Source: Cordylochernes scorpioides | Lineage: Eukaryota; Arthropoda; Arachnida; Pseudoscorpiones; Chernetidae | Direction: 5' to 3' | Assembly: GCA_030710605.1 (NCBI GenBank) | Contig: CP092864.1 | Location: 136,959,255-137,023,254 of the forward strand | Length of the DNA: 64,000 bases | In this document: one piece after another, positions 1-64,000 of the stretch | Layout: the number at the start of each line of letters is the position of its first letter | Numbering within the stretch: the stretch's first letter is position 1 | Notes under the pieces: model-generated | What the model was told of the DNA's origin: nothing | Databases searched by the model: none | What the model saw: the letters and a program-made list of their open reading frames with translations, nothing else | Position numbers and translations under genes: made by a program

Positions 1-253
1 TAAACCTTAGATTATTAAAACATTAGATCAGTAAACATGAGGGCAACCACTTCGTTCAATTACATTACTTTATTTTTCATATAACATTTTTGTAAACAAA
101 AAAAGGTGATGATGATAAATTCAATGAATATTTACACAATCATGGAAAAATTATATTAAACCTTTATATAAACATAAATATTCTAACTAAAATCAAAAAA
201 TATAAATATATAAAATAATTGATAAATGGACATATATAAATATATGCAAGGTC
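1..253. other. AT-rich sequence, no gene seen
   Basis: Short A and T runs only. I see no open frame, RNA gene or recognisable repeat end here. Confidence 0.6.
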
Positions 254-1264
254 TTCATTTGTGGCACCCACCGCGGGAAAGACTCCGTCACCGGTGGACT
301 GCGAGAAAGAGAGAAAATATGGTTTTACGGGATACTAACCAAAGTGTATGATTTTTGAGCTCAAAAAATGATATATCAATCAGACAAGCCGCAATGTACT
401 ATATCAAAGTACCAAGGTGCTGCACGCAACTAAGGTTGTTCAAAAAGGTTAGATTCCCCAGGCCAGGGAAGATAAGAGAAAGACAGGTATTGATTAGATA
501 AGAAGATTAGTTAAAGCGGGAATGATTCAACAAGTGCTGGGAAAAGATAAAGTTTCAATTTTATATATTTAGGGGGAGAGAGACAGAATATGGTTTTACA
601 GGGGCTACTAACTAAAGTGTGTGATTTTTGAACCCATCAATTATATTTAGGATACAACAATGAGATTATTAAGGGAAAGCCGCGGTCAACTTTACAGAGT
701 TGTTTTGTTTTAGATAAAATATAATTTGAAATAAAATATTTGAATATAACATATATAGATATATCTTTTGTTAACTCACAGGTTCCAGGAGAGTACAAAT
801 GTCTTCAACTAACCAAGTTGTCCTTCAGAGAGAGAGAGAGATATTGAGATTGAAACTTCTTTACTACAATGTCCATATATGGTTATATATGGTTATATAA
901 GGTTAAATACAAAATAAATAAATAATATTAAATATGTATACAAAATTGATAAATATACATATATATATAGAATATATATAAGGTCTTCATTGGTGGCGCC
1001 CACCACGGGAGAGACTCCGCCACCGATGAACTGCGAGAGTTCTTTCCCACAGAGTTTGCAGGTCAATGTGATGGCTGACGTTACCCACCTCAAGATCAAG
1101 ATGGTACTTGTAGATGGTAGCTTTCGCCATACCGTCAGTTGCATATTTCGGGATGGAGGCCAACCCGAACACAGAGAGAGAGAGATTGAGATTGAAATTA
1201 TATATAAGAGAGAGAGAGAGAGAGAACGCTTCACGATTTTGCGTGTCATCCTTGCGCAGGGGCC

Positions 1265-1304
<40 letters not shown>

Positions 1305-1559
1305 ACCGCCGAGATTTTGAGATTGAAACTGATTTATTACATATAAAATTATATATGGTTGAGAGAAGGACTTTTCAAGCCTGCGCCGACCGAGAGAGAG
1401 AGAGAGATTGATATTCAAACTGATTTATTACAATGTCTATATATGATATTATAAGGTTAAATACATAATAAATATAAATATGAATAGAGAGAGAGAGAGA
1501 GACCCAAGTCTTTTTGGTTTCCTTTACAATGACAAAGTCCAGGTTATTAGCTGACACTA
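254..1559. repeat. GA-rich low-complexity region with duplicated modules
   Basis: A module near 258-316 (AGGTCTTCATTTGTGGC onward) recurs at 979-1040, and a second module near 309-356 (ATATGGTTTTACGGG) recurs at 570-622. Pure (GA)n tracts lie near 827-842, 1172-1186, 1209-1226, 1392-1408 and 1488-1501. The less repetitive 980-1165 stretch is open in several frames on both strands, but I recognise no protein in it. The (GA)n tracts account for the Ser/Leu-rich and Arg/Glu-rich apparent ORFs. The U6-like copy at 1224-1312 lies inside this region. Confidence 0.6.
1224..1312 (-). pseudogene. U6 spliceosomal snRNA pseudogene
   Basis: On the minus strand this stretch reads as the U6 core, including ACATATACTAAAATTGGAAC, the ACAGAGA box, AGATTAGCATGG, the CCCCTGCGCAAGGATGACAC segment and the 3' part ending GTGAAGCGTTC. 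By recall the core from ACATATAC to GCGTTC is identical to metazoan U6. The 5' stem-loop is incomplete: homology fades after TCGGCGGT at about 1312. The 3' end runs directly into a (GA)n tract (1209-1226) with no T-run for Pol III termination. U6 acts in the spliceosome active site and is transcribed by Pol III. The broken ends and repeat setting argue for a retroposed pseudogene rather than a working gene. Confidence 0.85.
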
Positions 1560-2713
1560 AGCGTATTTATGTTTCGGAAGTTTTTTCAGCAATAACAGAT
1601 TAGCTAAAGAATTCCTAGCAGGATTTACATACTTTTATTTTCATTTGCATAAAGAATAGAACCTTCATATAATGATTAGTTAAAAAATAAAAGCTATAAT
1701 CATAGAATTTATATGCACTATAGGTAAAAAAAAAAATCTAAATGACAAGCAAGTGGAGATGTTCTAAAAAAAATTATATTCCTATTATAAAAGAAAATTA
1801 CTTTCACCAGAGTAATTTTAAAAATGAATAATTGCCCTTCATCTAATTTTCTGCGTCTGATATATTTTTAAAAGCCTGGCCCCACTAAATATCTAATTCC
1901 TTATTTTTAATGTCTAAAAAAGCCTTCACATTATTTTGACTAAATTATTATGAATTACGTTATTTAATTACATATTTACCATAATTATTTTATATATTAA
2001 ACTTTTGAAGCAACACTTTTAATGACCAAAACATCAAAAATATAATTGAATATAATATTTGATAATAAAAAAGACATAAAATAATCGTAATTTATCCTAA
2101 AATAAAGTTGTAATATTTTGTGTTAATTGTAGAAAAAAATTATTTTATGAATTAAAATGGTTATAAAAAGTTAAATGGAAAGATTTAAGGGTGAAAAAAA
2201 ATCGAAAGGGCAGTATTTAACCACAAAAAATGTTTTGAAATTTTAAAATATCACCATTTTACATTTAAAAAATGTAGTTTAAAAAAACTTTAAAATATCG
2301 GTATTAAACTTTAAAATGTTGTATTAAAAAGCCTAAAATATTTATATATGTATATAAAATATACTTGCAAAAAATATTGTTATTTTTTAAAAATAAAATA
2401 ATAATAAAATTAAAAAGCACATAACTGCATCAAAAAATCATTATGCATTCATTTTTAAAATAATTATAATATATTATTTGTGTGTGTGTGAATAAAATGC
2501 ATTTATGAAATGAATAAAAATTATAAGAAATTTCGTTAAAAATCTATTTTGTTGTTATTTGACTTAAAATATTGTTATTTGCAATCCCTCCAAAAGTCAA
2601 GCACGATACAAAAAAAAAAAAAAAAGAGAGAGATTGTAATATTTTAAAATCATAGTTTAGTCATAAAGAGCATGATTTAGAAACAGAATTGATTGGAATG
2701 CTTTATTGGATGG
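1560..2713. other. AT-rich spacer, no gene seen
   Basis: Strongly AT-rich with many stops in all frames, an A-run near 2610-2624 and a short (TG)n near 2479-2489. The last five bases before the copia element (2714-2718, CATAT) are its target duplication. Confidence 0.6.
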
Positions 2714-2718
2714 CATAT

Positions 2719-2950
2719 TGTTGAAATTGGTAAACAAATCAATTTATAATAATCTGTGATGTAAAATATGTTCCTTTTTGACTAAGTTTGTTTTTGTTTA
2801 TGTTGTAGTAATAGCTTAGAATATTGAAGCTCAACTCTTTCTTCTTTTGTTAAGTTAATTATTTTGTTTAACCTCTCCTTGTATTTGAATAATAAATTTG
2901 TTTAAATTAATAAGCTGCAGTTTTGCTAAATTAAAATTCAAAATACAACA
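2719..2950 (+). repeat. copia 5' LTR
   Basis: 232 bp, TGTTGAAATTGG to AAATACAACA. It is preceded by CATAT and followed by the primer-binding site. It matches the 3' LTR at all but one position by eye. Confidence 0.95.
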
Positions 2951-2952
2951 AC

Positions 2953-2965
2953 TGGTAGCAGAAGC
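2953..2965 (+). promoter_or_regulatory. copia primer-binding site (initiator tRNA-Met)
   Basis: TGGTAGCAGA begins 2 nt after the 5' LTR and is complementary to the 3' end of metazoan initiator tRNA-Met (…TCTGCTACCA). Priming by initiator tRNA-Met is common in copia-type elements, although Drosophila copia itself uses an internal tRNA fragment. Confidence 0.75.
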
Positions 2966-3044
2966 CTGGTTAATTGTTATTGCGTCAGAAGAAAACGCCG
3001 ATTTTTTTGAAAGAAAGGTTGAGTACGATTATATATTTTTAAAA

Positions 3045-5675
3045 ATGGCAGAATATTTTTCGATGAATAGAATAGAGCCACTGACATCTTCAAATTACCA
3101 TATATGGGCGCTTAAAATATCAGCAATTTTGAGAAGCAAAAAATTGTTCAAAAAAGTGATCGAATCGCCTAAGCCTAACCGTGGAATGGCCGATTCAAAG
3201 GAAGAAGAATTTTTCAAAGAATGGGAGGATAAAAATGATGAGGCGTTTGGAATAATAATAGTAAATTTGTCACCTGAGCAGGCTGGCATATTTATAGGAG
3301 AAACAAATGCTAAAACTGTGTGGGATGAACTGAAGCGTATCCATACTGGAAATATTGAAGATAAAATAATCGACATTGGACTTGAATTGAAAAATATTCA
3401 AATGAGAAATAATGAAGGCATTGAAGCCTACATAACAAGGGCCAGAAATATTGCATCCAGAAGTGCTAACTTGGGACAGCCTATTTCACCAAGGGAAATG
3501 GTGTATCATGTAGTGAGAGGTTTGTTGCCAAAGTTTGAAAATATAGCAGCGGTTTTACGACCACAACGATCTGCGAGTCTCGAGGAAGTTTTCCAGGCAC
3601 TTCAAGAGGAAGAAATGAGGCTAAACTCAATGGGATTTCCTAAAGAAGGTCAACATGAAAAAGCTTTTAAAGCTCGAAATGACCGAGGGATACAAAGAAC
3701 AAGCAAATTTGAAGGGAAATGTCATACATGCGGAAAATTTGGGCACATGTCAAGAAACTGTTGGCATCGTCAAGATAAAGCGAACTTCAATAAACCAAAA
3801 GGCAAATATCCACAAAATAATATGCAAACTAAGTCTTCATCATCTGGGAAAAATAACTCAAGGGAACATGCTAATGTAGCGAATGGTTCTGCTAACACTG
3901 AACATGCGTTTACTTCAGCGGAAATGATCTACTCTTCTTCACATCTACCTGAGGAGGATGCACACATTTGGAACCTTGATTCAGGATGCACTTCACACAT
4001 GTCTCCTAGAGAAGATTGGCTTATCAACAAGATTCCTATTGACAGTGAAATTAACCTTGCAGAAGAAGAAAGGTTCATAAAAGCTGAAGCACAAGGTGAT
4101 GTGAAATTGTCTACATACACAAGTGAAGGTAAGCAAGATATTTGTATTAAGGATGTACTCTATGTGCCTAGACTTAAATCTAATCTTCTTTCTGTCAGAT
4201 GTCTGGTTAATAATGGAAATAAAGTATATTTTGAGAAAGGAATAGCTAAAATTTATAACTGCAAAGGAAATTTGATAGCTGAGGCTAATGAAGAAGATAG
4301 AATGTTTATAATTAAAACTTTACCTAGAAATTTGTTAAGCACTAAAGATAATTGTTTAAAAGCAGAAGATAAATGTTCAGCCAAGATAATGTGGCATAGA
4401 AGACTAGGACACTTGAACGAAGAATATTTGGATAAAATGATGAAGAATAATATGGTAAAAGGACTTAATTTTGATTGTCAACATCTCGAAAAATGTGAAC
4501 CATGTATCCTTGGTAAACTAACCCAAAGCCCTTTCAAAGCTATAGAGAATAATCATTCTGAAAGGCCATTAGAACTTATACACATGGATCTATGTGGTCC
4601 TATGCCAATCAAATCACTGGGTGGTGCAAAATACCTGTACGTTATTGTGGATTCGTATAGTAGACGTATCTTTGTATACTTCTTGAAATCAAAGGAAGAT
4701 GCATTTGATTTTTTTGTAGAATTTAAAAATCACCGAGAAAATGAAACTAATGTTAAAATCAAAAATGTTAGATCGGACAACGGAACTGAATTTGCAAATA
4801 AAAAATTTCATGAGTTTTTCAGAAATGAAGGAATACACCATCAAAGAACAGTTCCATATTCACCACAAAGCAACGGAATTGCAGAACGAACCAATCGCAC
4901 CCTTCTAGATTGGGCTAGAACTATGTTGTTTGATGCTAAGTTACCAACTGAGTTTTGGGCGGAAGCCATTGCAACAGCCGCTTATTTGAAGAATTGCACA
5001 CCGACCAAGAATGATAACATGAAAACTCCCATGGAGAAATGGACTGGACACAAACCATCAGTAGCGCATTTAAAAATCTTTGGAAGTCTTGCCTACTATT
5101 ACATTCCTAAAAATCAAAGAAATAAATTTGACTCTAGAGCAAGAAAAGGAATATTCACCGGTTACTCCAGACAAAGAAAAGCTTATAGAATATATGATCC
5201 ACAAGATGGAAAAATACACGAAGTTCAAACTGTCAAATTTGATGAAAATTCAAAAGGCTCTGATCTCTTGACTTCTAATGTTTTTGACCAACATGTCCAA
5301 GATCATATTATCTATAGAAATGAACAACATGAATCAGATTTCTTTCAAATTACACATACCATGGGCTCTACTCCAGAAGAACTAAATACTCCAGACAACC
5401 CTGAGCCAATACCTGAATCATCAGGATTACCCCGAAAACCCGGACGTATTGCAGGAAGAACTAATGAAGATATTCAGGCAAAGCATCTCATCAATCTACA
5501 AGAGCAGGAAGAGAGGCTGAGAGCAAGTGGTGTAAGACGATCTGAAAGAATAAAAGAAAGAAACGCAGCCAATGTAACCGAACTATCTTCAACTTCCATG
5601 AACATACCTAAAACATATCGAGAAGCCATGAACACCCCATTTTCAGACCAATGGAAGAGGAATTCCATTCCCTAA
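3045..5675 (+). CDS. gag-pol: copia gag-protease-integrase polyprotein (5' part)
   Basis: The open frame extends upstream to 2898, inside the LTR. The ATG at 3045 (MAEYFSMNRIEPLTSSNY) is preferred because it starts the conserved copia gag motif and lies after the primer site. Domains by residue from that Met: UBN2-type gag about 1-210; CCHC knuckle CHTCGKFGHMSRNC about 225-238; protease motif LDSGCTSH about 310; integrase HHCC domain about 450-490 (WHRRLGHLN, CEPC); catalytic core with HMDLCGP about 514, RSDNGTEF about 576 and the E in GIAERTNRT about 614. A chromodomain-like or linker tail follows. The frame ends at 5675 after overlapping the RT frame by 25 nt. The protein processes the polyprotein and integrates cDNA. 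The break makes this copy non-autonomous unless frameshifted. Confidence 0.93.
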   Translation: MAEYFSMNRIEPLTSSNYHIWALKISAILRSKKLFKKVIESPKPNRGMADSKEEEFFKEWEDKNDEAFGIIIVNLSPEQAGIFIGETNAKTVWDELKRIHTGNIEDKIIDIGLELKNIQMRNNEGIEAYITRARNIASRSANLGQPISPREMVYHVVRGLLPKFENIAAVLRPQRSASLEEVFQALQEEEMRLNSMGFPKEGQHEKAFKARNDRGIQRTSKFEGKCHTCGKFGHMSRNCWHRQDKANFNKPKGKYPQNNMQTKSSSSGKNNSREHANVANGSANTEHAFTSAEMIYSSSHLPEEDAHIWNLDSGCTSHMSPREDWLINKIPIDSEINLAEEERFIKAEAQGDVKLSTYTSEGKQDICIKDVLYVPRLKSNLLSVRCLVNNGNKVYFEKGIAKIYNCKGNLIAEANEEDRMFIIKTLPRNLLSTKDNCLKAEDKCSAKIMWHRRLGHLNEEYLDKMMKNNMVKGLNFDCQHLEKCEPCILGKLTQSPFKAIENNHSERPLELIHMDLCGPMPIKSLGGAKYLYVIVDSYSRRIFVYFLKSKEDAFDFFVEFKNHRENETNVKIKNVRSDNGTEFANKKFHEFFRNEGIHHQRTVPYSPQSNGIAERTNRTLLDWARTMLFDAKLPTEFWAEAIATAAYLKNCTPTKNDNMKTPMEKWTGHKPSVAHLKIFGSLAYYYIPKNQRNKFDSRARKGIFTGYSRQRKAYRIYDPQDGKIHEVQTVKFDENSKGSDLLTSNVFDQHVQDHIIYRNEQHESDFFQITHTMGSTPEELNTPDNPEPIPESSGLPRKPGRIAGRTNEDIQAKHLINLQEQEERLRASGVRRSERIKERNAANVTELSSTSMNIPKTYREAMNTPFSDQWKRNSIP

Positions 5676-7165
5676 CTTCACATAATGTTTGGACCCTTGT
5701 ACCCAAACCAGAAAATGAAAACCTGATAAAAGGAAAATGGATTTTTAATATAAAACTGAATCCAGATGGAAGCATTGACAAAAGAAAGGCTAGATTTGTT
5801 GCAATGGGGCATAATAAAAAACTTGGCGTTGACTATGAAGAATCTTTTGCTCCTGTGATGAAGCTGGACTCTTTAAGAACATTGATTGCCATTGCATTAC
5901 AACAAAACATGAAAATTGAACAATATGATGTTAAAACTGCCTATCTCAATGCGGAACTAAAAGACGATGTGTACCTGGAACAACCTGAAGGATTTGTTCA
6001 AGCAGGACAGGAAAATAAAGTGTGTAAACTAAACAGAAGTTTATATGGTTTACCACAATCCGAAAGATGCTGGAATGAAAAAATTAACCAAATTTTTAAT
6101 GATATTGGACTCAGACGTTTAGAAAGTGAACCATGTGCATACATCCTTCAAGAAGAGGAGAAAACTCTAATAATTGGGATTTATGTAGATGATTTTCTCA
6201 TTATTGGATCGGATAGTACCATAATTAACAGAATAGTTAAGCAATTGGATAAGCAAATTGCCATTGTTCGAAAAGAAAAGCCTATATTTTTTCTTGGAAT
6301 CAAAATTGAGGAAAAAGAAAATTGTTTCGAACTTTCACAAGAAGCCTATGTAGAAAAGATTTTGAAGAAATTTAACCTTGAAGAATGTAATCCAGTGAAA
6401 ACCCTTGGTGATCTCAATCAAGATCTGGATAATCACCCAGATTCTTCTCCTGTGGACCCTAAACTTTACCAAGAAATGATAGGTTCCTTGATGTATTTAT
6501 CAGTGGGAACAAGGCCCGATATAACATTTTATGTTAGTCAACTCTCCCAATACAGCAAGGATCCCAAAGTCATTCACCTTACTGCACTTAAAAGAATATA
6601 TAGATACTTGAAGGGAACAAAAAGCTACAAGTTATGCTTTGACAGAATAAGAGGGAAATTTGAAGTCTTTACAGATGCTAGTTGGTCCTCAACTAAAGAC
6701 TCAAAATCCTTTTCAGGATATTTAACTAAATTAGGATCTTCACTACTTAGTTGGAAATCTCAAAAACAACCACTGGTAGCCCTGTCAACATGCGAAGCGG
6801 AATTAATGGCTATCTGTGAGGGCACTAAAGAGTTAAAATGGTTTATGAACTTTCTTTCTGAAATAGGTCATCAATCATGTGTTGAAATACCACTTGTTCT
6901 GAAGACAGACAGTAAATCAGCAATAGACTGGATTAAAGGAACATCTCATCATTGTAGAACCAAGCACATTAACAGAAAATATTTCTTCGTGAAAGATGAA
7001 GTCTCAAAGGGAAATTTGAGGATCTCCTTCGTGAACTCAGAAGCTCAAGAAGCGGATCTTCTCACCAAGAGGCTGCCGGGAGACAGAATTCAGAGACTGC
7101 TTGTAAATATGGGACTTCTTTTGGGACCTAATTTTGATTTGCTCACCAAAGAGGGGAGTTGTTGA
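5651..7165 (+). CDS. pol: copia reverse transcriptase-RNase H (3' part, out of frame)
   Basis: The frame opens at MEEEFHSLTSHNVWTLVP, the usual copia RT start region. RT motifs include KARFVAMGH, the D in YDVKTAYLNAEL about residue 99, and YVDDFLIIG about residue 178, the catalytic YVDD box. RNase H follows with FTDASW about 340, CEAEL about 382 and TDSKSA about 418. The stop codon lies inside the 3' LTR. The frame is -1 (modulo 3) relative to the upstream ORF. A short TGGAAG direct repeat expected at the joint suggests a small microhomology deletion rather than a programmed shift, because copia-type Pol is normally one frame. Confidence 0.93.
   Translation: MEEEFHSLTSHNVWTLVPKPENENLIKGKWIFNIKLNPDGSIDKRKARFVAMGHNKKLGVDYEESFAPVMKLDSLRTLIAIALQQNMKIEQYDVKTAYLNAELKDDVYLEQPEGFVQAGQENKVCKLNRSLYGLPQSERCWNEKINQIFNDIGLRRLESEPCAYILQEEEKTLIIGIYVDDFLIIGSDSTIINRIVKQLDKQIAIVRKEKPIFFLGIKIEEKENCFELSQEAYVEKILKKFNLEECNPVKTLGDLNQDLDNHPDSSPVDPKLYQEMIGSLMYLSVGTRPDITFYVSQLSQYSKDPKVIHLTALKRIYRYLKGTKSYKLCFDRIRGKFEVFTDASWSSTKDSKSFSGYLTKLGSSLLSWKSQKQPLVALSTCEAELMAICEGTKELKWFMNFLSEIGHQSCVEIPLVLKTDSKSAIDWIKGTSHHCRTKHINRKYFFVKDEVSKGNLRISFVNSEAQEADLLTKRLPGDRIQRLLVNMGLLLGPNFDLLTKEGSC
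7148..7159 (+). promoter_or_regulatory. copia polypurine tract
   Basis: AAAGAGGGGAGT abuts the 3' LTR and would prime plus-strand DNA synthesis. It is also coding for the last residues of the RNase H frame. Confidence 0.85.
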
Positions 7166-7391
7166 AATTGGTAAACATATCAATTTATAATAATCTGTGA
7201 TGTAAAATATGTTCCTTTTTGACTAAGTTTGTTTTTGTTTATGTTGTAGTAATAGCTTAGAATATTGAAGCTCAACTCTTTCTTCTTTTGTTAAGTTAAT
7301 TATTTTGTTTAACCTCTCCTTGTATTTGAATAATAAATTTGTTTAAATTAATAAGCTGCAGTTTTGCTAAATTAAAATTCAAAATACAACA
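7160..7391 (+). repeat. copia 3' LTR
   Basis: 232 bp, TGTTGAAATTGG to AAATACAACA, followed by CATAT (7392-7396), the second copy of the target duplication. Confidence 0.95.
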
Positions 7392-7396
7392 CATAT

Positions 7397-8600
7397 TTGC
7401 ATTTTGAATTATTACATTGCTTGCTATTGGTTTATTTCCTCATTTACATATCATTTAGAAATCGTAAACTTCATTTTGTGTAAAAATATATATTTCAAAA
7501 ATCTTTTTTTCATTTTACATTGAGGCTTCATAGTTTATATTTTGGAGGTAAGTGTATTTTCATAAAATTGTTTTAAACATTTAAAAAATGTTTCTATTTT
7601 AGATTAAAATGTTTTTTTTTATTAACATATCTATATTAAAACTTTGAAATATGAATTGTTTTAAACTTTAAAATCTGTTATTATTTTTTAAAATGTTGAG
7701 CTTTAAAATGTTGGCACTAAAATTTTAAAATATCGTTATTAAACTTTATAAAGTCTCAAATCATATAACTTTTATATATACACATAAAATTAAAAAGTAT
7801 TTAAAGTAAAATTAAAAAGTAACCTTATCAAATCTAAAATATTCTTAATAAAAATCAAAAGCTATTTGTTATGGAAATTCTACATTTATGTATTTTAATA
7901 TCCAATTGTGATTAATTTTTTATACACCTTCCCTTCATTGAATTGCATAAGATTATTTTACAAATTGCTTGTTATTATTTCATTTTTTATATAAATTGAA
8001 AGTTTAAGAGAGATTAAACCTCTCTATCTTTAAAAAAAAATTAAAAAATAACCTATTTTAAATGTGAGAGATATGTTAGATATGCATTCACAATAACGGG
8101 TGAAAGTAAATATGATAAAAAAAGCAAAATGAATATCAGAATCTGACTTTTAAGCAAAAATAATTATATTTATTAACCCGCACACACAGGTGTGTATTCT
8201 TAAAACGTATAAAATTCAGAATAAATCAATATTAGTAAAAGGTTTTAAAAAAGTTTTAAAAAACGTTGAGCGCGAGCAAATTATTTTTTACAAAATTACT
8301 TATTTAAAATGATCTTTAACATAAAGATTTAAAATATATACCCAAAAAATGTGAATTTGGAAACCATATGACATTTCATAAGAACAACGTATTTTTTTAA
8401 TTATAAAAAAAAGTGATAAATGTACTATTTTTTAATCTACTACCTTTTCTGAAAGTTTGAAATAAAATTCTAAAGAAAGTAAAAACTGCGATATAAAAGG
8501 TTAATAGCTTTGTATTGTTCATGAAAGAAATCATTCGAATGACAAATCGCGCGTCTGGAAATATTATCATCATCATCATAAAAAGACCATTAATATTGCT
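7397..8600. other. AT-rich spacer, no gene seen
   Basis: Continuation of the pre-insertion sequence flanking the copia element. Only A/T runs and short simple repeats are visible. Confidence 0.6.
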
Positions 8601-8607
8601 CTTTGAT

Positions 8608-8790
8608 TAGTGTCGTCTGCCAGCTTTTATTATGGCGCGAAATGGTATAAAAAGGCTTAAGCTGGGGCGTGATCGACGCTCAAGTTTACGTTTGAAGCTT
8701 TTAAAATGCTAATTCACTGATTTATCATTTGTGAGCTAGAAGTCATTTCTGTGGGGAAGGATTCGGAACAGAAGATGGATGACCTGCGAG
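8608..8790 (+). promoter_or_regulatory. possible core promoter and 5' exon-like island
   Basis: This is a GC-richer island in AT-rich surroundings. TATAAAAAG at 8646-8654 is followed about 34 nt later by an initiator-like TCAAGTT at 8680, the expected TATA-to-start spacing. A short GC-richer stretch to about 8780 follows. Near 8774 an ATG opens only a few codons (MDDLRVQ then stop), so no protein is called. The upstream edge contains a GTCGTCTGC motif (8612-8620) that recurs in other islands of the window. This could equally be a TE promoter. Function is inferred from spacing only. Confidence 0.3.
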
Positions 8791-9460
8791 TCCAATAATT
8801 GCAGAAGTACGACCTTGTCACATCAATAATAAGTTTGCTGCCTTGTTCAGATCTGGTTGGGCATACCGATTTTTTTCCCTTCATACTCTTTTGGAGGAAG
8901 TGTTTTATAAAAATCATTCACATCACTTTTCTTTTAGGTTACGTGCAATCAATTTTAATTTTTTCATTTGTTTATAGAGGCTGTTGCCATTTTTATTTCT
9001 AGAGTTTCTGGTTAATGAAATTGTTAAACAGAAGATCTTTATGTTCAACCTGTAGATGACTTTCTTTATATGTGATGTTTAATAATATTGAACTTGATGT
9101 TTAGAAATATGAATATTGTTGTCTTTTAAGTTGACGATTTATGCTCGAAGGACTAAAATATATATGAAAATACTCTTTTCTCAATCGAAAAACATAAATT
9201 TTATTAGATATTTTTTTTTTTTTGGAAGCCATGAAAAAGGTATTTCACCAAGACAATGCTTCTGAACACAAGTCGATGATTGTAATGGTTTAATTCTATG
9301 ATTTATAGTTCGAACTGTTCGGCACTCCTGTTAAATATCAAAATAACAAAATTATGAGGCGAAGAGCTTCTTCATTTTGTTCTTTTGGTAATAAATTGTC
9401 CCAGGTGATTATTTAAAGAATGATATTGACTCATGCTAATCATTAGACTATACTACACTT
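8791..9460. other. AT-rich spacer, no gene seen
   Basis: Nothing recognisable apart from a T-run near 9211-9222. Confidence 0.5.
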
Positions 9461-9462
9461 AT

Positions 9463-9815
9463 ACAACTCCGCCTTTGCCGGTCCCAAGCCCGGATAAAAA
9501 AAAAAAGGAGGAGGGGGAGCAGTAACAAGCTCGCTAAAAAACCTGGGCTCAGCTGGCCCGGCTGATAGTACCCTGTAAGGGCTCCAGGGATACAGGATGA
9601 GTCTGTACTCCATGTTAGGAGTGGCTGTACATGGCGTCTGTTCCTAATGTCAGAGGAGACCATTTCATTTTGGAGCTAAGTCGGCCTGCTACTGAGTAGT
9701 GCTCCCAGTCTTAATGACAAAGGCAGACACATTCTACTTCACCCAGTCATGATGGTTTTCAACTCTACAAGCTTGATACCCTAATATGATTGAGAGGAGA
9801 TAAAGAAGAAGAAGA
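9463..9815 (+). mobile_element. 3' tail of a non-LTR retrotransposon
   Basis: A GC-rich untranslated-looking block contains GCCGGTCCCAAGCCCGG, an A-run, a block with GTACTCCATGTTAGGAG, and an end with CTTGATACCCTAATATGAT then a GATAAAGAAGAAGAAGA tail. The CTTGATACCCTAATA plus AAGAAGAAG ending recurs at 19141-19180, and the CTCCATGTTAGGAG motif recurs at 16281-16294. A shared AAG-repeat tail is typical of several LINE clades. No coding part is left. Confidence 0.55.
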
Positions 9816-10091
9816 CTAGACTATATTCCCAGTATTTACCATTTCTTACTCAAACTGTAAAATGGCTTGTGGATTGACGAATTTTAGTAAATATTGACCT
9901 TATCTCTGATATGGATAACCATTTTGACATTCTCGGCAAAAAGTCTTCTACAAAACCTAAGATATTTCTCTAAAGCATTGCTGATCAAAGCGTGTAGATC
10001 ATAAAAGTGAATTAAAAACTGAAATGAATGTTCTTTTTAATATATTTTCTAATTTTCTTTTCATTTATCATAATTATAAATCAACTCTCAT

Positions 10092-10209
10092 AAATTTGGA
10101 GTATTGTCACATAGAAAATAGAAAAGACAAACTTCAGGATGACACAGCAATTTATTTGATACCAGAGCAAATCAACATTTATAAAATACCAGAGAGGCAA
10201 TGAAGCAAG
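10092..10209 (+). repeat. dispersed repeat D, left part (interrupted by LINE)
   Basis: This contains a variant of AGACAAACTTCAGGATGACA and CAGCAATTTATTT, also found at 22842-22880, 30197-30235 and 39267-39305. The copy continues after the LINE at 14224-14250. Repeat D may be an LTR fragment: at 22740 it follows an LTR end of a gypsy relative. Confidence 0.6.
10201..10209. repeat. LINE target-site duplication, left copy
   Basis: TGAAGCAAG here and again at 14224-14232 bracket the LINE. The undisrupted site is visible in other repeat D copies (AAGCAATGAGGGAAGTTT near 22917-22934). Confidence 0.8.
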
Positions 10210-10368
10210 TTTTTTTTAAAATTTATTTCGTCTCAATTTACAGGTGTTACATTCGAGCACAGCTTGCGAGTCACCTTGTCCTGGCTATTTACACATGGCG
10301 AGTTGGTGGAGTAGAAGTGGTCCCCCTAGGCCTTGCAGGAGGGCAGCTGTTGGGCGATGAGCTCTTGA

Positions 10369-11892
10369 CTAAGTGTCAGGGCCGGGTCGTCGGAATCGGG
10401 GATTGATATCTCCTTTATTTTGTAGAATATCTTGTATGGTTGGATTATTTGAGTTTTGCATTTGAAGGTATAATTTCTTAACGGAAGTTTGGTACATATC
10501 TTCTAGATCGGGTTGGTTCAAGTCCTCCTTCAGTATCTTGTTTGATAGGTTGAATGGAGCTCCTATACTTGTCCGAAGGCAGATTCTCATGAATGCGTTT
10601 ATCCTATTTTTGTCTGTGGCTGTAATATATTTGCACCAAACTGGGAGTGCGTATGTTACTATCGGGAGGATACAACTTCTGTATAGAGTAAACTTTTGTT
10701 TTGTAGTCAATTTGCTTCTATAGTTGAACAGGCTTGATAATATTATTTTGGCGATTTTTGCTTTCTTTATGATATTTTTGACATGCATGTTGAATTTCAA
10801 CTTGGAGTCTAAGGTAACTTCAAGATATTTAACGCTGTCAGTCCAGTTAATAGGGCTCTGGTTTACCTTCAGGATGGATTGTGGCTTGAATTTTTTATTG
10901 TCTAATGGAGGAAAAATTATTGCCTGAGACTTTTTTGGGTTGATGTCTAATTTCCAATCATTACACCATTTGGTTATACTGTTTATGTAATTTTGAAGTT
11001 GTGTAGTTATTATTCCTATTGATTTGGAGTTTGATAAAATTGCTGCGTCATCTGCGAAAAGTTTTATTTGACATTTTGGATGTGGAGGGAAATCGTTGAT
11101 GTAGATGTTGAATAGGTAGGGTCCAAGGATAGAGCCTTGAGGGACTCCAATCTGGGTTGGTTTTGCCGTGGTTATATAATTCCCTTGCTTAATTGAAAAG
11201 GTTCTGTCTTGGAGATAGTTTTTCAAGAATTTAATAAAATCCCTTGGAAATTGATTTTTTGTTATTTTTGCTATCAAGCCATCATGCCATACTCTATCAA
11301 AGGCTTTGGTAAGGTCTAGAAAAACAGCACCTACTGCCTCCTTGTGGGACTTTCTTACTTGGATGTAGTCTATTACTGTGATTAGCTGGTGGGTTGTGGA
11401 GTGTCCTTTTCTGAATCCAAATTGTTGAGGAATGATAAAGTTAATAGAATCCATGTATGACTGCAATCTGCGAAGAACGATTCTCTCGTATACCTTACCG
11501 ATGGTAGAGAGAAGGCTGATTGGTCTGAGATCTTCAGGTGATTTGACAGGTGATTTTTTTGGAATGGTTATGATAATGGCATGTTTCCATGTCTTCGGGA
11601 AGTAGCACAGGTGTAATGCAGCATTGAAGATCCCAGCGAGGAAAACTATCCATTTGATGGGGAGGTTTTTAGTCATTTGCGGCGTAATATTGTCGTGGCC
11701 TGGAGCTTTGTGATTACCTAGGTTTTTAATCACTTCCTTGACTTCATTTGGCGTTGTCATTGATAGTATATTCTCTTGGGGATGATGGCAAGTGTTATCT
11801 GTTAGGTACGACGGAACCTCATCCTCCGCCTTGGAAAAGTGTTTGGAAAAATGCTCTGAAAGATCATTTCCAATTTCTTTGTCGGTCAGCAA
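10369..11892 (-). CDS. LINE ORF2, reverse transcriptase part
   Basis: This continues ORF2 after the frame break. It holds the RT domain: NHKAPGHDNITPQM, LRPISLLSTIGKVYERIV, FLDLTKAFDRVWH (first catalytic Asp), GVPQGSILGPYLFNIYIND, and FADDAAILS (catalytic DD). A C-terminal thumb region with SVKYLEVTLDSKL and RSCILPIVTYALPVW follows, and the frame ends …FRRPGPDT at 10369. No RNase H is visible. The apparent Met is simply the first in the frame after the break; the real protein begins at 13007. Confidence 0.92.
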   Translation of the reverse strand: MLTDKEIGNDLSEHFSKHFSKAEDEVPSYLTDNTCHHPQENILSMTTPNEVKEVIKNLGNHKAPGHDNITPQMTKNLPIKWIVFLAGIFNAALHLCYFPKTWKHAIIITIPKKSPVKSPEDLRPISLLSTIGKVYERIVLRRLQSYMDSINFIIPQQFGFRKGHSTTHQLITVIDYIQVRKSHKEAVGAVFLDLTKAFDRVWHDGLIAKITKNQFPRDFIKFLKNYLQDRTFSIKQGNYITTAKPTQIGVPQGSILGPYLFNIYINDFPPHPKCQIKLFADDAAILSNSKSIGIITTQLQNYINSITKWCNDWKLDINPKKSQAIIFPPLDNKKFKPQSILKVNQSPINWTDSVKYLEVTLDSKLKFNMHVKNIIKKAKIAKIILSSLFNYRSKLTTKQKFTLYRSCILPIVTYALPVWCKYITATDKNRINAFMRICLRTSIGAPFNLSNKILKEDLNQPDLEDMYQTSVKKLYLQMQNSNNPTIQDILQNKGDINPRFRRPGPDT

Positions 11893-11909
11893 GGTTTTTC
11901 CATTTGCGT

Positions 11910-13007
11910 TTAAACTAGTGATTTTGTCAGTTTTTTTCCTAATGGGTTTTGTTTTTTTTTCCAGAAGTCTGTTGGGCTCGATTCAAGTTTGCTTAAAAAA
12001 CTATTCCAATTTTCAGATTTCTCTGCTTCAAGGGCTTGATTTACCTTTCCTTGAAGATTGAGGTAAGTAGCTCTATGAGCTGGATCCCAGGTTGATTGCC
12101 ATCTTTTCCTAGCTTTATTTTTCTCCCTTATTAAGGCTTTGGTGTTTGGGTTCTTTATTAATTTGGAAGATGAAACTATGGTGTTTTTCGAGTAGCTATT
12201 ATTAATTTTTTCGTTTAAAATTCCAACTGCTGAATCAATGTCTACTTCAGTTTTCAAGCTGAGTCTGGGGGGCGTGGTGGAGATTAAATCTTGTTGAAAA
12301 TGAACCCAATTAGTTACTCGGCTGAGCTGGGTTGTGAATTCATCCTTTGGGCAATTCAATTCAAAGATTACAGGGAGATGGTCAGATGATAAATCGTCGG
12401 TGGTTCTGGCCTTTGGGGTCCAGGGAATGTTTTTAAGTACAGCGAAGTCTAGGAAATCGGGATTGCCGAGTGGACTGTAATGCGTGGGTGACGAAGGTGC
12501 GACAATGTCGAGGCTTTCTCTTTCAGAGAAATTGTGCAGCACGATTCCACTGTTATTTGAAGTCCTTGATCCCCAAAGAGGGTGTTTGGAGTTCCAGTCT
12601 CCTGCAACGATTATTGAGTGGTTGTGTTTTATCAGTTGGTTCAAATCTTCTTCCAATAATGGTGCATCAGGCTTCTTATAAATTGCTGTGATTTGCAAGA
12701 GGGTTTTTCCATCTGGTTTTATCAAAATTGAAGTATTTTCCAAGTTTAAAGTATGAATCAGCATATTTTTATATTTAAAAAAGGATTTTATAATGATGGC
12801 TGTTCCCCCGCCCTTTCCTGTAATTCGATCAGTTCTAATGGTTTGATAGTTCCTGAACTTTAGATCAATTGAGGGTTTAAGGTGAGTTTCACTGAGCAGA
12901 GCAATGTCAATTGAGTTATCTTCTAAAAAGTGCAATAATTCTTCTTTCTTTGGTCTGATTCCGTTACAATTCCAAGCAATAATTTTAAAAGGTAATTTGC
13001 AATTCAT
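11910..13007 (-). CDS. LINE ORF2, endonuclease part
   Basis: Starts MNCKLPFKIIAWNCNGIR, 6 nt after the ORF1 stop. This is an APE-type endonuclease of the EEP superfamily: WNCNGIR, LLSETHL (catalytic Glu), AGDWNSKHPLWGS (Asp and Asn) and SSDHLPVIF (Asp-His). It nicks the target for target-primed reverse transcription. After DFWKK the frame is lost at a 9-A run (plus-strand T-run 11952-11960) and stops at 11910; removal of one A would restore continuity with the RT frame. Confidence 0.92.
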   Translation of the reverse strand: MNCKLPFKIIAWNCNGIRPKKEELLHFLEDNSIDIALLSETHLKPSIDLKFRNYQTIRTDRITGKGGGTAIIIKSFFKYKNMLIHTLNLENTSILIKPDGKTLLQITAIYKKPDAPLLEEDLNQLIKHNHSIIVAGDWNSKHPLWGSRTSNNSGIVLHNFSERESLDIVAPSSPTHYSPLGNPDFLDFAVLKNIPWTPKARTTDDLSSDHLPVIFELNCPKDEFTTQLSRVTNWVHFQQDLISTTPPRLSLKTEVDIDSAVGILNEKINNSYSKNTIVSSSKLIKNPNTKALIREKNKARKRWQSTWDPAHRATYLNLQGKVNQALEAEKSENWNSFLSKLESSPTDFWKKKQNPLGKKLTKSLV

Positions 13008-13013
13008 TGTAGG

Positions 13014-13403
13014 TTATGTTTTGATTACTTGCATCAATTTTTCACACAGGTCCTTAGTTTCAGAACGAGAAGTTTTTCTTGTCACAACCTCAGCATTGCT
13101 TTGGTTTTGTTGTTCTACAATTTTCGGCAGTGTTTCAGATCTTTTTGAAATCGGAAGTGGGTTGTTAGGTTTGTACTGACCAGGGTATCTTGGCTGTTGC
13201 TGATGTACTCTTGGAAACTTAGGGCATCCGCGGTAATTGGCTGTGTGCGCTTCCTCGCAGTTTGCACACTTTGGGGGAAGTTGTCTTGACTTTCTTGGGC
13301 AGTCCTTCGAATGGTGCTCCTCGGCACACTTGACGCATTTTGGTTTCAGGAAGCAGTTAAGTTGACCGTGCCCGAAACCCTGGCAGTTGAAGCATTGAGT
13401 CAC
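13014..13403 (-). CDS. LINE ORF1, zinc-knuckle part
   Basis: C-terminal part of ORF1 with three CCHC-like knuckles: CFNCQGFGHGQLNC, CVKCAEEHHSKDC and CANCEEAHTANYRGC. This layout is the Jockey-clade ORF1 type, an RNA-binding chaperone of the retroelement RNP. The open frame continues upstream into the other part without a proper start of its own. Confidence 0.9.
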   Translation of the reverse strand: MTQCFNCQGFGHGQLNCFLKPKCVKCAEEHHSKDCPRKSRQLPPKCANCEEAHTANYRGCPKFPRVHQQQPRYPGQYKPNNPLPISKRSETLPKIVEQQNQSNAEVVTRKTSRSETKDLCEKLMQVIKT

Positions 13404-13482
13404 ACGGTTTGTTGTTCTGAAAGATTCTACTGCAATTTTCTGATAGAGAAGTTCAGTTATTCCGTAAATTTTCTTGTTTTGT

Positions 13483-14202
13483 TCATTTTTTCGGTAATTC
13501 TACCAGTACTAAATTCATTGGGCTTTTAGTTGATTGTCTATGAAGTCTCTTCACAGAGGTCTCAGTAAAGCCCATTGTTGCAAGTTCTATTGCTATATCT
13601 TCAGTCTTGTAGGCTGTTGTCACGCCCTTTAATACTACTTTGAGCGGTTTTTCTTCTTGGAGTCTATAAGAGTAGCCGCCATTATTTTTTTGAACATATT
13701 CCCTGATTTTTTTGAAGTCTGAAATATTTTTGGCCTTGATAATGTGCTTATTTCCTGAGATCGTGCATTGGAATTTATCTGTGCACAGGTCTTTCAGCTC
13801 TTGGCAGAGCAACTTCCAGTCTGTTACATTTTCTGCTATTACAGGTGGTATTCTTGGCTTTTTTGCATGTGTGACTTTTGTCCAAGGACCATCTTCATCA
13901 ATGTTTTCTTCGTTAACCTGAGAAGGGGTAGCTGCGGACGTTTCTTGAGGGACTTCAGTTACCTCGTTCATGGAGGCATCGTTTTCATTATGCTGTGAGA
14001 CAACTTCCATTCTCGGTGTCTTATGGCTACGTGGTGTTGAAACTGAGGGGGATTCGCGAGTTCGTTTCTTTGTTGAAGGAGTTTCTTCTACTTTGTACTC
14101 GATGCCACATCTTTCAAGAATTTTCAAAAGTATGTTGGTGTCGATTATACTGACCTTTTCGCCAGCTGGGCCGATCGTTGATTTGATTACAATAGGCTGC
14201 AT
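13483..14202 (-). CDS. LINE ORF1, N-terminal part
   Basis: The ATG at 14202 (MQPIVIKSTIGPAGEK) is chosen because upstream residues lie outside the target duplication. Then come a low-complexity Ser/Thr/Pro-rich segment, a DGPWTKVTHAKK motif and a PRE_C2HC/RRM-like segment (YSYRLQEEKPLKVVLKG, MGFTETSVKRLH). The frame is lost at an A6 run (plus-strand T-run 13486-13491); one fewer A would continue into the zinc-knuckle part. Confidence 0.9.
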   Translation of the reverse strand: MQPIVIKSTIGPAGEKVSIIDTNILLKILERCGIEYKVEETPSTKKRTRESPSVSTPRSHKTPRMEVVSQHNENDASMNEVTEVPQETSAATPSQVNEENIDEDGPWTKVTHAKKPRIPPVIAENVTDWKLLCQELKDLCTDKFQCTISGNKHIIKAKNISDFKKIREYVQKNNGGYSYRLQEEKPLKVVLKGVTTAYKTEDIAIELATMGFTETSVKRLHRQSTKSPMNLVLVELPKK

Positions 14203-14223
14203 CTTTTTCTCTCTACTTTTACC

Positions 14224-14250
14224 TGAAGCAAGTTTACAGAGAAACAAAAT
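14224..14250 (+). repeat. dispersed repeat D, right part, with second LINE target duplication
   Basis: TGAAGCAAG (14224-14232), then TTTACAGAG and CAAAATATAAAT, matching the end of repeat D at 22930-22953 and 39351-39374. Confidence 0.7.
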
Positions 14251-14353
14251 ATAAATATCAAAATTATTAATCTGTTTATAAAATAAATATTTGACTATTA
14301 ATATTTTCAACGTCAAATATTCTGAAAATATAGATTTTGATATTGATGGCACA

Positions 14354-14547
14354 ATATTTATAATTTTCGAAACTATTATAGACGCGTATGATTCTTTTAA
14401 AATAAAAAAAAAAATGCTACGGTCTTTACTGAAATGCAATCCATTGCAGTAAGGGCAGTAGTAAATTGTTTAATTTTAAAAGAATCATACGCGTCTATAA
14501 TAGTTTCGAATTTTCATAACAGATGGCGCGCTAATGTATCATATTTA
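14354..14547. repeat. family K fold-back remnant
   Basis: Inverted arms containing TTCGAAACTATTATAGACGC and its complement surround CCATTGCAGTAAGGGCAGTA. The right end is CAGATGGCGCGCTAATG. The ribozyme hairpins of other family K copies are missing. Confidence 0.7.
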
Positions 14548-15240
14548 TAATTTTATTATCGATTCATAGTGTGTTTTAGATTTACCAAAAAAATTGAATA
14601 TATTCTAACAAATATGTCAAATAATGGTCGTAATTTGTTGAAAGACAAATGGATCCGAACTGGAACACTATATATTTGAATTACGTCTCTCACTATGGAA
14701 AGAGAAACTTTTTGCGGTAGAGCTGCTCATCCACACTTTTCGCTGTATTCCTTTCTTTCAGACTTGATGGATAATGGGTCAACTATTTTAAAGTTCTTTA
14801 ATTTTTTCAAGACTGCAAGGAGGAAAAAAGACCTAACAAAGTAACTGAACTGTGTGGAAATATTTTCTTCTTCCCAAGATGCAACCATTTACTCAATAAT
14901 CTACTTCTTCACTGTGTTCTATGCACGAAAAACGATGTATATAGTCTCAACCTTTGTACATAGATATTCTTTCCTTTTCTTATTTTTCTCTTTTCTGAGC
15001 GAGGATTCAATTTGTTCCCCTGCTTCTCATTTCTTTTTAGATTCATTTCTAACAGGAGAATCGTCTGTATAAGACGGAATGTCTTAATAAAGGCTTGTGT
15101 GTGGAAGACAAATAGATATCGAATAGAGAGAGAGAGAGAAATACAAATTTTTGACCGCTATGTGAATGACATCTTTCATTCAATGTAACTACAGAAATGT
15201 TGAATCCTCTGCACTATATATAAATAATATTATAAAATAA
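14548..15240 (+). other. no gene seen; LINE-like 3' tail near 15050-15100
   Basis: Mostly unassigned. Near 15050-15105 a small stem (GTATAAGAC/GTCTTAATA) precedes AATAAA and GGCTTGTGTGTGG. The same 3'-end design recurs at 31548-31610 (minus), 43660-44130 (minus, tandem) and 48945-49000 (minus). A (GA)n tract lies at 15125-15140. Confidence 0.5.
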
Positions 15241-15284
15241 ATAAAGCTTCCAGGACAAGCTTCCTTATGCTACCTTTTATTTTT

Positions 15285-15315
15285 AAGCTTTCGGACTTGT
15301 CAGTCCTTCAACAGG
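15285..15315 (-). ncRNA. hammerhead-like CTGTTGA…GAAAG motif (family L)
   Basis: On the minus strand CTGTTGA, a stem GGACTGACAAGTCC, then GAAAGCTT. The layout resembles a hammerhead core, but position 6 is U instead of the essential A. It recurs at 16066-16100, 35421-35456, 35563-35600, 26815-26853 and 28940-28985. Confidence 0.4.
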
Positions 15316-15544
15316 ATTATCACGTTAACAAATTAATGATAAATACTTTCATATAAATTATTATTTACAGGTTTTCAAAATACTTATGATATTAAGAGAA
15401 ATATATGAAAATATTTGTGTGAAACATTTTTTTGAAATATATACGTGCATGGTGGATGATACGTGCTGGTTGAACGATATCTCGAGACTTCAAATTAAAT
15501 TTAATAAATTCGTGAACTATTGTGTTATATAATAGAAGACTGCC

Positions 15545-15960
15545 TATATCTACTCACGGGTCATGGCCATGTACTGGCAGACAATTACACGTATACATCC
15601 TGAAACAGACCCTACCTGCATCCACTGTTCAGAAGAGCCACAGACAGTTGATCATCTCCTCTTCAGCTGTACAGCATTCCTAAGACATAGGATACAAACA
15701 GCTGCTTGGACTGACCCACCTCAATCCTACATCTATGGCCAACCTCCCAGACTCAACCTCAGCATGGAAATTTCTGGTCAACTGGTTCAATTCAGCAATC
15801 AAAACAGGACGCGAGTAAAAGAGTATAGCCCTAGTCCATACTAGTGAGCTGGACTCCCCGGGTAGTTGGTGTTCTGTGTTCCCTGGGTTATAAATATCTC
15901 TCTTCCTACATCTATGGGATAGTGTTTGTCCATATTGTTCCATGTTTCTGATATTTCAAT
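15545..15960 (+). pseudogene. LINE ORF2 C-terminal fragment with 3' UTR
   Basis: The reading MAMYWQTITRIHPETDPTC begins inside the fragment. CIHCSEEPQTVDHLLFSC is the C-x2-C…H…C motif found at the C-terminus of Jockey/CR1-type RT proteins. It is 5'-truncated, with no RT motifs. Coding ends near 15844 and a probable 3' UTR follows. Confidence 0.7.
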
Positions 15961-16065
15961 GCATCTGTTTATGATTTTTTTTCTGTTTGGTTACCATAGA
16001 TTCTATATGAATAATAGACAAAATGTCTTACAAGGATGAATTTCTTGTTTTATTGTATATTTATC

Positions 16066-16100
16066 TCAAGCTTTCGGGTATTACAAACCTTTCTACAGAA
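16066..16100 (-). ncRNA. hammerhead-like motif (family L), decayed
   Basis: Minus strand CTGTAGA, a GG…CCC stem, then GAAAGCTTGAG. It shows the same U6 substitution as other family L copies. Confidence 0.35.
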
Positions 16101-16139
16101 TCATCGTTTACTCTCAAACTCCTATCCTACAGCCTCAAA

Positions 16140-16462
16140 GTGGCGGCAGGGTGTAAACGGGTAGCACAGTACGTCGGGAGTTTAACTCCTGGTAGGGCCA
16201 CCCTGTGCTACACACCCGGGTAATGTAGGAAGGTATCAATTGTCTGTTCTCCGTAGCAGCGGCTACAAAGGGCGTCTACACTCCATGTTAGGAGACCAAA
16301 AGAAGCAAAGTCACACTGAGTGGTACTTCCAGGTCTTCAGACCAACAACACCCCTCTTTCCTTCTCCATGATGTCTACAGGACTAAAATAGAAAAGCTGA
16401 GACAATGGAACTTAATGGAGATCGTTTAAACGACTTGAGGAATAAGCAACAACAATAACAGG
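16140..16462 (+). mobile_element. non-LTR retrotransposon 3' region with structured UTR
   Basis: GTAGCACAG (16161-16169) pairs with CTGTGCTAC (16203-16211), enclosing an inner stem GGAGTTTAACTCC. It shares CTCCATGTTAGGAG with the tail at 9463-9815 and ends in an A-rich GCAACAACAATAAC tail. No coding remains. Confidence 0.5.
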
Positions 16463-16559
16463 GTTTGTGATACCTGAAAGATTGAGATGAATATACAATA
16501 AAACAAGAAACTTACCTTCGGAAGCCGTTTTGCTTAATTTTTAATTAACTACAAGTAAT

Positions 16560-16793
16560 ACAACAACTACAAGTTATTGTTGAAAGGGATACAATTTGAC
16601 ACTGATGATGAAGCACTACAAGCCTTTATCAATGCCGTAAATTCCATCCCCGAAGATGACTGGTGAAGTACTTCGATAATTGGTTTTCACGAATGAAATC
16701 TTGAATATGTGCTAAGGGTGAATACTTTGAGAAACACTGAACATTTTGAAAGTTGAAGCTATAATAAAAATAAGTGATTGCAAAACTTTTGGA
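16560..16793 (+). pseudogene. mariner transposase C-terminal fragment and terminal repeat
   Basis: Translation gives LLKGIQFDTDDEALQAFINA then VNSIPEDDW, followed by a stop, a one-base shift, YFDNWFSRMKS, a stop and AKGEYFEKH: the C-terminal end of a mariner-type (Tc1/mariner, DD34D) transposase. Two stops and a frameshift make it dead. The terminal repeat reads TTGCAAAACTTTTGGAGTGA and ends near 16793; the same terminus occurs at 22646-22676. Confidence 0.8.
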
Positions 16794-17014
16794 GTGACAC
16801 TTGTATCGAAATATTTTCTATTTTAAATCAATAAACAACAGTCAAGTATTCCAATTTCAAAGATATAAATGAGAGGTACAATAGTAAATTCATTTATCAT
16901 ATTAACAAAACCATTCACGAAAATTTCTGTTTGACATCCCATTACCAAAATATTTCTCAATGTATATGAAGGTACTAAGAATATAAACGAGGGGGAATAA
17001 TAGACAAGGAAATG

Positions 17015-17205
17015 GTGATGTCCATTTTGTCGTTGACCTACCGAATGTGTCCGCGCCATGACAGGTAGTAGACAAATGGTCACCTGGTGGGTGGGCAATG
17101 GGAAAATCGGCCAATCCGTCGTTAACAGCGCCTTCCTTTGTTCGTGGTTACGACCCTATAAAGTACGATACGTCGTTCGGAAGATGTGATGGTGAGATTA
17201 TATTA
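17015..17205. other. GC-richer unique island, unassigned
   Basis: This block stands out from its AT-rich surroundings (GGTCACCTGGTGGGTGGG, CCCTATAAAGTACGATACGT). No convincing frame or RNA is seen. It may be a regulatory or exon remnant. Confidence 0.3.
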
Positions 17206-17350
17206 GTTCCTGGGTGCTCTTTCTGTATACAGAGCAATCTTCATAACCTCTAGATACATGATTGATCGTTCTTTATTAGATTTCTGGAGATTTCTCTCTT
17301 TATGTAATTCGGATTCCTGGAGTGTTGGGTGATTTGAAATCCTCCTCCTC

Positions 17351-17735
17351 CTTCAATGCCTACCTCTACTGAAGGTGGGCTACATGGTCTCTCCATATCT
17401 CCCTCCTTAAGTGCCTTCCTCTACTGAGGGTGGACAACATGGTCTCTCCGTATCTCCCTCCTTCAGTGCCTTCCTCTACTGAGGGTGGACCACATGGTCT
17501 CTCCATATCTCCCTCCTTCAGTGCCTTCCTCTACTGAGGGTGGGCCACATGGTCTCTCCATATCTCCCTCCTTCAATGCCTTCCTCTACTGAGGGTGGGC
17601 TACATGCTCTCTCCGTATCTCCCTCTTTCAACGCCTTCCTCTACTGAGGGTGGGCCACATGGTATCTCCATATCTCCCTCCTTCAACGCCTTCCTCTACT
17701 GAGGGTGGGCCACATGGTCTCTCCATACTTCCCAG
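17351..17735 (-). repeat. 55-bp tandem array, about 7 units, at a LINE ORF end
   Basis: Units start at about 17351, 17406, 17461, 17516, 17571, 17626 and 17681, an exact 55-bp spacing. The core is CCTCTACTGAGGGTGGGC. The array abuts and partly overlaps the C-terminal codons of the LINE fragment at 17696-17986, so it grew out of the coding end or 3' UTR of that element. Confidence 0.9.
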
Positions 17736-17986
17736 TCCACCGCCATCCTCTTCATCTCCTCGTAGGTGTGTCGTCCAGTCCATTGTTTTAGATCGTCTGT
17801 GTATCCCCATCGTCTCTTTATCCTTGATCTCTTCCCCTGGAGCTTTCCTTCCAACACTGTCAGCAATTTCTCTCCTGCTGATCCTCGCATCACATGTCCA
17901 GCAAACGTCAGTTTTCGTTGTTTTAGGAACTTTATCAGCTGGTGTTCTGTACCCATTCGATCGAGGACTTGTTTATTTGTTACCAT
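17696..17986 (-). pseudogene. LINE RT C-terminal fragment
   Basis: LIKFLKQRKLTFAGHVMRGS, then RRWGYTDDLKQWTG and MAVDWEVWRDHVAHPQ: the C-terminal tail typical of a widespread non-LTR RT group (GHVxR…RRRWxDDxxxWTG). Upstream RT motifs are absent, so the copy is 5'-truncated. Confidence 0.75.
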
Positions 17987-18479
17987 ATCTGTCCAAGGAA
18001 TTTTGAGAGCTATTCTGTAAATGTAGGTCTCGAAAATTCTATTCGTTTGAAATAGAGCTGATTGAATTTGAATGATACGGAAAAATTGTACTATTTGGTG
18101 TCTCTATTTACATGCTTGATTAATGAAATATTTTGCTGAATTTGGGAGGTTTCAGAGATAAAGCAATCGTTGTCCATAAATGAAATATACGGTAAAAATT
18201 GGGCATTTGGTTGGCTCTTGAATAATAGCACATTGATGAATTTGGGAAGTAACAGATTATCAAACGCCTGTCTATATATGAATGATATGCAAAATTGGAA
18301 AATTCTGGTGACATATATATATATACAAGTAACTTGTATACTGTATAAATGAAACATTGTTCATTGATTTCAAGAATTAATTATGGTCTACGGACTACTA
18401 TATTAACTACGGACAATGACTTTCCAGAATGGTTTCAAGGTTTTCCCACTATGTACTAACTGAAAATCTAAACCTGCAA

Positions 18480-18700
18480 CTCCAAACTACCTCATTGACT
18501 ATATTGGCTCATCCATTAATGAGCTCTACTCATCCCTAGCAGACACCATCAACATAAACCCAGACATGACTAGATCCTACAGGAACTGCAATAACTGTCA
18601 CAACACCCAACTCACTCCGGACCATATATACCAGGCCATACTTGCAGCCCTCTATATGGCAGACATCAATACAGAAGAGGACATCCATACGGACAAGGCC
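18480..18700 (+). pseudogene. retroelement C-terminal coding fragment
   Basis: The frame reads PNYLIDYIGSSINELYSSLA, CNNCHNTQLTPDHIYQAILA and ALYMADINTEEDIHT. The C-x2-C…H pattern and position just before a tandem 3' array match the C-terminal end of a LINE polyprotein. A similar peptide (IEDIATAVIEMYGDI) precedes the array at 45995. Confidence 0.5.
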
Positions 18701-19115
18701 CTTCAGTTGGCCAGTATTGTGATCAGGATGCATGGACCGATCTGATCTGCTCAATGGACAAGGCACCACCATCTCAGTTGGCTGGTATTGTGATCAGGGT
18801 GCATTGACAAATCTGATCTGCTCCATGGACAAGACACCACCATCTCAGTTGGCTGGTATTGTGATCAGGGTGCATGGACCGATCTGATCTGCTTCATGGA
18901 CAAGACACCACCACCTCAGTTGGCCGGTATTGTGATCAGGGTGCATGGACCGATCTGATCTGCCTCATGGACAAGACACCACCACCTCAGTTGGCCGCTA
19001 TTGTGATCAGGGTGCATGGACCAATCTGATCTGCTCCATGGACAAGACACCACCATCTCAGTTGGCTGGTATTGTGATCAGGGTGCATGGACCGATCTGA
19101 TATGCAAGACATCAC
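18700..19115 (+). repeat. 71-bp tandem array, about 6 units, in a LINE 3' UTR
   Basis: CAGTTGG anchors recur at 71-bp steps (18706, 18777, 18848, 18919, 18990, 19061 for GTTGG). The array leads into ACAGGCTTGATACCCTAATA and a GATAAGAAAGAAGAAGAA tail at 19137-19180, a LINE 3' terminus also seen at 9768-9810. Confidence 0.9.
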
Positions 19116-19180
19116 CACAAACCATCAACAAGCTCTACAGGCTTGATACCCTAATAAGTGGAGATAAGAAAGAAGAAGAA

Positions 19181-19714
19181 ACATTGCTGAATTTAAGAAA
19201 TGAAAGATATATTAGCAAAAAAAAAAGCTTATATCTTTCCAATAAAGAAAATCATCACCGCTATCTTCTATCACTTCTTAGAAATTCTATTCGACAATTC
19301 CTCCTATTGTAAAATGGCACTTTAAAAAAACATTTGAAATATTTAGTTTAAATTCCATCAAGATTTTTATTTAATGAAGCAGTTATAGGAATTTAAAGAT
19401 GTCATTGAAAACACCAAATTAAAACAGAATACCAACATTCCCTATCTAGCTAGCTACATGTTTGTTTAATTAAGTTAATTGGTATGAAAGTGAGGGCTCA
19501 GTTTTAAGTAGAGAGACCAGAAATGTAAATTATAAGGGCGTTTCCAGGAATACGTGAAATTTTTTAGATTTTAGAGTTAACATAAAAGTTTTTTAAAAGC
19601 AAGGCGTTAGAACGCTATCTGTGCCTTTCGTGGAAAATGATGAAAGCTTGGCAAAGAGAATTTTGACCGAATACAGAATAATTTATAATTTTAGGCATTT
19701 TGAATATTTAAAAA
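19181..19714. other. AT-rich, no gene seen
   Basis: No frame or repeat end recognised. Confidence 0.5.
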
Positions 19715-19716
19715 TA

Positions 19717-19875
19717 CAGTTAAACCTGTCTATAGCGTCCCCTCTTGGGACATCAAAATAGGGTGCTATAGACAGGTCACTTTTAATGTAAATCGCATCG
19801 TACTACGTATTTAAAAATCGGACGCTATAGAGAGGAAGGCGCTATTTAGAGGAAGCGCTATATAGAGGTTTAAAT
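19717..19875 (+). mobile_element. pogo/Tigger-like MITE, family F, right end lost
   Basis: Starts TA|CAGTTAAACCTGTCTATAGC. It is internally repetitive for CTATAG and GCGC. The right terminus is degraded to AGAGGTTTAAAT. Intact relatives are at 22968-23145, 24918-25094, 40247-40423 and 59706-59868. Confidence 0.75.
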
Positions 19876-19879
19876 GAGG

Positions 19880-20330
19880 TTTTAGAGGAAATATAAATGA
19901 ATGCTTGTTCTTCCGAATAAATATAACATCACGCAAATCGCGTTCTTCTTTCGTTAGTTAGAGCGTTTGAAAAATCGTTATTTTAAAAATGGAACACCTG
20001 TATTTTAATATGGACCATTCCAACATTGTTCGTTTTCTTAAGAATTGAAAATGATTTGACTCTACGTTTTTTTATTATTGGGTTTATAAAAATTGCATCT
20101 TTTTTTTTCCAAAAAAATATCTTTAAATGATTATTCATGAATGTATTTATCCCATAAACTATTAATTATTAATTGAAAAAACATGAAAACGTGAAACAAA
20201 TAATTTCTTGTAAGGTTTTATTATTTTGCCGAACTTTCAAGCATTTCTGCCCTTATACAGAAGAAAAATTGAAAACGTATAAGAAGATGAATTTATTTAT
20301 ACATATATGAAAAAACAATAGAATAAATAA
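19880..20330. other. AT-rich, no gene seen
   Basis: No feature recognised. Confidence 0.5.
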
Positions 20331-20339
20331 AAAAATAAG

Positions 20340-20640
20340 TGGGTCAGGTGTTGATATTTAAAATAAAGAAAGCATATTCTGACCAGGAGCACATGTGCTC
20401 TTTAGATGGCAGAGGGCCATCTGGTGGAACAGAAATCAACTAAACGTTGATTTAACCTGTTCCCTGATATTTGGCCAACACATTTTCTTGATAAATCAAG
20501 AAAAGCCATCCAGGAACGCGTTTCGCGCTGTTAGCGCTCGTCAGCGTGGAGCAGGCTGTACCATGGCGCTCTGCCATCTAAAAAGCACATGTGCTCATGG
20601 TCAAGATATGCTTTCTTTATTTTAAATATATATTTATATA
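20340..20640 (-). mobile_element. family A repeat with terminal inverted repeats and hammerhead
   Basis: Inverted ends: GCATATTCTGACCAGGAGCA, then ACATGTGCTCTTTAGATGGC, on the left, with the complement on the right (TGCCATCTAAAAAGCACATG, then GTCAAGATATGC). The interior has an AAACGTTGATTTAAC arm, a CTTGATAAATCAAG hairpin and a minus-strand hammerhead. Confidence 0.75.
20510..20549 (-). ncRNA. type I hammerhead ribozyme, one stem I mismatch (family A)
   Basis: On the minus strand: CCACG, CUGACGA, stem II GCGC/GCGC with loop UAACA, GAAA, AC-GC-GU, U17, then CCUGG. The core is complete. Stem I has one C/C mismatch compared with the intact copies at 52079-52118 and 52335-52374. Confidence 0.75.
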
Positions 20641-20888
20641 TGTTATAATTTATATGGATTTATACTAATTTAACTATGGCCTGTCTTATGGTAAAAATTT
20701 TGTTTGATTAATGTGTAAAAAGAAACATTCGCGTCTTAATATTCTTGTAATATGTAAATATATCTCAAATATTTGCATATAAGTAAGAAACTAAACGTGC
20801 AATAGTTCTAATAAGCCATACAAAGACAGTTTTATTATATTTCTGCATCATGATGTATAAACCTTTTTTTGTCACCAAAATTATAATA

Positions 20889-21600
20889 CAGTAGAACCTC
20901 CCTATAAAGAACACCTAATTGCAAAACCAAAGTGTCCTTTAAGGAGAGGTGTCCTCTTACTGTAGAGTTGCTAAATACAGTAGAACCTCCCTGTAAAGGA
21001 CATCTAATTGCATAGCTAAAGTGTCCTTTAGGGAGAGGTGTCCTCTTACTGAAGAGTTGCTAAACACAGTAGAACCTCCCTGTAAAGGACATCTAATTGC
21101 ATAGCTAAAGTGTCCTTTAGGGAGAGGTGTCCTCTTACTGGAGAGTTGCTAAACACAGTAGAACCTCCCTGTAAAGGACATCTAATTGCATAGCTAAAGT
21201 GTCCTTTAGGGAGAGGTGTCCTCTTACTGAAGAGTTGCTAAACACAGTAGAACCTCCCTGTAAAGGACATCTAATTGCATAGCTAAAGTGTCCTTTAGGG
21301 AGAGGTGTCCTCTTACTGGAGAGTTGCTAAGCACAGTAGAACCTCCCTGTAAAGGGCACCAAATTGCAGAGCCAAAGTGTCCTTTAGGGAGAGGTGTCCT
21401 CTTACTGGAGAGTTGCTAAGCACAGTTGAACCTCCCTGTAAAGGGCACCAAATTGCAGAGCCAAAGTGTCCTTTAGGGAGAGGTGTCCTCTTACTGGAGA
21501 GTTGCTAAGCACAGTAGAACCTCCCTGTAAAGGGCACCAAATTGCAGAGCCATAGTGTCCTTTAGGGAGAGGTGTCCTCTTACTGGAGAGTTGCTAAATA
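20889..21600 (+). repeat. 89-bp tandem array, 8 units
   Basis: CAGTAGAACCTCC starts recur near 20889, 20978, 21067, 21156, 21245, 21334, 21423 and 21512, an exact 89-bp period. Neighbouring units alternate small variants (ACTGAAGAG/ACTGGAGAG), and the last three use GGGCACCAAATTGCAGAGCC, which suggests recent local expansion. Confidence 0.95.
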
Positions 21601-21833
21601 TTAAAAATGGTAATTTTGGTCATGAAAACTGTTCTTTAAAGAGATATGTCCTCTAGCGCGAGTGTCCTCTCATGGAGGTTATACTGTATTTTACATTTCA
21701 AGTGTCCTTTAGGGAGAGGTATCCTCTTACCGGAGAGTTGCTAAATATTAAAAATGGTAATTTTGGTTATGAAAACTGTCCTTTGTAGAGAGGTACCCTC
21801 TAGCGCGAGTGTCCTCTCATGGAGGTTCTACTG
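20889..21833 (+). mobile_element. pogo/Tigger-like MITE, family G, with expanded core
   Basis: TA|CAGTAGAACCTCC at the left and GGAGGTTCTACTG|TA at the right give inverted termini and a TA target duplication, as in pogo/Tigger elements. The left half is amplified into eight 89-bp units, and the right half (…GAAAACTGTCCTTTG…) is present twice. Simple relatives: 26941-27210, 44647-45180, 59418-59592. Confidence 0.85.
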
Positions 21834-22039
21834 TATTTTAATAATTGTTTTAAATAATATTATAAATTAACAATTTACATAGATTATATACTATATAACG
21901 ACAGAAAGTGTATGTATTATAATGTATATAGTTAACACCAGCGGAACTACAACACATCAATTGAAGATGACGTGAAGAGGACAGAACCACCGAGACTACG
22001 ACAATTACGAGGACGTTAACAAACGAGGTTCATCTTAAA

Positions 22040-22480
22040 GATTGTTTTTTTCTAATTTAAATTCATTAAACCAATTAACGCGACCAAGTTTTTGGTCTTC
22101 AGTCAAGCTGTGAGATATCCATCTACTAAAACGTTTTCTGTATTTTAAATGATCATTAACGATGGTGTTGATTGCTGCCGATCCAATGCCCACACTTTTC
22201 TCTAACTACTGATACGTAATTCTTCGATCTTCTCTAAGTAAAAATCTTACCAGCTCAATTTTTTCTTGGATCACTGCTGTTGGTGGTCGACCTGAACGAG
22301 GTTCATCTTCAAGGTTGGGTTTTCCAAATTTAAATTCATTAAACCAATTAAAACTGTTCTAATAGAAGTAGCTTTATCCCTTAAAGCTTTCATCAATATT
22401 TCATGGGATTCTTTAGAATTTAAATTACTTTTATAATCATAGAAGATCATTTCGCGTAAACTTTCTCTAATCAACTCCAT
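22040..22480 (-). pseudogene. mariner transposase N-terminal fragment
   Basis: Frame 22271-22480 reads MELIRESLREMIFYDYKSNL then NSKESHEILMKAL, the N-terminal helix-turn-helix domain of a mariner transposase. After RTVLIG the frame is shifted, but downstream sequence still encodes FNEF-like and GRPPTA-like pieces. Later catalytic motifs are missing. The 5' terminus is at 22646-22676 (minus). Confidence 0.75.
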
Positions 22481-22645
22481 TGTGTCTGATACAATGCTTA
22501 GAAATTAGCGCTGCAGCTGTAAACAAAGTCGTGCCCTCAATGATCATTATTGTTATTATATCATGAAAATGTGTATGTTAGGTCAAAAATACATGTAGAA
22601 TTTAATGGTATAATTTATTTTCTAATATTTTAATTATTTAATATT

Positions 22646-22676
22646 GATTGCAAAAACCTTTGGAGTGACACTTAAA
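22646..22676 (-). repeat. mariner terminal inverted repeat
   Basis: TGCAAAAACCTTTGGAGTGA then CACTTAAATA, nearly the same as the terminus at 16763-16793. It marks the 5' end of the fragment at 22040-22480. Confidence 0.65.
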
Positions 22677-22736
22677 TAAACTTAGCAACTTGTGAAGGTA
22701 ATTATTTCATTATTTACTTTCTTTTAATTTACCTTT

Positions 22737-22960
22737 ATTATGGAAACCCGCTCAGGAAACATGTACAATACCAATAAACCAAGGTCGATTATCTTGCAAA
22801 ACTGCAACTTGGCGTGTAACAATATTGCCGCGTGGAAAATTAGGAAAGACAAACTTCAGGATGACACAGCAATTTATTTAAGGCAAGAGCAAACTATGAA
22901 TGATAAACAAAAGATAAGCAATGAGGGAAGTTTACAGAGTAGCAAAATATAAACATAAAA
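22737..22960 (+). repeat. LTR end of a gypsy relative joined to repeat D
   Basis: ATGGAAACCCGCTCAGGAAA encodes METRSGN, nearly the gag start (MVETRSGK) that lies inside the LTR of the gypsy element at 53059-58265. The segment ends GCAACTTGGCGTGTAACA, matching the other LTR's end GCAACCTGGCGCAACA. Repeat D follows (AGACAAACTTCAGGATGACA). It appears to be a fragment of a second, related family. Confidence 0.5.
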
Positions 22961-22967
22961 AATTATA

Positions 22968-23145
22968 CAGTTAAACCTGTCTATAGCGCCCCCTCTTGGG
23001 ACTCACTAAAATAGGGTGCTATAGAGAGGGGGATGCTATAGACAGGTCACTTTTAATGTAAATCGCATCGTAATACGTATTTAAAATCGGGCGCTATAGA
23101 GAGGGAGGCGCTATTTAGAGGGAGCGCTATAGACAGTTTTAACTG
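22968..23145 (+). mobile_element. pogo/Tigger-like MITE, family F, complete
   Basis: 178 bp. CAGTTAAACCTGTCTATAGC at the left and TATAGACAGTTTTAACTG at the right, with flanking TA at 22966-22967 and 23146-23147. The centre has AAATCGCATCGTAATACG. Confidence 0.85.
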
Positions 23146-23149
23146 TACT

Positions 23150-23680
23150 CTGTTAATAGAATAATTAATACTTTGCTACAATATTCTAATAAAAAGATTA
23201 TCTTTATGTTTCATGTATAGTTATGAAAAAAGGAGATCATACCGAAAGTTTCAAAAAGGTTAAAATAAAACAAACGATCAAAAAACGTTAAAATTGCTTG
23301 ATTTGACAAGATTTATGGTCAAAATTGTTATTTAATACTCTATCAATACTCATTATGTTCGATATTACCCATAAAAATGTGAGGTAAAGAAATCAACAAA
23401 AAGAGTAATTAAGTTAAATAGACGTGGATGAAGCATCACAAAGAGGTGGAATGTTAAAGAGTTTTTAAAAAAAGGAGAAAAAAAGCCGATGAAAGATAAA
23501 TTACCTTTTCGAATATTATCTTAATCCTATGGGCTTGATTATGGGTTTAAAAGTTTGGAAAAGCCTCTTCACGAAGAATCATCAACCAATTAAAATTCAG
23601 TTCTGTTGACTCCTATGATGGATAATAAGGATTATGAAGATCGTGAGTTAATTGAATCTTTTCTTTTGTTCAACTTTGTT
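23150..23680. other. AT-rich, no gene seen
   Basis: Ends in a polypyrimidine tract (TTTTCTTTTGTTCAACTTTG) that leads into the candidate exon at 23687. Confidence 0.4.
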
Positions 23681-23686
23681 GTGCAG

Positions 23687-23761
23687 ACGACCCGGAAGTA
23701 GTGTATGCAGACGATGATATAGATCCGGAAGAGAAAACAGACGATGTAGGCGGGTACCCAG
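23687..23761 (+). CDS. candidate 75-nt internal exon of an unknown host gene
   Basis: A pyrimidine tract and TTGTTGTGCAG precede the segment, and G|GTTACA follows. In phase 1-1 it reads DDPEVVYADDDIDPEEKTDD then VGGYP, with no stop and a length divisible by three. GC content is well above the surroundings. The other two frames have stops. The acidic peptide looks protein-like, but I do not recognise the family. The donor is not a strong consensus. If real, the window is intronic to a large gene. It could also be a chance island. Confidence 0.4.
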
Positions 23762-23769
23762 GTTACAAA

Positions 23770-24000
23770 TCTTTTAGAACGTCTTTTTATTATGGTGTTA
23801 CTTTCATTAGATGTAAGGTCAACAATTTCTTTATGGATCTTGGCATGGTTGTAAATTTATAGAGCTGTCTTATTTCTCTTTTGGCGCCTCGTCTGCTTAC
23901 TATTATTAGAGCGGCGGTCGTCTGTAATTTTTCTTCTGCGTTCCTTTCTTTCTGCGCAGGCGTGCTGACCTCAAGATACTTTCTACGCATGATCATAGTG
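23770..24000. other. GC-richer island, unassigned
   Basis: Contains TCTTTTGGCGCCTCGTCTGC and TTTCTGCGCAGGCGTGCTGA. No convincing frame. It carries the CGTCTGC motif (23889 region) shared with other islands in the window. Confidence 0.3.
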
Positions 24001-24177
24001 GTTGAATAAGATTATAAGTGGTAATTTAGATTCTTTTTGTTATTTAATATCGTTTTGAGTTCGTGTATAGCAAAAAATTTAACCGGAAAAAATTTAGTTG
24101 CATAATCTATTATATTATGAAAAAGGCATCATACAATATCACATTTTTACTATTTTTCAAATCTATTATATATATAT

Positions 24178-24880
24178 TCATTAATTAAAAAGGCATATAT
24201 TGGATCAAAATATCATTTATTTTGCTAATATTTCAGTTGGCTGAACGCCAACCTTTTTGAAGGTATTACAACATATTAATGTGTTAAGAAAAAAGGCATT
24301 TTCTGATCGTGCAACTAAAATTTGCTGATGGCTTGCGCCATCTATCGGAATAAAATCAACTAATCGTTGATTTTTAATTATTCGAGAATTGGCCAAATAC
24401 TGTTTCTTGATTAATCAAGAAAAGCTAACCACGTACGCGTTTCGAGCTGTTGGCCCTCGTCAAAGAAACGGTATTTTACCAATTCTGGAATAATTAAAAA
24501 TCAACGAGAATAGTTGATATTTATTCCGATAGATGGCGCAAGCCATCAGCAACTTTCAGTTGCACGATCAGGAAATGCCCTTTTTCTTAATTTATCCACC
24601 TGATCCAAGTAAAATTCACTTTTATACTATTTTTTCATATTAATGTGTGTAAACAACAAACTCAGCGCCACATAACGTCAATAGAATTAAATTAAAAAAA
24701 TATATTTTGCCTATATTCATTGGGAGAAAAAAAATTAATTCTATTGACGTTATGTGGCGCTGAGTTTGTTGTTGACACACATTAATATGTTAAAATACCT
24801 TGATAAAGGATGGCGTTCAGCCAACTTAAATATTTGTAAAAAAATTATATTTTGATCCTTTATATGCCTTTTAATTAAAG
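24178..24880. mobile_element. fold-back element (AGGCATATATTGGATC family), with nested family B
   Basis: Left arm from ATTAATTAAAAAGGCATATA and right arm ending TATATGCCTTTTAATTAAAG are complementary, and both carry the GGCTGAACGCCAACC module and its complement. A second inner palindrome (AAACTCAGCGCCACATAACG) lies at 24657-24775. A family B element is inserted at 24288-24586. A compact relative is at 60106-60372. Confidence 0.75.
24288..24586. mobile_element. family B MITE inserted at TTAA
   Basis: Flanked by TTAA at 24284-24287 and 24587-24590. Inverted ends GAAAAAAGGCATTTTCTGAT and its complement; subterminal GATGGCTTGCGCCATCTATC inverted. TTAA targets are typical of piggyBac-type transposons. 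Its interior retains a decayed hammerhead at 24430-24470 (minus): GACGAG, GGCCAACAGC, GAAAC and GCGUAC present, but C3 and the stem I partner lost. Confidence 0.7.
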
Positions 24881-24917
24881 ATTTATTTATAGATTTCTCT
24901 ATTTTCAAAAATATTTA

Positions 24918-25094
24918 CAGTTAAACCTGTCTATAGAGCCCCCTCTAAATAGCGTCTCCCTCTCTATAGCGCCAGATTTTAAATACGTAGTACGATGCGA
25001 TTTACATTAAAAATGACCTGTCTATAGCACCCCCTCTCTATAGCACCCTATTTTGGTGAGTCCCAAGAGGGGGCGCTATAGACAGGTTTAACTG
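24918..25094 (-). mobile_element. pogo/Tigger-like MITE, family F, complete
   Basis: Flanked by TA at 24916-24917 and 25095-25096. Terminal CAGTTAAACCTGTCTATAG inverted at the right. The internal GATGCGATTTACATT module is in the opposite orientation to the copy at 22968. Confidence 0.85.
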
Positions 25095-25317
25095 TATATA
25101 CACTATCATCATCAAATTGTGTTATTTACCAAACGAAGGTTGTGTTCATCATGGGATACCATTTCATCCTTAAATATGATTTGATTTTTTTATGATGTGA
25201 CATAGAGAATGATATTGAAAAAGATTTCCTAAAATATCAAAAGATTCCGTAAATTTTTTTTTAATGATAACTGAAGTTAAATATGTATTCCTTACTTCTT
25301 TAGTTATGTCCTAGACC

Positions 25318-25520
25318 CAGGGGGTCGGTAAACTGTGTCTCGCGAGCTACATGCGGCTCTTTGGATGTGAAGCTGTTTATATAGTTCCATATGTAAATAT
25401 TATTTATGTGAGTACTATTTATTGTTGGTGAAAACACATTTTTGTGGTTCTTTAAAAACTTTGAAATTTTGTAAATTATAATATTTTACTCTTCCGACTC
25501 AAAATTTTGCCGACCACTGG
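25318..25520 (+). mobile_element. hAT-type MITE
   Basis: Left CAGGGGGTCGGTAAACTG then GCGAGCTACATGCGGCTC; right AAAATTTTGCCGACCACTGG. Inverted CAGNGGTCGGNAAA ends are typical of a widespread hAT MITE group. No convincing 8-bp duplication is visible. Confidence 0.55.
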
Positions 25521-25860
25521 TATATATCATTCCTCCACCACAGCCTACAGGTTCCTAAAATTTGAATGGATTGGTTTAATTTCTATCTGATGTAACCTGG
25601 ATTCCTGGAGCTTAATAAGGTCGCTAACTATCTGAGTGATTGGTTAAATGAATAGTTATACAGAACTTGAGTGAATAAACAATTCACTTAACATTCATGA
25701 TGGAATGATATATTGAATACACATTCAGTTCCTTTGTTATTACCAATTCTTTGGTTTAACTGACAAAAATTACCAAGTCTAGGATGGCACACCCCTTGCT
25801 TTACCGACCCCTTGTTTAAACTAATAAGCCATCATTTTTTGTCCTCTTTGTGCCTTTGAG
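25521..25860. other. no gene seen
   Basis: AT-rich, no recognised feature. Confidence 0.4.
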
Positions 25861-25899
25861 AAATATTGAAGGTGATGTTGGTTGATACAGTAATGCTAA

Positions 25900-26215
25900 T
25901 AATACAGGTAGTAATCTCCATGAGAGGACATCTCTTTACAAACAACAAGAAAATAAGACTTAATCCAAATAAATTAATATTGTGTGACATTTTGGTAACA
26001 GCGTTGTTTCCATCATCAGACAAAAGAACTATTTTCGAAACGTCACACACTTAATTTATTTGGATTAGGTCTTATTTTCTTGTAGCTATAATCCAAATTG
26101 TGCTTTATCATTTACAAAGAACAGTTTTCATCACCAATATTACCATTTTTTTACTAATTGGTAGTTACCTGGTAAGAGGAAACCTCTCCCTAAAGGATAC
26201 TTTGGCTCAAAAGTT
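25900..26215 (-). repeat. family G remnant with an inserted fold-back (family I)
   Basis: GAGAGGACATCTCTTTACAA and TAAGAGGAAACCTCTCCC are remains of a family G MITE. A fold-back lies between, at about 25942-26085: ACAAGAAAATAAGACTTAAT and its complement, with CATCATCAGACAAAAG and TTTTCGAAACGTCACACAC in the loop region. A sister fold-back is at 45248-45446. Confidence 0.6.
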
Positions 26216-26814
26216 TGCCGACTCCTGTCGTAGAAGCCTATATTTATTTATTTGTCCTTTTATTAGATATATATTTATAAATATTATGTCTCTATTTGTA
26301 TAATAGAGGATTGGCCCGTGTGCATATCTACCCGAGTGATATATATTTAGATAAGATTTTTTTTTATAATTGTTTGTTATTAGCATTATCTATTTGTTTG
26401 CATCAGCATAATTTAATCTAATCTTTGATAGAGGGTGCTGTTCGTGAGCAAAGTAGAATAATTTGAATATATAGTTTTAATAATTGATTTATATATTTTT
26501 TTAAATAGCCTATCGTCTTACCCGTATATTTTTACCTATGTGTGGAAATTTTGGTTTGAATTAGTGAACTACTGCGAATTTGTATACCGGACATACAAAC
26601 AAACAAACATACAAACAAACAAACAAACAAACAAACATACAAACATTCATTTTTATATATATAGATAGAAGATATACAGATTTTTTATAAAATTATGTAA
26701 AATAGTATCTGATTATTTTTTTTTAGATTTATAGATGGCAATTAAATTTAATTTACTAGTATCTGATTATATTTCAACTCATGTTCTATTGCCGAATCAT
26801 TATACCATGTTTTC
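26216..26814. other. low-complexity and AT-rich; (ACAA)n-type microsatellite 26585-26646
   Basis: ACAAACAAACATACAAACAA and similar units span 26585-26646. TATAGATGGC near 26731 looks like an isolated family K terminus. Confidence 0.6.
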
Positions 26815-26853
26815 TCCTGTAGAAGGGCATTCGTATCTGAAAGCTAGAGAATA
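26815..26853 (+). ncRNA. hammerhead-like motif (family L)
   Basis: TTTCTC, CTGTAGA, stem, CTGAAAGCTAGAGA. GAGA after the would-be cleavage site pairs with TCTC before CTGTAGA, as in hammerhead stem I, but the essential A6 is U. A near-duplicate lies at 28940-28990. Confidence 0.4.
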
Positions 26854-26940
26854 AAATGTTTTTGAAAATATTCTTTTCCCTGGAACTCTGATATTTTTAC
26901 TCAAAAAATGTTTTATAAACGTATTTTTTTATCAGTAATA

Positions 26941-27210
26941 CAGTAGAACCTCCCTGTAAAGGACACCTAATTGAAGAGCCAAACTGTCCTTTAGGGAGGG
27001 GTGACCTCTTACCGGAGAGTTGCTAAATACAGTAGAACTACCTCGCTGTAAAGGACAACGCCTAATTGCAGAGCCAAAGTGTCCTTTAGGGAAAGGTGTA
27101 CTCTTACCGGAGAGTTGCTAAATTGTAAAAATGGTAATTTTGACAATGAAAACTGTCCTTTGTAGAGAGGTGTCCGCTAGCGAGGTGTCCGCTAAAGGGA
27201 GGTTCTACTG
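26941..27210 (+). mobile_element. pogo/Tigger-like MITE, family G, two-unit copy
   Basis: 270 bp flanked by TA; CAGTAGAACCTCCCTG left and GGGAGGTTCTACTG right. Two left-type units, then one right half. Confidence 0.85.
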
Positions 27211-27335
27211 TATTTTACATTTCTTAGTTCTCTAAGAATCTTCGCAAATTACTTTATAAACTAAAAAACACAAAGTTTTTTTTTAACTTGAATTTTTGTT
27301 TCTTAGTAAATCGAGGAAAAAAAAAACTATAAACA

Positions 27336-27400
27336 GCCTGCTTGACTCATCAGTGCGAACTTTTCAAGCAGTTTCGCCAGTTTAATCTAAAAGTCACCTC
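27336..27400 (-). ncRNA. family K kissing-hairpin hammerhead, decayed
   Basis: Minus strand retains CTGGC-GAAA-CTGCT and CACTGATGAGTCAAGC, but the cleavage-site strand (normally AGCGGTC TGGT) is lost. Confidence 0.5.
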
Positions 27401-27528
27401 TATCCCTTAAACACTAATTTTAACTCGATTTGTGAGTTTTTTAAAAGAAATTTTAATAATAAAAATATCGTTGATGATAAAAGACCAACAAGGATTTCAA
27501 AATCTTAAATCAAGAATAGACCGAGAAA

Positions 27529-27800
27529 AGGGACATTTCCTGAGCGTGCAAATAAGAGTTGCTGATGACTTGCGCCATCTATCGGAATAAATATCAAATA
27601 ATCATTGATTTTTTTTATTATTCCAGAATTGTCCCAAATACCGTTTCTTGATTAATCAAGAAAAGCTAGCCACATTCTGGTTTTCACTTCAATTCTGGAA
27701 TAATTAAAAAAAATCAACGATTAGTTGATATTTATTCCGATAGATGGCGCAAGCCATCAGCAACTTTTAGTTGCACGATCAGGAAATACCCCTTTTTCTC
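27529..27800. mobile_element. family B MITE, termini mutated
   Basis: GAGAAAAGGGACATTTCCTG left and its complement right; GCGCCATCTATCGGAATAAA inverted. The TTAA flanks have changed. The ribozyme part is erased. Confidence 0.65.
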
Positions 27801-28240
27801 AATTTATACACCTGATCCAAGTACAAATTCACTTTTGTATTATTTTTCACAAGAATAGACTGTCAAAAAAAGCCCCTTTTTCCTATTACTAGCAAGATAG
27901 TAAAAATGGAGAAAGATTTGTAAAGAAGATAGAAAAAAAAAACCTAAGATATGACAACACGAGGGCAATAAAAGCGATATAATATATTTGCCAGCTAAAT
28001 AGGGTCTAAGACAAATTGATAATGATATTAACACCCTACAATGATGATGATTACATAACCTCGACGCCAGGGGGCGTTCCCAATTTGCATACTCTGTATA
28101 TATCTTGCCATAAATCCTATGTACTTACTTTTTTGGATAGTCTTCCCTTCATTTATATTTCTGTCATATATTATTGATACACTATATCTTCTCTCTTCTT
28201 TTATACTACTTTATATTAAACTATTTTACCTTTGTTTGTA
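27801..28240. other. AT-rich, no gene seen
   Basis: No recognised feature. Confidence 0.4.
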
Positions 28241-28241
28241 T

Positions 28242-28668
28242 GGGGCTGATAGACGAGTGGTGTAAACTGTCGGTTTTTGACAGGTACGACCCGGGTTCGA
28301 ATCCCGCATTAGACACTTTTTTTCTGCAAAAAAAAAAAAAAATGCTTTAATAACCTTCGATTCTTTTAAAAGTTTCAACCTCATCAGTGAATGCAAATAA
28401 TCAAACAGGGCTCTGACACACAGCTGTATGTTTATATAAAAAAGGGCGATCTGTAAAGAATAAAAAAATCAAATTTTTCTCAAAATATTTCGAGAGATTG
28501 TTCTCTTTATCAATTTATTGGACAGTTATATTGACTCAAACACCTGTAAATGCAAAAGTCGAACGGCTTTCTACATGCGTAGACATGTGGTACACTTGGA
28601 GTAAAAGCAGTCGAAAACTATTACACGCCATGATTATCATCGTACCGTAGCAATTGCAGCAGGGGGAT
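28242..28668 (+). mobile_element. tRNA-derived SINE, interrupted
   Basis: A tRNA-like head GGCTGATAGACGAGTGGTGT (A-box region) and GGTTCGAATCCCGC (perfect B-box) is followed by the shared SINE body (AATGCTTTAATAACC, AACAGGGCTCTGAC, GTCGAACGGCTTTC, ATGATTATCAT). About 120 bp of extra AT-rich sequence splits the body near 28425-28545. Pol III would transcribe from the head boxes. Confidence 0.85.
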
Positions 28669-28696
28669 AACTACAAAAACACTTTTATGTACCTTA

Positions 28697-28745
28697 CTAG
28701 CCGAATGACCCGGGCAACGCCCGGTTTGTACCCGATTAAATGCTT
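28697..28745 (-). mobile_element. Helitron-like 3' end
   Basis: On the minus strand a hairpin, ACCGGGCGTTGCCCGGGT, then CATTCGG and CTAG|T, the Helitron 3' layout. The partner 5' end was not found with certainty. Confidence 0.45.
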
Positions 28746-28939
28746 TTATTCAAATACTATTCGTTTCAATTATAAATTGGCGCCGTGGATGTCATTCTTG
28801 TATAATATATAAATGAGTTTTAAAAATTGTAAAAAAAATATATATATATTTGGGTATTTATTCCACTCACAAAGCAAACGGTGACAGAATTGATTAAGAA
28901 AGAATTGATTATGACGCTGATAACTGTATATATTATCAT

Positions 28940-28990
28940 ACCAAATTTTCTCCTGTAGAAGGGCGTTCATGTCTGAAAGCTAGAGATTAA
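28940..28990 (+). ncRNA. hammerhead-like motif (family L)
   Basis: TTCTCCTGTAGAAGGGC, then GTCTGAAAGCTAGAGATT; same layout and same U6 change as 26815-26853. Confidence 0.4.
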
Positions 28991-29270
28991 AAAGGGCTTT
29001 GAAAAGATACTTTTCTCTGGAGGGCTGATATACTTTACTCAATACCTTTATGCCTATTTATATCTGTGATTTTTATTATCTTTGACCACTGATTGTGGAA
29101 TTTTTGTTTGTCTAGCAACCATAATATAACTTTCCATATTTGCATATAAAATGTTTTGCATAAAAGTGAAGCCAATATGGATACGCGGGAGAAATACATT
29201 TTGATTTGAGTAAAGTAATTTAAATATAACGAATGAATACATTAAGACACGAATGTTTCTTTTAACAAAA

Positions 29271-29562
29271 GGCTGGTGGAAGGCTGGTTAAACCGTTTGG
29301 TTTTCGACCACTAGGACCCGGGTTCGATTCCCGCATTGGACACTTTTTTCTGTCTAAAAAAAATGCTCCAATGGCCCCCGATTCTTGCAAAAGTCCAACC
29401 CCACCAGCGAGTGCAAGTAACCAAACGGGGCTCTGGCATTTGTAAGTGCAAAGTCGAACTGCTTTTCACATGTGTAGACATGTGGTGCGCTTACAGTAAA
29501 AAGCAGTCGCTAACTACCCACCATGATTATCATGGCCTGTACCACGTGTACTAGGGATAAGC
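29271..29562 (+). mobile_element. tRNA-derived SINE, complete
   Basis: Head GGCTGGTGGAAGGCTGG and B-box GGTTCGATTCCC; body CCCCGATTCTTGCAAAAGTC, AACGGGGCTCTGGC, GTCGAACTGCTTTTC, ATGATTATCATGGCC; ends GTACCACGTGTACTAGGGAT. Members at 33740, 38713, 51186 and fragment 41617. Confidence 0.9.
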
Positions 29563-29599
29563 AGAAAAAAAAATTAATCATATTTCTACTGTCCTTAGT

Positions 29600-29815
29600 G
29601 CTTCAGTGTAGCATATATAAGCAGAATGATCCAATACAGTATTAGAGCTCTAAAGAAGTGGTCTGGTAGAAACCACTGGTGGGGTTCACCACTGATGAGC
29701 CAAGCACTCCCAATATTTTTTCATCGCAGTAAGGACAGTAGAAGTTTGATTTATTTGTGAAAAGAAACATTCGCGTCTTAATGTCTTCATTCGTTATATA
29801 TAGATGGCATGTTAT
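29600..29815 (+). mobile_element. family K repeat
   Basis: TATATAAGCAGAATGATCC, ribozyme hairpins, TCATCGCAGTAAGGACAGTA, AAACATTCGCGTC and a TATATATAGATGGC end. Confidence 0.75.
29657..29711 (+). ncRNA. family K ribozyme, helix II strand deleted
   Basis: AGUGGU-C-UGGU, then AGAAACCACU, then ACCA-CUGAUGA-GCCAA. Helix III has switched from AGCGGU/ACCGCU to AGUGGU/ACCACU, a paired change. An 11-nt deletion removed the helix II 3' strand, so this copy should be inactive. Confidence 0.7.
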
Positions 29816-29941
29816 TGGTTTGTATTAAAGGTCATTTAGATTTATTGAGGTTGATTAGAGAAATAAACTAGGTTTTGAAAGAAGAAAACTCTTTTTATTC
29901 TAACATAGGTTATAGAACGGTAAATTCTTCCAATATGCCAA

Positions 29942-30435
29942 TCTATATATATAAAAATGAATGTATGTGTGTATGTGTGTCCTTTATGCCTGACCAAACC
30001 ACTCATCGGAACGCCATGAAACTTTGGGAAGTTATTTAGTATAGTACTGGGAAGGTTTCTAGCAAATAAAATTTTTGAAATAACTTTTCGCCTAAAAATA
30101 ATCAAGATAAATATTCTAATTTATCTGTTATAATTCAACAATCTTCTCTAAATATCATCATGATGATACGATGATTTTGTAATGTAGAAAATTAGGAAAG
30201 ACAAAATTCAGGATGACACAGCAATTTATTTGAGACAAGAATAATGATACAATTCTAAGGTAAGATACTATTCCTCTTTAACTTCCAATTACCGAGGGAA
30301 CCAATTAATATTGATTTTATTCAACTTATCGAGTATTTTTCAAGGGACCGGGAAAAAATGTTCACTTTATCGAGAGATTCGTTAGACAAACCTTTACTTG
30401 GGTAAAACCCGGGCGAAGCCGGGTACATCCGCTAG
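29942..30435 (+). mobile_element. non-autonomous Helitron
   Basis: Starts A|TCTATATATATAAAAATGA. The 3' end has the hairpin ACCCGGGCGAAGCCGGGT (30407-30424) 7 nt before CTAG|T. Helitrons insert between A and T and end in a hairpin plus CTRR. No Rep/helicase coding. A repeat D fragment (30176-30250) lies inside. Confidence 0.7.
30176..30250 (+). repeat. repeat D fragment inside the Helitron
   Basis: GTAGAAAATTAGGAAAGACA then CAGGATGACACAGCAATTTA, the same block as at 10130, 22840 and 39260. Confidence 0.65.
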
Positions 30436-30659
30436 TAAAATATAACTAACAAGCAAAATATTTTTCGAATAAAGACTCCATTAAAAAAAACTAAAAATCG
30501 AAGCAGACGAAGCATATTAAAAGAATAAAACATAATTTAGTTATTAATTTATATTTAGGGTTACGAAGAGAATTAATATTACTATAAAAATCAAAAGATA
30601 AATAAATACATAAATATATTTGAAGTATTAATTTGAAAAACAATATTTTATAAGATATA

Positions 30660-30826
30660 AAACAAGGGCTAATAGCCCGACACCTGTTCGTGGATGGCTT
30701 TTCTTGATTTATCAATAAAATGGGTTGGCCAAATATCAGGGAACAGGTTAAATCAACGTTTAGTTGATTTCTGTTCCACTAGATGGCGTTCTGCCATCTA
30801 AAAGCTCATGTGAGCGATGAATTTTA
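30660..30826 (+). mobile_element. family A fragment with truncated hammerhead
   Basis: TTCGTGGATGGCTTTTCTTG, CAACGTTTAGTTGATTTCTG, AGATGGCGTTCTGCCATCT. The ribozyme 5' half is lost (GGGCTAATAGCCCGACACCT remains). It is terminated by a C26 run. Confidence 0.65.
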
Positions 30827-30852
30827 CCCCCCCCCCCCCCCCCCCCCCCCCC
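30827..30852 (+). repeat. C26 homopolymer
   Basis: 26 consecutive C at the broken edge of the family A fragment. It may be a true microsatellite or an assembly artefact; the complementary G26 could form quadruplexes. Confidence 0.8.
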
Positions 30853-31547
30853 GCAAATATATGTTGTAATATATACATATAAATTAATAGAACAAAAATA
30901 CTATCAGAATAAGTCAACTTTTTTTTTTTCAACATATATGTTGAAAAGCATCTAAAAAGTGAAAATATACATTTAATCTCTTTAAAAAATTAATAGGTAG
31001 GAATTTGAAATTACGATGTTAAACGGTGGAAATTACCCCTTTATCCCCTAGAGTTGATACACTCTAATGTTGTTGACCCAATAAATCCAAAATCTAAGAA
31101 ACAATAAAATTATTTCGTTGTATTTATTGACGAATTTTCTAACTGAACTATGATTTGTTTTATGAAGAACAAAAATTGAGGAATATAAAACTTTACAAAA
31201 AATTCCAAGAAAGAAAGATAAAGACATTGCCATATGATAATGAGAAATAAATCGGAATTTGATGAATTTCTTGTCAAAAATGGTATTAAAAGTCATCTGT
31301 GTTTCAAGAACTCAACAAACTGGAATATCTGAGAATGAATCTAACCCTAGTGAGATCTGTTAGATACTTATATTAACAGAATCTAGAAGACCAATTATTT
31401 TCAGGGGAAGCGCAATATACACAATGTGTTATTTGACAAATAAATATCTCCAAATAACTTTATTAACATCCTATAACACGATATCCCAAACTCAGGGATA
31501 TTTACGTCAATACATTTCTAACATCATAACAAATTGGCTATATATAC
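30853..31547. other. AT-rich, no gene seen
   Basis: No recognised feature. Confidence 0.5.
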
Positions 31548-31615
31548 ACACACACACACAAGCCTTTTTATTGGGGCATCCAGCCCTATACATGATTCCC
31601 CTCTACGGGATTTAG
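31548..31615 (-). mobile_element. LINE/SINE 3' terminus with (TG)n tail
   Basis: Minus strand: GGGAATCATGTATAGGGC, a short stem GGGCTGGATGCCC, AATAAA, AAGGCTTGTGTGTGTGTG. The same stem-AATAAA-GGCTT(TG)n design occurs at 15050-15105, 43660-44130 and 48945-49000. Confidence 0.5.
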
Positions 31616-32339
31616 CAAAGGAAGATATTTCAAAAGCAAAAACTAAAATACAAGAAGTAATAAGGAAAAGGAAAAGAGAGAAGAAAGAAAAAACAAACAA
31701 ACAAAAAGAAATATAGCCATATATACAAAAAATAAACATACAGAGCAAAAGGAACCATACATGATTAAATATTTAAATTAAAGTACCAATGTTTAGAGTA
31801 TGTCAAGGTTAGGATATCATTGAGAGGGCTAGTGTGGAATCAAAATTGGCTATATACAAGGAGAAAGGAGAAAAAAGACAAACATACAAAAGCAATATCT
31901 CCAAATAAACAGTTAACAACAAATTTCCCCAAATTAATCTGGTCTGGAATGTAAATCCAAAAATAGATATTTTGAAGTATTTTAGATGTATTTTGGTGTA
32001 ACGTTGATGGTTACCATGGCAGATCTAAGTTTAATCATATGGCTAGAGAATATGTCTGTAATTTTATTATTTTTGACCAACGACTGTAATATTTTTATTT
32101 GTCTAGCAGCCATTATCGGAAATATCTTTATTTACGGGGCTGCTAACCAAACTAAAATATAGCAGCCATTATATACCTTTCTTATTGTGTATAATATGTT
32201 TTACCTAAAGAAATATTATTGTAAAAGAAGAAAAATTTGCTTATTCTAACAATATTTCAGCAGGAAATATAAGTATTGACAAAAATTATTTAAGTAGTTG
32301 AAACTTGACCCCCGAGAATTTATTTTATTATATAAGGAT
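31616..32339. other. A-rich and AT-rich, no gene seen
   Basis: An A/G-rich stretch at 31655-31712. Otherwise unassigned. Confidence 0.5.
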
Positions 32340-32524
32340 ATGCTTCCATTTATTATATATAGATGGCACTTTATTGCCTTGTAATTAAATATACCTAACT
32401 GGCCTTGTACTTATTGTTTGCAGAAGAGCATTGCTCGATGTAAATATTTATATGTAATTCTGCTGTCCTAGAAGCTTATGTCCATAGTTTGCTTGAATAC
32501 TAAGATTACAACCGTCATTGCAGC

Positions 32525-32532
32525 CTATATAA
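32525..32532 (+). promoter_or_regulatory. TATA-like box upstream of family K ribozyme
   Basis: CTATATAAG lies about 42 nt before helix III and about 49 nt before the predicted cleavage site. Equivalent boxes precede the copies at 29657, 33171, 35036, 38263, 37922 and 42065. Confidence 0.5.
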
Positions 32533-32567
32533 GCAGAATGATCCAATGCAGTATTAGAGCTCTAAGA

Positions 32568-32634
32568 AGCGGTCTGGTAGATTAAATTGGCGAAACCGCT
32601 GGGAGGGTCCACTACTGATGAACCAAGCTCTCCC
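32568..32634 (+). ncRNA. family K kissing-hairpin hammerhead, near-intact
   Basis: AGCGGU-C-UGGU / AGATTAAA / UUGG-C-GAAA-CCGCU / GGGAGGG / …ACUA-CUGAUGA-ACCAA / CUCUCCC. All core nucleotides are present. Helix I pairs with one G-U; helix II has lost its first pair (A10.1). Confidence 0.8.
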
Positions 32635-32754
32635 AATATATTTCTTCATCGCAGTAAGGACAGTAGAAGTTTGTTTTCTGTTAAAAAAGAAACATTCGTG
32701 CATTATAATGCTTCCATTTCTTATATATGAGGATATATATAAATGGGGGAGAAG

Positions 32755-33060
32755 TTCAGGCTTTTAAAGTAGTGAAATAGTCATGTCCTCACCGCTTAAA
32801 TGGGCATTTAAAGATGACAGAGCGTTATCTATCGGAATAAAAATCATTCAAACGTTTATTTGACATTTTTCTTGATGATATTAGCCAAATACATTTTCTT
32901 GATCCATCAAGAAAAGCTAATCAATATATACGTTTCAGGCTGTTGGTTCTCGTCAGTGTGGTGCATACTGTATGTTTAACGCATTTACAAAAATATGGCC
33001 TTAAAATACCTACTATTTAGGCCATGATATACCATGGCAAATTCTACTATATATAAATAT
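32755..33060 (-). mobile_element. family A/B-like repeat with decayed hammerhead
   Basis: TCTATCGGAATAAAAATCAT, CTTGATCCATCAAG, then minus-strand CCACA-CUGACGA-GAACCAACAGCCU-GAAA-C (32931-32961). The core is intact, but stems I, II and III no longer pair well. Confidence 0.6.
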
Positions 33061-33350
33061 ATAACATAAAGCTTATGTCCATAGTTTTCTTGAAAACCAT
33101 TTCTGAGATTCCACACTTCAGTGTAGCATATATAAGTAGAATGATCCAATACAGTATTAGAGCTCTAAGAAGCTGTCTGGTAAATTAATTTGGCGAAACC
33201 GCTGGGAGGGTTCACAACTGATGAGCCAAGCCCTCCCCAATGTATTTATCATCGCAGTAAGGACAGTTTGTTTTGTGCTTGAAATAAAAAAAGAAACATT
33301 TGTGCTTTAATGCTTCCATTTCTTATCTGAAGATTACGCGTTATCGCCTT
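33060..33350 (+). mobile_element. family K repeat
   Basis: AAGCTTATGTCCATAG, CATATATAAGTAGAATGATC, ribozyme, TCATCGCAGTAAGGACAGT, AAGAAACATTTGTGC. Confidence 0.75.
33171..33237 (+). ncRNA. family K kissing-hairpin hammerhead, two mismatches
   Basis: AGCUGU-C-UGGU / UUGGC-GAAA-CCGCU / GGGAGGG / ACAA-CUGAUGA-GCCAA / CCCUCCC. There is one mismatch in helix III (U16.3) and one in helix I. Helix II and the extra helix are perfect. Confidence 0.75.
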
Positions 33351-33735
33351 GTAACATAAAGTTACGGGAGGATGATAGTCATGTATCAAAAGAGACACCT
33401 CTCCCTTTAAATATACATCAGAACACTATGCATTATATTTATTACCTCAGTAAACAAATTATGTTTTACTTTATGTGTTGTATTCTAGACTGAAAATCGA
33501 CCCTTGTCACTTCATCAGTTTAAACATCTGTTTGGTAAATTTGACCGATTTTATAACCCCTTTCGTAGGATGTTATTAAATCAAAGTCAACCACTCTACT
33601 GATGAGGGCCATAGCTCGAAACCATAGTATACAGGTTGAAATTTTGTCTGAATTTGTCAAAACTGGTGTTGTGGATCATTCTTTATCAACACTAGTAACG
33701 TTTTTCACCAAGGTGATAAACATAATACATTTTTT
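33351..33735. other. no gene seen
   Basis: AT-rich; no recognised repeat boundaries. Confidence 0.4.
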
Positions 33736-33739
33736 TTTT

Positions 33740-34038
33740 GCTTATCCCTAGTACACGTGGTACAGGCCATGATAATCATGGTGGGTAGTTAGCGACTGCT
33801 TTTTACTGTAAGCGCACCACATGTCTACACATGTGAAAGCAGTTCGACTTTGCACTTACAAATGTGCCAGAGCCCCGTTTGGTTACTTGCACTCGCTGGT
33901 GGGGTTGGACTTTTGCAAGAATCGGGGGGCCATTGGAGCATTTTTTTTTTAAACAGAAAAAATGTCCAATGCGGGGATCGAACCCGGGTCGTAGTGGTCG
34001 AAAACCAAACGGTTTAACCAGTCTTCCACCGACCCCCC
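33740..34038 (-). mobile_element. tRNA-derived SINE, complete
   Basis: Reverse complement of the SINE at 29271-29562: ends GTACACGTGGTACAGGCC, B-box GGGATCGAACCCGGGTC, head TCTTCCACCGACCCCCC. Confidence 0.9.
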
Positions 34039-34269
34039 ACATAATACATAATTAAAGAGAGAGGTGCCTCTTTTTTTCTATATATAAAGAAAAATATATA
34101 TTCTGCTTGTATTTAGAATTGTTGAGATTATCTTAATTTTGGTTATCTTGAGCATTAAGCTATGGCGGTGCAGTCGTGGTTGAAATAATAATCTTGAAAG
34201 TATGAAAATAAAAATGGGTTTGATCAGAGATTTCTTTATTTGATCTCAGGAATATATATGAATAACATA
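34039..34269. other. no gene seen
   Basis: AT-rich, unassigned. Confidence 0.4.
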
Positions 34270-34440
34270 ATTTGGTAAAAATACTGCCTTGCTTAAGGCG
34301 AATAGAATAAGGAAAACAAAAGATTATTTACATAATGTACAAAAGTTTTGAGCCGGCCATCGGGGAAGAACAACAACGAGTTTTTATAGGGGAAGCATGA
34401 CCTCTGGCGGTCGATTTAACAGAGTATTTGAATCTATGAA
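34270..34440 (-). repeat. possible LTR-type fragment with TATA box
   Basis: Minus strand: TCGACCGCCAGAGGTCATGC, CCTATAAAAACTCGTTGTTG, GGCCGGCTCAAAAC. The same blocks occur on the plus strand at 51078-51135 (TCGACCGCCAGATGTCGCG, TATATAAACCAATTGTTGTC) and 51851-51862, where a SINE and a LINE fragment split the copy. Confidence 0.4.
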
Positions 34441-34844
34441 ATATAATTTCAAATAGAATAATATTTTAATATAGCATATATATATGTAGTGATAAAGTTA
34501 ATGATGAATTTAAAGAAAAGTTATGAGCCCTCATGTGAGAGCCTCCAGAGAGAAGTGTAGACAGGAATAGATAAGACAGTCACGATCCTATAAACCATGT
34601 CGTTAGAGAATGTAAATAAATAGGTAGTCAGTATTTCTACTAAATTTTACTGTCGTGTACTAATTTACATTCATACACAGTCAGGTGGTTACTACTTAGA
34701 GTACATTATTACTAACCAGTATCAATGTTTCATACTTCTACTTCACCTTTCATCTTCTTCCATAGTAGTCTGTCTGCATGTTGCTTGGTTATTTAGACAA
34801 TTAACATAATTTTATGGACATCTTGTCAATACATGCAAAAGTAC
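34441..34844. other. no gene seen
   Basis: Unassigned AT-rich sequence. Confidence 0.4.
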
Positions 34845-35310
34845 ACAGTTTATACTAATTATAAGGCGATAACGCAATAAGAAATGAAAGCATTATAAAG
34901 TACAAATATTTATTTTTTTAACACAAAACAAACTTTTACTGTCCTTACTGCGACGAAAAAAAATATATAAGGAGGGCTTGACTCATCAGTGGTGAACCCT
35001 CCCAACGGTTTCGCTAATTTAATCTACCAGACCGCTTCTCTTAGAGCTTCAATACTGTATTGGATGATTCTGCTTATATAGGCTGCAATGACGGGTGTAA
35101 TCTTAGAATAGTATTAAAGTAAACTATGGAAATAAGCTTTTAGGACAGTATAATTACATATAAATATTTACATCGAACAATGCTCTTCCGCAAACAATAA
35201 GGAGACAAGGCCAGTTAGGTATATTTAATTATAAGGCAATAACGTGCCATCTCGTATATATAAGAAATGGAAACATTATAAAGCACGAATGTTTCTTTTT
35301 TTAAACACAA
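34845..35310 (-). mobile_element. family K repeat
   Basis: Minus-strand copy with TATATAAG, ribozyme, the CATCGAACAATGCTCTTC block and an AACGTGCCATCTCGTATATA end. Confidence 0.75.
34971..35036 (-). ncRNA. family K kissing-hairpin hammerhead
   Basis: AGCGGU-C-UGGU / UUAGC-GAAA-CCGUU / GGGAGGG / ACCA-CUGAUGA-GUCAA / CCCUCC. Core complete. Helix I perfect, helix III with one G-U, helix II with a G-U and one mismatch. Confidence 0.75.
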
Positions 35311-35313
35311 AAC

Positions 35314-35354
35314 AACCGCTGGGAGGGTTCACCACTGATGAGCCAAGCCCTCCT
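35314..35354 (+). ncRNA. family K ribozyme, 3' half only
   Basis: ACCGCT-GGGAGGG-TTC-ACCA-CTGATGA-GCCAA-GCCCTCC retained. The first two core strands are missing. The copy is split by the fold-back at 35371-35650. Confidence 0.6.
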
Positions 35355-35370
35355 AATATATTTTTTCATT

Positions 35371-35650
35371 AAACGAAAAAACATGGTGAAGGAAGACGAG
35401 ATTCTTTTATTGATGCATAGGTGCAAGCTTTCGGGTAAAAACCCTTCAACAGGCGAGAAATGTAGCCCCACTTATAAGAACTCTCTATGGTACAAATGGT
35501 AGAAAGGAATATATATCTTTCTACCATTTGTACCATAGTTCTTATAAGTGGGGCTTTATTTCTCGCCTGTTGAAGGGTTTTTACCCGAAAGCTTGCACCT
35601 ATGCATCAATAAAAGAAACTCGTCTTCCTTCACCATGTTTTTTTTTGTTT
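35371..35650. mobile_element. near-perfect 280-bp palindrome at a TTAA site
   Basis: Arms of roughly 130 bp (AAACGAAAAAACATGGTGAA … and its complement) around a GGAATATATATC centre, bordered by TTAA at 35369-35372 and 35649-35652. Each arm holds a family L motif, CTGTTGA-GGG…CCC-GAAAGCTT, at 35421-35456 (minus) and 35563-35600 (plus). It interrupts a family K copy, whose right part resumes at 35653. Confidence 0.8.
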
Positions 35651-35796
35651 AATTTCAAATCAGTAGGGGCAGTAGAAGAGTTTGTTTTGTGTTCGAAAAA
35701 AGAAACATTGGTGCTTTATAATGCTTCCATTTTTCTACAGTTTGTAATATTATTCCAAAATAATAGATATATACAACTATTATAATATGATACATT

Positions 35797-35960
35797 AGCG
35801 TGCCAGGTTAAACTGGCGAAACCGCTGGGAGGGTTCCCCACTGATGAGCCCGGCCTTCCCATTAATTTTTTCATTGCAGTAAGGGCAGTAGAAATTGTTT
35901 AATTTTAAAAGAATAATACGCGTCTATAATAGTTTCGAATTTTCATATACAACTATATAT
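35797..35960 (+). mobile_element. family K repeat with partial ribozyme
   Basis: TTAAACTGGCGAAACCGCTG, then CCA-CTGATGA-GCC and CTTCCC are kept; the cleavage-site strand is altered (AGCGTGCCAGGT). Then TCATTGCAGTAAGGGCAGTA and TTCGAA. Confidence 0.65.
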
Positions 35961-36185
35961 TATGTACATGGCGCCACCACTGCAGAGTTTGGTGGAGAAT
36001 CACCAGCGGGTCTCCACGTATTTCGACATAGTCACACACCAGAGGGCGTACAATAAACTACAAACACAGCTTTAATCATAATCGTTAAAAACCCTGGATA
36101 ACATTGTTATAGGTTCTGGGATTGGTCATTTAGAGATCAAATTATATTACTTATCAATTAAACCTTTCGGGATACTCTATTTCAA

Positions 36186-36690
36186 TATACACTCATGGAC
36201 AAAACTTAAGGAAGTTGTACCTTTCAGCATTGTCTGAATCCCGATATACTCATGGACAAAACTTAAGGAATTTGTACCTTTTAGCATGTATATCGGGATT
36301 CAGACAATAACTCTGAAATATACCCTCATATACTTAAGGAAGTTGTACCTTTCAGCATGTATATCGGGATTCAGACAATAACTCTGAAATATACACTCAT
36401 GTACAATACTTAAGGAAGTTGTACCTTTCAGCATGTATATCGGGATTCAGACAATAACTCTGAAATATACACTCATGTACAATATTAAGGAAGTTGTATC
36501 TTTTAGCATATATATCGGGATTCAGACAATAACTCTGAAATATACACTCATGTACAATACTTAAGGAAGTTGTACCTTTCAGCATGTATATCGGGATTCA
36601 GACAATAACTCTGAAAGATACACTAACGGACAAAACTTAAGGAAGTTGTACCTTTCAGCGTGTATCGGGATTCAGACAATAACTCTGAAA
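36186..36690 (+). repeat. 76-bp tandem array, about 6.5 units, Tc1-like terminus
   Basis: ACACTCATGGACAAAACTTA units repeat every 76 bp (for example 36393 and 36469). ACTCATGGACAAAA resembles Tc1-like inverted termini. The same unit in the other orientation forms an array at 42656-43075. Confidence 0.85.
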
Positions 36691-36699
36691 GATATTACA

Positions 36700-37530
36700 G
36701 TGACCTTTATTGGAAACACCTGAGATAAGTGTAAACAAAAATTGCCTCTGTTTTCTTAAAAAAAAAAAAAAAAAAAACGGACGACCAGCGACATGAAAGA
36801 CTTTCAACTTTCTTAAGTTTTGTTCAAGAATGTATATATAAAAATAAAATAAATGCATATCCTGACTGCTCACATGATATTTGTTTCTATTTATTTTTTC
36901 ACATATATATGCATAAGTATGCGCGTATTTCATTTGGTTATATAATATTTTATATATAATTTGTTATACAAATTAAATTAATTTATTTTTAATTGATAAT
37001 TTTAATATATAGACCATATTAATATTTATCATAGATACGTTATGAATTTACAAAAAAAAAAAACATAACTCGACCCAGGAATGTATAGAATTTATTAGCA
37101 GACGAGAATACAGCAGAAAGCGAAAGGCGACATTTTTTTTTAAAAAGCAGACGACGTGGGTGGGACATTTAGAATTCTACTCAGATTCTAGCGAAATAAT
37201 TCTTTTTTTTTTTCCCGTCATAGAAGGACGTGTCGTCTGCATTCACTTTCAAGAAATATTGGCCATAAGATAGGGAGGGAGGGCGTCTGGCTGGATATTA
37301 AATAACCCTCCCCAAGGTCACAATAGTTGACCTTCAATCATGGCTCCACCTTGGTTTACAGTTCCGGGATCCGGCATTGCTTCTTTGCCTTTTTATCATC
37401 ATCTTCAAAACCTCTCTATGATCTTTTTAAAATTAAAGATATACTTCTGCTAGTATATTTATATAATATAATTTTTATTTTTATAAACTTAATTGCCATT
37501 TATCGATAAAATGTATAACAAATAATATAC
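36700..37530. other. no gene seen; GC-richer island 37090-37330
   Basis: AT-rich with an A18 run near 36758-36776. The island holds three GCAGACGA-type motifs (about 37091, 37147, 37228) and GGGAGGGAGGGCGTCTGG. I cannot assign it. Confidence 0.4.
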
Positions 37531-37535
37531 TATGA

Positions 37536-37790
37536 TGCACTAGCGCGCCTTATGTTATGAAAATTCGAAATTATTTCAGACGCGTAAGATTACTTTTGAT
37601 ATTAAACAATTTTTACTGCCCTTACTGCAAAGGAAAAATTAATGGAAGGGCTTCACCACTGATGAGCCAGACCCTCCCATTGATTATTCCATTGCAGTAA
37701 GGACAGTAGAAATTGTTTAATTTCAAAAAGAATCATGCGCGTCTAAAATAGTTTCGAATTTTCCTAAATAATATACTGGCAATGTGTTTA
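37536..37790. mobile_element. family K fold-back with one ribozyme hairpin
   Basis: Inverted arms with TTCGAAATTATTTCAGACGC and its complement. In the centre GGAAGGGCTTC-ACCA-CTGATGA-GCCAG-ACCCTCCC (37640-37680) is the second hairpin only. Confidence 0.65.
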
Positions 37791-37858
37791 TTTTTTCAAT
37801 AATATCATCAAATATCATCTCTACAGACCTTACTGCAATGATATAAGTTATTGAATTA

Positions 37859-37922
37859 GAGGGTTTGACTCATTAGTAGTGAACCCTCTCAGCGGTTTCA
37901 CCAAATTAAAATCTAGACCGCT
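37859..37922 (-). ncRNA. family K kissing-hairpin hammerhead, G5 mutated
   Basis: AGCGGU-C-UAGA / UUUGGU-GAAA-CCGCU / GAGAGGG / ACUA-CUAAUGA-GUCAAA / CCCUC. Helix I is UAG/CUA instead of UGG/CCA, a paired change. CUAAUGA replaces CUGAUGA, so it is probably inactive. Confidence 0.7.
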
Positions 37923-38262
37923 CTACTATTGTATTGGATTGGTTTGGGATATACCCTGTATTTTCTATGGAAGGCAGCTTAGGGGTGTTTATTGAACCTA
38001 TGGACCTAAGCTTATAGGTATGTAGAGGTACATATACATATAATTTCAAGGTATTGAATTTATTATAATTAAGTTTATAAATTTAATTTACTAATATATA
38101 TTTGTTATGAAACCATATTTGCGGAAGAGCTTTGCTCGATGCAATACCTTATAATTATATGTATGTACCTCTACAGACCTATAAGCTTATGTCCATAGGT
38201 TCACTAAACACCCCTAAGCTGCTTTCCATATAAAATACAGGGTATATCCAATACAATATTAT

Positions 38263-38329
38263 AGCGGTTTAGAGATTAATTTGGGGAAACCGCTTAGAGG
38301 GTTCACTACTGATGAGCCAAGCACTCTCA
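38263..38329 (+). ncRNA. family K kissing-hairpin hammerhead, GUU triplet
   Basis: AGCGGU-U-UAGA / UUGGG-GAAA-CCGCU / AGAGGG / ACUA-CUGAUGA-GCCAA / CACUCU. Helix I UAG/CUA again. The first pair of helix II is G/G. Confidence 0.7.
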
Positions 38330-38465
38330 TTCAATAACTTATATCATTTCAGTAAGGCCTATAGAGATAATATTTGATGATGCCATTAAAAAGAAACACA
38401 TTGCCAGTGAATTTTTTGTTATAAATAATAATTTTTAACGCTTTGCCAAATGTTTTTAATTTTTG

Positions 38466-38512
38466 TTCGCTCCTGACGAGGACGAAAGAATTTTGTCGAA
38501 ACGTCGAGACAA
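38466..38512 (+). ncRNA. hammerhead-like motif (family H)
   Basis: CTC-CTGACGA-G-GAC…GTC-GAAAC-GTC-GAG. CTC before the core can pair with GAG after GTC (stem I), and GAC pairs with GTC (stem II), with one extra G. Stem III would exist only in a dimer (ACGU). Confidence 0.5.
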
Positions 38513-38712
38513 TAAAAATATTTACCGGCCGAAGTATCTTTAATTTGAAGAACTATGAATGCCGGCCAGGCAGCCTCTATCTTTACGGTAAGATATAAGC
38601 TTTATTATTTTAAAAAAAAGAGGTCAATTTATACATCATCTGATAAACTGTATAATTTTGCATTTTAAAAATAAAAATTTGTGGGCGCGTGATGGAAATT
38701 AAAATTGAAAAC

Positions 38713-39232
38713 AGGGGGTCGGTGGAAGGATGGTCTAAACCATGCTTGTCAAACTCAAATCCTAACACGGGCCAAATAAAAAAGTAATAAGATTATGTGG
38801 GCCGCAAAAAAAGAAAACAAGTAATTAAATTTTTATAGTAACATTTATGTAGGTTTATTTTAAAAAATACTAATAAGAAAAAAGAAAGTAAAGTTGTCTG
38901 GTGGGCAGCAAATTTATTCGCTGTGGGCCGCATGAGGCCCGCGGGCCGCGAGTTTGACATGCTTGGTCTAAACCGTTGGTTTTCGAACGCTACGACCCAG
39001 GATCGAATCCTGCATTTGGCACTTTTTTATAATTAAAAAAATGCTCCAATGGACCATGATTCATGCAAAAGTCCAACCTCACCAGCGAGTGCAAGTAACC
39101 AAACAGGGCTATGGCACATTTGTAAGTGAAAAAATCGAACTGCTTTTCACATGTGTAGACCTGCGGTGTACTTACAGTAAAAACAGTCGCTAACTTCTAC
39201 CTACCATGATTATCATGGTCTGTAACACGTGT
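38713..39232 (+). mobile_element. tRNA-derived SINE split by a hAT MITE
   Basis: Head GGGGTCGGTGGAAGGATGGT, then the MITE at 38741-38965, then CGTTGGTTTTCGAACGCTAC, B-box GGATCGAATCCTG and the usual body to 39232. Confidence 0.85.
38741..38965 (+). mobile_element. hAT MITE with 8-bp target duplication
   Basis: CATGCTTGTCAAACTC left; GAGTTTGACATGCTTG right. GTCTAAAC occurs at 38733-38740 and 38966-38973. Subterminal GGGCCGCATGAGGCCCGCGG is typical of hAT MITEs with TGTCAAACTC ends. Confidence 0.85.
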
Positions 39233-39242
39233 ATTAGAAATA

Positions 39243-39385
39243 ATAATATTGTAACGTAGAAAATCAGGAAAGACAAACTTCAGGATGACACAGCAATTTA
39301 TTTAAGGTACAAACACAAATCAACATTTATAAGATACAAGCAATGAGGGAAGTTTCCAGAGTAGCAAAATATAAATAATATAAAT
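39243..39385 (+). repeat. dispersed repeat D
   Basis: GTAACGTAGAAAATCAGGAA to GCAAAATATAAATAATATAA; an uninterrupted copy showing the LINE's empty target site (GCAATGAGGGAAGTTTCC). Confidence 0.7.
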
Positions 39386-39423
39386 ATCAAACAATTAATA
39401 ATATTTACATAAAATATATCAAA

Positions 39424-39608
39424 ATTCGAAACTATTATAGACGCGTTTAGTTCTTTTTAAAAATAAAAAATTTCTACTGCCCTTACTGCAATGAAAAAAT
39501 ATATATAATGGGAGGGCCTGGCTCATCAGTGGTGAACCCTCCCAGCGGTTTCGCCAGTCTATAATAGTTACGAATTTTGATAACAGATGGCGCGCTAATG
39601 CATCATAA
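39424..39608. mobile_element. family K repeat lacking the cleavage-site strand
   Basis: TTCGAAACTATTATAGACGC left, CAGATGGCGCGCTAATGCAT right. Minus-strand CUGGC-GAAA-CCGCU-GGGAGGG-UUC-ACCA-CUGAUGA-GCCAG at 39508-39556. The AGCGGTCTGGT strand is replaced by the terminal arm. Helix II is CUGGC/GCCAG. Confidence 0.7.
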
Positions 39609-39794
39609 TAAATACTTTGCTACAATATAATACACCTTTCATAAAAAAACTATCTCAAATATAAAACACGAATTAAGATGAAATTAACGACTCGAATCTC
39701 ATCTTCTGACGTCCAACCATAAGCTAATGTATTTGTTATTCATAAGAAATTTTGTAACAACGTATTTTCTTTGAAAATAGAAATTATGAATTAA

Positions 39795-40067
39795 GAAAAA
39801 AAGGCATCTTCTGATTTGCAACTAAAAGTTGCTGATGGATTGCGCCATCTGTCGGAATAAATATCAATTAATCATTGATTTTTCAATTATTCCAGAATTG
39901 TTCGAATACTCATTCTTGATTAATCAATAAAAGCTAACTACCTTAATCAAGAATGGATATTTGGAGAATTATGGAATAATTAAGAATCAACGATTAGTTG
40001 ATATTTATTCCGATAGATGTCGCAAGCCATCAGCAATTTTAGTTACACGATCAGGAAATGTATTTTC
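39795..40067. mobile_element. family B MITE between TTAA copies
   Basis: TTAA at 39791-39794 and 40068-40071. GAAAAAAAGGCATCTTCTGA left and its complement right. Confidence 0.7.
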
Positions 40068-40246
40068 TTAATTTAGTCATCAGAGAGAGATATATTTATA
40101 ACCTAGTTTTTCCTAGAGCGCAATATACACCAGTTCCCAGTACAATTACACTTTTGTACTAATTTTTAAAATAGACAATTGACAATTAACATAATTTTAT
40201 TGACATCTCGTCAATACATGCAAAAGTGCACAGTCTACACTATATA

Positions 40247-40423
40247 CAGTTAAACCTGTCTATAGCGCCCCCTCTAAATAGCGCCTTCCTCTCTATAGCG
40301 CCCGATTTTAAACATTAAAATGTAAACATTTTACATTAAAAGTGACCTGTCTATAGCACCCTCTCTCTATAGCACCCTATTTTGGTGAGTCCCAAAAGGG
40401 GGCGCTATAGACAGGTTTAACTG
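40247..40423 (-). mobile_element. pogo/Tigger-like MITE, family F, complete
   Basis: Flanked by TA (40245-40246, 40424-40425). CAGTTAAACCTGTCTATAGC and its complement. Confidence 0.85.
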
Positions 40424-40439
40424 TATATATACATAACAC

Positions 40440-40660
40440 TATGCTAATACAAAGCAATAACGCGCCATCTATATATAACGAATGAAGACATTAAGACGCG
40501 ATGTGGTCTGGTAGATTATATTGGCGAAACCGCTGGGAAGGTTCACCACTGATGAGTCAAGCCCTTCCAATATTTTTTCATTGCAGTAAGGACAGTAGAA
40601 GTTTGATTTATTTGTGAAAAGAAACATTCGTGTGTTAATGTCTTCATTCGTTAGTACGCT
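40440..40660 (+). mobile_element. family K repeat
   Basis: GCGCCATCTATATATAACGA left end, ribozyme at 40502-40568, TCATTGCAGTAAGGACAGTA, ATGTCTTCATTCGTTA. Confidence 0.7.
40502..40568 (+). ncRNA. family K kissing-hairpin hammerhead, near-intact
   Basis: UGUGGU-C-UGGU / UUGGC-GAAA-CCGCU / GGGAAGG / ACCA-CUGAUGA-GUCAA / CCCUUCC. Core complete, helix I perfect, helix II with one G-U, helix III with one G-U and a frayed end. Confidence 0.8.
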
Positions 40661-40668
40661 ATGTATAA

Positions 40669-41660
40669 TGAATATGGCTTCTCTAACATTACTGCAGAGT
40701 TTGGTGGAGAATCGCCAGCGGGTCTCCAGCGACACCACGCATTTCGACCTCTATAAAGAAAACGTAGATCGCATGCTTTGCCGCTGAAGAGATGGTGATG
40801 GCGTGGTCTTCGAGACCAACTTGAAAGATCCAGAACTGCAAGTCCGGCGGCCAGCAAACGATAAAAAAAAAACTTCTCAAATTTTAAATAGAATTTATGG
40901 TCAAAAGTTTTTTAAAATTCACTGAAATGGTATAAAAAAATAATAAAGAAAACTAAACAAACCCACAAATTGTTGACCAAAATGTTGCAGAAGATGTCCT
41001 TGAAGTTAAATCTAAGCAGACGGAAGTCAGTCAAGGCGCTACTTAAGCAAAATACGCGGGCAGACGCTATTAGGACGTGTGGCAAACGATTTCGAAACTT
41101 TCGTCTGCTATTGTTAAGCTTTCCTCATTTATTGTCGTTATTCAACTCAAATAGTCTCTTTTTGTCCTCCATTTCCATTAAATTTTTTATGGCATTGTGA
41201 AATAGGCTTTCCTTTTTGTTATCTTTTATATTTTTTGTCTTTAAATGATGTGGAGTATTTGGTGAGAGTAAATGTTTTAGATTGCCGTTCGATTTTTTTA
41301 TTTTTTTATTTCTTTTGTATAAATTGTTGGTGTGGTAGTCTTTGAGGATATATTTTATTTTTCTCTATTTATCTATATTACCGAAAAAAGGCTACAATTT
41401 ATTTATTTGAACACACAAAACGCGATATCCCAGCTAAGGATAATTGCGTCGATTTACATTTTTTAAACAGAAACAGTTATAAACATATTATACAAGAAAA
41501 TAAATACATTTAAGAAAAAGAGAAACAATAAGATATATTAGGAACCTAATCCTTTCAGGTTAGAAAGATAATCAAAAGAATATTTATAAAATTGGTTAAA
41601 TCTGTGAATAAATAAATGCTACAATGACCCCTGATTCATGCAAAAGTCCAACCAGTATGA
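40669..41660. other. no gene called; GC-richer islands near 40690-40860 and 40975-41110
   Basis: The second island carries three GCAGACG-type motifs and a short open stretch (DQNVAEDVLEVKSKQTEVSQ then GAT, stop) that I cannot assign. 41617-41656 is a SINE body fragment (CCCCTGATTCATGCAAAAGT). Confidence 0.4.
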
Positions 41661-41929
41661 TAACTATTCAGAATCGAAACCTATCGTGTTTAAGACAAAA
41701 ATTAGATTTATAACCAAGATTTTAAAATCCTGAATTCTTTTTCTGAAGATAAAGGTTGCCTGGCCGGCATTCATATTTCTGTGAAAGATAGACACTAATA
41801 AAAAAAACTCTAACTGGCCGAAGTGTCTTTTTTTTTCACAGAAATACTTTTGATTGATTTTTGTAAAGATCAAATGTTTGTTTTTAAATGAGTATGCATA
41901 TTTATCATTATATAAAATAAAAGGATTTA

Positions 41930-42452
41930 AAAGCGCGAATGTTTCTTTTATACATAAAACAAACTTCTACTGTCCTTACTGCGATGAAAAAATATATTGG
42001 GAGGGCTTGGCTCATCAGTGGTGAACCCTCCCAGCGGTTTCGCCAATTTAATACACCAGACCGCTTCTCTGAGCTCTAATACTGTATTGGATCATTCTGC
42101 TTTTTATATGCTACACTGAAGGATGGAATCTTAGAAATGGTTTTCAAGTAAACTATGGACATAAGCTTATAGGACAGTAGCATTACATTTAAATATTTGC
42201 TTCGAGCAATGCTCTTCAGCAAACTATAAAGACAAGGCCAGTTAGGAATAAATTAACACAAAGCAATAACGTGCCATCTATACATATAAAATGAAAGAAT
42301 TTGAAAGCACGAATGTTTCTTTTATACATAATACAAACTTCTACTGCCCTTACTGCGATGATGATAAGGACAGTAGAAGTTTGTTTTATGTATAAAAGAA
42401 ACATTCAAGCTTTTAAATCCTTTTATTTTATGTGTATAGATGGCGCGCTATT
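41930..42452 (-). mobile_element. family K repeat, best-preserved copy
   Basis: Minus-strand element with GATGGCGCGCTATTG end, TATAAAAAGCAGAATGATCC box region (42096-42110), the ribozyme at 41998-42065, TCATCGCAGTAAGGACAGTA and AAGAAACATTCGCGC. It is followed on the right by an inverted second end (42356-42450). Confidence 0.8.
41998..42065 (-). ncRNA. kissing-hairpin hammerhead ribozyme, intact reference copy (family K)
   Basis: Read on the minus strand: III3' AGCGGU (42065-42060), C17 (42059), I5' UGGU (42058-42055), linker GUAUUAAA, II3' UUGGC (42046-42042), GAAA (42041-42038), III5' CCGCU (42037-42033), GGGAGGG (42032-42026), UUC, I3' ACCA (42022-42019), CUGAUGA (42018-42012), II5' GCCAA (42011-42007), G, CCCUCCC (42005-41999). 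Helices I (4 bp), II (5 bp), III (6 bp including A15.1-U16.1) and the extra helix (7 bp) are all perfect. Predicted cut between 42059 and 42058. The strand order is not that of types I-III. Confidence 0.85.
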
Positions 42453-42655
42453 GATTTGGGTTAATTTATCATTATGATATTTAAGACCTCTATCGCCATT
42501 TACATAACTGTAAATTAGAATAAGTAAGACATCTCTCTCTGTCCATCTTCATTTGGAATTTAGTTATAATAGAAAGTTAATTTGATTTTTAAATTGCATA
42601 AGCATTTCTGTGAATTTTAAAATACCATCGATTCTATATTTAAGGTCGAGATGGA

Positions 42656-43075
42656 TTAACACTCATGGACAAAATTTAAAGGAGTGGAAAGTATTTGATA
42701 TCGCCTGTTATCTATTTTTTTTAAGGAAACAGAGGTAATATTGTTCACACTTGGTTATATCTTGTGCTTTCAATAAAGGTTATTCTCTGAATCCCAATAT
42801 ACATGCTAAAGGTACAACTTTCTTAAGTTTTGTCCATGAGTGTATCTTTCAGAGTTATTGTCTGAATCCTGATATACATGCTAAAAGGTATAACATCCTT
42901 AAGTTTTGTCCATGAGTGTATCTTTCAGAGTTATTGTCAGAATCCCGATATACATGCTAAATGGTACAACTTCCTTAAGTTTTGTCCATGAGTGTATCGT
43001 TCAGAGTTATTGTCTGAATCCCGATATACATGCTAAAAGGTATAACTTCCTTAAGTTTTGTCCATCAGTATAAAG
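42656..43075 (-). repeat. Tc1-like tandem array, inverse of 36186-36690
   Basis: TTAAGTTTTGTCCATGAGTG units with CAGAGTTATTGTCTGAATCC and GATATACATGCTAAAAGG, about four copies. Confidence 0.8.
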
Positions 43076-43079
43076 GCTG

Positions 43080-43655
43080 ACGAGAATCTGCTAAATCGCA
43101 TCCTGGAGCAAAAATGGTTTCAATTTGTATATATAGATGGTACGTTATTGTCTTCTGTTTATATTACAAGATGTTTTTTACCGACAGAATAAACGAGAGT
43201 ATTTTATGCAGGTATTCTTAAGACGTATTATTATTGTTGTATGTCTAAGGAAAGAAACCTTCAGAACACATGGAGTGTACTTCAAACCACTTCTCCTTCT
43301 TCCTCAAAGTTCATTGCTCCCTCTCCAGTGTTGCCAACTACATTTACATTTTCGTATTGTTCTGTGATTTTATATTAACAGACTAGACGTTGCTTCGTCT
43401 GGGTTCTATTTAAGTGAATATATTCTCAATCGATATTGTTTGGAATTTTTGATCATATATTGGAATACAGAAATTTAAGGAATAAACAGTAAAATTGATT
43501 TTTTTTTGAAAATTACACAAAATTATAATAAATTTGGATTTTATTCTTATTTTTATTTATTACTAATCAAATGCTATATCCTATGTGGTTTTATTTGCGT
43601 GTAAATATTTAAACTATTTATATACAAACAGTTTCAATATATATATATATATACA
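43080..43655. other. no gene seen
   Basis: AT-rich; (AT)n tract near 43638-43670. Confidence 0.4.
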
Positions 43656-43659
43656 TATT

Positions 43660-44130
43660 ATATATATATGCAAAGCCTTTATTAAGACACCAATTTTATA
43701 CATATTCTCCTCTCTCATTGCCGGCTTACAACGATATCCTCACGATGATTAATCACCATTTTCACCAGGTTATTTTAAACTCACAAATACACACAAAACC
43801 TTTATTAAGACACTAGTCTTATACATATTCTCCTCTCTCATTGCCGGCTTACAACGATATCCTCACGATGATTAATCACCATTTTCACCAGGTTATTTTA
43901 AACACACAAATACACACAAAACCTTTATTAAGACACTAGTCTTATACATATTCTCCTCTCTCATTGCCGGCTTACAACGATATCCTCACGATGATTAATC
44001 ACCATTTTCACCAGGTTATTTTAAACTCACAAATACACACAAAGCCTTTATTAAGACACCAGTCTTATACAGATTTCTCCTCTCTCATTGCCGACTTACA
44101 ACGATATCCTCACGATGATCAATCACCATC
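43660..44130 (-). repeat. 123-bp tandem array, about 3.6 units, retroelement 3' end
   Basis: CCTTTATTAAGACAC anchors recur at 123-bp steps (TTT at 43678, 43801, 43924, 44047). On the minus strand each unit ends GTGTCTTAATAAAGG, a polyadenylation signal following a short stem, as in the tails at 15050 and 48945. Confidence 0.85.
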
Positions 44131-44645
44131 ATCTAGTGGAGGAGAAAACGATAAATCTAAGTTCCTACTTACTGATTTGTAATTGTTATATAGGGACATA
44201 GCAACAATTCGACTTGTTCGACTTGATATGGCGCTGGTTAAAATACTTTGGACTGAGGTAAGTTGGCTGTCGTTTATCTTTGAGAAGAACGTCTCTCTTT
44301 TTACGCTATTATATACTGGCACTCAAAGATGTAATGAGATATTTAAATTTCTATTTTTTATTTGCAAAAATAGCCTACTGTATCCTCTTTAATGAAAGAT
44401 TTTGATGGTTTTTCCTGAAAAAAACGAATGGAATATTCTCTGTTATGCAATATAGCGTTTTATTGGAAATGGAAGATCGCTAAGTGAATAGCTATATACA
44501 CAAATTATTTTAAGTATTAGATTGAATGAAAAATTATTCAAATTTATATATTTTATAGCAATATTTATTCAAGAAATAAAGTTTATTTACATATTAGATC
44601 TAATTTTATAGTTTTTGAGATATCTCAATCAATAATATTTAAAAT
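44131..44645. other. no gene seen
   Basis: Unassigned AT-rich sequence. Confidence 0.4.
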
Positions 44646-44646
44646 A

Positions 44647-45180
44647 TAGTAGAACCTCAATGAGAGGACACTCCCACTAGAGGACATCTCTCTATAAAGG
44701 ACTGTTTTCATTTACAAAATTACCATTTTTGCTATTTTGACACTCTCCGGTAAGAGGACAACTCTCCCTAAAGGACACGTTGGCGTTGCAATTAGGTGTC
44801 CTTTACAGGGATGTTTTACGGTATTTAGCAATTCTCCGGTAAGAGGACAACTCTTCCTAAAAGACACTTTGACTTTGCAATTAGGTGTCCTTTACAGAGA
44901 GGTTCTACTGTATTTAGCAATTCTCCGGTAAGATTACAACTCTTCCTAAAGGACACTTTGACTTTGCAATTAGGTGTCCTTTACAGATAGGTTCTACTGT
45001 ATTTAGCAATTCTCCGGTAAGAGGACACCTCTCCCTAAAGGACAATTTAGCTTTGCAATTAGGTGTCCTTTACTGAGAGGTTCTACTGTATTTAGCAATT
45101 TTCCGGTAAGAGGACAACTCTTCCTAAAGGACACTTTGACTTTGCAATTAGGTGTCCTTTACAGGGAGGTAGTTCTACTG
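44647..45180 (-). mobile_element. pogo/Tigger-like MITE, family G, multi-unit
   Basis: TAGTAGAACCTC left and AGTTCTACTG right next to TA. Several units of TTAGCAATTCTCCGGTAAGA and AGGACACTTTGACTTTGCAA in the orientation opposite to 20889-21833. Confidence 0.8.
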
Positions 45181-45247
45181 TATTGTAATAACCACTAAAT
45201 TAATGATAGAAGTATAGATTATTTATGATGATAAGGCACAATTTGGA

Positions 45248-45446
45248 TTATAGATTATAAACACAAGGTAATAAGACCAAATCCAAATAAATAAATAGTG
45301 TGTGACCTTTCGGTAACAGCGCTGATACCATCTTCATACAAAAGAACTGTGTTCAGACAAAAGTACTTTTGTCTGAAGATGGTACCGAAACGTCACACAC
45401 TATTTATTTATTTGGATTTGGTCTTATTACCTTGTGTTTATAGATC
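45248..45446. mobile_element. fold-back element (family I)
   Basis: ATAAACACAAGGTAATAAGA and its complement form the outer arms; inner GTGTGTGACCTTTCGG / CCGAAACGTCACACAC. Contains CTGAAGATGG…CCGAAACGTC, a hammerhead-like signature with poor stem II. Confidence 0.7.
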
Positions 45447-45469
45447 ATTTAAAAATGATTTGTTACATG

Positions 45470-45905
45470 TCCTGTAGGTTCTTGTTACTTCTAGGTATAT
45501 TGTCATTCCTTTATAGTGTTTCGTTCTGAGTCTTGTTTTGGTTTATATGAATTAATTAATGAATTAAATATAGAATTTTCTATTCATTAGTATAATTTAG
45601 GTCCACGGTAGTTGAGATAGAGTCTACAGAACTTGTTAAATTTTTTAAAATATTCTTCAATGGGAGATATTTCTGCCCTTCCACAGGAGTACAAAATGAA
45701 CAATAATGAAATGAGTACTAAGGGTATAGAAGGGCAGAGATTCCCGAAAGCTTGAGATGGCATTAAAAAATATAAAGAAACTCATCTCCAGAAACCTATT
45801 TCATTATTTAAATCATATAAACAAAAACAAGACTCAGAACGAAACACTATAAAGAAATGACAATATACCCAGAAGTCACAAGAACTTACAGGACATGTAA
45901 CAATT
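45470..45905. repeat. inverted duplication, arms about 85 bp
   Basis: GTTACATGTCCTGTAGGTTC … and GAACTTACAGGACATGTAAC, continuing through AGTGTTTCGTTCTGAGTCTT and its complement. The right arm runs into the LINE fragment at 45906. Confidence 0.7.
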
Positions 45906-46745
45906 ATTCTGGTGTGGAACTAACACCTACCTACATACTCTCATGCCCAGCAATGGTCGCAGCCTTGCAGAAAATTGACATTGACCAGAGCAGCAGTTTT
46001 ACACACCCAAGATAGAAGATATTGCGACTGCTGTGATAGAGATGTACGAAGACGTATGAGGCTCTTCATTGGACACGACAACAACAACAATACGGTATAC
46101 ACACCTAAGATAGAGGACATTGCGCTGCTGTGATAGAGATATATGGAGACATCTGAGGCTCTTCATTGGACACGACAACAATACAGTATCCACACCCAAG
46201 ATAGAGAACATTGCTGTGATAGAGATGTATGGTGATTTCTGAGGCTCTTTATTGGACACGACAACAACAACAATACGGTATAAATACCCAAGATAGAGGA
46301 CATTGCTGTAATAGAGATGTACGGAGACATACGAGGCTCTTCATTGGACACGACAACAGCAATACAGTATACACACCCAAGAAAGAGAACATTGCAACTG
46401 CTGTGATAGAGATGTATGGAGACATCTGAGGCTCTTCATTGGACACGACAACAACAATACAGTATACACACCCAAGATAGAGAGCATTACAACTGCTGTG
46501 ATAGAGATGTATGGAGACATCTGAGGCTCTTCATTGGACACGACTAACAACAATACAGTATACACACCCAAGATAGAGAACATTGCAACTGCTGTGATAG
46601 AGATGTATGGAGACATCTGAGGCTCTTCATTGGACACGACAACAACAATACAGTATACACACCCAAGATAGAGGACATTGCGACTGCTGTGATAGAGATG
46701 TATGGGGACATCTGAGGCTCTTCATTGGACACGACAACAACAACA
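45906..46745 (+). repeat. about 95-bp tandem array, 8 units, at a LINE C-terminal end
   Basis: A short coding stretch (SGVELTPTYILSCPAMVAAL, then QKIDI) leads into units of CACCCAAGATAGAGGACATT, GTGATAGAGATGTATGGAGA, GAGGCTCTTCATTGGACACG. GCTCTTC starts near 46061, 46158, 46244, 46336, 46431, 46526, 46622 and 46717 (86-97 bp apart). Each unit encodes IEDIATAVIEMYGDI then stop, so the last exon-like end of the ORF was amplified. Apparent minus-strand ORFs here are by-products. Confidence 0.85.
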
Positions 46746-47245
46746 AAAATATTATTCAATCCATATTTTCACATCTATTGCATATTCATTTAGTGCTATT
46801 GTTTATATAGCTAGACGTCTGACCTACTAAATTCTTAATCCAAAAATTTTCTAAACCATTATTACATATCAGATAAACCACACAAATCAAGAAATTAAAT
46901 TTACATACTACATTTCAAAAGCATTCAATCTATTCTATCCACGTTTCCTAGCAATTAAAGATGACCTTCATAAAATATGCAATTTCAAAATGATAAAACA
47001 TCGTAAAAATAAGGTTTGAAAACGAAAATCTCAGTATATATGAGAGATAAAAAGATTAAAAAAAAAAAAATAGGACATTCAATCTTGATTAAAACCAATT
47101 TCTACAATATCATCTAAGATTTACTAACTTTAAATCAAATTCCAATTGAAGATGCTTTTTTTTTTCTTCTACAAGAAGCGATGGTAGATCAAGAGAGAGT
47201 TAAGAGAGTGAACAAAAAAAAAAAATCTCCAAAGTTTAGCATTCT
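46746..47245. other. no gene seen
   Basis: AT-rich, with A and T runs. Confidence 0.4.
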
Positions 47246-47289
47246 AAGGCTAACCGGTTATCTTTTTTTTTTTTCCTCTTCTTTTTGTA

Positions 47290-47323
47290 CCTGGGAGGGT
47301 CGGGGAGATGAGGGGAGGGGGGT
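47290..47323 (+). other. G-quadruplex-prone G-run cluster
   Basis: GGGAGGGTCGGGG then AGATGAGGGGAGGGGGG: five G-tracts of three or more within 30 nt, bordered by a T11-T12 run (about 47264) and A-runs (47341-47379). Confidence 0.6.
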
Positions 47324-47459
47324 TCCATCCCAGGGGCAGGCAAAAAAAAAAGTTTGTTAAAAAAAAAAAAAAAAAAAAAGAACGAGCGAGGCCTTTTGGA
47401 TCTTGTAAGAACCTCACCTTCTTAATTACTAAACCAAGCACCCATCCGTCTTGAGCTCC

Positions 47460-47640
47460 TCTCCTGAAAAGGAATGTGCCAGTGATCTATGGCGCGGAGG
47501 CTCATTATCATCATCATTATTTTAATTCAGCAGACGACCGGTCGCTAATTGCCAGGCGCGTGCGCAGAAGGACTTTAGCTTGGCATTGTCTCGGAAGAAG
47601 CTCTTAAATCGTTGTTGAAGTGGATTTACATGGGGATGGA
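47460..47640. other. GC-richer island, unassigned
   Basis: GTGATCTATGGCGCGGAGGC, AGCAGACGACCGGTCGC, GCCAGGCGCGTGCGCAGAAG. No frame recognised. Confidence 0.3.
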
Positions 47641-47846
47641 TTCTTAAAGGTTTTTTTTTTTTTGTGGATTTGTTGTTTGAATTCTTTTTTTCTCATATTT
47701 AAGAGATTTTTAAAAAGTTATTTTATTTTATATATTTTTTGCCATCTATCGATAAAATTTCTAACAAATAAATTTACTGGCAATGTGTTTCTTTTCAATA
47801 ATATCATCTCTACAGACCTTACTTGCAATGATATAAGTTATTTAAT

Positions 47847-47912
47847 GAGAGGGATAAGCTCATCAGTAGTGAAAAATCTCAGCGTTTTCGTCAAATTAAT
47901 TTCTAGACCGCT
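47847..47912 (-). ncRNA. family K ribozyme, decayed
   Basis: AGCGGU-C-UAGA and ACUA-CUGAUGA-GC are kept. GAAA is followed by ACGCU (C15.2 lost) and the extra helix is damaged. Helix I is the UAG/CUA type. The element is interrupted at 47932 by a LINE tail. Confidence 0.65.
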
Positions 47913-47934
47913 CTACTATTGTATTGGATTCTTG

Positions 47935-48640
47935 TTCCAAAATCACTTTATTAGGTGTCGCTCAAAAAGAGCAACCTAGATCATCATATTTACAATATAC
48001 TGTGGGGGATGTACAGGGTTTGTTCATTTACAATTATAATTTATATTGATGCCGTTGGGTCCTCAGGTCCTTGGGGATATTGTTCTTGAGAAGGTTTTGT
48101 CTGGCTTGTTTGATATTCAAGGTGGGTTTGTTTTTCCTTTTTTTCCACTTTTCGTCATTCTGGCTTAATTGATGGAGAATTTTTCTAGGTTTTAAATTTC
48201 TTATTTTCCTTTTTCCGCATTTGTAGTTTGTGGCTTCCTTCAAGGTGGGGTTTTCTAATTTTTCGGATTTTTCGTAGAATTTAAATGCTTGTCTAATAAT
48301 GTAGTCCTTGATGTTTTCGATATTTAGATCGTTCCTGAGGATTGTGTTCCGAACGTACCAGGGTGGAGACATGATTTTTCTGATCATTTTATTTTCAAAT
48401 ACTTCTAACTTTTTAAGGATGGTCTTATGTGCTGTCATAAAAATGGGGTGGCCGTATATAAGTATCGGTCTTATTATTGACGTGTAAATGGTTCTTTTGG
48501 AGTTAAGGGATAATTTGCTTTTCGGTCCTAGAAGCAGGGATAGTCGGTGTTGGGCAGCTTTGGCCAGATTGATTCTGTTTTCAATGTGTCTTTTGGAGGT
48601 TAGGTGCTCGTCTAGGGTCATCCCTAGGTATCGGGTATTC
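47935..48640 (-). pseudogene. 5'-truncated Jockey-like LINE (ORF2 C-terminus and 3' UTR)
   Basis: Open frame 48034-48621 continues upstream a little (NTRYLG before MTLDEHLTSKRH). It contains KSKLSLNSKRTIYTSIIRPI, LIYGHPIFMTAH and MIRKIMSPPWYVRN, the post-RT region of Jockey-type proteins. The 3' UTR has AATAAA (reverse complement near 47948-47953). It sits inside a family K repeat. Confidence 0.85.
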
Positions 48641-48644
48641 TCAT

Positions 48645-49790
48645 TTCATTTAATATTGTCTTCGAAGACGATAGACTGTCAATTTAAGTTCTTATCCTCT
48701 GACATTCAAGGCGCAATGACAAGATCAGACATTCAGACAAAAGCCCAGAGAAAGAGAGATTATATCTGATAAAACCTCGAAGACAATCATCCCTATTGAA
48801 AGCATAGAAACTGTCCACTAGCTACATTTCTAAAAAGGAAGGACAACCATTAATCCTGTCCAGGATGTAACTGAGGTTATCTGAAGTTTTGAAAAACAAA
48901 ACTTTTTTTCTGATTAAACTTCAAAGTCCATCCAAAAGCAACAACAAAAAAAGTCTTTATTAAAGACACGCGTCCCATACATAATTCTCCCAGATAGGTA
49001 AACAGATTTAAACATAACAGTTATCTACAGAAAGTGGAGATTAACATCGACCTTTCTTCAAGTTGAATCCATCATCTGTGTTACGTCTATTGTCTCGTTG
49101 TTTTCCAGAATTTGTGAATGGTTAATGCATTAGGTTTGATTTTCTCTACTATTGTCATTAGAACATATGGCGAATTATTTCAAAACCAATCTGTTGACGG
49201 AGAATACTTCAAAGTTAGTCCATATTGCAAGTAGAGAAACTGTCCACTAACCAACGTTAGCATCTCGAAATCTTCACCAAATAGGAAGAAGGACCATCAA
49301 TCCTGTCCAGGATGAGGTTATCTGAAGAAACAAACTATTCCATACACCAACCTACGCTGCCATCAAGGAATCTTCACAAAATTGGAAGTCTGCGGAAGGA
49401 ATTATGTGAACGTGGGCGGTGAAACCAATTGGATTTTGTTCTTTTTCGTCCAAACCGCAGCCATTTTACTGATCCACCATAGCATCAATTTACCACGTGA
49501 TTTATTGCATAGCTGAATGAATGTATGAAACTTCCTGGTGTGTATATGCAAAAATGGTCTTCCAGTTTTCTCAGTTTGATCTGCCAGTCTGCTTTAAAAT
49601 TGCATTGGGCTGTATTACTCACTTTTACAACATTTTGAGGCATTCTTTGGTAAATGTATTCAAGGATCTATTCAAATATAATCTAGCATCAATTTACAAC
49701 GTGATTTATTGCATAGCTGAACGAATGTATGAAACTTCCTGGTGTGTATATGCAAAAATGGTCCTAATATTTCGTTATCCATTCTCCAGC
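48645..49790. other. LINE-like 3' tail at 48945-49000 (minus); otherwise no gene seen
   Basis: TGTCTTTAATAAAGAC with an A-run on the minus strand marks a retroelement tail. A duplicated block (AATGTATGAAACTTCCTGGTG) is at 49518-49555 and again at 49722-49760. Confidence 0.5.
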
Positions 49791-49793
49791 CTT

Positions 49794-50536
49794 AAGTAGA
49801 AAAGTAAGGTCTCCTATTTTTTTTTCATAGAAAAACACATTTAATCACAACTTTTTATACATCATTGGAAAGGTTGGACACTTTGCTATTTTTCTACATA
49901 GTCGCCTTGATGCTCAATCACTTTTCTCATCCTGTCAACCAACTTTGTAATTCCGGTGTTGTACCACTCTCCCGCCGCCTCTTTGAGCCACTTGTCGACC
50001 CACCTGGCGGACACCTTTCTGTAGCCGAGGGTCTCAGACACAATCTTGTGCACGGAGAAGTGGCTCAATCTTCATTCAGGCCATCCTCGATCTCTTCAAG
50101 GGTTATCCGCCGGTTTGCGCGCACCATTTCGTCGATTCGAGCCACGGTTGATTCCGGCAAACTCGGCCGCCCAGACCGCTGTTCATCGTGGACGTTTATC
50201 CGCCCCTCGTTAAACTCCCGGCACCATTTCCGCACATTTTTGATGTCCATGCACTTCTCACCATACACTTCCACTAACTGACGGTGAATTTCGACCGGAG
50301 AATTATTTTTCGCATTTAAAAAGCGTATAACTGAGCGCAACTCGCACTTGGCGGGAGAGCTAAGGGGAAGCTCCATCGTGAACGGCTGCCAGACAGCGAC
50401 TAAGCGTTCCAAAGGTCACCGGGAAGGTTCTAGACGGTAGAGGGGAACCAAGGAAGGCAGCGATGTTGTCGGATTTCACCTAGCAACGCGCGTTCGGAAA
50501 TTATCTCGTAGAAGACCTTACTTTTCTACTCACCCT
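49794..50536 (-). mobile_element. internally deleted mariner element
   Basis: Right terminus TACGAGGGTGAGTAGAAAAG then TAAGGTCTTCTA on the minus strand; left terminus AGTAGAAAAGTAAGGTCTCC, a few outer bases lost. Coding is collapsed to the two ends of the transposase. Confidence 0.8.
49886..50412 (-). pseudogene. mariner transposase, N- and C-terminal parts joined
   Basis: The first frame (50065-50412) reads CELRSVIRFLNAKNNSPVEI, KWCREFNEGRINVHDEQRSG and RITLEEIEDGLNED: the double helix-turn-helix DNA-binding domain. The second frame (49886-50068) reads MSHFSVHKIVSETLGYRKVS then ARWV, jumping to DKWLKEAAGEWYNTGITKLV near the C-terminus. The catalytic DD34D region is deleted and there is a frameshift between the parts. 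Confidence 0.85.
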
Positions 50537-50659
50537 CGTATATACAATATAAAGTTGCAGGAGGAGGATATTCATTTACCTAATGAGGCACTCTATACTT
50601 GTATGTTATATAAAGATTATTTTATTCTAATATTTTAACTTTTGAGAAAACAATAGAAA

Positions 50660-51045
50660 AAATTAAAAGATCAGGTGTTGATATCAAAAATAATGAAGGC
50701 ATATCCTGACCAAGAGCACACTTGTTTTTTAGATAGCAGAGCGCCATCTAATGTGTTAAACGTATTTACGCAAGTTTGGCCTTAAATACCCATTTTTTGG
50801 TTTTTCAAGAAGCCTCTGGGACCAAAATTCTTTTTGGTCTCAGTGGTACAGCATGCTCCACGCTGCGAGCGCCAACAGCGCGAAACGCGTTCGTGGATGG
50901 CTTTTCTTGATTTATCATGAAAATGAGTTAGCCAAATATCAGGAAAAAGGCTAAACCAATGTTTAGTTGATTTCTGTTCCACTAGATGGCGCTCTGCCAT
51001 CTAAAAATCACATGTGCTTTTGGTCAGGATATGCTTTCTTTATTT
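50660..51045 (+). mobile_element. family A repeat, complete
   Basis: Inverted ends GGCATATCCTGACCAAGAGC and GTCAGGATATGC; AGATGGCGCTCTGCCATCT. Interior ACGTATTTACGCAAGTTTGG, hammerhead, TTTCTTGATTTATCATGAAA. Confidence 0.75.
50858..50896 (+). ncRNA. family A type I hammerhead, one core base deleted
   Basis: CCACG-CUG(-)CGA-GCGC-CAACA-GCGC-GAAA-CGCGUU-CGUGG. Identical to the intact form except that A6 is missing, so probably inactive. Confidence 0.75.
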
Positions 51046-51055
51046 TTAATTATAA

Positions 51056-51185
51056 CTTTTGTAACACAACCACTCTGTAAAGTCGACCGCCAGATGTCGC
51101 GATTTCAGACTATATAAACCAATTGTTGTCATTTTACTTTGGCAATATATTACAACCTCAAGAATGAACGCATTGATAAGAATAT
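51056..51185 (+). repeat. possible LTR-type fragment with TATA box
   Basis: TCGACCGCCAGATGTCGCG and TATATAAACCAATTGTTGTC, matching the minus-strand copy at 34270-34440. It resumes at about 51845 after the SINE and LINE insertions. Confidence 0.4.
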
Positions 51186-51482
51186 GGGGGTCGGTGGAAG
51201 GATGGTCTAAACCGTTGCTTTTCGACCGCTACGACCCGGGTTCAATTCCCACATTGGGCAATTTTTTCTGTTGAAAAAAATGCTCCAATGCCCCCCGATT
51301 CTTGCAAAAGTCCAAACCCACCAGCGAGTGCAAGTAACCAAACGGGGCTCTGGCTCATTTGTAAGTGCAAAGTCGAACTGCTTTTAACATGTGTAGACAT
51401 GTGGTGCACTTACAGTAAAAGCAGTCTCCTATTTCTCCCCACCATGATTATCATGGCCTGTACCACGTGTACTGGGGATAAT
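51186..51482 (+). mobile_element. tRNA-derived SINE, complete
   Basis: Head GGGGTCGGTGGAAGGATGGT, B-box GGTTCAATTCCC, body as at 29271, end GTACCACGTGTACTGGGGAT. Confidence 0.9.
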
Positions 51483-51509
51483 CAAATATATATATATTCC
51501 TGTATATAT

Positions 51510-51842
51510 ATTCCTTCGGACAAGTATAGGAGCTCCATTCAACCTATCAAACAAGATACTAAAGGAAGACTTAAACCAACCCGATCTAAAAGATATGTAT
51601 CAAATATCTGTTAAGAAATTATACATTTAACTACAAAGTTCATCAAATCCAACTATACAAGACATTATTCACAATAAAGAATATATCAATCCAAGATTCC
51701 GACGACCTGAAGATTAGTTAGAAGCTTCAACAGCTGCAAGTTCTGTCACCTCTACTCCACCAACTCACCATATGTAAATAGCCAGAACAAGGTGACTCGA
51801 ATGTAACACCTGTAAATAGAGACGAAATAAAATAAATAAAAT
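51510..51842 (+). pseudogene. truncated 3' end of the Jockey-like LINE family
   Basis: Broken frames still spell pieces matching the ORF2 end at 10369 (ELHSTYQT, KICIKYLL, ISIQDSDDLK compared with the intact APFNLSNK, DMYQTSVKK, INPRFRRPG region). The UTR has CGAATGTAACACCTGTAAAT and ends GACGAAATAAAATAAATAAA. Confidence 0.8.
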
Positions 51843-51889
51843 TTACTTTGGCCGGCTCAAATATTTCTGTACATATGTAAATATGAAAA

Positions 51890-52195
51890 AAATAATAGAA
51901 AAAATAAAAAGGTCAGGTGTTGATATTAAAAATAATAAAGGCATATCCTGATCAAAAGCACATGTGATTTTTAGATAGCAGAGCGTCATCTAGTGGAGCA
52001 AAAATAAACTAAACGTTTATTTAACTTGTTCCATGATTTTTGGCCAACTCAATTTCTTAATAAATCAAGAAAAGCCATCCACGAACGCGTTTCGCGCTGT
52101 TGGCGCTCGTCAGCGTGGATTAGGCTGTACCACTGAGATCAAAAGCATTGTGTTTTTGGTCAGGATATGCCTTTATTATTTTTAATATCAACACT
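51890..52195 (-). mobile_element. family A repeat
   Basis: GTGTTGATATTAAAAATAAT, AAGGCATATCCTGATC left; GGTCAGGATATGCCTTTATT right. Confidence 0.75.
52079..52118 (-). ncRNA. type I hammerhead ribozyme, intact (family A)
   Basis: Minus strand: CCACG (52118-52114), CUGACGA (52113-52107), stem II GCGC/GCGC with loop CAACA, GAAA, A15.1-C15.2-GC-G16.2-U16.1, U17, then CGUGG (52083-52079). All conserved nucleotides are present and stems I and II are perfect. Stem III is only two pairs with a two-base loop, but ACGCGU is self-complementary, so a dimer could form a six-pair stem III. Predicted cut between 52084 and 52083. Confidence 0.88.
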
Positions 52196-52214
52196 TTTTA
52201 TTTTTTATTTCTTT

Positions 52215-52540
52215 CTATTGCTTTCTCATGTGTTAAGCGTATTTACGCAAGTTTGGCCTTAAATACCTAGTTCTTGGTTTCTCAAGAAGCTTCTGGGACC
52301 AAAAATCTTTTTGGTCGCAGTGGTACAGCCTTCTCCACGCTGACGAGCGCCAACAGTGCGAAACGCGTTCGTGGATGGCTTTTCTTGATTTATCAAGAAA
52401 TTGGGTTCCCCAAATATCAGGGAACAGGTTAAATCAATGTTTAGTTGATTTCTGTTCCACTAGATGGCGCTCTGTCATCTGAAAAGCACATGTGCTCCTG
52501 GTCAGGATATGCCTTTTTTATTTTTAATATGTAAATATGT
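52215..52540 (+). mobile_element. family A repeat, left terminus missing
   Basis: Begins near GTGTTAAGCGTATTTACGCA; right end GCACATGTGCTCCTGGTCAG then GATATGCC. In head-to-head orientation with the copy at 51890-52195. Confidence 0.75.
52335..52374 (+). ncRNA. type I hammerhead ribozyme, intact (family A)
   Basis: CCACG (52335-52339), CUGACGA (52340-52346), GCGC/GUGC with loop CAACA (52347-52359), GAAA (52360-52363), C-GC-GU, U17 (52369), then CGUGG (52370-52374). One G-U in stem II, otherwise perfect. Predicted cut between 52369 and 52370. GUU is a permitted but less common triplet. Confidence 0.88.
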
Positions 52541-52850
52541 ATTTTTTTATTTTTCTTTATTCTTCACGCCTTCAATCAGGTATTTCTTTTTAAATTATTT
52601 TATTAGCAAAATTAAAGTTAATTTTAATTAAAACTGTTTATATTTAATTATTCTTTAAACGACTGCATAGCAATACCATAATACTCAGGTATTCCAGAAT
52701 GATCAAAATGATCAATAATTGTAGAAGAAGGTGATTTTGAAGAGCACCAAAGAGTAGAATACCGTTTTGTTTCTGGAACAAAATTGTAAATCCAAGTTTC
52801 GTCACCTGTAATAATATTAAAAACAGCCTTTGATAACCTTTATAAAATGT
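52541..52850. other. AT-rich, no gene seen
   Basis: No recognised feature. Confidence 0.4.
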
Positions 52851-52858
52851 TTATCAAA

Positions 52859-53049
52859 ATTTTTGGCAACTATCGGCGCGGTGAAGGAACCAGGATGCTA
52901 CTGCGGAGGAGAAATTCAAGACTCGAAACATCTACTTCTGGAATGCCCGATTTTTCGGGATTATAGGGAAATAAAATTTGGTGGCATCGGACAGCTACAT
53001 GAATTCGTAGATGAGAAAAGAATATATAAAAATTGTAATCAATTTTGAA
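52859..53049 (+). pseudogene. LINE ORF2 C-terminal fragment
   Basis: Reads VKEPGCYCGGEIQDSKHLLL, ECPIFRDYREI, stop at 53049. CxC…H…LLECP is the C-terminal motif of Jockey-type RT proteins. The gypsy element is inserted just downstream. Confidence 0.7.
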
Positions 53050-53058
53050 GATATATAT

Positions 53059-53398
53059 TGTTGCGCCAGGTTGCGGCTTGGCAGACTCTTCAGCCTTGAT
53101 TCTCTCCTGTGCTGGGTCTTGCATCTTACCAGAGCGTGTTTCAACCATCCTACAAATTTATATGAGGGAATAATGGGATAAGTCTACTTTAAGTAGCCTC
53201 CAGAATAATTATTTATTTTTTCACATCAAAGAGAGCAGTGAAGTCACACGTGTACCTAAATACAAATGATGATAATCTAAATAATCTGTTTTAAATAAAT
53301 ATCATAGAATATTTATATAAAAATAAATAAATATATAATTTAAATTTCAAATATATTAAAAATAATATAATAAATACGCCATTAATCATGATGTAACA
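53059..53398 (-). repeat. gypsy 3' LTR
   Basis: 340 bp. On the minus strand starts TGTTACATCATGATTAATGG and ends CCGCAACCTGGCGCAACA. It contains the last codons and stop of pol (53382-53398), and a silent copy of the gag start. Confidence 0.95.
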
Positions 53399-56369
53399 CT
53401 TCCCCCTCTCCAGAGGTCGTCACGTCCTCGTGATTGACCTCATCAATTCTTTCAAAATAGGGTTTGATTCTTGAGACATGGACAATCAATGGGTCTTGGC
53501 CAGGATTATCTTTTGGTTCAATCAAGTAATTTACGTTGGACAGCTTCTTTAATATTCTATATGGGCCAAAATATTTTCTCAGTAGTTTCTCACACTTTCC
53601 TATTTTCCTAATTGGTGTCCAAACTGCTACTAATTCTCCTGGTTCGTAGCTTCTTTCCATGTGTTTCTTGTCATAGTTCTTTTTCATTCTTTCTTGAGTC
53701 TTTATTGTGTTGTTAATAACTAATTTTCTTGTTCTGTTTATTTTGTCTAAGTGATGTTTTATGTATTCATCATAATCATCCTTGTCAATGTCCACCGAGA
53801 TATTCCTGTCGTCCAAAAGAGACGTGGGTTCTCTTCCAAACATCAGGAAAAAGGGAGAATATCCTGTGGTTTCCTGAATTGTAGTATTGTAAGCGTGAGT
53901 GATGAATGGGAGTATTTCGTCCCAATTCTTCTGATCAGTGTTCACATACATACTGAGCATATTGATCAATGTTCTATTTAACCGCTCTGTCAATCCATTA
54001 GTCTGGGGATGATAGCTCGTTGTGAAGCAATGTTTAATCTTGCACGTTTTCATCACCTCTTTCATTAAATTACTGGTAAATTGAGAGCCTCTGTCACTAA
54101 TAAGATATTGTGGGGCTCCGTGCCGGAGAAAAATATCCTCTACTAGAAATTTAGAAACTTCTTTCACTGTTGCTTCCGAGACTGCTCTTGTTTCTGCATA
54201 TCTAGTGTAGTAGTCCGTCAGCACGATTATCCATTTTTTCCTGTTTTTCGTAGATGGCAGTGGACCAACAAAGTCAATTCCAATTCTTTCGAAAGGAAAG
54301 TTGGCTGGGGGGATGGGCTGTAGTAGTCCAGAAGGTAATTGGTTTGAGCCTTTCCTACTTTGGCAAAGGCGACACGTCTTAACGAATTCTGAGACATCCT
54401 TTAGCATGGATGGCCAAAAGTATTTACTCTTTATTCGGTACATGGTTCTGGCGACGCCCAGATGGCCATTCGACATATGATTGTGATATTTTTTCATAAT
54501 TTCTCTCTTTTTCTTCTCTGGAACCACAAGCAACCACGCCCTGCCTTCAGGGTTCGGGTTTTTCTTAAAGAGGCATCCATCTTCTTCTTTAAAGTTTTGC
54601 GCAATTGATCGCCTGCTTCCATTAAGGTTTTTCTTAACACTTTCGATAAATTTATCCTCTTCGTCTGTTATTTGATTTAAAAATAGCCTTTCAAAATCCT
54701 CATCCCAATCAGTTTCTGGTAAGGGTCCCCTAGATAAGCCATCGGCGTCCAGATGCTTCTTTCCCGATTTATGTATTATATCGAAGTCATATTCTTGAAT
54801 TTTCAACGCCCATCTTGCCAATCGACCTGTTGGATCCTTCAAGTTTTTGAGCCAGCATAAGGCGTGATGGTCTGTTACTATTTTAAAGTGTCTTCCATAA
54901 AGGTAGGGTCGTAATTTTGACATTGACCAGACAACGGCCAGACATTCTTTTTCAGTGGTTGAATAATTTTGCTCCGCTTTACTCAGGGTACGACTCAAAT
55001 ATGAGATCACCTTCTCTTCACCACCGATGTCTTGGACAAGAGTTGCACCTATGCCGATGTTGGACGCATCAGTATGAATATAAGTAGGCGCATTTGGATT
55101 GAAGTGCCCTAAGATTGGTGGACTTAATAGTGCTGTTTTTAGGGTTTGAAATGCTTCCTCTTGCCTTTCTGTCCAGGTAAATGATACACTTTTTTTAATA
55201 AGGTTGGTCAAAGGGTCAGCAATTTTTGAGAAATCTTTGATAAATTTTCTATAATATGAGCACATTCCCAAAAATGATTGTATTTCTTTGACCTTTGTGG
55301 GCCGAGGAAAATTTCTGATAGCTTTGATGTTATGTTCCGCGGGTTTTATACCATGTTTTCTCGTTATATAGCCGAGAATCTCCAATTCTTCAAAAACAAA
55401 TCGGCATTTTTTGTCGTTTAATCTTAAATTAGATTCACGAAAACATCTAAAAACAGCTTCGAGTCTTTTGAGGTGCGTTGGAAAATCCGGGCTATATATG
55501 ATAACATCATCCAGATAACACAAACAAATTTGCCATCTCAGATTTCCAAGCATAATCTCCATATTTCTCTCAAAGGTAGCAGGCGCGTTACAAAGTCCAA
55601 AAGGCATCACGTTGAATTCATATAACCCATGTGCCGTAGTGAAAGCCGTCTTCTCTTTGTCTTTCTCTTCAATTTCGACTTGCCAATATCCCGATTTGAG
55701 ATCTATTGCTGAGAAGTACTTGTATCCTTGGAGAGAATCCATTACATCATCAATTCTTGGGATTGGATAAACATCCTTCACTGTTACTTCATTTAATTTC
55801 CTGTAATCCACACAAAATCTGTATTTGCCATCTCGTTTTTTGACCAATATAACGGGAAAGGACCAGGGACTTGAAGATGGTCTAATTATTCCTTCTTCAA
55901 GCATCTCGTCTATTTGATCCTTTATGATGGTTCGTTCCTTAGCACTTACCCTGTAAGGCTTGTGCTTTATCGGTTTTGCGTCTTCTGTATGAATTTGATG
56001 TTTTGCCAAATTGGTCCTGCCTAACCTCGATGAGAACAAATCAGTATACTTGGCCAAAATTTGTTTTAACCTCTCTTGTTCTTTAAATGATAAATTTTTG
56101 TTTATTTGAAATTGTATTTTGTCATTTTCATTTTGCTTCTCTATATTCTCTATAAAATTTACCTCTGCAGGAAGACTTCCATAAGCCAATGTTTGGTCTT
56201 TCATGATTTTTAAAGGTCGAGGATAAGGGTTCGTTATCCAGATATGAGTTTTCTTATCCGGGACAGTAAGCAAACTTCTTGCCAATCGAAGACCATTTGT
56301 TTGAGTCATTTTGTCGTTCTCTTCGATGACATATTCCCCATCCTCTGCTTCTATTGAGGCCCTAATCAA
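53382..56369 (-). CDS. pol: gypsy pol: RT, RNase H, integrase
   Basis: The Met at 56369 is only the first in the frame; the open frame extends upstream to the A10 shift site at 56414-56423. RT: KPYRVS, DVYPIPRIDDVMDSL, FSAIDLKSGYWQ (Asp), VMPFGLCNAPATF, CYLDDVIIYS (catalytic DD). RNase H: YIHTDASNIGIGATL, TTEKECLAVVW, TDHHALCWL. Integrase: HNHMSNGHLGVARTMY and CRLCQSR (zinc domain), IGIDFVGPLPS (Asp), ISDRGSQFTS (Asp), YHPQTNGLTERLNRTL (Glu). A GPYRILKKL-type C-terminal domain follows. The stop codon is inside the 3' LTR. Confidence 0.95.
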   Translation of the reverse strand: MIRASIEAEDGEYVIEENDKMTQTNGLRLARSLLTVPDKKTHIWITNPYPRPLKIMKDQTLAYGSLPAEVNFIENIEKQNENDKIQFQINKNLSFKEQERLKQILAKYTDLFSSRLGRTNLAKHQIHTEDAKPIKHKPYRVSAKERTIIKDQIDEMLEEGIIRPSSSPWSFPVILVKKRDGKYRFCVDYRKLNEVTVKDVYPIPRIDDVMDSLQGYKYFSAIDLKSGYWQVEIEEKDKEKTAFTTAHGLYEFNVMPFGLCNAPATFERNMEIMLGNLRWQICLCYLDDVIIYSPDFPTHLKRLEAVFRCFRESNLRLNDKKCRFVFEELEILGYITRKHGIKPAEHNIKAIRNFPRPTKVKEIQSFLGMCSYYRKFIKDFSKIADPLTNLIKKSVSFTWTERQEEAFQTLKTALLSPPILGHFNPNAPTYIHTDASNIGIGATLVQDIGGEEKVISYLSRTLSKAEQNYSTTEKECLAVVWSMSKLRPYLYGRHFKIVTDHHALCWLKNLKDPTGRLARWALKIQEYDFDIIHKSGKKHLDADGLSRGPLPETDWDEDFERLFLNQITDEEDKFIESVKKNLNGSRRSIAQNFKEEDGCLFKKNPNPEGRAWLLVVPEKKKREIMKKYHNHMSNGHLGVARTMYRIKSKYFWPSMLKDVSEFVKTCRLCQSRKGSNQLPSGLLQPIPPANFPFERIGIDFVGPLPSTKNRKKWIIVLTDYYTRYAETRAVSEATVKEVSKFLVEDIFLRHGAPQYLISDRGSQFTSNLMKEVMKTCKIKHCFTTSYHPQTNGLTERLNRTLINMLSMYVNTDQKNWDEILPFITHAYNTTIQETTGYSPFFLMFGREPTSLLDDRNISVDIDKDDYDEYIKHHLDKINRTRKLVINNTIKTQERMKKNYDKKHMERSYEPGELVAVWTPIRKIGKCEKLLRKYFGPYRILKKLSNVNYLIEPKDNPGQDPLIVHVSRIKPYFERIDEVNHEDVTTSGEGEVLHHD
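53399..53412 (-). promoter_or_regulatory. gypsy polypurine tract
   Basis: GGAGAGGGGGAAG on the minus strand abuts the 3' LTR; it also encodes GEGE of the Pol C-terminus. Confidence 0.8.
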
Positions 56370-56410
56370 TTTAATAGATAGTTTAGGTATAACGGTATCT
56401 GTAGTGCTCT

Positions 56411-56794
56411 TTATTTTTTTTTTAGATCATAATTGCTTACGTCATGATTACTCATCAAATTATATTTTATCGTTTCTCGTTTACAATCAATTTTAGCATT
56501 CATTTTTTTAAGGAAATCTCGTCCAAGAATAAGAGTTCGTAGATGCGCGTCCATTACTACAAATTCGTGGGATAATTCAGTGTCATCAATTTTTAAATCT
56601 AAAATAATGCTACCTACCATATCTAATTTTTTCCCATCGGGTCCTGAACATGTTTTAGTGAGACTATTTATTTCACGGCCAGCAAAAAGTGCTGTCCTTA
56701 GTTCGACCACTGAAAGATCGGCGCCTGTATCAATCAAAGCTTCGCATAACCCTATCTTGTCCACATTAATATTAATTTTGTACCTAGGGTCCAA
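56411..56794 (-). CDS. pro: gypsy aspartic protease
   Basis: The frame is open from the UUUAAAC site at 56854-56860, reading LSVAPDSFNQS before the codon at 56794, which is TTG, so the true product is a Gag-Pro fusion and not a separate start. ALIDTGADLSVVEL is the active-site DTG; LILGRDFLKKMNA is the C-terminal retropepsin motif. It ends DLKKK, stop, at 56411, directly after an A10 run. Confidence 0.9.
   Translation of the reverse strand: MDPRYKININVDKIGLCEALIDTGADLSVVELRTALFAGREINSLTKTCSGPDGKKLDMVGSIILDLKIDDTELSHEFVVMDAHLRTLILGRDFLKKMNAKIDCKRETIKYNLMSNHDVSNYDLKKK
56414..56423 (-). promoter_or_regulatory. putative -1 frameshift site, pro to pol (A10)
   Basis: An A10 tract lies immediately before the protease stop. 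Slipping back one base enters the pol frame (KSTTDTVIPKLS…). An assembly error in the homopolymer would look the same. Confidence 0.55.
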
Positions 56795-56850
56795 CTTTCT
56801 AATTCCATTTATGGTCGACTTGCTTTGATTGAAGGAATCAGGCGCGACAC

Positions 56851-58014
56851 TTAGTTTAAATCTTCCAACACGGAATATCTATTCCGTGTAGGAATATTCG
56901 TTTGTGTGTCATTACAAACATCCGCATAGAGGCGAGGCCGTGTATAATCTTTTCTTTCGTCCATTTGAAGATTTTCTTGACTCTTGTCTTGGGAAACTGA
57001 GGGGTCCTCTTCTACGATCCTCACAAACTTGACTCTGCAATACCGCGCTACGTGTCCTGGCTTGTTACACTTGAAACATATTGGTCTCCCGTCTTCTGTC
57101 CTATTCCTATTTGAATTTGAATTCTTATTGTATGTTTTACTTGGGTAGACCGGTTTTGGCTCAGGATTGGGAGTGTAAGATCGTCTAGGGGCAGATACCT
57201 GGGGCAGAGGCTTGTTCTGGTAGTACCTCGGAGTGGGGGCCTGGGGCTTGGAGGTGTTCTGGTAGTACCTCGGAGCGGGGGCCTGGGGCTTGGAGGTGTT
57301 CTGATATGGTCTTCTGAACGACGTAGCATTCTTCCATTGCTCTTGATGATGGGGACGAGGAGAGCGTGGTCCAATATATAGAGCTCTTGATTTTTCTGCA
57401 CGTTCTTGGTAATTATTTTCGAACAAATCCAGCTTTTTACAAATTTCTAGAAGTTCATTGGTATTTTTAGGAGGGTTTAGGTGAAGGGCAAAAGAGTATT
57501 CTTTCTTTAACCCTCCAATAACCCAGTTTATTTTAGTCTCTTCCTCCATTTGGGGGTCGACCTTGTTGCACAGTACAAGGATATCCTCTGCGAACCTGAT
57601 TGCAGGTTCATTCCACTGTTGCATCCTGTTTAGTCTCATCTTCATTTCTTCTTTGTTGGCGTCTGAGGCAAAATCCTCAATTAGGCGGCTCTTGAAATTT
57701 TCCCAGCTGGTGAAACTTATCTTGTGTAGGTTCAGCCAGGTTTTGGCGCTACCAATCATATTCATGGCAGCATAACGGGAGATAATGTAGTCTGCCCAAT
57801 GGTACAGGAAGCCAATTTCTTCAAGAGATTCAATCCATGGGCGAGGGTCTTCCGTTCCATCATACTTGGGGATGTCGATGTTGGGATTCAGGACAACTGG
57901 GTCGGAACTAGCATCTCCACCAATTGTTGCGCCAGGTTGCGGCTTGGCAGACTCTTCAGCCTTGATTCTCTCCTGTGCTGGGTCTTGCATCTTACCAGAG
58001 CGTGTTTCAACCAT
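56851..58014 (-). CDS. gag: gypsy gag, starting inside the 5' LTR
   Basis: 387 residues. The ATG at 58014 (MVETRSGKMQDPAQERIKAE) lies within the 5' LTR; the first 30 residues are LTR-encoded and the next (IGGDASSDP) cover the primer site. A capsid-like region about 45-215 (DPRPWIESLEEIGFLYHW, MNMIGSAKTWLN, INWVIGGLKKEYSFAL), a Pro-rich stretch with three YYQNTSKPQAPAPR-like repeats about 235-285, then a zinc knuckle CFKCNKPGHVARYC about 321-334. It ends EDLN, stop. No better ATG after the LTR is in frame at a plausible position before the capsid. Confidence 0.9.
   Translation of the reverse strand: MVETRSGKMQDPAQERIKAEESAKPQPGATIGGDASSDPVVLNPNIDIPKYDGTEDPRPWIESLEEIGFLYHWADYIISRYAAMNMIGSAKTWLNLHKISFTSWENFKSRLIEDFASDANKEEMKMRLNRMQQWNEPAIRFAEDILVLCNKVDPQMEEETKINWVIGGLKKEYSFALHLNPPKNTNELLEICKKLDLFENNYQERAEKSRALYIGPRSPRPHHQEQWKNATSFRRPYQNTSKPQAPAPRYYQNTSKPQAPTPRYYQNKPLPQVSAPRRSYTPNPEPKPVYPSKTYNKNSNSNRNRTEDGRPICFKCNKPGHVARYCRVKFVRIVEEDPSVSQDKSQENLQMDERKDYTRPRLYADVCNDTQTNIPTRNRYSVLEDLN
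56854..56860 (-). promoter_or_regulatory. putative -1 frameshift heptamer UUUAAAC, gag to pro
   Basis: In gag frame the codons are GAT TTA AAC TAA, so U-UUA-AAC is the canonical X-XXY-YYZ slippery heptamer directly before the gag stop. A -1 slip continues into LSVAPDS… and the protease. Confidence 0.75.
57911..57922 (-). promoter_or_regulatory. gypsy primer-binding site (tRNA-Ala)
   Basis: TGGTGGAGATGC on the minus strand, 2 nt inside the 5' LTR end, complementary to the 3' end of tRNA-Ala (…GCATCTCCACCA). It is read through as gag codons. Confidence 0.7.
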
Positions 58015-58265
58015 CCTACAAATTTATATAAGGGAATAATGAGATAAGTCTACTTTAAGTAGCTTCCAGAATAATTTATTTATTTTTTCACATCAAAGAG
58101 AGCAGTGAAGTCACACGTGTACCTAAATACAAATGATGATAATCTAAATAATCTGTTTTAAATAAATATCATAGAATATTTATATAAAAATAAATAAATA
58201 TATAATTTAAATTTCAAATATATTAAAAATAATATAATAAATACGCCATTAATCATGATGTAACA
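57925..58265 (-). repeat. gypsy 5' LTR
   Basis: 341 bp, TGTTACATCATG to GGCGCAACA. It carries the gag start codon and first 30 codons. TTATATAAATTTG lies just before the ATG and AATAAATAAATT in the middle. Confidence 0.95.
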
Positions 58266-58445
58266 ATATACAACTATCTTTTGAACTGGGAAAGAGAGGG
58301 AAGGAAATTTTGAGAGAATTGCTTTTGTAAGTTTATCTTTTTTCTCCTTGTATATAGCCAATTTGTTATGATGTTAGAAATGTATTGAAGCAAATATCCT
58401 GAGTTCGGGATAGCGTGTTATAGGATGTTAATAAAGTTGAAGTTA

Positions 58446-58556
58446 ATCTATTATGATGCATTAGCGCGCCATCTGTTATCAAAATTCGAAACTATTATAG
58501 ACGTGTATGATTATTTTTAAAAATAAACAAAAAATAAACAGATGGCGCGCTAATGC
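58446..58556. repeat. family K fold-back remnant
   Basis: GATGCATTAGCGCGCCATCT and its complement; TTCGAAACTATTATAGACG. Ribozyme absent. Confidence 0.7.
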
Positions 58557-58589
58557 ACCCTATTATATATTTATAAATGTATGTAATTC

Positions 58590-58850
58590 TGCTGTCCTCA
58601 AAGCTTATGTCCATAGTTCATCTAAAATATCCATTCAAAGAGTCTAGCATCAGTATCACTATATAAGGAAGTTCGAAAAATGCAATATAACAGCGGTATG
58701 GTAGATTAAACTGGCGAAACCGCAGGGAGGGTTCAACACTGATGAGCCAGGCCCTCCCATTATTTTTTCCATTGCAGTAAGGACAGTAGAAATTGTTTAT
58801 TTTTAAAAAGAATCTTACGCGTCTATAATAGTTTCGAAAGTTAATCTATG
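58590..58850 (+). mobile_element. family K repeat
   Basis: AAGCTTATGTCCATAG, CTATATAAGG, ribozyme at 58692-58759, CCATTGCAGTAAGGACAGTA, CGCGTCTATAATAGTTTCGA. Confidence 0.75.
58692..58759 (+). ncRNA. family K kissing-hairpin hammerhead, near-intact (GUA)
   Basis: AGCGGU-A-UGGU / CUGGC-GAAA-CCGCA / GGGAGGG / AACA-CUGAUGA-GCCAG / CCCUCCC. Core complete with triplet GUA. Helix II is CUGGC/GCCAG, a paired change from UUGGC/GCCAA. One mismatch in helix I. Confidence 0.78.
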
Positions 58851-58859
58851 TTGATTTTT

Positions 58860-59410
58860 GGTGTTTGCCAAGAAATTTCTTGAAAGAGTGAGAGAGAGAG
58901 GAAGCTGTGGAGAGTGAGAGATAATTAGTGTCTCGGCTCATTATCAATTTTTGCCACTAATTACTGGATGTAATTATCTAGGGCGACGCCAAGATGACAT
59001 TCCATTGCACATTTCAGAATTACTCTTCAAATACTCTTTCAACATCTTACAAAAGAATTGGATTGTTTTGTTCTTCCAGGGAACTATCGTAAAAAAGGTG
59101 CTAAGCTCTTACAATAGCTTAATACAATTGTAGAGTACAAATACTTGTCCATTATGTAAATGCTGAGTGTAATTTGATTTCTGTTTTAATCTCTTTTGTG
59201 AAAGAATTTCTTTGATGTTCTGATGGGATTTAGATGTTATTCAATTCTTGAAAGGTAAAATTGTTTAATTTCCACTTATATCTAATTAGAGAAATGTTTA
59301 CTATGGTGTTGTTTATCTAGTTACAAATGTGTCACAGGTGTGACATCAAATTTTGACAATTTGTATGTTGAAATGGTTAATTAGAAATCGAATAAAAATC
59401 AATAGATTAT
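58860..59410. other. no gene seen
   Basis: AT-rich; short (GA)n at 58887-58899. Confidence 0.4.
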
Positions 59411-59417
59411 ATTAATA

Positions 59418-59592
59418 CAGTAGAATCTCACTGTAAAGGACACCTAATTGCAGAGCCAAAGTGTCCTTTAGGGAGAGGTGTCCTCTTACCGGAAAGTTAC
59501 TAAATTGTAAAAATTGTAATTTTGCAAATCAAAACTGTCCTTTATACAGAGGTGTTCTCTAGCGTGGGTGTCCTCTCATGGAGGTTCTACTG
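59418..59592 (+). mobile_element. pogo/Tigger-like MITE, family G, single-unit copy
   Basis: 175 bp flanked by TA. CAGTAGAATCTCACTG left, GAGGTTCTACTG right. It is the unexpanded form of the element at 20889. Confidence 0.88.
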
Positions 59593-59705
59593 TATTGGCA
59601 AGATTTCAATAAAATATGTTAATTGTCGTTGTCTAATGCAGATAATAAAAGTATTACTTATAGTGCTATAAATTGTAAATTATAACTCAATACTATATTT
59701 ATATA

Positions 59706-59868
59706 CAGTTTTAAATCTGTCTATAGCGTCCCTTCTTGAGACTCACCAAAATAGGGCGCTATAGACAGGTCACTTTTAATGTAAATCGCATCGTAATACG
59801 TATTTAAAATCGGGCGCTATAGAGAGGAAGGCGCTATTTAGAGGGGGCGCTATAGACAGGTTTAACTG
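59706..59868 (+). mobile_element. pogo/Tigger-like MITE, family F
   Basis: CAGTTTTAAATCTGTCTATA left, TATAGACAGGTTTAACTG right, TA flanks. Confidence 0.82.
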
Positions 59869-60105
59869 TATAACCTATTCAGATGCGGGTTTAACTAGAG
59901 CCTAGCGAATTCTAACTATGGTAGAATTTAAGTTCCCTCTGTAGAACTTAAAGATTTTAGTCAAATGGTTGCGTGAAACATAATACTAACTCTATTTTTG
60001 AAAATTCCATAAGATTTTCTCTAAAAAGTATATTGAATGGTCTACTTACTTATTTACAACATCAAATTAATAACATAAAGAAGAACAACAAACTTACATA
60101 TTTAC

Positions 60106-60372
60106 CATTAGATAATAAAAGGCATATATTGGATTTAATAAAATATTTATTTTGCCAATATTTCGGCTGGCTGAACGCCAACCTTTATCGAGGCATTACA
60201 TTTTTGTATACACAAACTCAGCGCCGCATAGTGTCATAATATCACAGTTGAAATCAATTAAAATACAGAGTAGGTGGGAGAAATTTGTGATAAAGGTTGG
60301 CGTTCAGCCAGCCGAAATATTGGCAAAATAAATATTTTATTAAATCCAATATATGCCTTTTATTATCTAATG
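60106..60372. mobile_element. fold-back element, compact copy
   Basis: Inverted arms of about 85 bp: CATTAGATAATAAAAGGCAT … GCTGGCTGAACGCCAACC and complement. Loop has AAACTCAGCGCCGCATAGTG. Related to 24178-24880. Confidence 0.85.
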
Positions 60373-60424
60373 AATTAAGTATGGATTGCTCATTTTAAAA
60401 AAATATTTACCATTGTAATCTTGA

Positions 60425-60697
60425 CTACTGGTCAGTTCTGTGGTCCTCGCAGATATGGTCCCCTGGTGTCCTGCAGCTTTCAAGCAGTCTTTCTATGGCT
60501 AGTAGCTCCTCGATAAAATGGTCCCCTGTCCTTGATCCATTCCTGTCTGTCAGGTCTTCTGTCATCTGCTCTAGGTCATCCTCCTGGATCTCTTCTATGG
60601 TCGTCGTATCCCTGTGGTCCATGTCCGGTGTTCCACCTTCCTCGTCTTCACACGTCAGCTCCCTACATCGTTCCAACAATCGATCCATGGCTTCCAT
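60425..60697 (-). CDS. hypothetical acidic 90-residue ORF
   Basis: MEAMDRLLERCRELTCEDEE, then IEEIQEDDLEQMTEDLTDRN, ending HRTDQ. It is rich in Asp/Glu, has a repeated RLLExCR motif near both ends, and has clearly higher GC than its surroundings. The ATG context AAGAAATGG is favourable. I recognise no family. It could be a single-exon gene, an exon, or a TE-derived fragment. No promoter or polyadenylation signal is evident. Confidence 0.3.
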   Translation of the reverse strand: MEAMDRLLERCRELTCEDEEGGTPDMDHRDTTTIEEIQEDDLEQMTEDLTDRNGSRTGDHFIEELLAIERLLESCRTPGDHICEDHRTDQ

Positions 60698-60921
60698 TTC
60701 TTTATTTTTCTATGACTTGTCCTTAGGATTATGCTCAATTTCTTCTTGTTGCCAAGTAATCATCATCTACAATCCAACTTATCTAGAATATAATGTTTTG
60801 TGTGGAAGAGTAAATTAAGTAAACAGAGTTAAATTACAAAAATGTAAAAGAAAAAAAGAGTTTTTCAATATTTTCTGAATGGAATTCACAATGATGTGTT
60901 TTTTAGAATACTTAATATCTG

Positions 60922-61028
60922 ATTTCGAAACTATTATAGACGTGTATGATTATTTTTTTAAATAAACAATTTCTACTGCCCTTACTTTTGAATTTTGATA
61001 ACAGATGGCGCGCTAATGCATCATAATA
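60922..61028. repeat. family K fold-back remnant
   Basis: TTCGAAACTATTATAGACGT, then TTCTACTGCCCTTAC and CAGATGGCGCGCTAATGCAT. Confidence 0.65.
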
Positions 61029-61029
61029 C

Positions 61030-61370
61030 TTAATATCTGAAAAAATAGGCGAGGGCAAAAAATATACCGCGTATTAATGGAAAAATATGAGAAAAAGACA
61101 TAGAGGTAAGACTAGTTTGAAAACTATGATTTTTTTTCCATTTTTCAAACTGATATAGAAGGCCTAAAATACAAAATACCAATCAAGATAATTGCAATAA
61201 GTTTCTCTATGATCGTTTGGCATTTTATCTTATTGCAATTAAATCATTATTTATATATTGTTTTCATATTTTTCAATTATTTTAAGATGCTGAAGTATAA
61301 AATATTAAATGTTTTGGCTGTATATTAAACATATGTGAATATATATTTTTGAATCGGATATTATGATAAT
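61030..61370. other. AT-rich, no gene seen
   Basis: No recognised feature. Confidence 0.4.
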
Positions 61371-61620
61371 TTTTTTTTTTTTTGAATGAGTTTCTTTGGT
61401 TGAGCCTCCAGGTTATAAGGAGCTAACCCGTCGTAGTAAACAACGCAGACAAAGTGACGGAAGCGATTTCCATATGAGAAGACGTTGAGATTGATAAATA
61501 GGCTGCCTGGATACTTAACCTTGTCAGGCTGGTCAACATGTTCGTCTGCTTTTTGCCGCGTCTTCGTCTGCTTTACTATTGCTGCATCTCTTGGCTCCAT
61601 CTGATTTACGAATGTTGCTT
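61371..61620 (-). other. unassigned GC-richer block ending in an A-run
   Basis: On the minus strand an open frame reads MEPRDAAIVKQTKTRQKADE, then YPGSLFINLNVFSYGNRF and YYDGLAPYNLEAQPKKLIQ, ending in a poly-A run at 61371-61383. The A-run suggests a retroposed 3' end, but the protein is not recognised. Confidence 0.3.
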
Positions 61621-61679
61621 TTTGGGCAACATTTCTGTTTTACCGGTGCTGACGTTTTTGCTTCATCTGATTTACTGTT

Positions 61680-61895
61680 CGTAAAGTTAGAGGTTGCCTG
61701 GCCGGCATTCATATTTCTTCAAATAAAAGAAACTTCGGCCAGTAAATCTTTTTATTGTATCGACGTTTCGACAAAAAGCTTTTGTCCTCGTCAGGAGAAA
61801 ATTAATTTTTGTTTGCTCCTGACGAGGACAAAAGCTTTTGGTCGAAACGTCGAGACAATAAAAAGATTTACTGGCCGAAGTGTCTTTTATTTGAT
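61680..61895. mobile_element. fold-back with two inverted hammerhead-like motifs (family H)
   Basis: CTTCGGCCAGTAAATCTTTT and its complement are the arms. Motifs at 61757-61797 (minus) and 61811-61860 (plus) read CTC-CTGACGA-G-GACAAAAGCTTTT…GTC-GAAAC-GTCGA. A further copy is at 63893-63935 (minus), and arm fragments at 41745-41835. Confidence 0.6.
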
Positions 61896-61899
61896 TTAC

Positions 61900-62720
61900 T
61901 GTTGTTGTTATTTGGCTTAATTTGTTTTTACTGGTTCTGCAGTTTTGGCTTCATCTGATTTACCGTTGTTGTTATTTGGCTTCATTTGTTTTACTGGTTC
62001 TGCAGTTTTGGCTTCATTTGATTTACTGTTGTTTTTATTTGGCTTCATTTGTTTTACTGGTTCTGCAGTTTTGGCTTCATTTGATTTACTGTTGTTGTTA
62101 TTTGGCTTCATTTGTTTTACTGGTTCTGCAGTTTTGGCTTAATCTGATTTACTGTTGTTATTTGGCTTCATTTGTTTTACTGGTTCTGCAGTTTTGGCTT
62201 AATTTGATTTACTGTTGTTGTTATTTGGCTTCATTTGTTTTACTGGTTCTGCAGTTTTGGCTTCATTTGATTTACTGTTGTTGTTATTTGGCTTCATTTG
62301 ATTTACTGTTGTTGTTATTTGGCTTCATCTGTTTTACTGGTTCTGCAGTTTTTGCTTCATCTGATTTACTGTTTTGTTATTTGGCTTCATTTGTTTTACT
62401 GGTTCTGCAGTTTTTGCTTCATTTGATTTACTGTTGTTGTTATTTGCTTAATTTGTTTTTACTGGTTCTGCAGTTTTGGCTTAATCTGAATTACTGTTGT
62501 CGTTTTGGCTTCATTTGATATGCCTCTGTTGTTATTTGGCTTCATTTGTTTTATTGGTGTTGTCGTTTTGGCTTCATTTGATATGCCTCTGTTGTTATTT
62601 GTCTTCATTTGTTTTATTGGTGTTGTCGTTTTGGCTTCATCTGAGTTACATGTGCTGCATCTCTTAGCTTCATTTGATTTACTTCTGCTGTTTTTGGGCT
62701 TCATTTGTTTCACCCTTTCT
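61900..62720 (-). repeat. 63-bp minisatellite, open on both strands
   Basis: TTTTACTGGTTCTGCAGTTT units mostly 63 bp apart (61929, 61992, 62055, 62118, 62178, 62241), then a variant (GGTGTTGTCGTTTTGGCTTC) to 62720. Because the period is a multiple of three, long frames exist on both strands; on the minus strand each unit encodes KPNNNNSKSNEAKTAEPVKQ-like repeats. Confidence 0.85.
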
Positions 62721-62845
62721 TGGTGTTTAAGCCTGATATACTACTTTGTTTTTGCTGGTTATTTTTTACTTCATCTGTTTTACTGTTTTTGCGAAATTTA
62801 GCTTTGTGTGTTTTACCTTTTGAATAGTGTAAAGTAAAATGTTAG

Positions 62846-63100
62846 AGGGGCATGTATCATCAGTGATAAACTTTCACAGTTTTTAATCAACCAAACCGAT
62901 TTTAAGAGATTTTTACTATTGTATTGCGTATTATAAACGGTATAGAAAATTAAACTGGCGAAACTACTTGGATGGTTCACTACTGATGAGCCAGGCCCTC
63001 TCAATAATTTTCATCGCAGTTAAGAACAGTAGGAGGCGTGTTTTTATTTGAGAAAGAAAAATAGGGTTTTAATAGTTTCATTTCTTGAATATAGATGGCG
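62846..63100. mobile_element. divergent pair of family K copies, decayed
   Basis: Minus copy 62846-62912: UCGGU-U-UGGU and ACUGAUGA kept, other strands eroded. Plus copy 62935-63002 is better preserved. End TATAGATGGCGCATTATTG. Confidence 0.6.
62935..63002 (+). ncRNA. family K kissing-hairpin hammerhead, partly decayed
   Basis: AACGGU-A-UAGA / CUGGC-GAAA-CUACU / …/ CUA-CUGAUGA-GCCAG. Helix I UAG/CUA and helix II CUGGC/GCCAG both pair; helix III is weak. Confidence 0.65.
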
Positions 63101-63735
63101 CATTATTGTTGGATCGTTTTTGAAGACAACTCTCAGATTTATAAAATTAATTTATTAAACTTTAAACCTTTTTAGATATAGAGAGAAACGAGTTAATTAC
63201 CTCGTATTTAAGGCAACAAAAAATCATCTAATTTACATACATCGTTCTAACCAGATTCAACTTGTGCAAAAAAAAAACGACAAAGAAAAAATAAACAAAT
63301 TAATGGTAGAGGGTAAGTTCCTATTTTTTTACAAGCCTTCACACTCAAAGAATAATCATTTTCTTGCTTCAGTTATTGACTTATATATATATAATTTCCG
63401 TTTAATATTCTATGGGACGAAGTTCAATACAATACTTTCTAAATTCCAGTTTTAACCAGTTCTATTGTACTCTATTTAGTTCCAAACATGGTGTGAAGAA
63501 ATGGGAAGAAGAGCATATGCAAATTGCTTTCTAACGGAAGTCGACTGAAGATAAAGTGGACTAATATAGTCACCAATAAAGAAGTTTAGAGATTTGCTAT
63601 AAACTGATGATTCTTGTTGGAAAAAAAACAGAATCAGAAAGGAAAGAGGGATAAACAGACAATGATCTGGGGACGATTGAGTTTTACATAAAATAATTCT
63701 GTGAATAAATAATTATTCTCTATGCCAAAAAATAA
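63101..63735. other. no gene seen
   Basis: AT-rich, unassigned. Confidence 0.4.
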
Positions 63736-63812
63736 GAGGTCGGTTGACGAGTGGGTGACATCATCGATTCCCGACAGCCATGAACCGGGATTGAATCCCG
63801 CGTTGACATTTT
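63736..63812 (+). mobile_element. tRNA-like SINE head
   Basis: GAGGTCGGTTGACGAGTGGG (A-box region) and GGGATTGAATCCCGC (B-box). No SINE body follows. The sequence lacks a plausible anticodon stem, so it is not called as a tRNA gene. Confidence 0.55.
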
Positions 63813-64000
63813 GTTTAATATGTGAATAACCTTCAGATATTATTCATTTTATATGAAAAATAGACACTTCGGCCAGTTGGAGTTTTTTTATTTTCTCAAC
63901 GTTTCAACAAAAATATTTTGTCTTCGTCAGGAGAAGTAAATTAAAAAAAAAAAGCATTTGGCAAGGCGTTAAAAATTGTTCTGTCTTCGTCAAACTCCAA

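What the first reader, a model, noticed from the sequence alone, without database searches (positions are those of the whole stretch)
41998..42065. Hammerhead ribozyme with a non-cyclic strand order, built from two kissing hairpins
On the minus strand the family K core has all conserved hammerhead bases: GUC triplet, CUGAUGA, GAAA and the A15.1-U16.1 pair. Helices I (UGGU/ACCA), II (UUGGC/GCCAA) and III (AGCGGU/ACCGCU) are perfect. The three core strands run III3'-C17-I5', then II3'-GAAA-III5', then I3'-CUGAUGA-II5'. Types I, II and III are cyclic permutations of one order (cleavage strand, CUGANGA strand, GAAA strand); this is the other order. Locally the RNA is two hairpins, AGCGGU…ACCGCU and GGGAGGG…CCCUCCC, whose loops pair through helices I and II to assemble the active site. 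The 8-nt linker joining helices I and II at their outer ends would take the place of the usual loop-loop contact. I know of no described natural hammerhead with this connectivity; that is recall, not a search.
Basis: partly seen in the sequence, partly recalled or inferred. Interest (0 to 1): 0.96.

Follow-up and report, generated by a model that had tools for sequence, protein, structure and literature searches.

The report
Permuted hammerhead ribozyme in pseudoscorpion repeat
A very abundant repeat in a pseudoscorpion genome appears to carry a self-cutting RNA whose parts are joined in an unusual order, a form previously reported almost only from environmental RNA, and the ends of its genomic copies suggest that it cuts at the expected bond in the living animal.

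Summary
Minus strand 42065-41998 carries a complete hammerhead core in the order cleavage strand, GAAA strand, CUGAUGA strand, plus a fourth stem. Copies include tandem arrays (373/374-bp unit), 11-14-bp target duplications (16 of 26 insertions) and head-to-head pairs, like animal non-LTR retrozymes, which carry type I hammerheads. Three subfamilies differ by compensatory changes in stems I, II and the fourth stem and keep the core. Independently, 5' ends of truncated copies peak at U1.1, just after the predicted scissile bond, in two subfamilies with C17: 19 of 87 and 22 of 84 distinct junctions (17 of 84 if only the TAG form counts), 3 and 4 at C17. A second cluster lies further 3'. Best reading: an active or recently active type-SGC ribozyme processing a retrozyme-like element. 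No cleavage experiment was done; the mobilising enzyme is inferred.

The parts
42060..42065 (-). Stem III 5' strand AGCGGU (U16.1 at 42060)
   Evidence: pairs counted
42059..42059 (-). C17; predicted cut between 42059 and 42058
   Evidence: junction peaks at U1.1
42055..42058 (-). Stem I 5' strand UGGU
   Evidence: pair 1.2-2.2 covaries G-C/A-U
42047..42054 (-). 8-nt linker joining outer ends of stems I and II
42042..42046 (-). Stem II 3' strand UUGGC
   Evidence: outer pair covaries U-A/C-G
42039..42041 (-). G12 A13 A14
42033..42038 (-). Stem III 3' strand ACCGCU (A15.1 at 42038)
42026..42032 (-). Fourth stem 5' strand GGGAGGG, joined to stem III without a linker
   Evidence: second pair covaries G-C/A-U
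42019..42022 (-). Stem I 3' strand ACCA
42012..42018 (-). CUGAUGA (C3-A9)
42007..42011 (-). Stem II 5' strand GCCAA
41999..42005 (-). Fourth stem 3' strand CCCUCCC
41912..42463 (-). Whole insertion: inverted piece of the 3' tail at its 5' end, body, ribozyme, 3' tail ending CCTTTTATTTTATA
   Evidence: the same insertion as L001
42464..42475 (.). Target-site duplication ATAATGATAAAT (minus-strand letters), 5' side
41900..41911 (.). Target-site duplication, 3' side
42284..42361 (-). Direct repeat of the segment just 3' of the ribozyme (other copy 41910-41987), 374 bp apart: trace of the 373/374-bp unit
40501..40571 (+). Second copy that satisfies the strict descriptor
32567..32636 (+). Copy with a broken pair at the base of stem II
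33170..33239 (+). Decayed copy
34968..35037 (-). Decayed copy
37855..37923 (-). Subfamily 3 copy (stem I UAG/CUA), G5 of the core changed
38262..38330 (+). Subfamily 3 copy, U17, mismatch at the base of stem II
47845..47913 (-). Decayed subfamily 3 copy
58691..58760 (+). Subfamily 2 copy (A17, stem II CUGGC/GCCAG; one stem I mismatch); insertion flanked by 11-bp duplication AGTTAATCTAT
62935..63004 (+). Older copy, A17, stem I UAG/CUA with stem II CUGGC/GCCAG

Best explanation
The stretch is a type-SGC (non-circularly permuted) hammerhead ribozyme inside a short non-coding retroelement of an animal genome. Mechanism: the 373/374-nt unit is transcribed, often as head-to-tail multimers; hairpins III and the fourth stem form, their loops pair through stems I and II, and the RNA cuts itself between C17 (or A17 in subfamily 2) and U1.1; the cut RNA serves as template for target-primed reverse transcription, giving insertions with 11-14-bp target duplications. 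Shown here: core, strand order, compensatory changes, tandem units, target duplications, junction peak at U1.1. Inferred: catalysis itself, transcription as multimers, circular RNA, and mobilisation by a Penelope-like enzyme.
For: Perfect core, rare in shuffles. Structure counted on 76 aligned cores, 75 distinct: 93.5% of cells paired; stem I pair GC 46/AU 23/GU 4/unpaired 2, stem II outer pair UA 43/CG 30/unpaired 2, fourth-stem pair GC 44/AU 24/GU 5/unpaired 2; covariation score 0.194 against 0.134 in shuffles, 0 of 500 reach it; slid controls 0.033-0.119. Position 17 is C 40, A 33, T 2, G 1 of 76; majority letters of all three subfamilies keep the whole core. 5'-truncated copies: subfamily 1, start at U1.1 19 of 87 distinct junctions against 3 at C17, 5 at 1.2, 2 at 1.3, p 5e-6 for the local peak and 0.001 overall; subfamily 3, TAG or TGG allowed, 22 of 84 against 4, 3, 6, p 2e-5 local and 0.001 overall; subfamily 2 wide pattern, 16 of 73 at A17 or U1.1 against 6 over the five positions upstream. 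After removing junctions readable otherwise, 17 of 27 and 19 of 32 local starts, p 3e-5 and 2e-4. Tandem units 374, 373, 374 bp. Direct repeats of 11 bp or more at 16 of 26 insertions against 11 of 650 swapped flanks. Type-SGC RNAs of the same architecture cleave in vitro (PMC10085705).
Against: No cleavage assay or transcript was available. The number of pairs with a change on both sides (7) is not above shuffles (mean 6.1, 185 of 500 reach it), nor is the number of further pair types (24 against 24.1): the signal is three pairs and at least three double changes between subfamilies. Position 7, free in hammerheads, is T in 75 of 76 rows. Stem III does not covary between subfamilies. Stem III and the fourth stem are joined by 0 nt although such ends lie far apart in the known fold; Eckert et al. 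leave this open for a few of their members. Counting only TAG in subfamily 3, starts are 17 at U1.1 and 12 at 1.3. In subfamily 2 the letter before TGGTA is A in 24 of 32, so the exact bond is ambiguous there. Starts further 3' are as numerous: 18 of 87 at 1.5, 17 and 11 of 77 at 1.7 and 1.8, 16 of 73 at 1.7, 18 of 84 at 1.6. The null, evenly spread breaks, is crude.
Confidence: 0.85

Rival explanations
1. A structured but non-catalytic repeat RNA: stems conserved for another reason (binding of a retrotransposon protein), resemblance to a hammerhead accidental.
For: No activity data. Covariation only shows that the stems matter. Two strong local hairpins fold on their own.
Against: The core letters outside stems are kept in the majority sequences of three subfamilies, 17 is G in 1 of 76 rows, and truncation junctions have a local peak at the bond that the hammerhead reading predicts, in two subfamilies with different stem I letters.
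Confidence: 0.08
2. Real ribozyme, but the junction peak at U1.1 is not due to cleavage: reverse transcriptase stops, microhomology or fold-back priming place ends there.
For: Many junctions are fold-backs (for example CTACCA|TGGTAG), and further clusters of starts lie at 1.5-1.8. For a Penelope-like element of a lizard uncut RNA was the main template in vitro (PMC11167929, passages).
Against: By reasoning, a stop at the I/III boundary would need structure that the enzyme has already unwound when it gets there. The local peak is one nucleotide wide in subfamilies 1 and 3, with the templated C17 rare (3 of 24 and 5 of 28 letters before the start). Fold-backs starting at U1.1 on both arms are themselves expected from a template ending there.
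Confidence: 0.2
3. The ribozyme works mainly between molecules or between neighbouring units: hairpin III of one copy pairs with the CUGAUGA hairpin of another, which avoids the strained zero-nucleotide join.
For: Tandem and inverted copies place several cores in one stretch of DNA. Minimal hammerheads of Penelope-like elements cleave as dimers (recalled).
Against: The same join occurs in a few type-SGC RNAs, a class of which five members cut in vitro; whether any of the five had the join was not visible to me.
Confidence: 0.15

Closest known systems
Type-SGC hammerhead ribozymes, HRIMA-1 motif and variants (Eckert et al. 2023, PMC10085705; parts 1-6 of 8 read, supplements not)
   Same: Block order S-G-C; stems I, II, III; fourth stem joining outer ends of I and II; short linker between I and II; 0-44 nt between fourth stem and stem III; core letters; predicted cut site.
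   Different: Theirs: 583 predicted sequences; [quoted passage not shown] Here: high-copy DNA repeat of an animal. Linker I-II 8 nt, typically 3 in HRIMA-1. Stem I counted here as 4 bp (3 in subfamily 3), 5 in HRIMA-1. Sequences themselves could not be compared.
Non-LTR retrozymes of metazoans (Cervera and de la Pena 2020, PMC7229834; passages read)
   Different: Theirs carry type I hammerheads (CGS order) and are shown as circular RNA. Here type SGC; no RNA data.
Penelope-like elements with minimal type I hammerheads (Cervera and De la Pena 2014, recalled and cited in PMC11167929)
   Same: Tandem and head-to-head copies; hammerhead near the ends; many GIY-YIG domains in this genome.
   Different: No similarity found between the unit and the two Penelope-like loci read (L112, L113); the hammerhead-like stretch of L113 has order C-G-S.

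Membership tests
Type-SGC hammerhead ribozyme | Blocks in order S, G, C with CUGANGA, GAAA, A15.1-U16.1, 17 not G | tested here: met
Type-SGC hammerhead ribozyme | Stems I, II, III and a stem joining the outer ends of I and II, with covariation | tested here: met
   double changes between subfamilies in I, II and the fourth stem; in III only in single rows
Type-SGC hammerhead ribozyme | Self-cleavage at U1.1, lost on mutation of G5 in CUGANGA | not testable with these tools
   Indirect: truncation junctions peak at U1.1
Hammerhead types I, II, III | Cyclic block order S-C-G, C-G-S or G-S-C | tested here: not met
   the two window hits of the strict descriptor are SGC
Metazoan non-LTR retrozyme | Short tandem repeats of 150-450 bp, low G+C | tested here: met
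   units 373/374 bp, G+C 0.362-0.366; no search for LTR, PBS or PPT was run
Metazoan non-LTR retrozyme | Target-site duplications longer than 4 bp | tested here: met
   16 of 26 insertions with 11 bp or more, 11 of 650 swapped flanks
Metazoan non-LTR retrozyme | Type I hammerhead | tested here: not met
   type SGC instead; so filed as retrozyme-like, not as a member
Metazoan non-LTR retrozyme | Linear and circular RNA of unit length | not testable with these tools
   no transcriptome at hand
Penelope-like element | Reverse transcriptase with GIY-YIG endonuclease | tested here: not met
   a 373-bp unit is too short to code for it; GIY-YIG loci exist elsewhere

The most novel reading that the evidence does not exclude
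An animal lineage runs a retrozyme on a non-circularly permuted hammerhead: the first type-SGC ribozyme with a known genomic host and life cycle, and one whose in vivo cut site is written in the ends of its genomic insertions. Type SGC would then have arisen at least twice, or moved between animals and the RNA agents of metatranscriptomes.
Probability: 0.73. Interest if true: 0.82.

Novelty: new variant of a known kind. Interest (0 to 1): 0.74.

Why it matters
Type-SGC hammerheads were known almost only as sequences without a host. An animal with thousands of copies or more gives them a host, a mobile-element context and natural variants to read. It suggests that retrozymes do not depend on one hammerhead topology, asks whether permuted ribozymes arose by rearrangement or convergence, and supplies intact copies with a zero-nucleotide join for the open structural question raised by Eckert et al. 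Truncation junctions of retroelement copies also offer a purely genomic test for ribozyme cleavage in vivo.

Tried and rejected
Rfam scans do not see the motif; RF00163 over the genome gave nothing, but no control genome rang either, so this says nothing. One degenerate 36-place pattern of this subfamily found nothing in viral contigs. Chance was tested and rejected. Tandem concatenation cannot turn SGC into a cyclic order (reasoning). A link to autonomous Penelope-like loci by sequence was looked for in two loci and not found. Junction counts use only the first 100 places listed, of 1496+1496, 241+225, 1042+1055 and 230+244 matches, collapsed to 77, 87, 73 and 84 distinct prefixes; each pattern demands five replaced letters, so it samples truncations. 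Left out of alignment A3: seven of 61 distinct cores (cleavage strand missing, deleted or too distant), one further core with an inserted A, 11 of the 20 cores (cleavage strand not homologous), and six cores identical to others. The 151 cores count some genomic copies more than once, because fetched loci overlap. A tRNA-derived SINE was considered; Rfam shows no tRNA inside the units of L031, L032 and L035.

Full report
What is there. The minus strand of 42065-41998 reads AGCGGU C UGGU GUAUUAAA UUGGC GAA ACCGCU GGGAGGG UUC ACCA CUGAUGA GCCAA G CCCUCCC. Every letter of the hammerhead core is present, stems III, I, II and a fourth stem are perfect, and the strands come in the order cleavage strand, GAAA strand, CUGAUGA strand. 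A strict descriptor for all six orders finds it and one relative in the window and little in shuffles (39 of 4000 shuffles with any hit, 6 SGC hits, 2 of them with a fourth stem). Rfam does not see it.

It is a repeat. nhmmer with a core profile finds the family at 17 places in the window with E below 1e-9, partial copies and one overlapping inverted pair included. The genome that holds the window is 2.62 Gb in 24 contigs. Several relatives of a window LINE protein lie on contigs of Cordylochernes scorpioides. Five of their contig lengths equal those of G000 contigs: 223678689 (C1), 208110490 (C2), 107541285 (C6), 85906878 (C16), 180100396 (C24); a sixth, 71640254, is 130 bases longer than C21. 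The host is therefore taken to be that pseudoscorpion (Arachnida); this is inference from lengths. First-look candidates were 1994, 2332, 3767 and 2328 for four core queries, 40 scored in each. Five 10-kb stretches, two near the window, held 3 full cores, all in one of them, so the copy number is large but poorly known.

The topology is published. Eckert, Friedrich, Weinberg and Weinberg 2023 (PMC10085705; parts 1-6 of 8 read) describe non-circular permutations of the hammerhead. Their type SGC has this block order, a linker between I and II, a stem binding the other sides of I and II, and 0-44 nt between that stem and stem III. Five candidates cleaved at the predicted bond; breaking any of the four stems of one of them stopped it and restoring it rescued it. 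Almost all motifs of that paper were exclusive to metatranscriptomes, and none of type SGC came from a genome of a known organism. The listings of my searches for other reports show none of type SGC in a genome; two later papers only mention the discovery in the passages I saw. The library lacks most subscription papers and preprints.

Covariation. 76 cores (75 distinct) from the window and the genome were aligned with MAFFT, without regard to structure, and counted against the pseudoknotted structure. 93.5% of cells pair, against 36-55% when partners are slid. Three pairs carry the signal: stem I G-C 46, A-U 23, G-U 4, unpaired 2; stem II U-A 43, C-G 30, unpaired 2; fourth stem G-C 44, A-U 24, G-U 5, unpaired 2. 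Cells with double changes are 81 against 33.9 in shuffles, the score 0.194 against 0.134, 0 of 500 shuffles reaching either; the count of pairs with double changes (7; 185 of 500) and of further pair types (24; 316 of 500) is not exceptional. The rows fall into subfamilies, so these are few events seen many times. Subfamily 1: C17, UGGU/ACCA, UUGGC/GCCAA, GGGAGGG/CCCUCCC. Subfamily 2: A17, UGGU/ACCA, CUGGC/GCCAG. Subfamily 3: C17, UAG/CUA, UUGGC/GCCAA, GAGAGGG/CCCUCUC. Their majority sequences keep the whole core. Of 76 rows 57 have the core intact and 22 also have every pair standard, as expected of decaying copies. Of 151 cores read, 70 are identical to one of two perfect subfamily 1 forms; overlapping loci count some copies twice.

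The element. In L032 four cores follow each other at 374, 373 and 374 bp, G+C 0.362-0.366; L033 has two plus two in opposite directions, L035 four in one direction. Subfamily 2 loci showed only three same-strand core pairs, at 272, 522 and 1467 bp, so tandem units are a trait of subfamily 1 as far as seen. Of 30 subfamily 1 loci, 26 are separate insertions; 16 of these end in direct repeats of 11 bp or more, against 11 of 650 swapped flanks; the other ten have 4-9 bp. The insertion of the finding itself spans 41912-42463 with the 12-bp duplication ATAATGATAAAT, and starts with an inverted piece of its own tail. These are traits given for non-LTR retrozymes of animals (PMC7229834, passages), except that those carry type I hammerheads.

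Truncation junctions as a test of cleavage. If the cut RNA is a template, cDNA should end at U1.1. Patterns that demand five replaced letters in place of GCGGU, leave 17 and the next letters free, and fix the following stretch, list truncated copies without asking where they break. Subfamily 1 (C17): 241 forward and 225 reverse matches, reversed-pattern control 0; of 100 listed, 87 distinct, starts are C17 3, U1.1 19, 1.2 5, 1.3 2, 1.4 10, 1.5 18, 1.6 5, 1.7 5, 1.8 7, none 13 (variable linker letters allowed). Subfamily 3 (C17): 230 and 244, control 0; 84 distinct, with TAG or TGG allowed 4, 22, 3, 6, 3, 7, 18, 9, none 12; with TAG only 4, 17, 2, 12, 3, 7, 18, 9, 12. The letters before the start are A 11, T 6, G 4, C 3 and A 15, C 5, T 4, G 4, so C17 is mostly not retained. 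Local peaks have p 5e-6 and 2e-5, overall 0.001 in both, local 3e-5 and 2e-4 after removing two and three junctions that can be read as slippage or inverted-arm letters. Subfamily 2 (A17) shows 21 starts at A17 and 6 at U1.1 of 77, and with a wider pattern 0, 0, 2, 1, 3 over 16.5-16.1, then 12 and 4 at A17 and U1.1, of 73; A before the start is in excess (24 of 32), so the bond cannot be placed better than one nucleotide there. Starts at 1.7 are as many (17 of 77, 16 of 73); they include recurrent fold-backs and AT-rich joins. The p-values compare with evenly spread breaks, a crude null, and only the first 100 listed places of each search were seen.

How it works, by degree of support. Shown: sequence, order, compensatory changes, tandem units, target duplications, junction peak. 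Inferred: that the RNA folds as in the type-SGC ribozymes and cuts itself; that multimeric transcripts are trimmed to 373-nt units, perhaps circles; that a Penelope-like enzyme inserts them. GIY-YIG domains are plentiful here (146 matches, 150 scored of 17015 candidates) and two loci with long frames are head-to-head pairs like the retrozyme, but share no detectable sequence with it. In a lizard Penelope-like element uncut RNA was the main template in vitro (PMC11167929, passages), which differs from what the junctions suggest here.

Open point. Stem III and the fourth stem abut without a linker. Eckert et al. note the same for a few members and cannot readily place it in the crystal structure. 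Pairing between units or partial opening of both stems would solve it; neither was tested.

Verdict. A real, structured, probably catalytic type-SGC hammerhead, known in topology, new as far as my searches show in host, in DNA, in copy number and in life cycle.

Noticed in passing
window 38470-38503 (+), 61764-61797 (-), 61816-61849 (+), 63900-63933 (-); L113:5836 (+) and 1027 (-): Stretches like CTCCTGACGANGACNAAAGANTTTTGTCGAAACG, which look like minimal type I hammerheads (order C-G-S, very short stem III; features recalled); four matches in the window with up to 3 mismatches against 0 in shuffles, also near the outer ends of a Penelope-like pair. Rfam did not score the first.
   Followed up: partly
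L112, L113: Penelope-like loci with GIY-YIG domains as head-to-head inverted pairs, arms 2.7 kb at 98.4% and 2.4 kb at 100% identity.
   Followed up: partly
G000 C1:54826384-54826939: Seven 5'-truncated subfamily 2 cores at 87-bp spacing, a small tandem array.
   Followed up: no
G000 C12:70517338-70517967: Short pieces of the subfamily 3 query repeated about every 90-105 bp.
   Followed up: no
window 27330-27402 (-); L006:357-426 (+): Distant relatives of the core, with CTGATGA and GAAA or AGAA but different stems; possibly older families.
   Followed up: no
G000, five places on C1: Further variant AGTTGAACGGTCTGGGGATTAAACTGG, with C17 and another linker.
   Followed up: no
window 1215-1317 (-): U6 spliceosomal RNA, 95.5 bits.
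   Followed up: no
L031:48-118 (+): tRNA gene or tRNA-like sequence, 67.7 bits, beside an inverted retrozyme cluster.
   Followed up: no
window 2898-7165, 10369-14439, 53382-58014: Copia-type, LINE with a PRE_C2HC domain, and Ty3-type coding regions.
   Followed up: no
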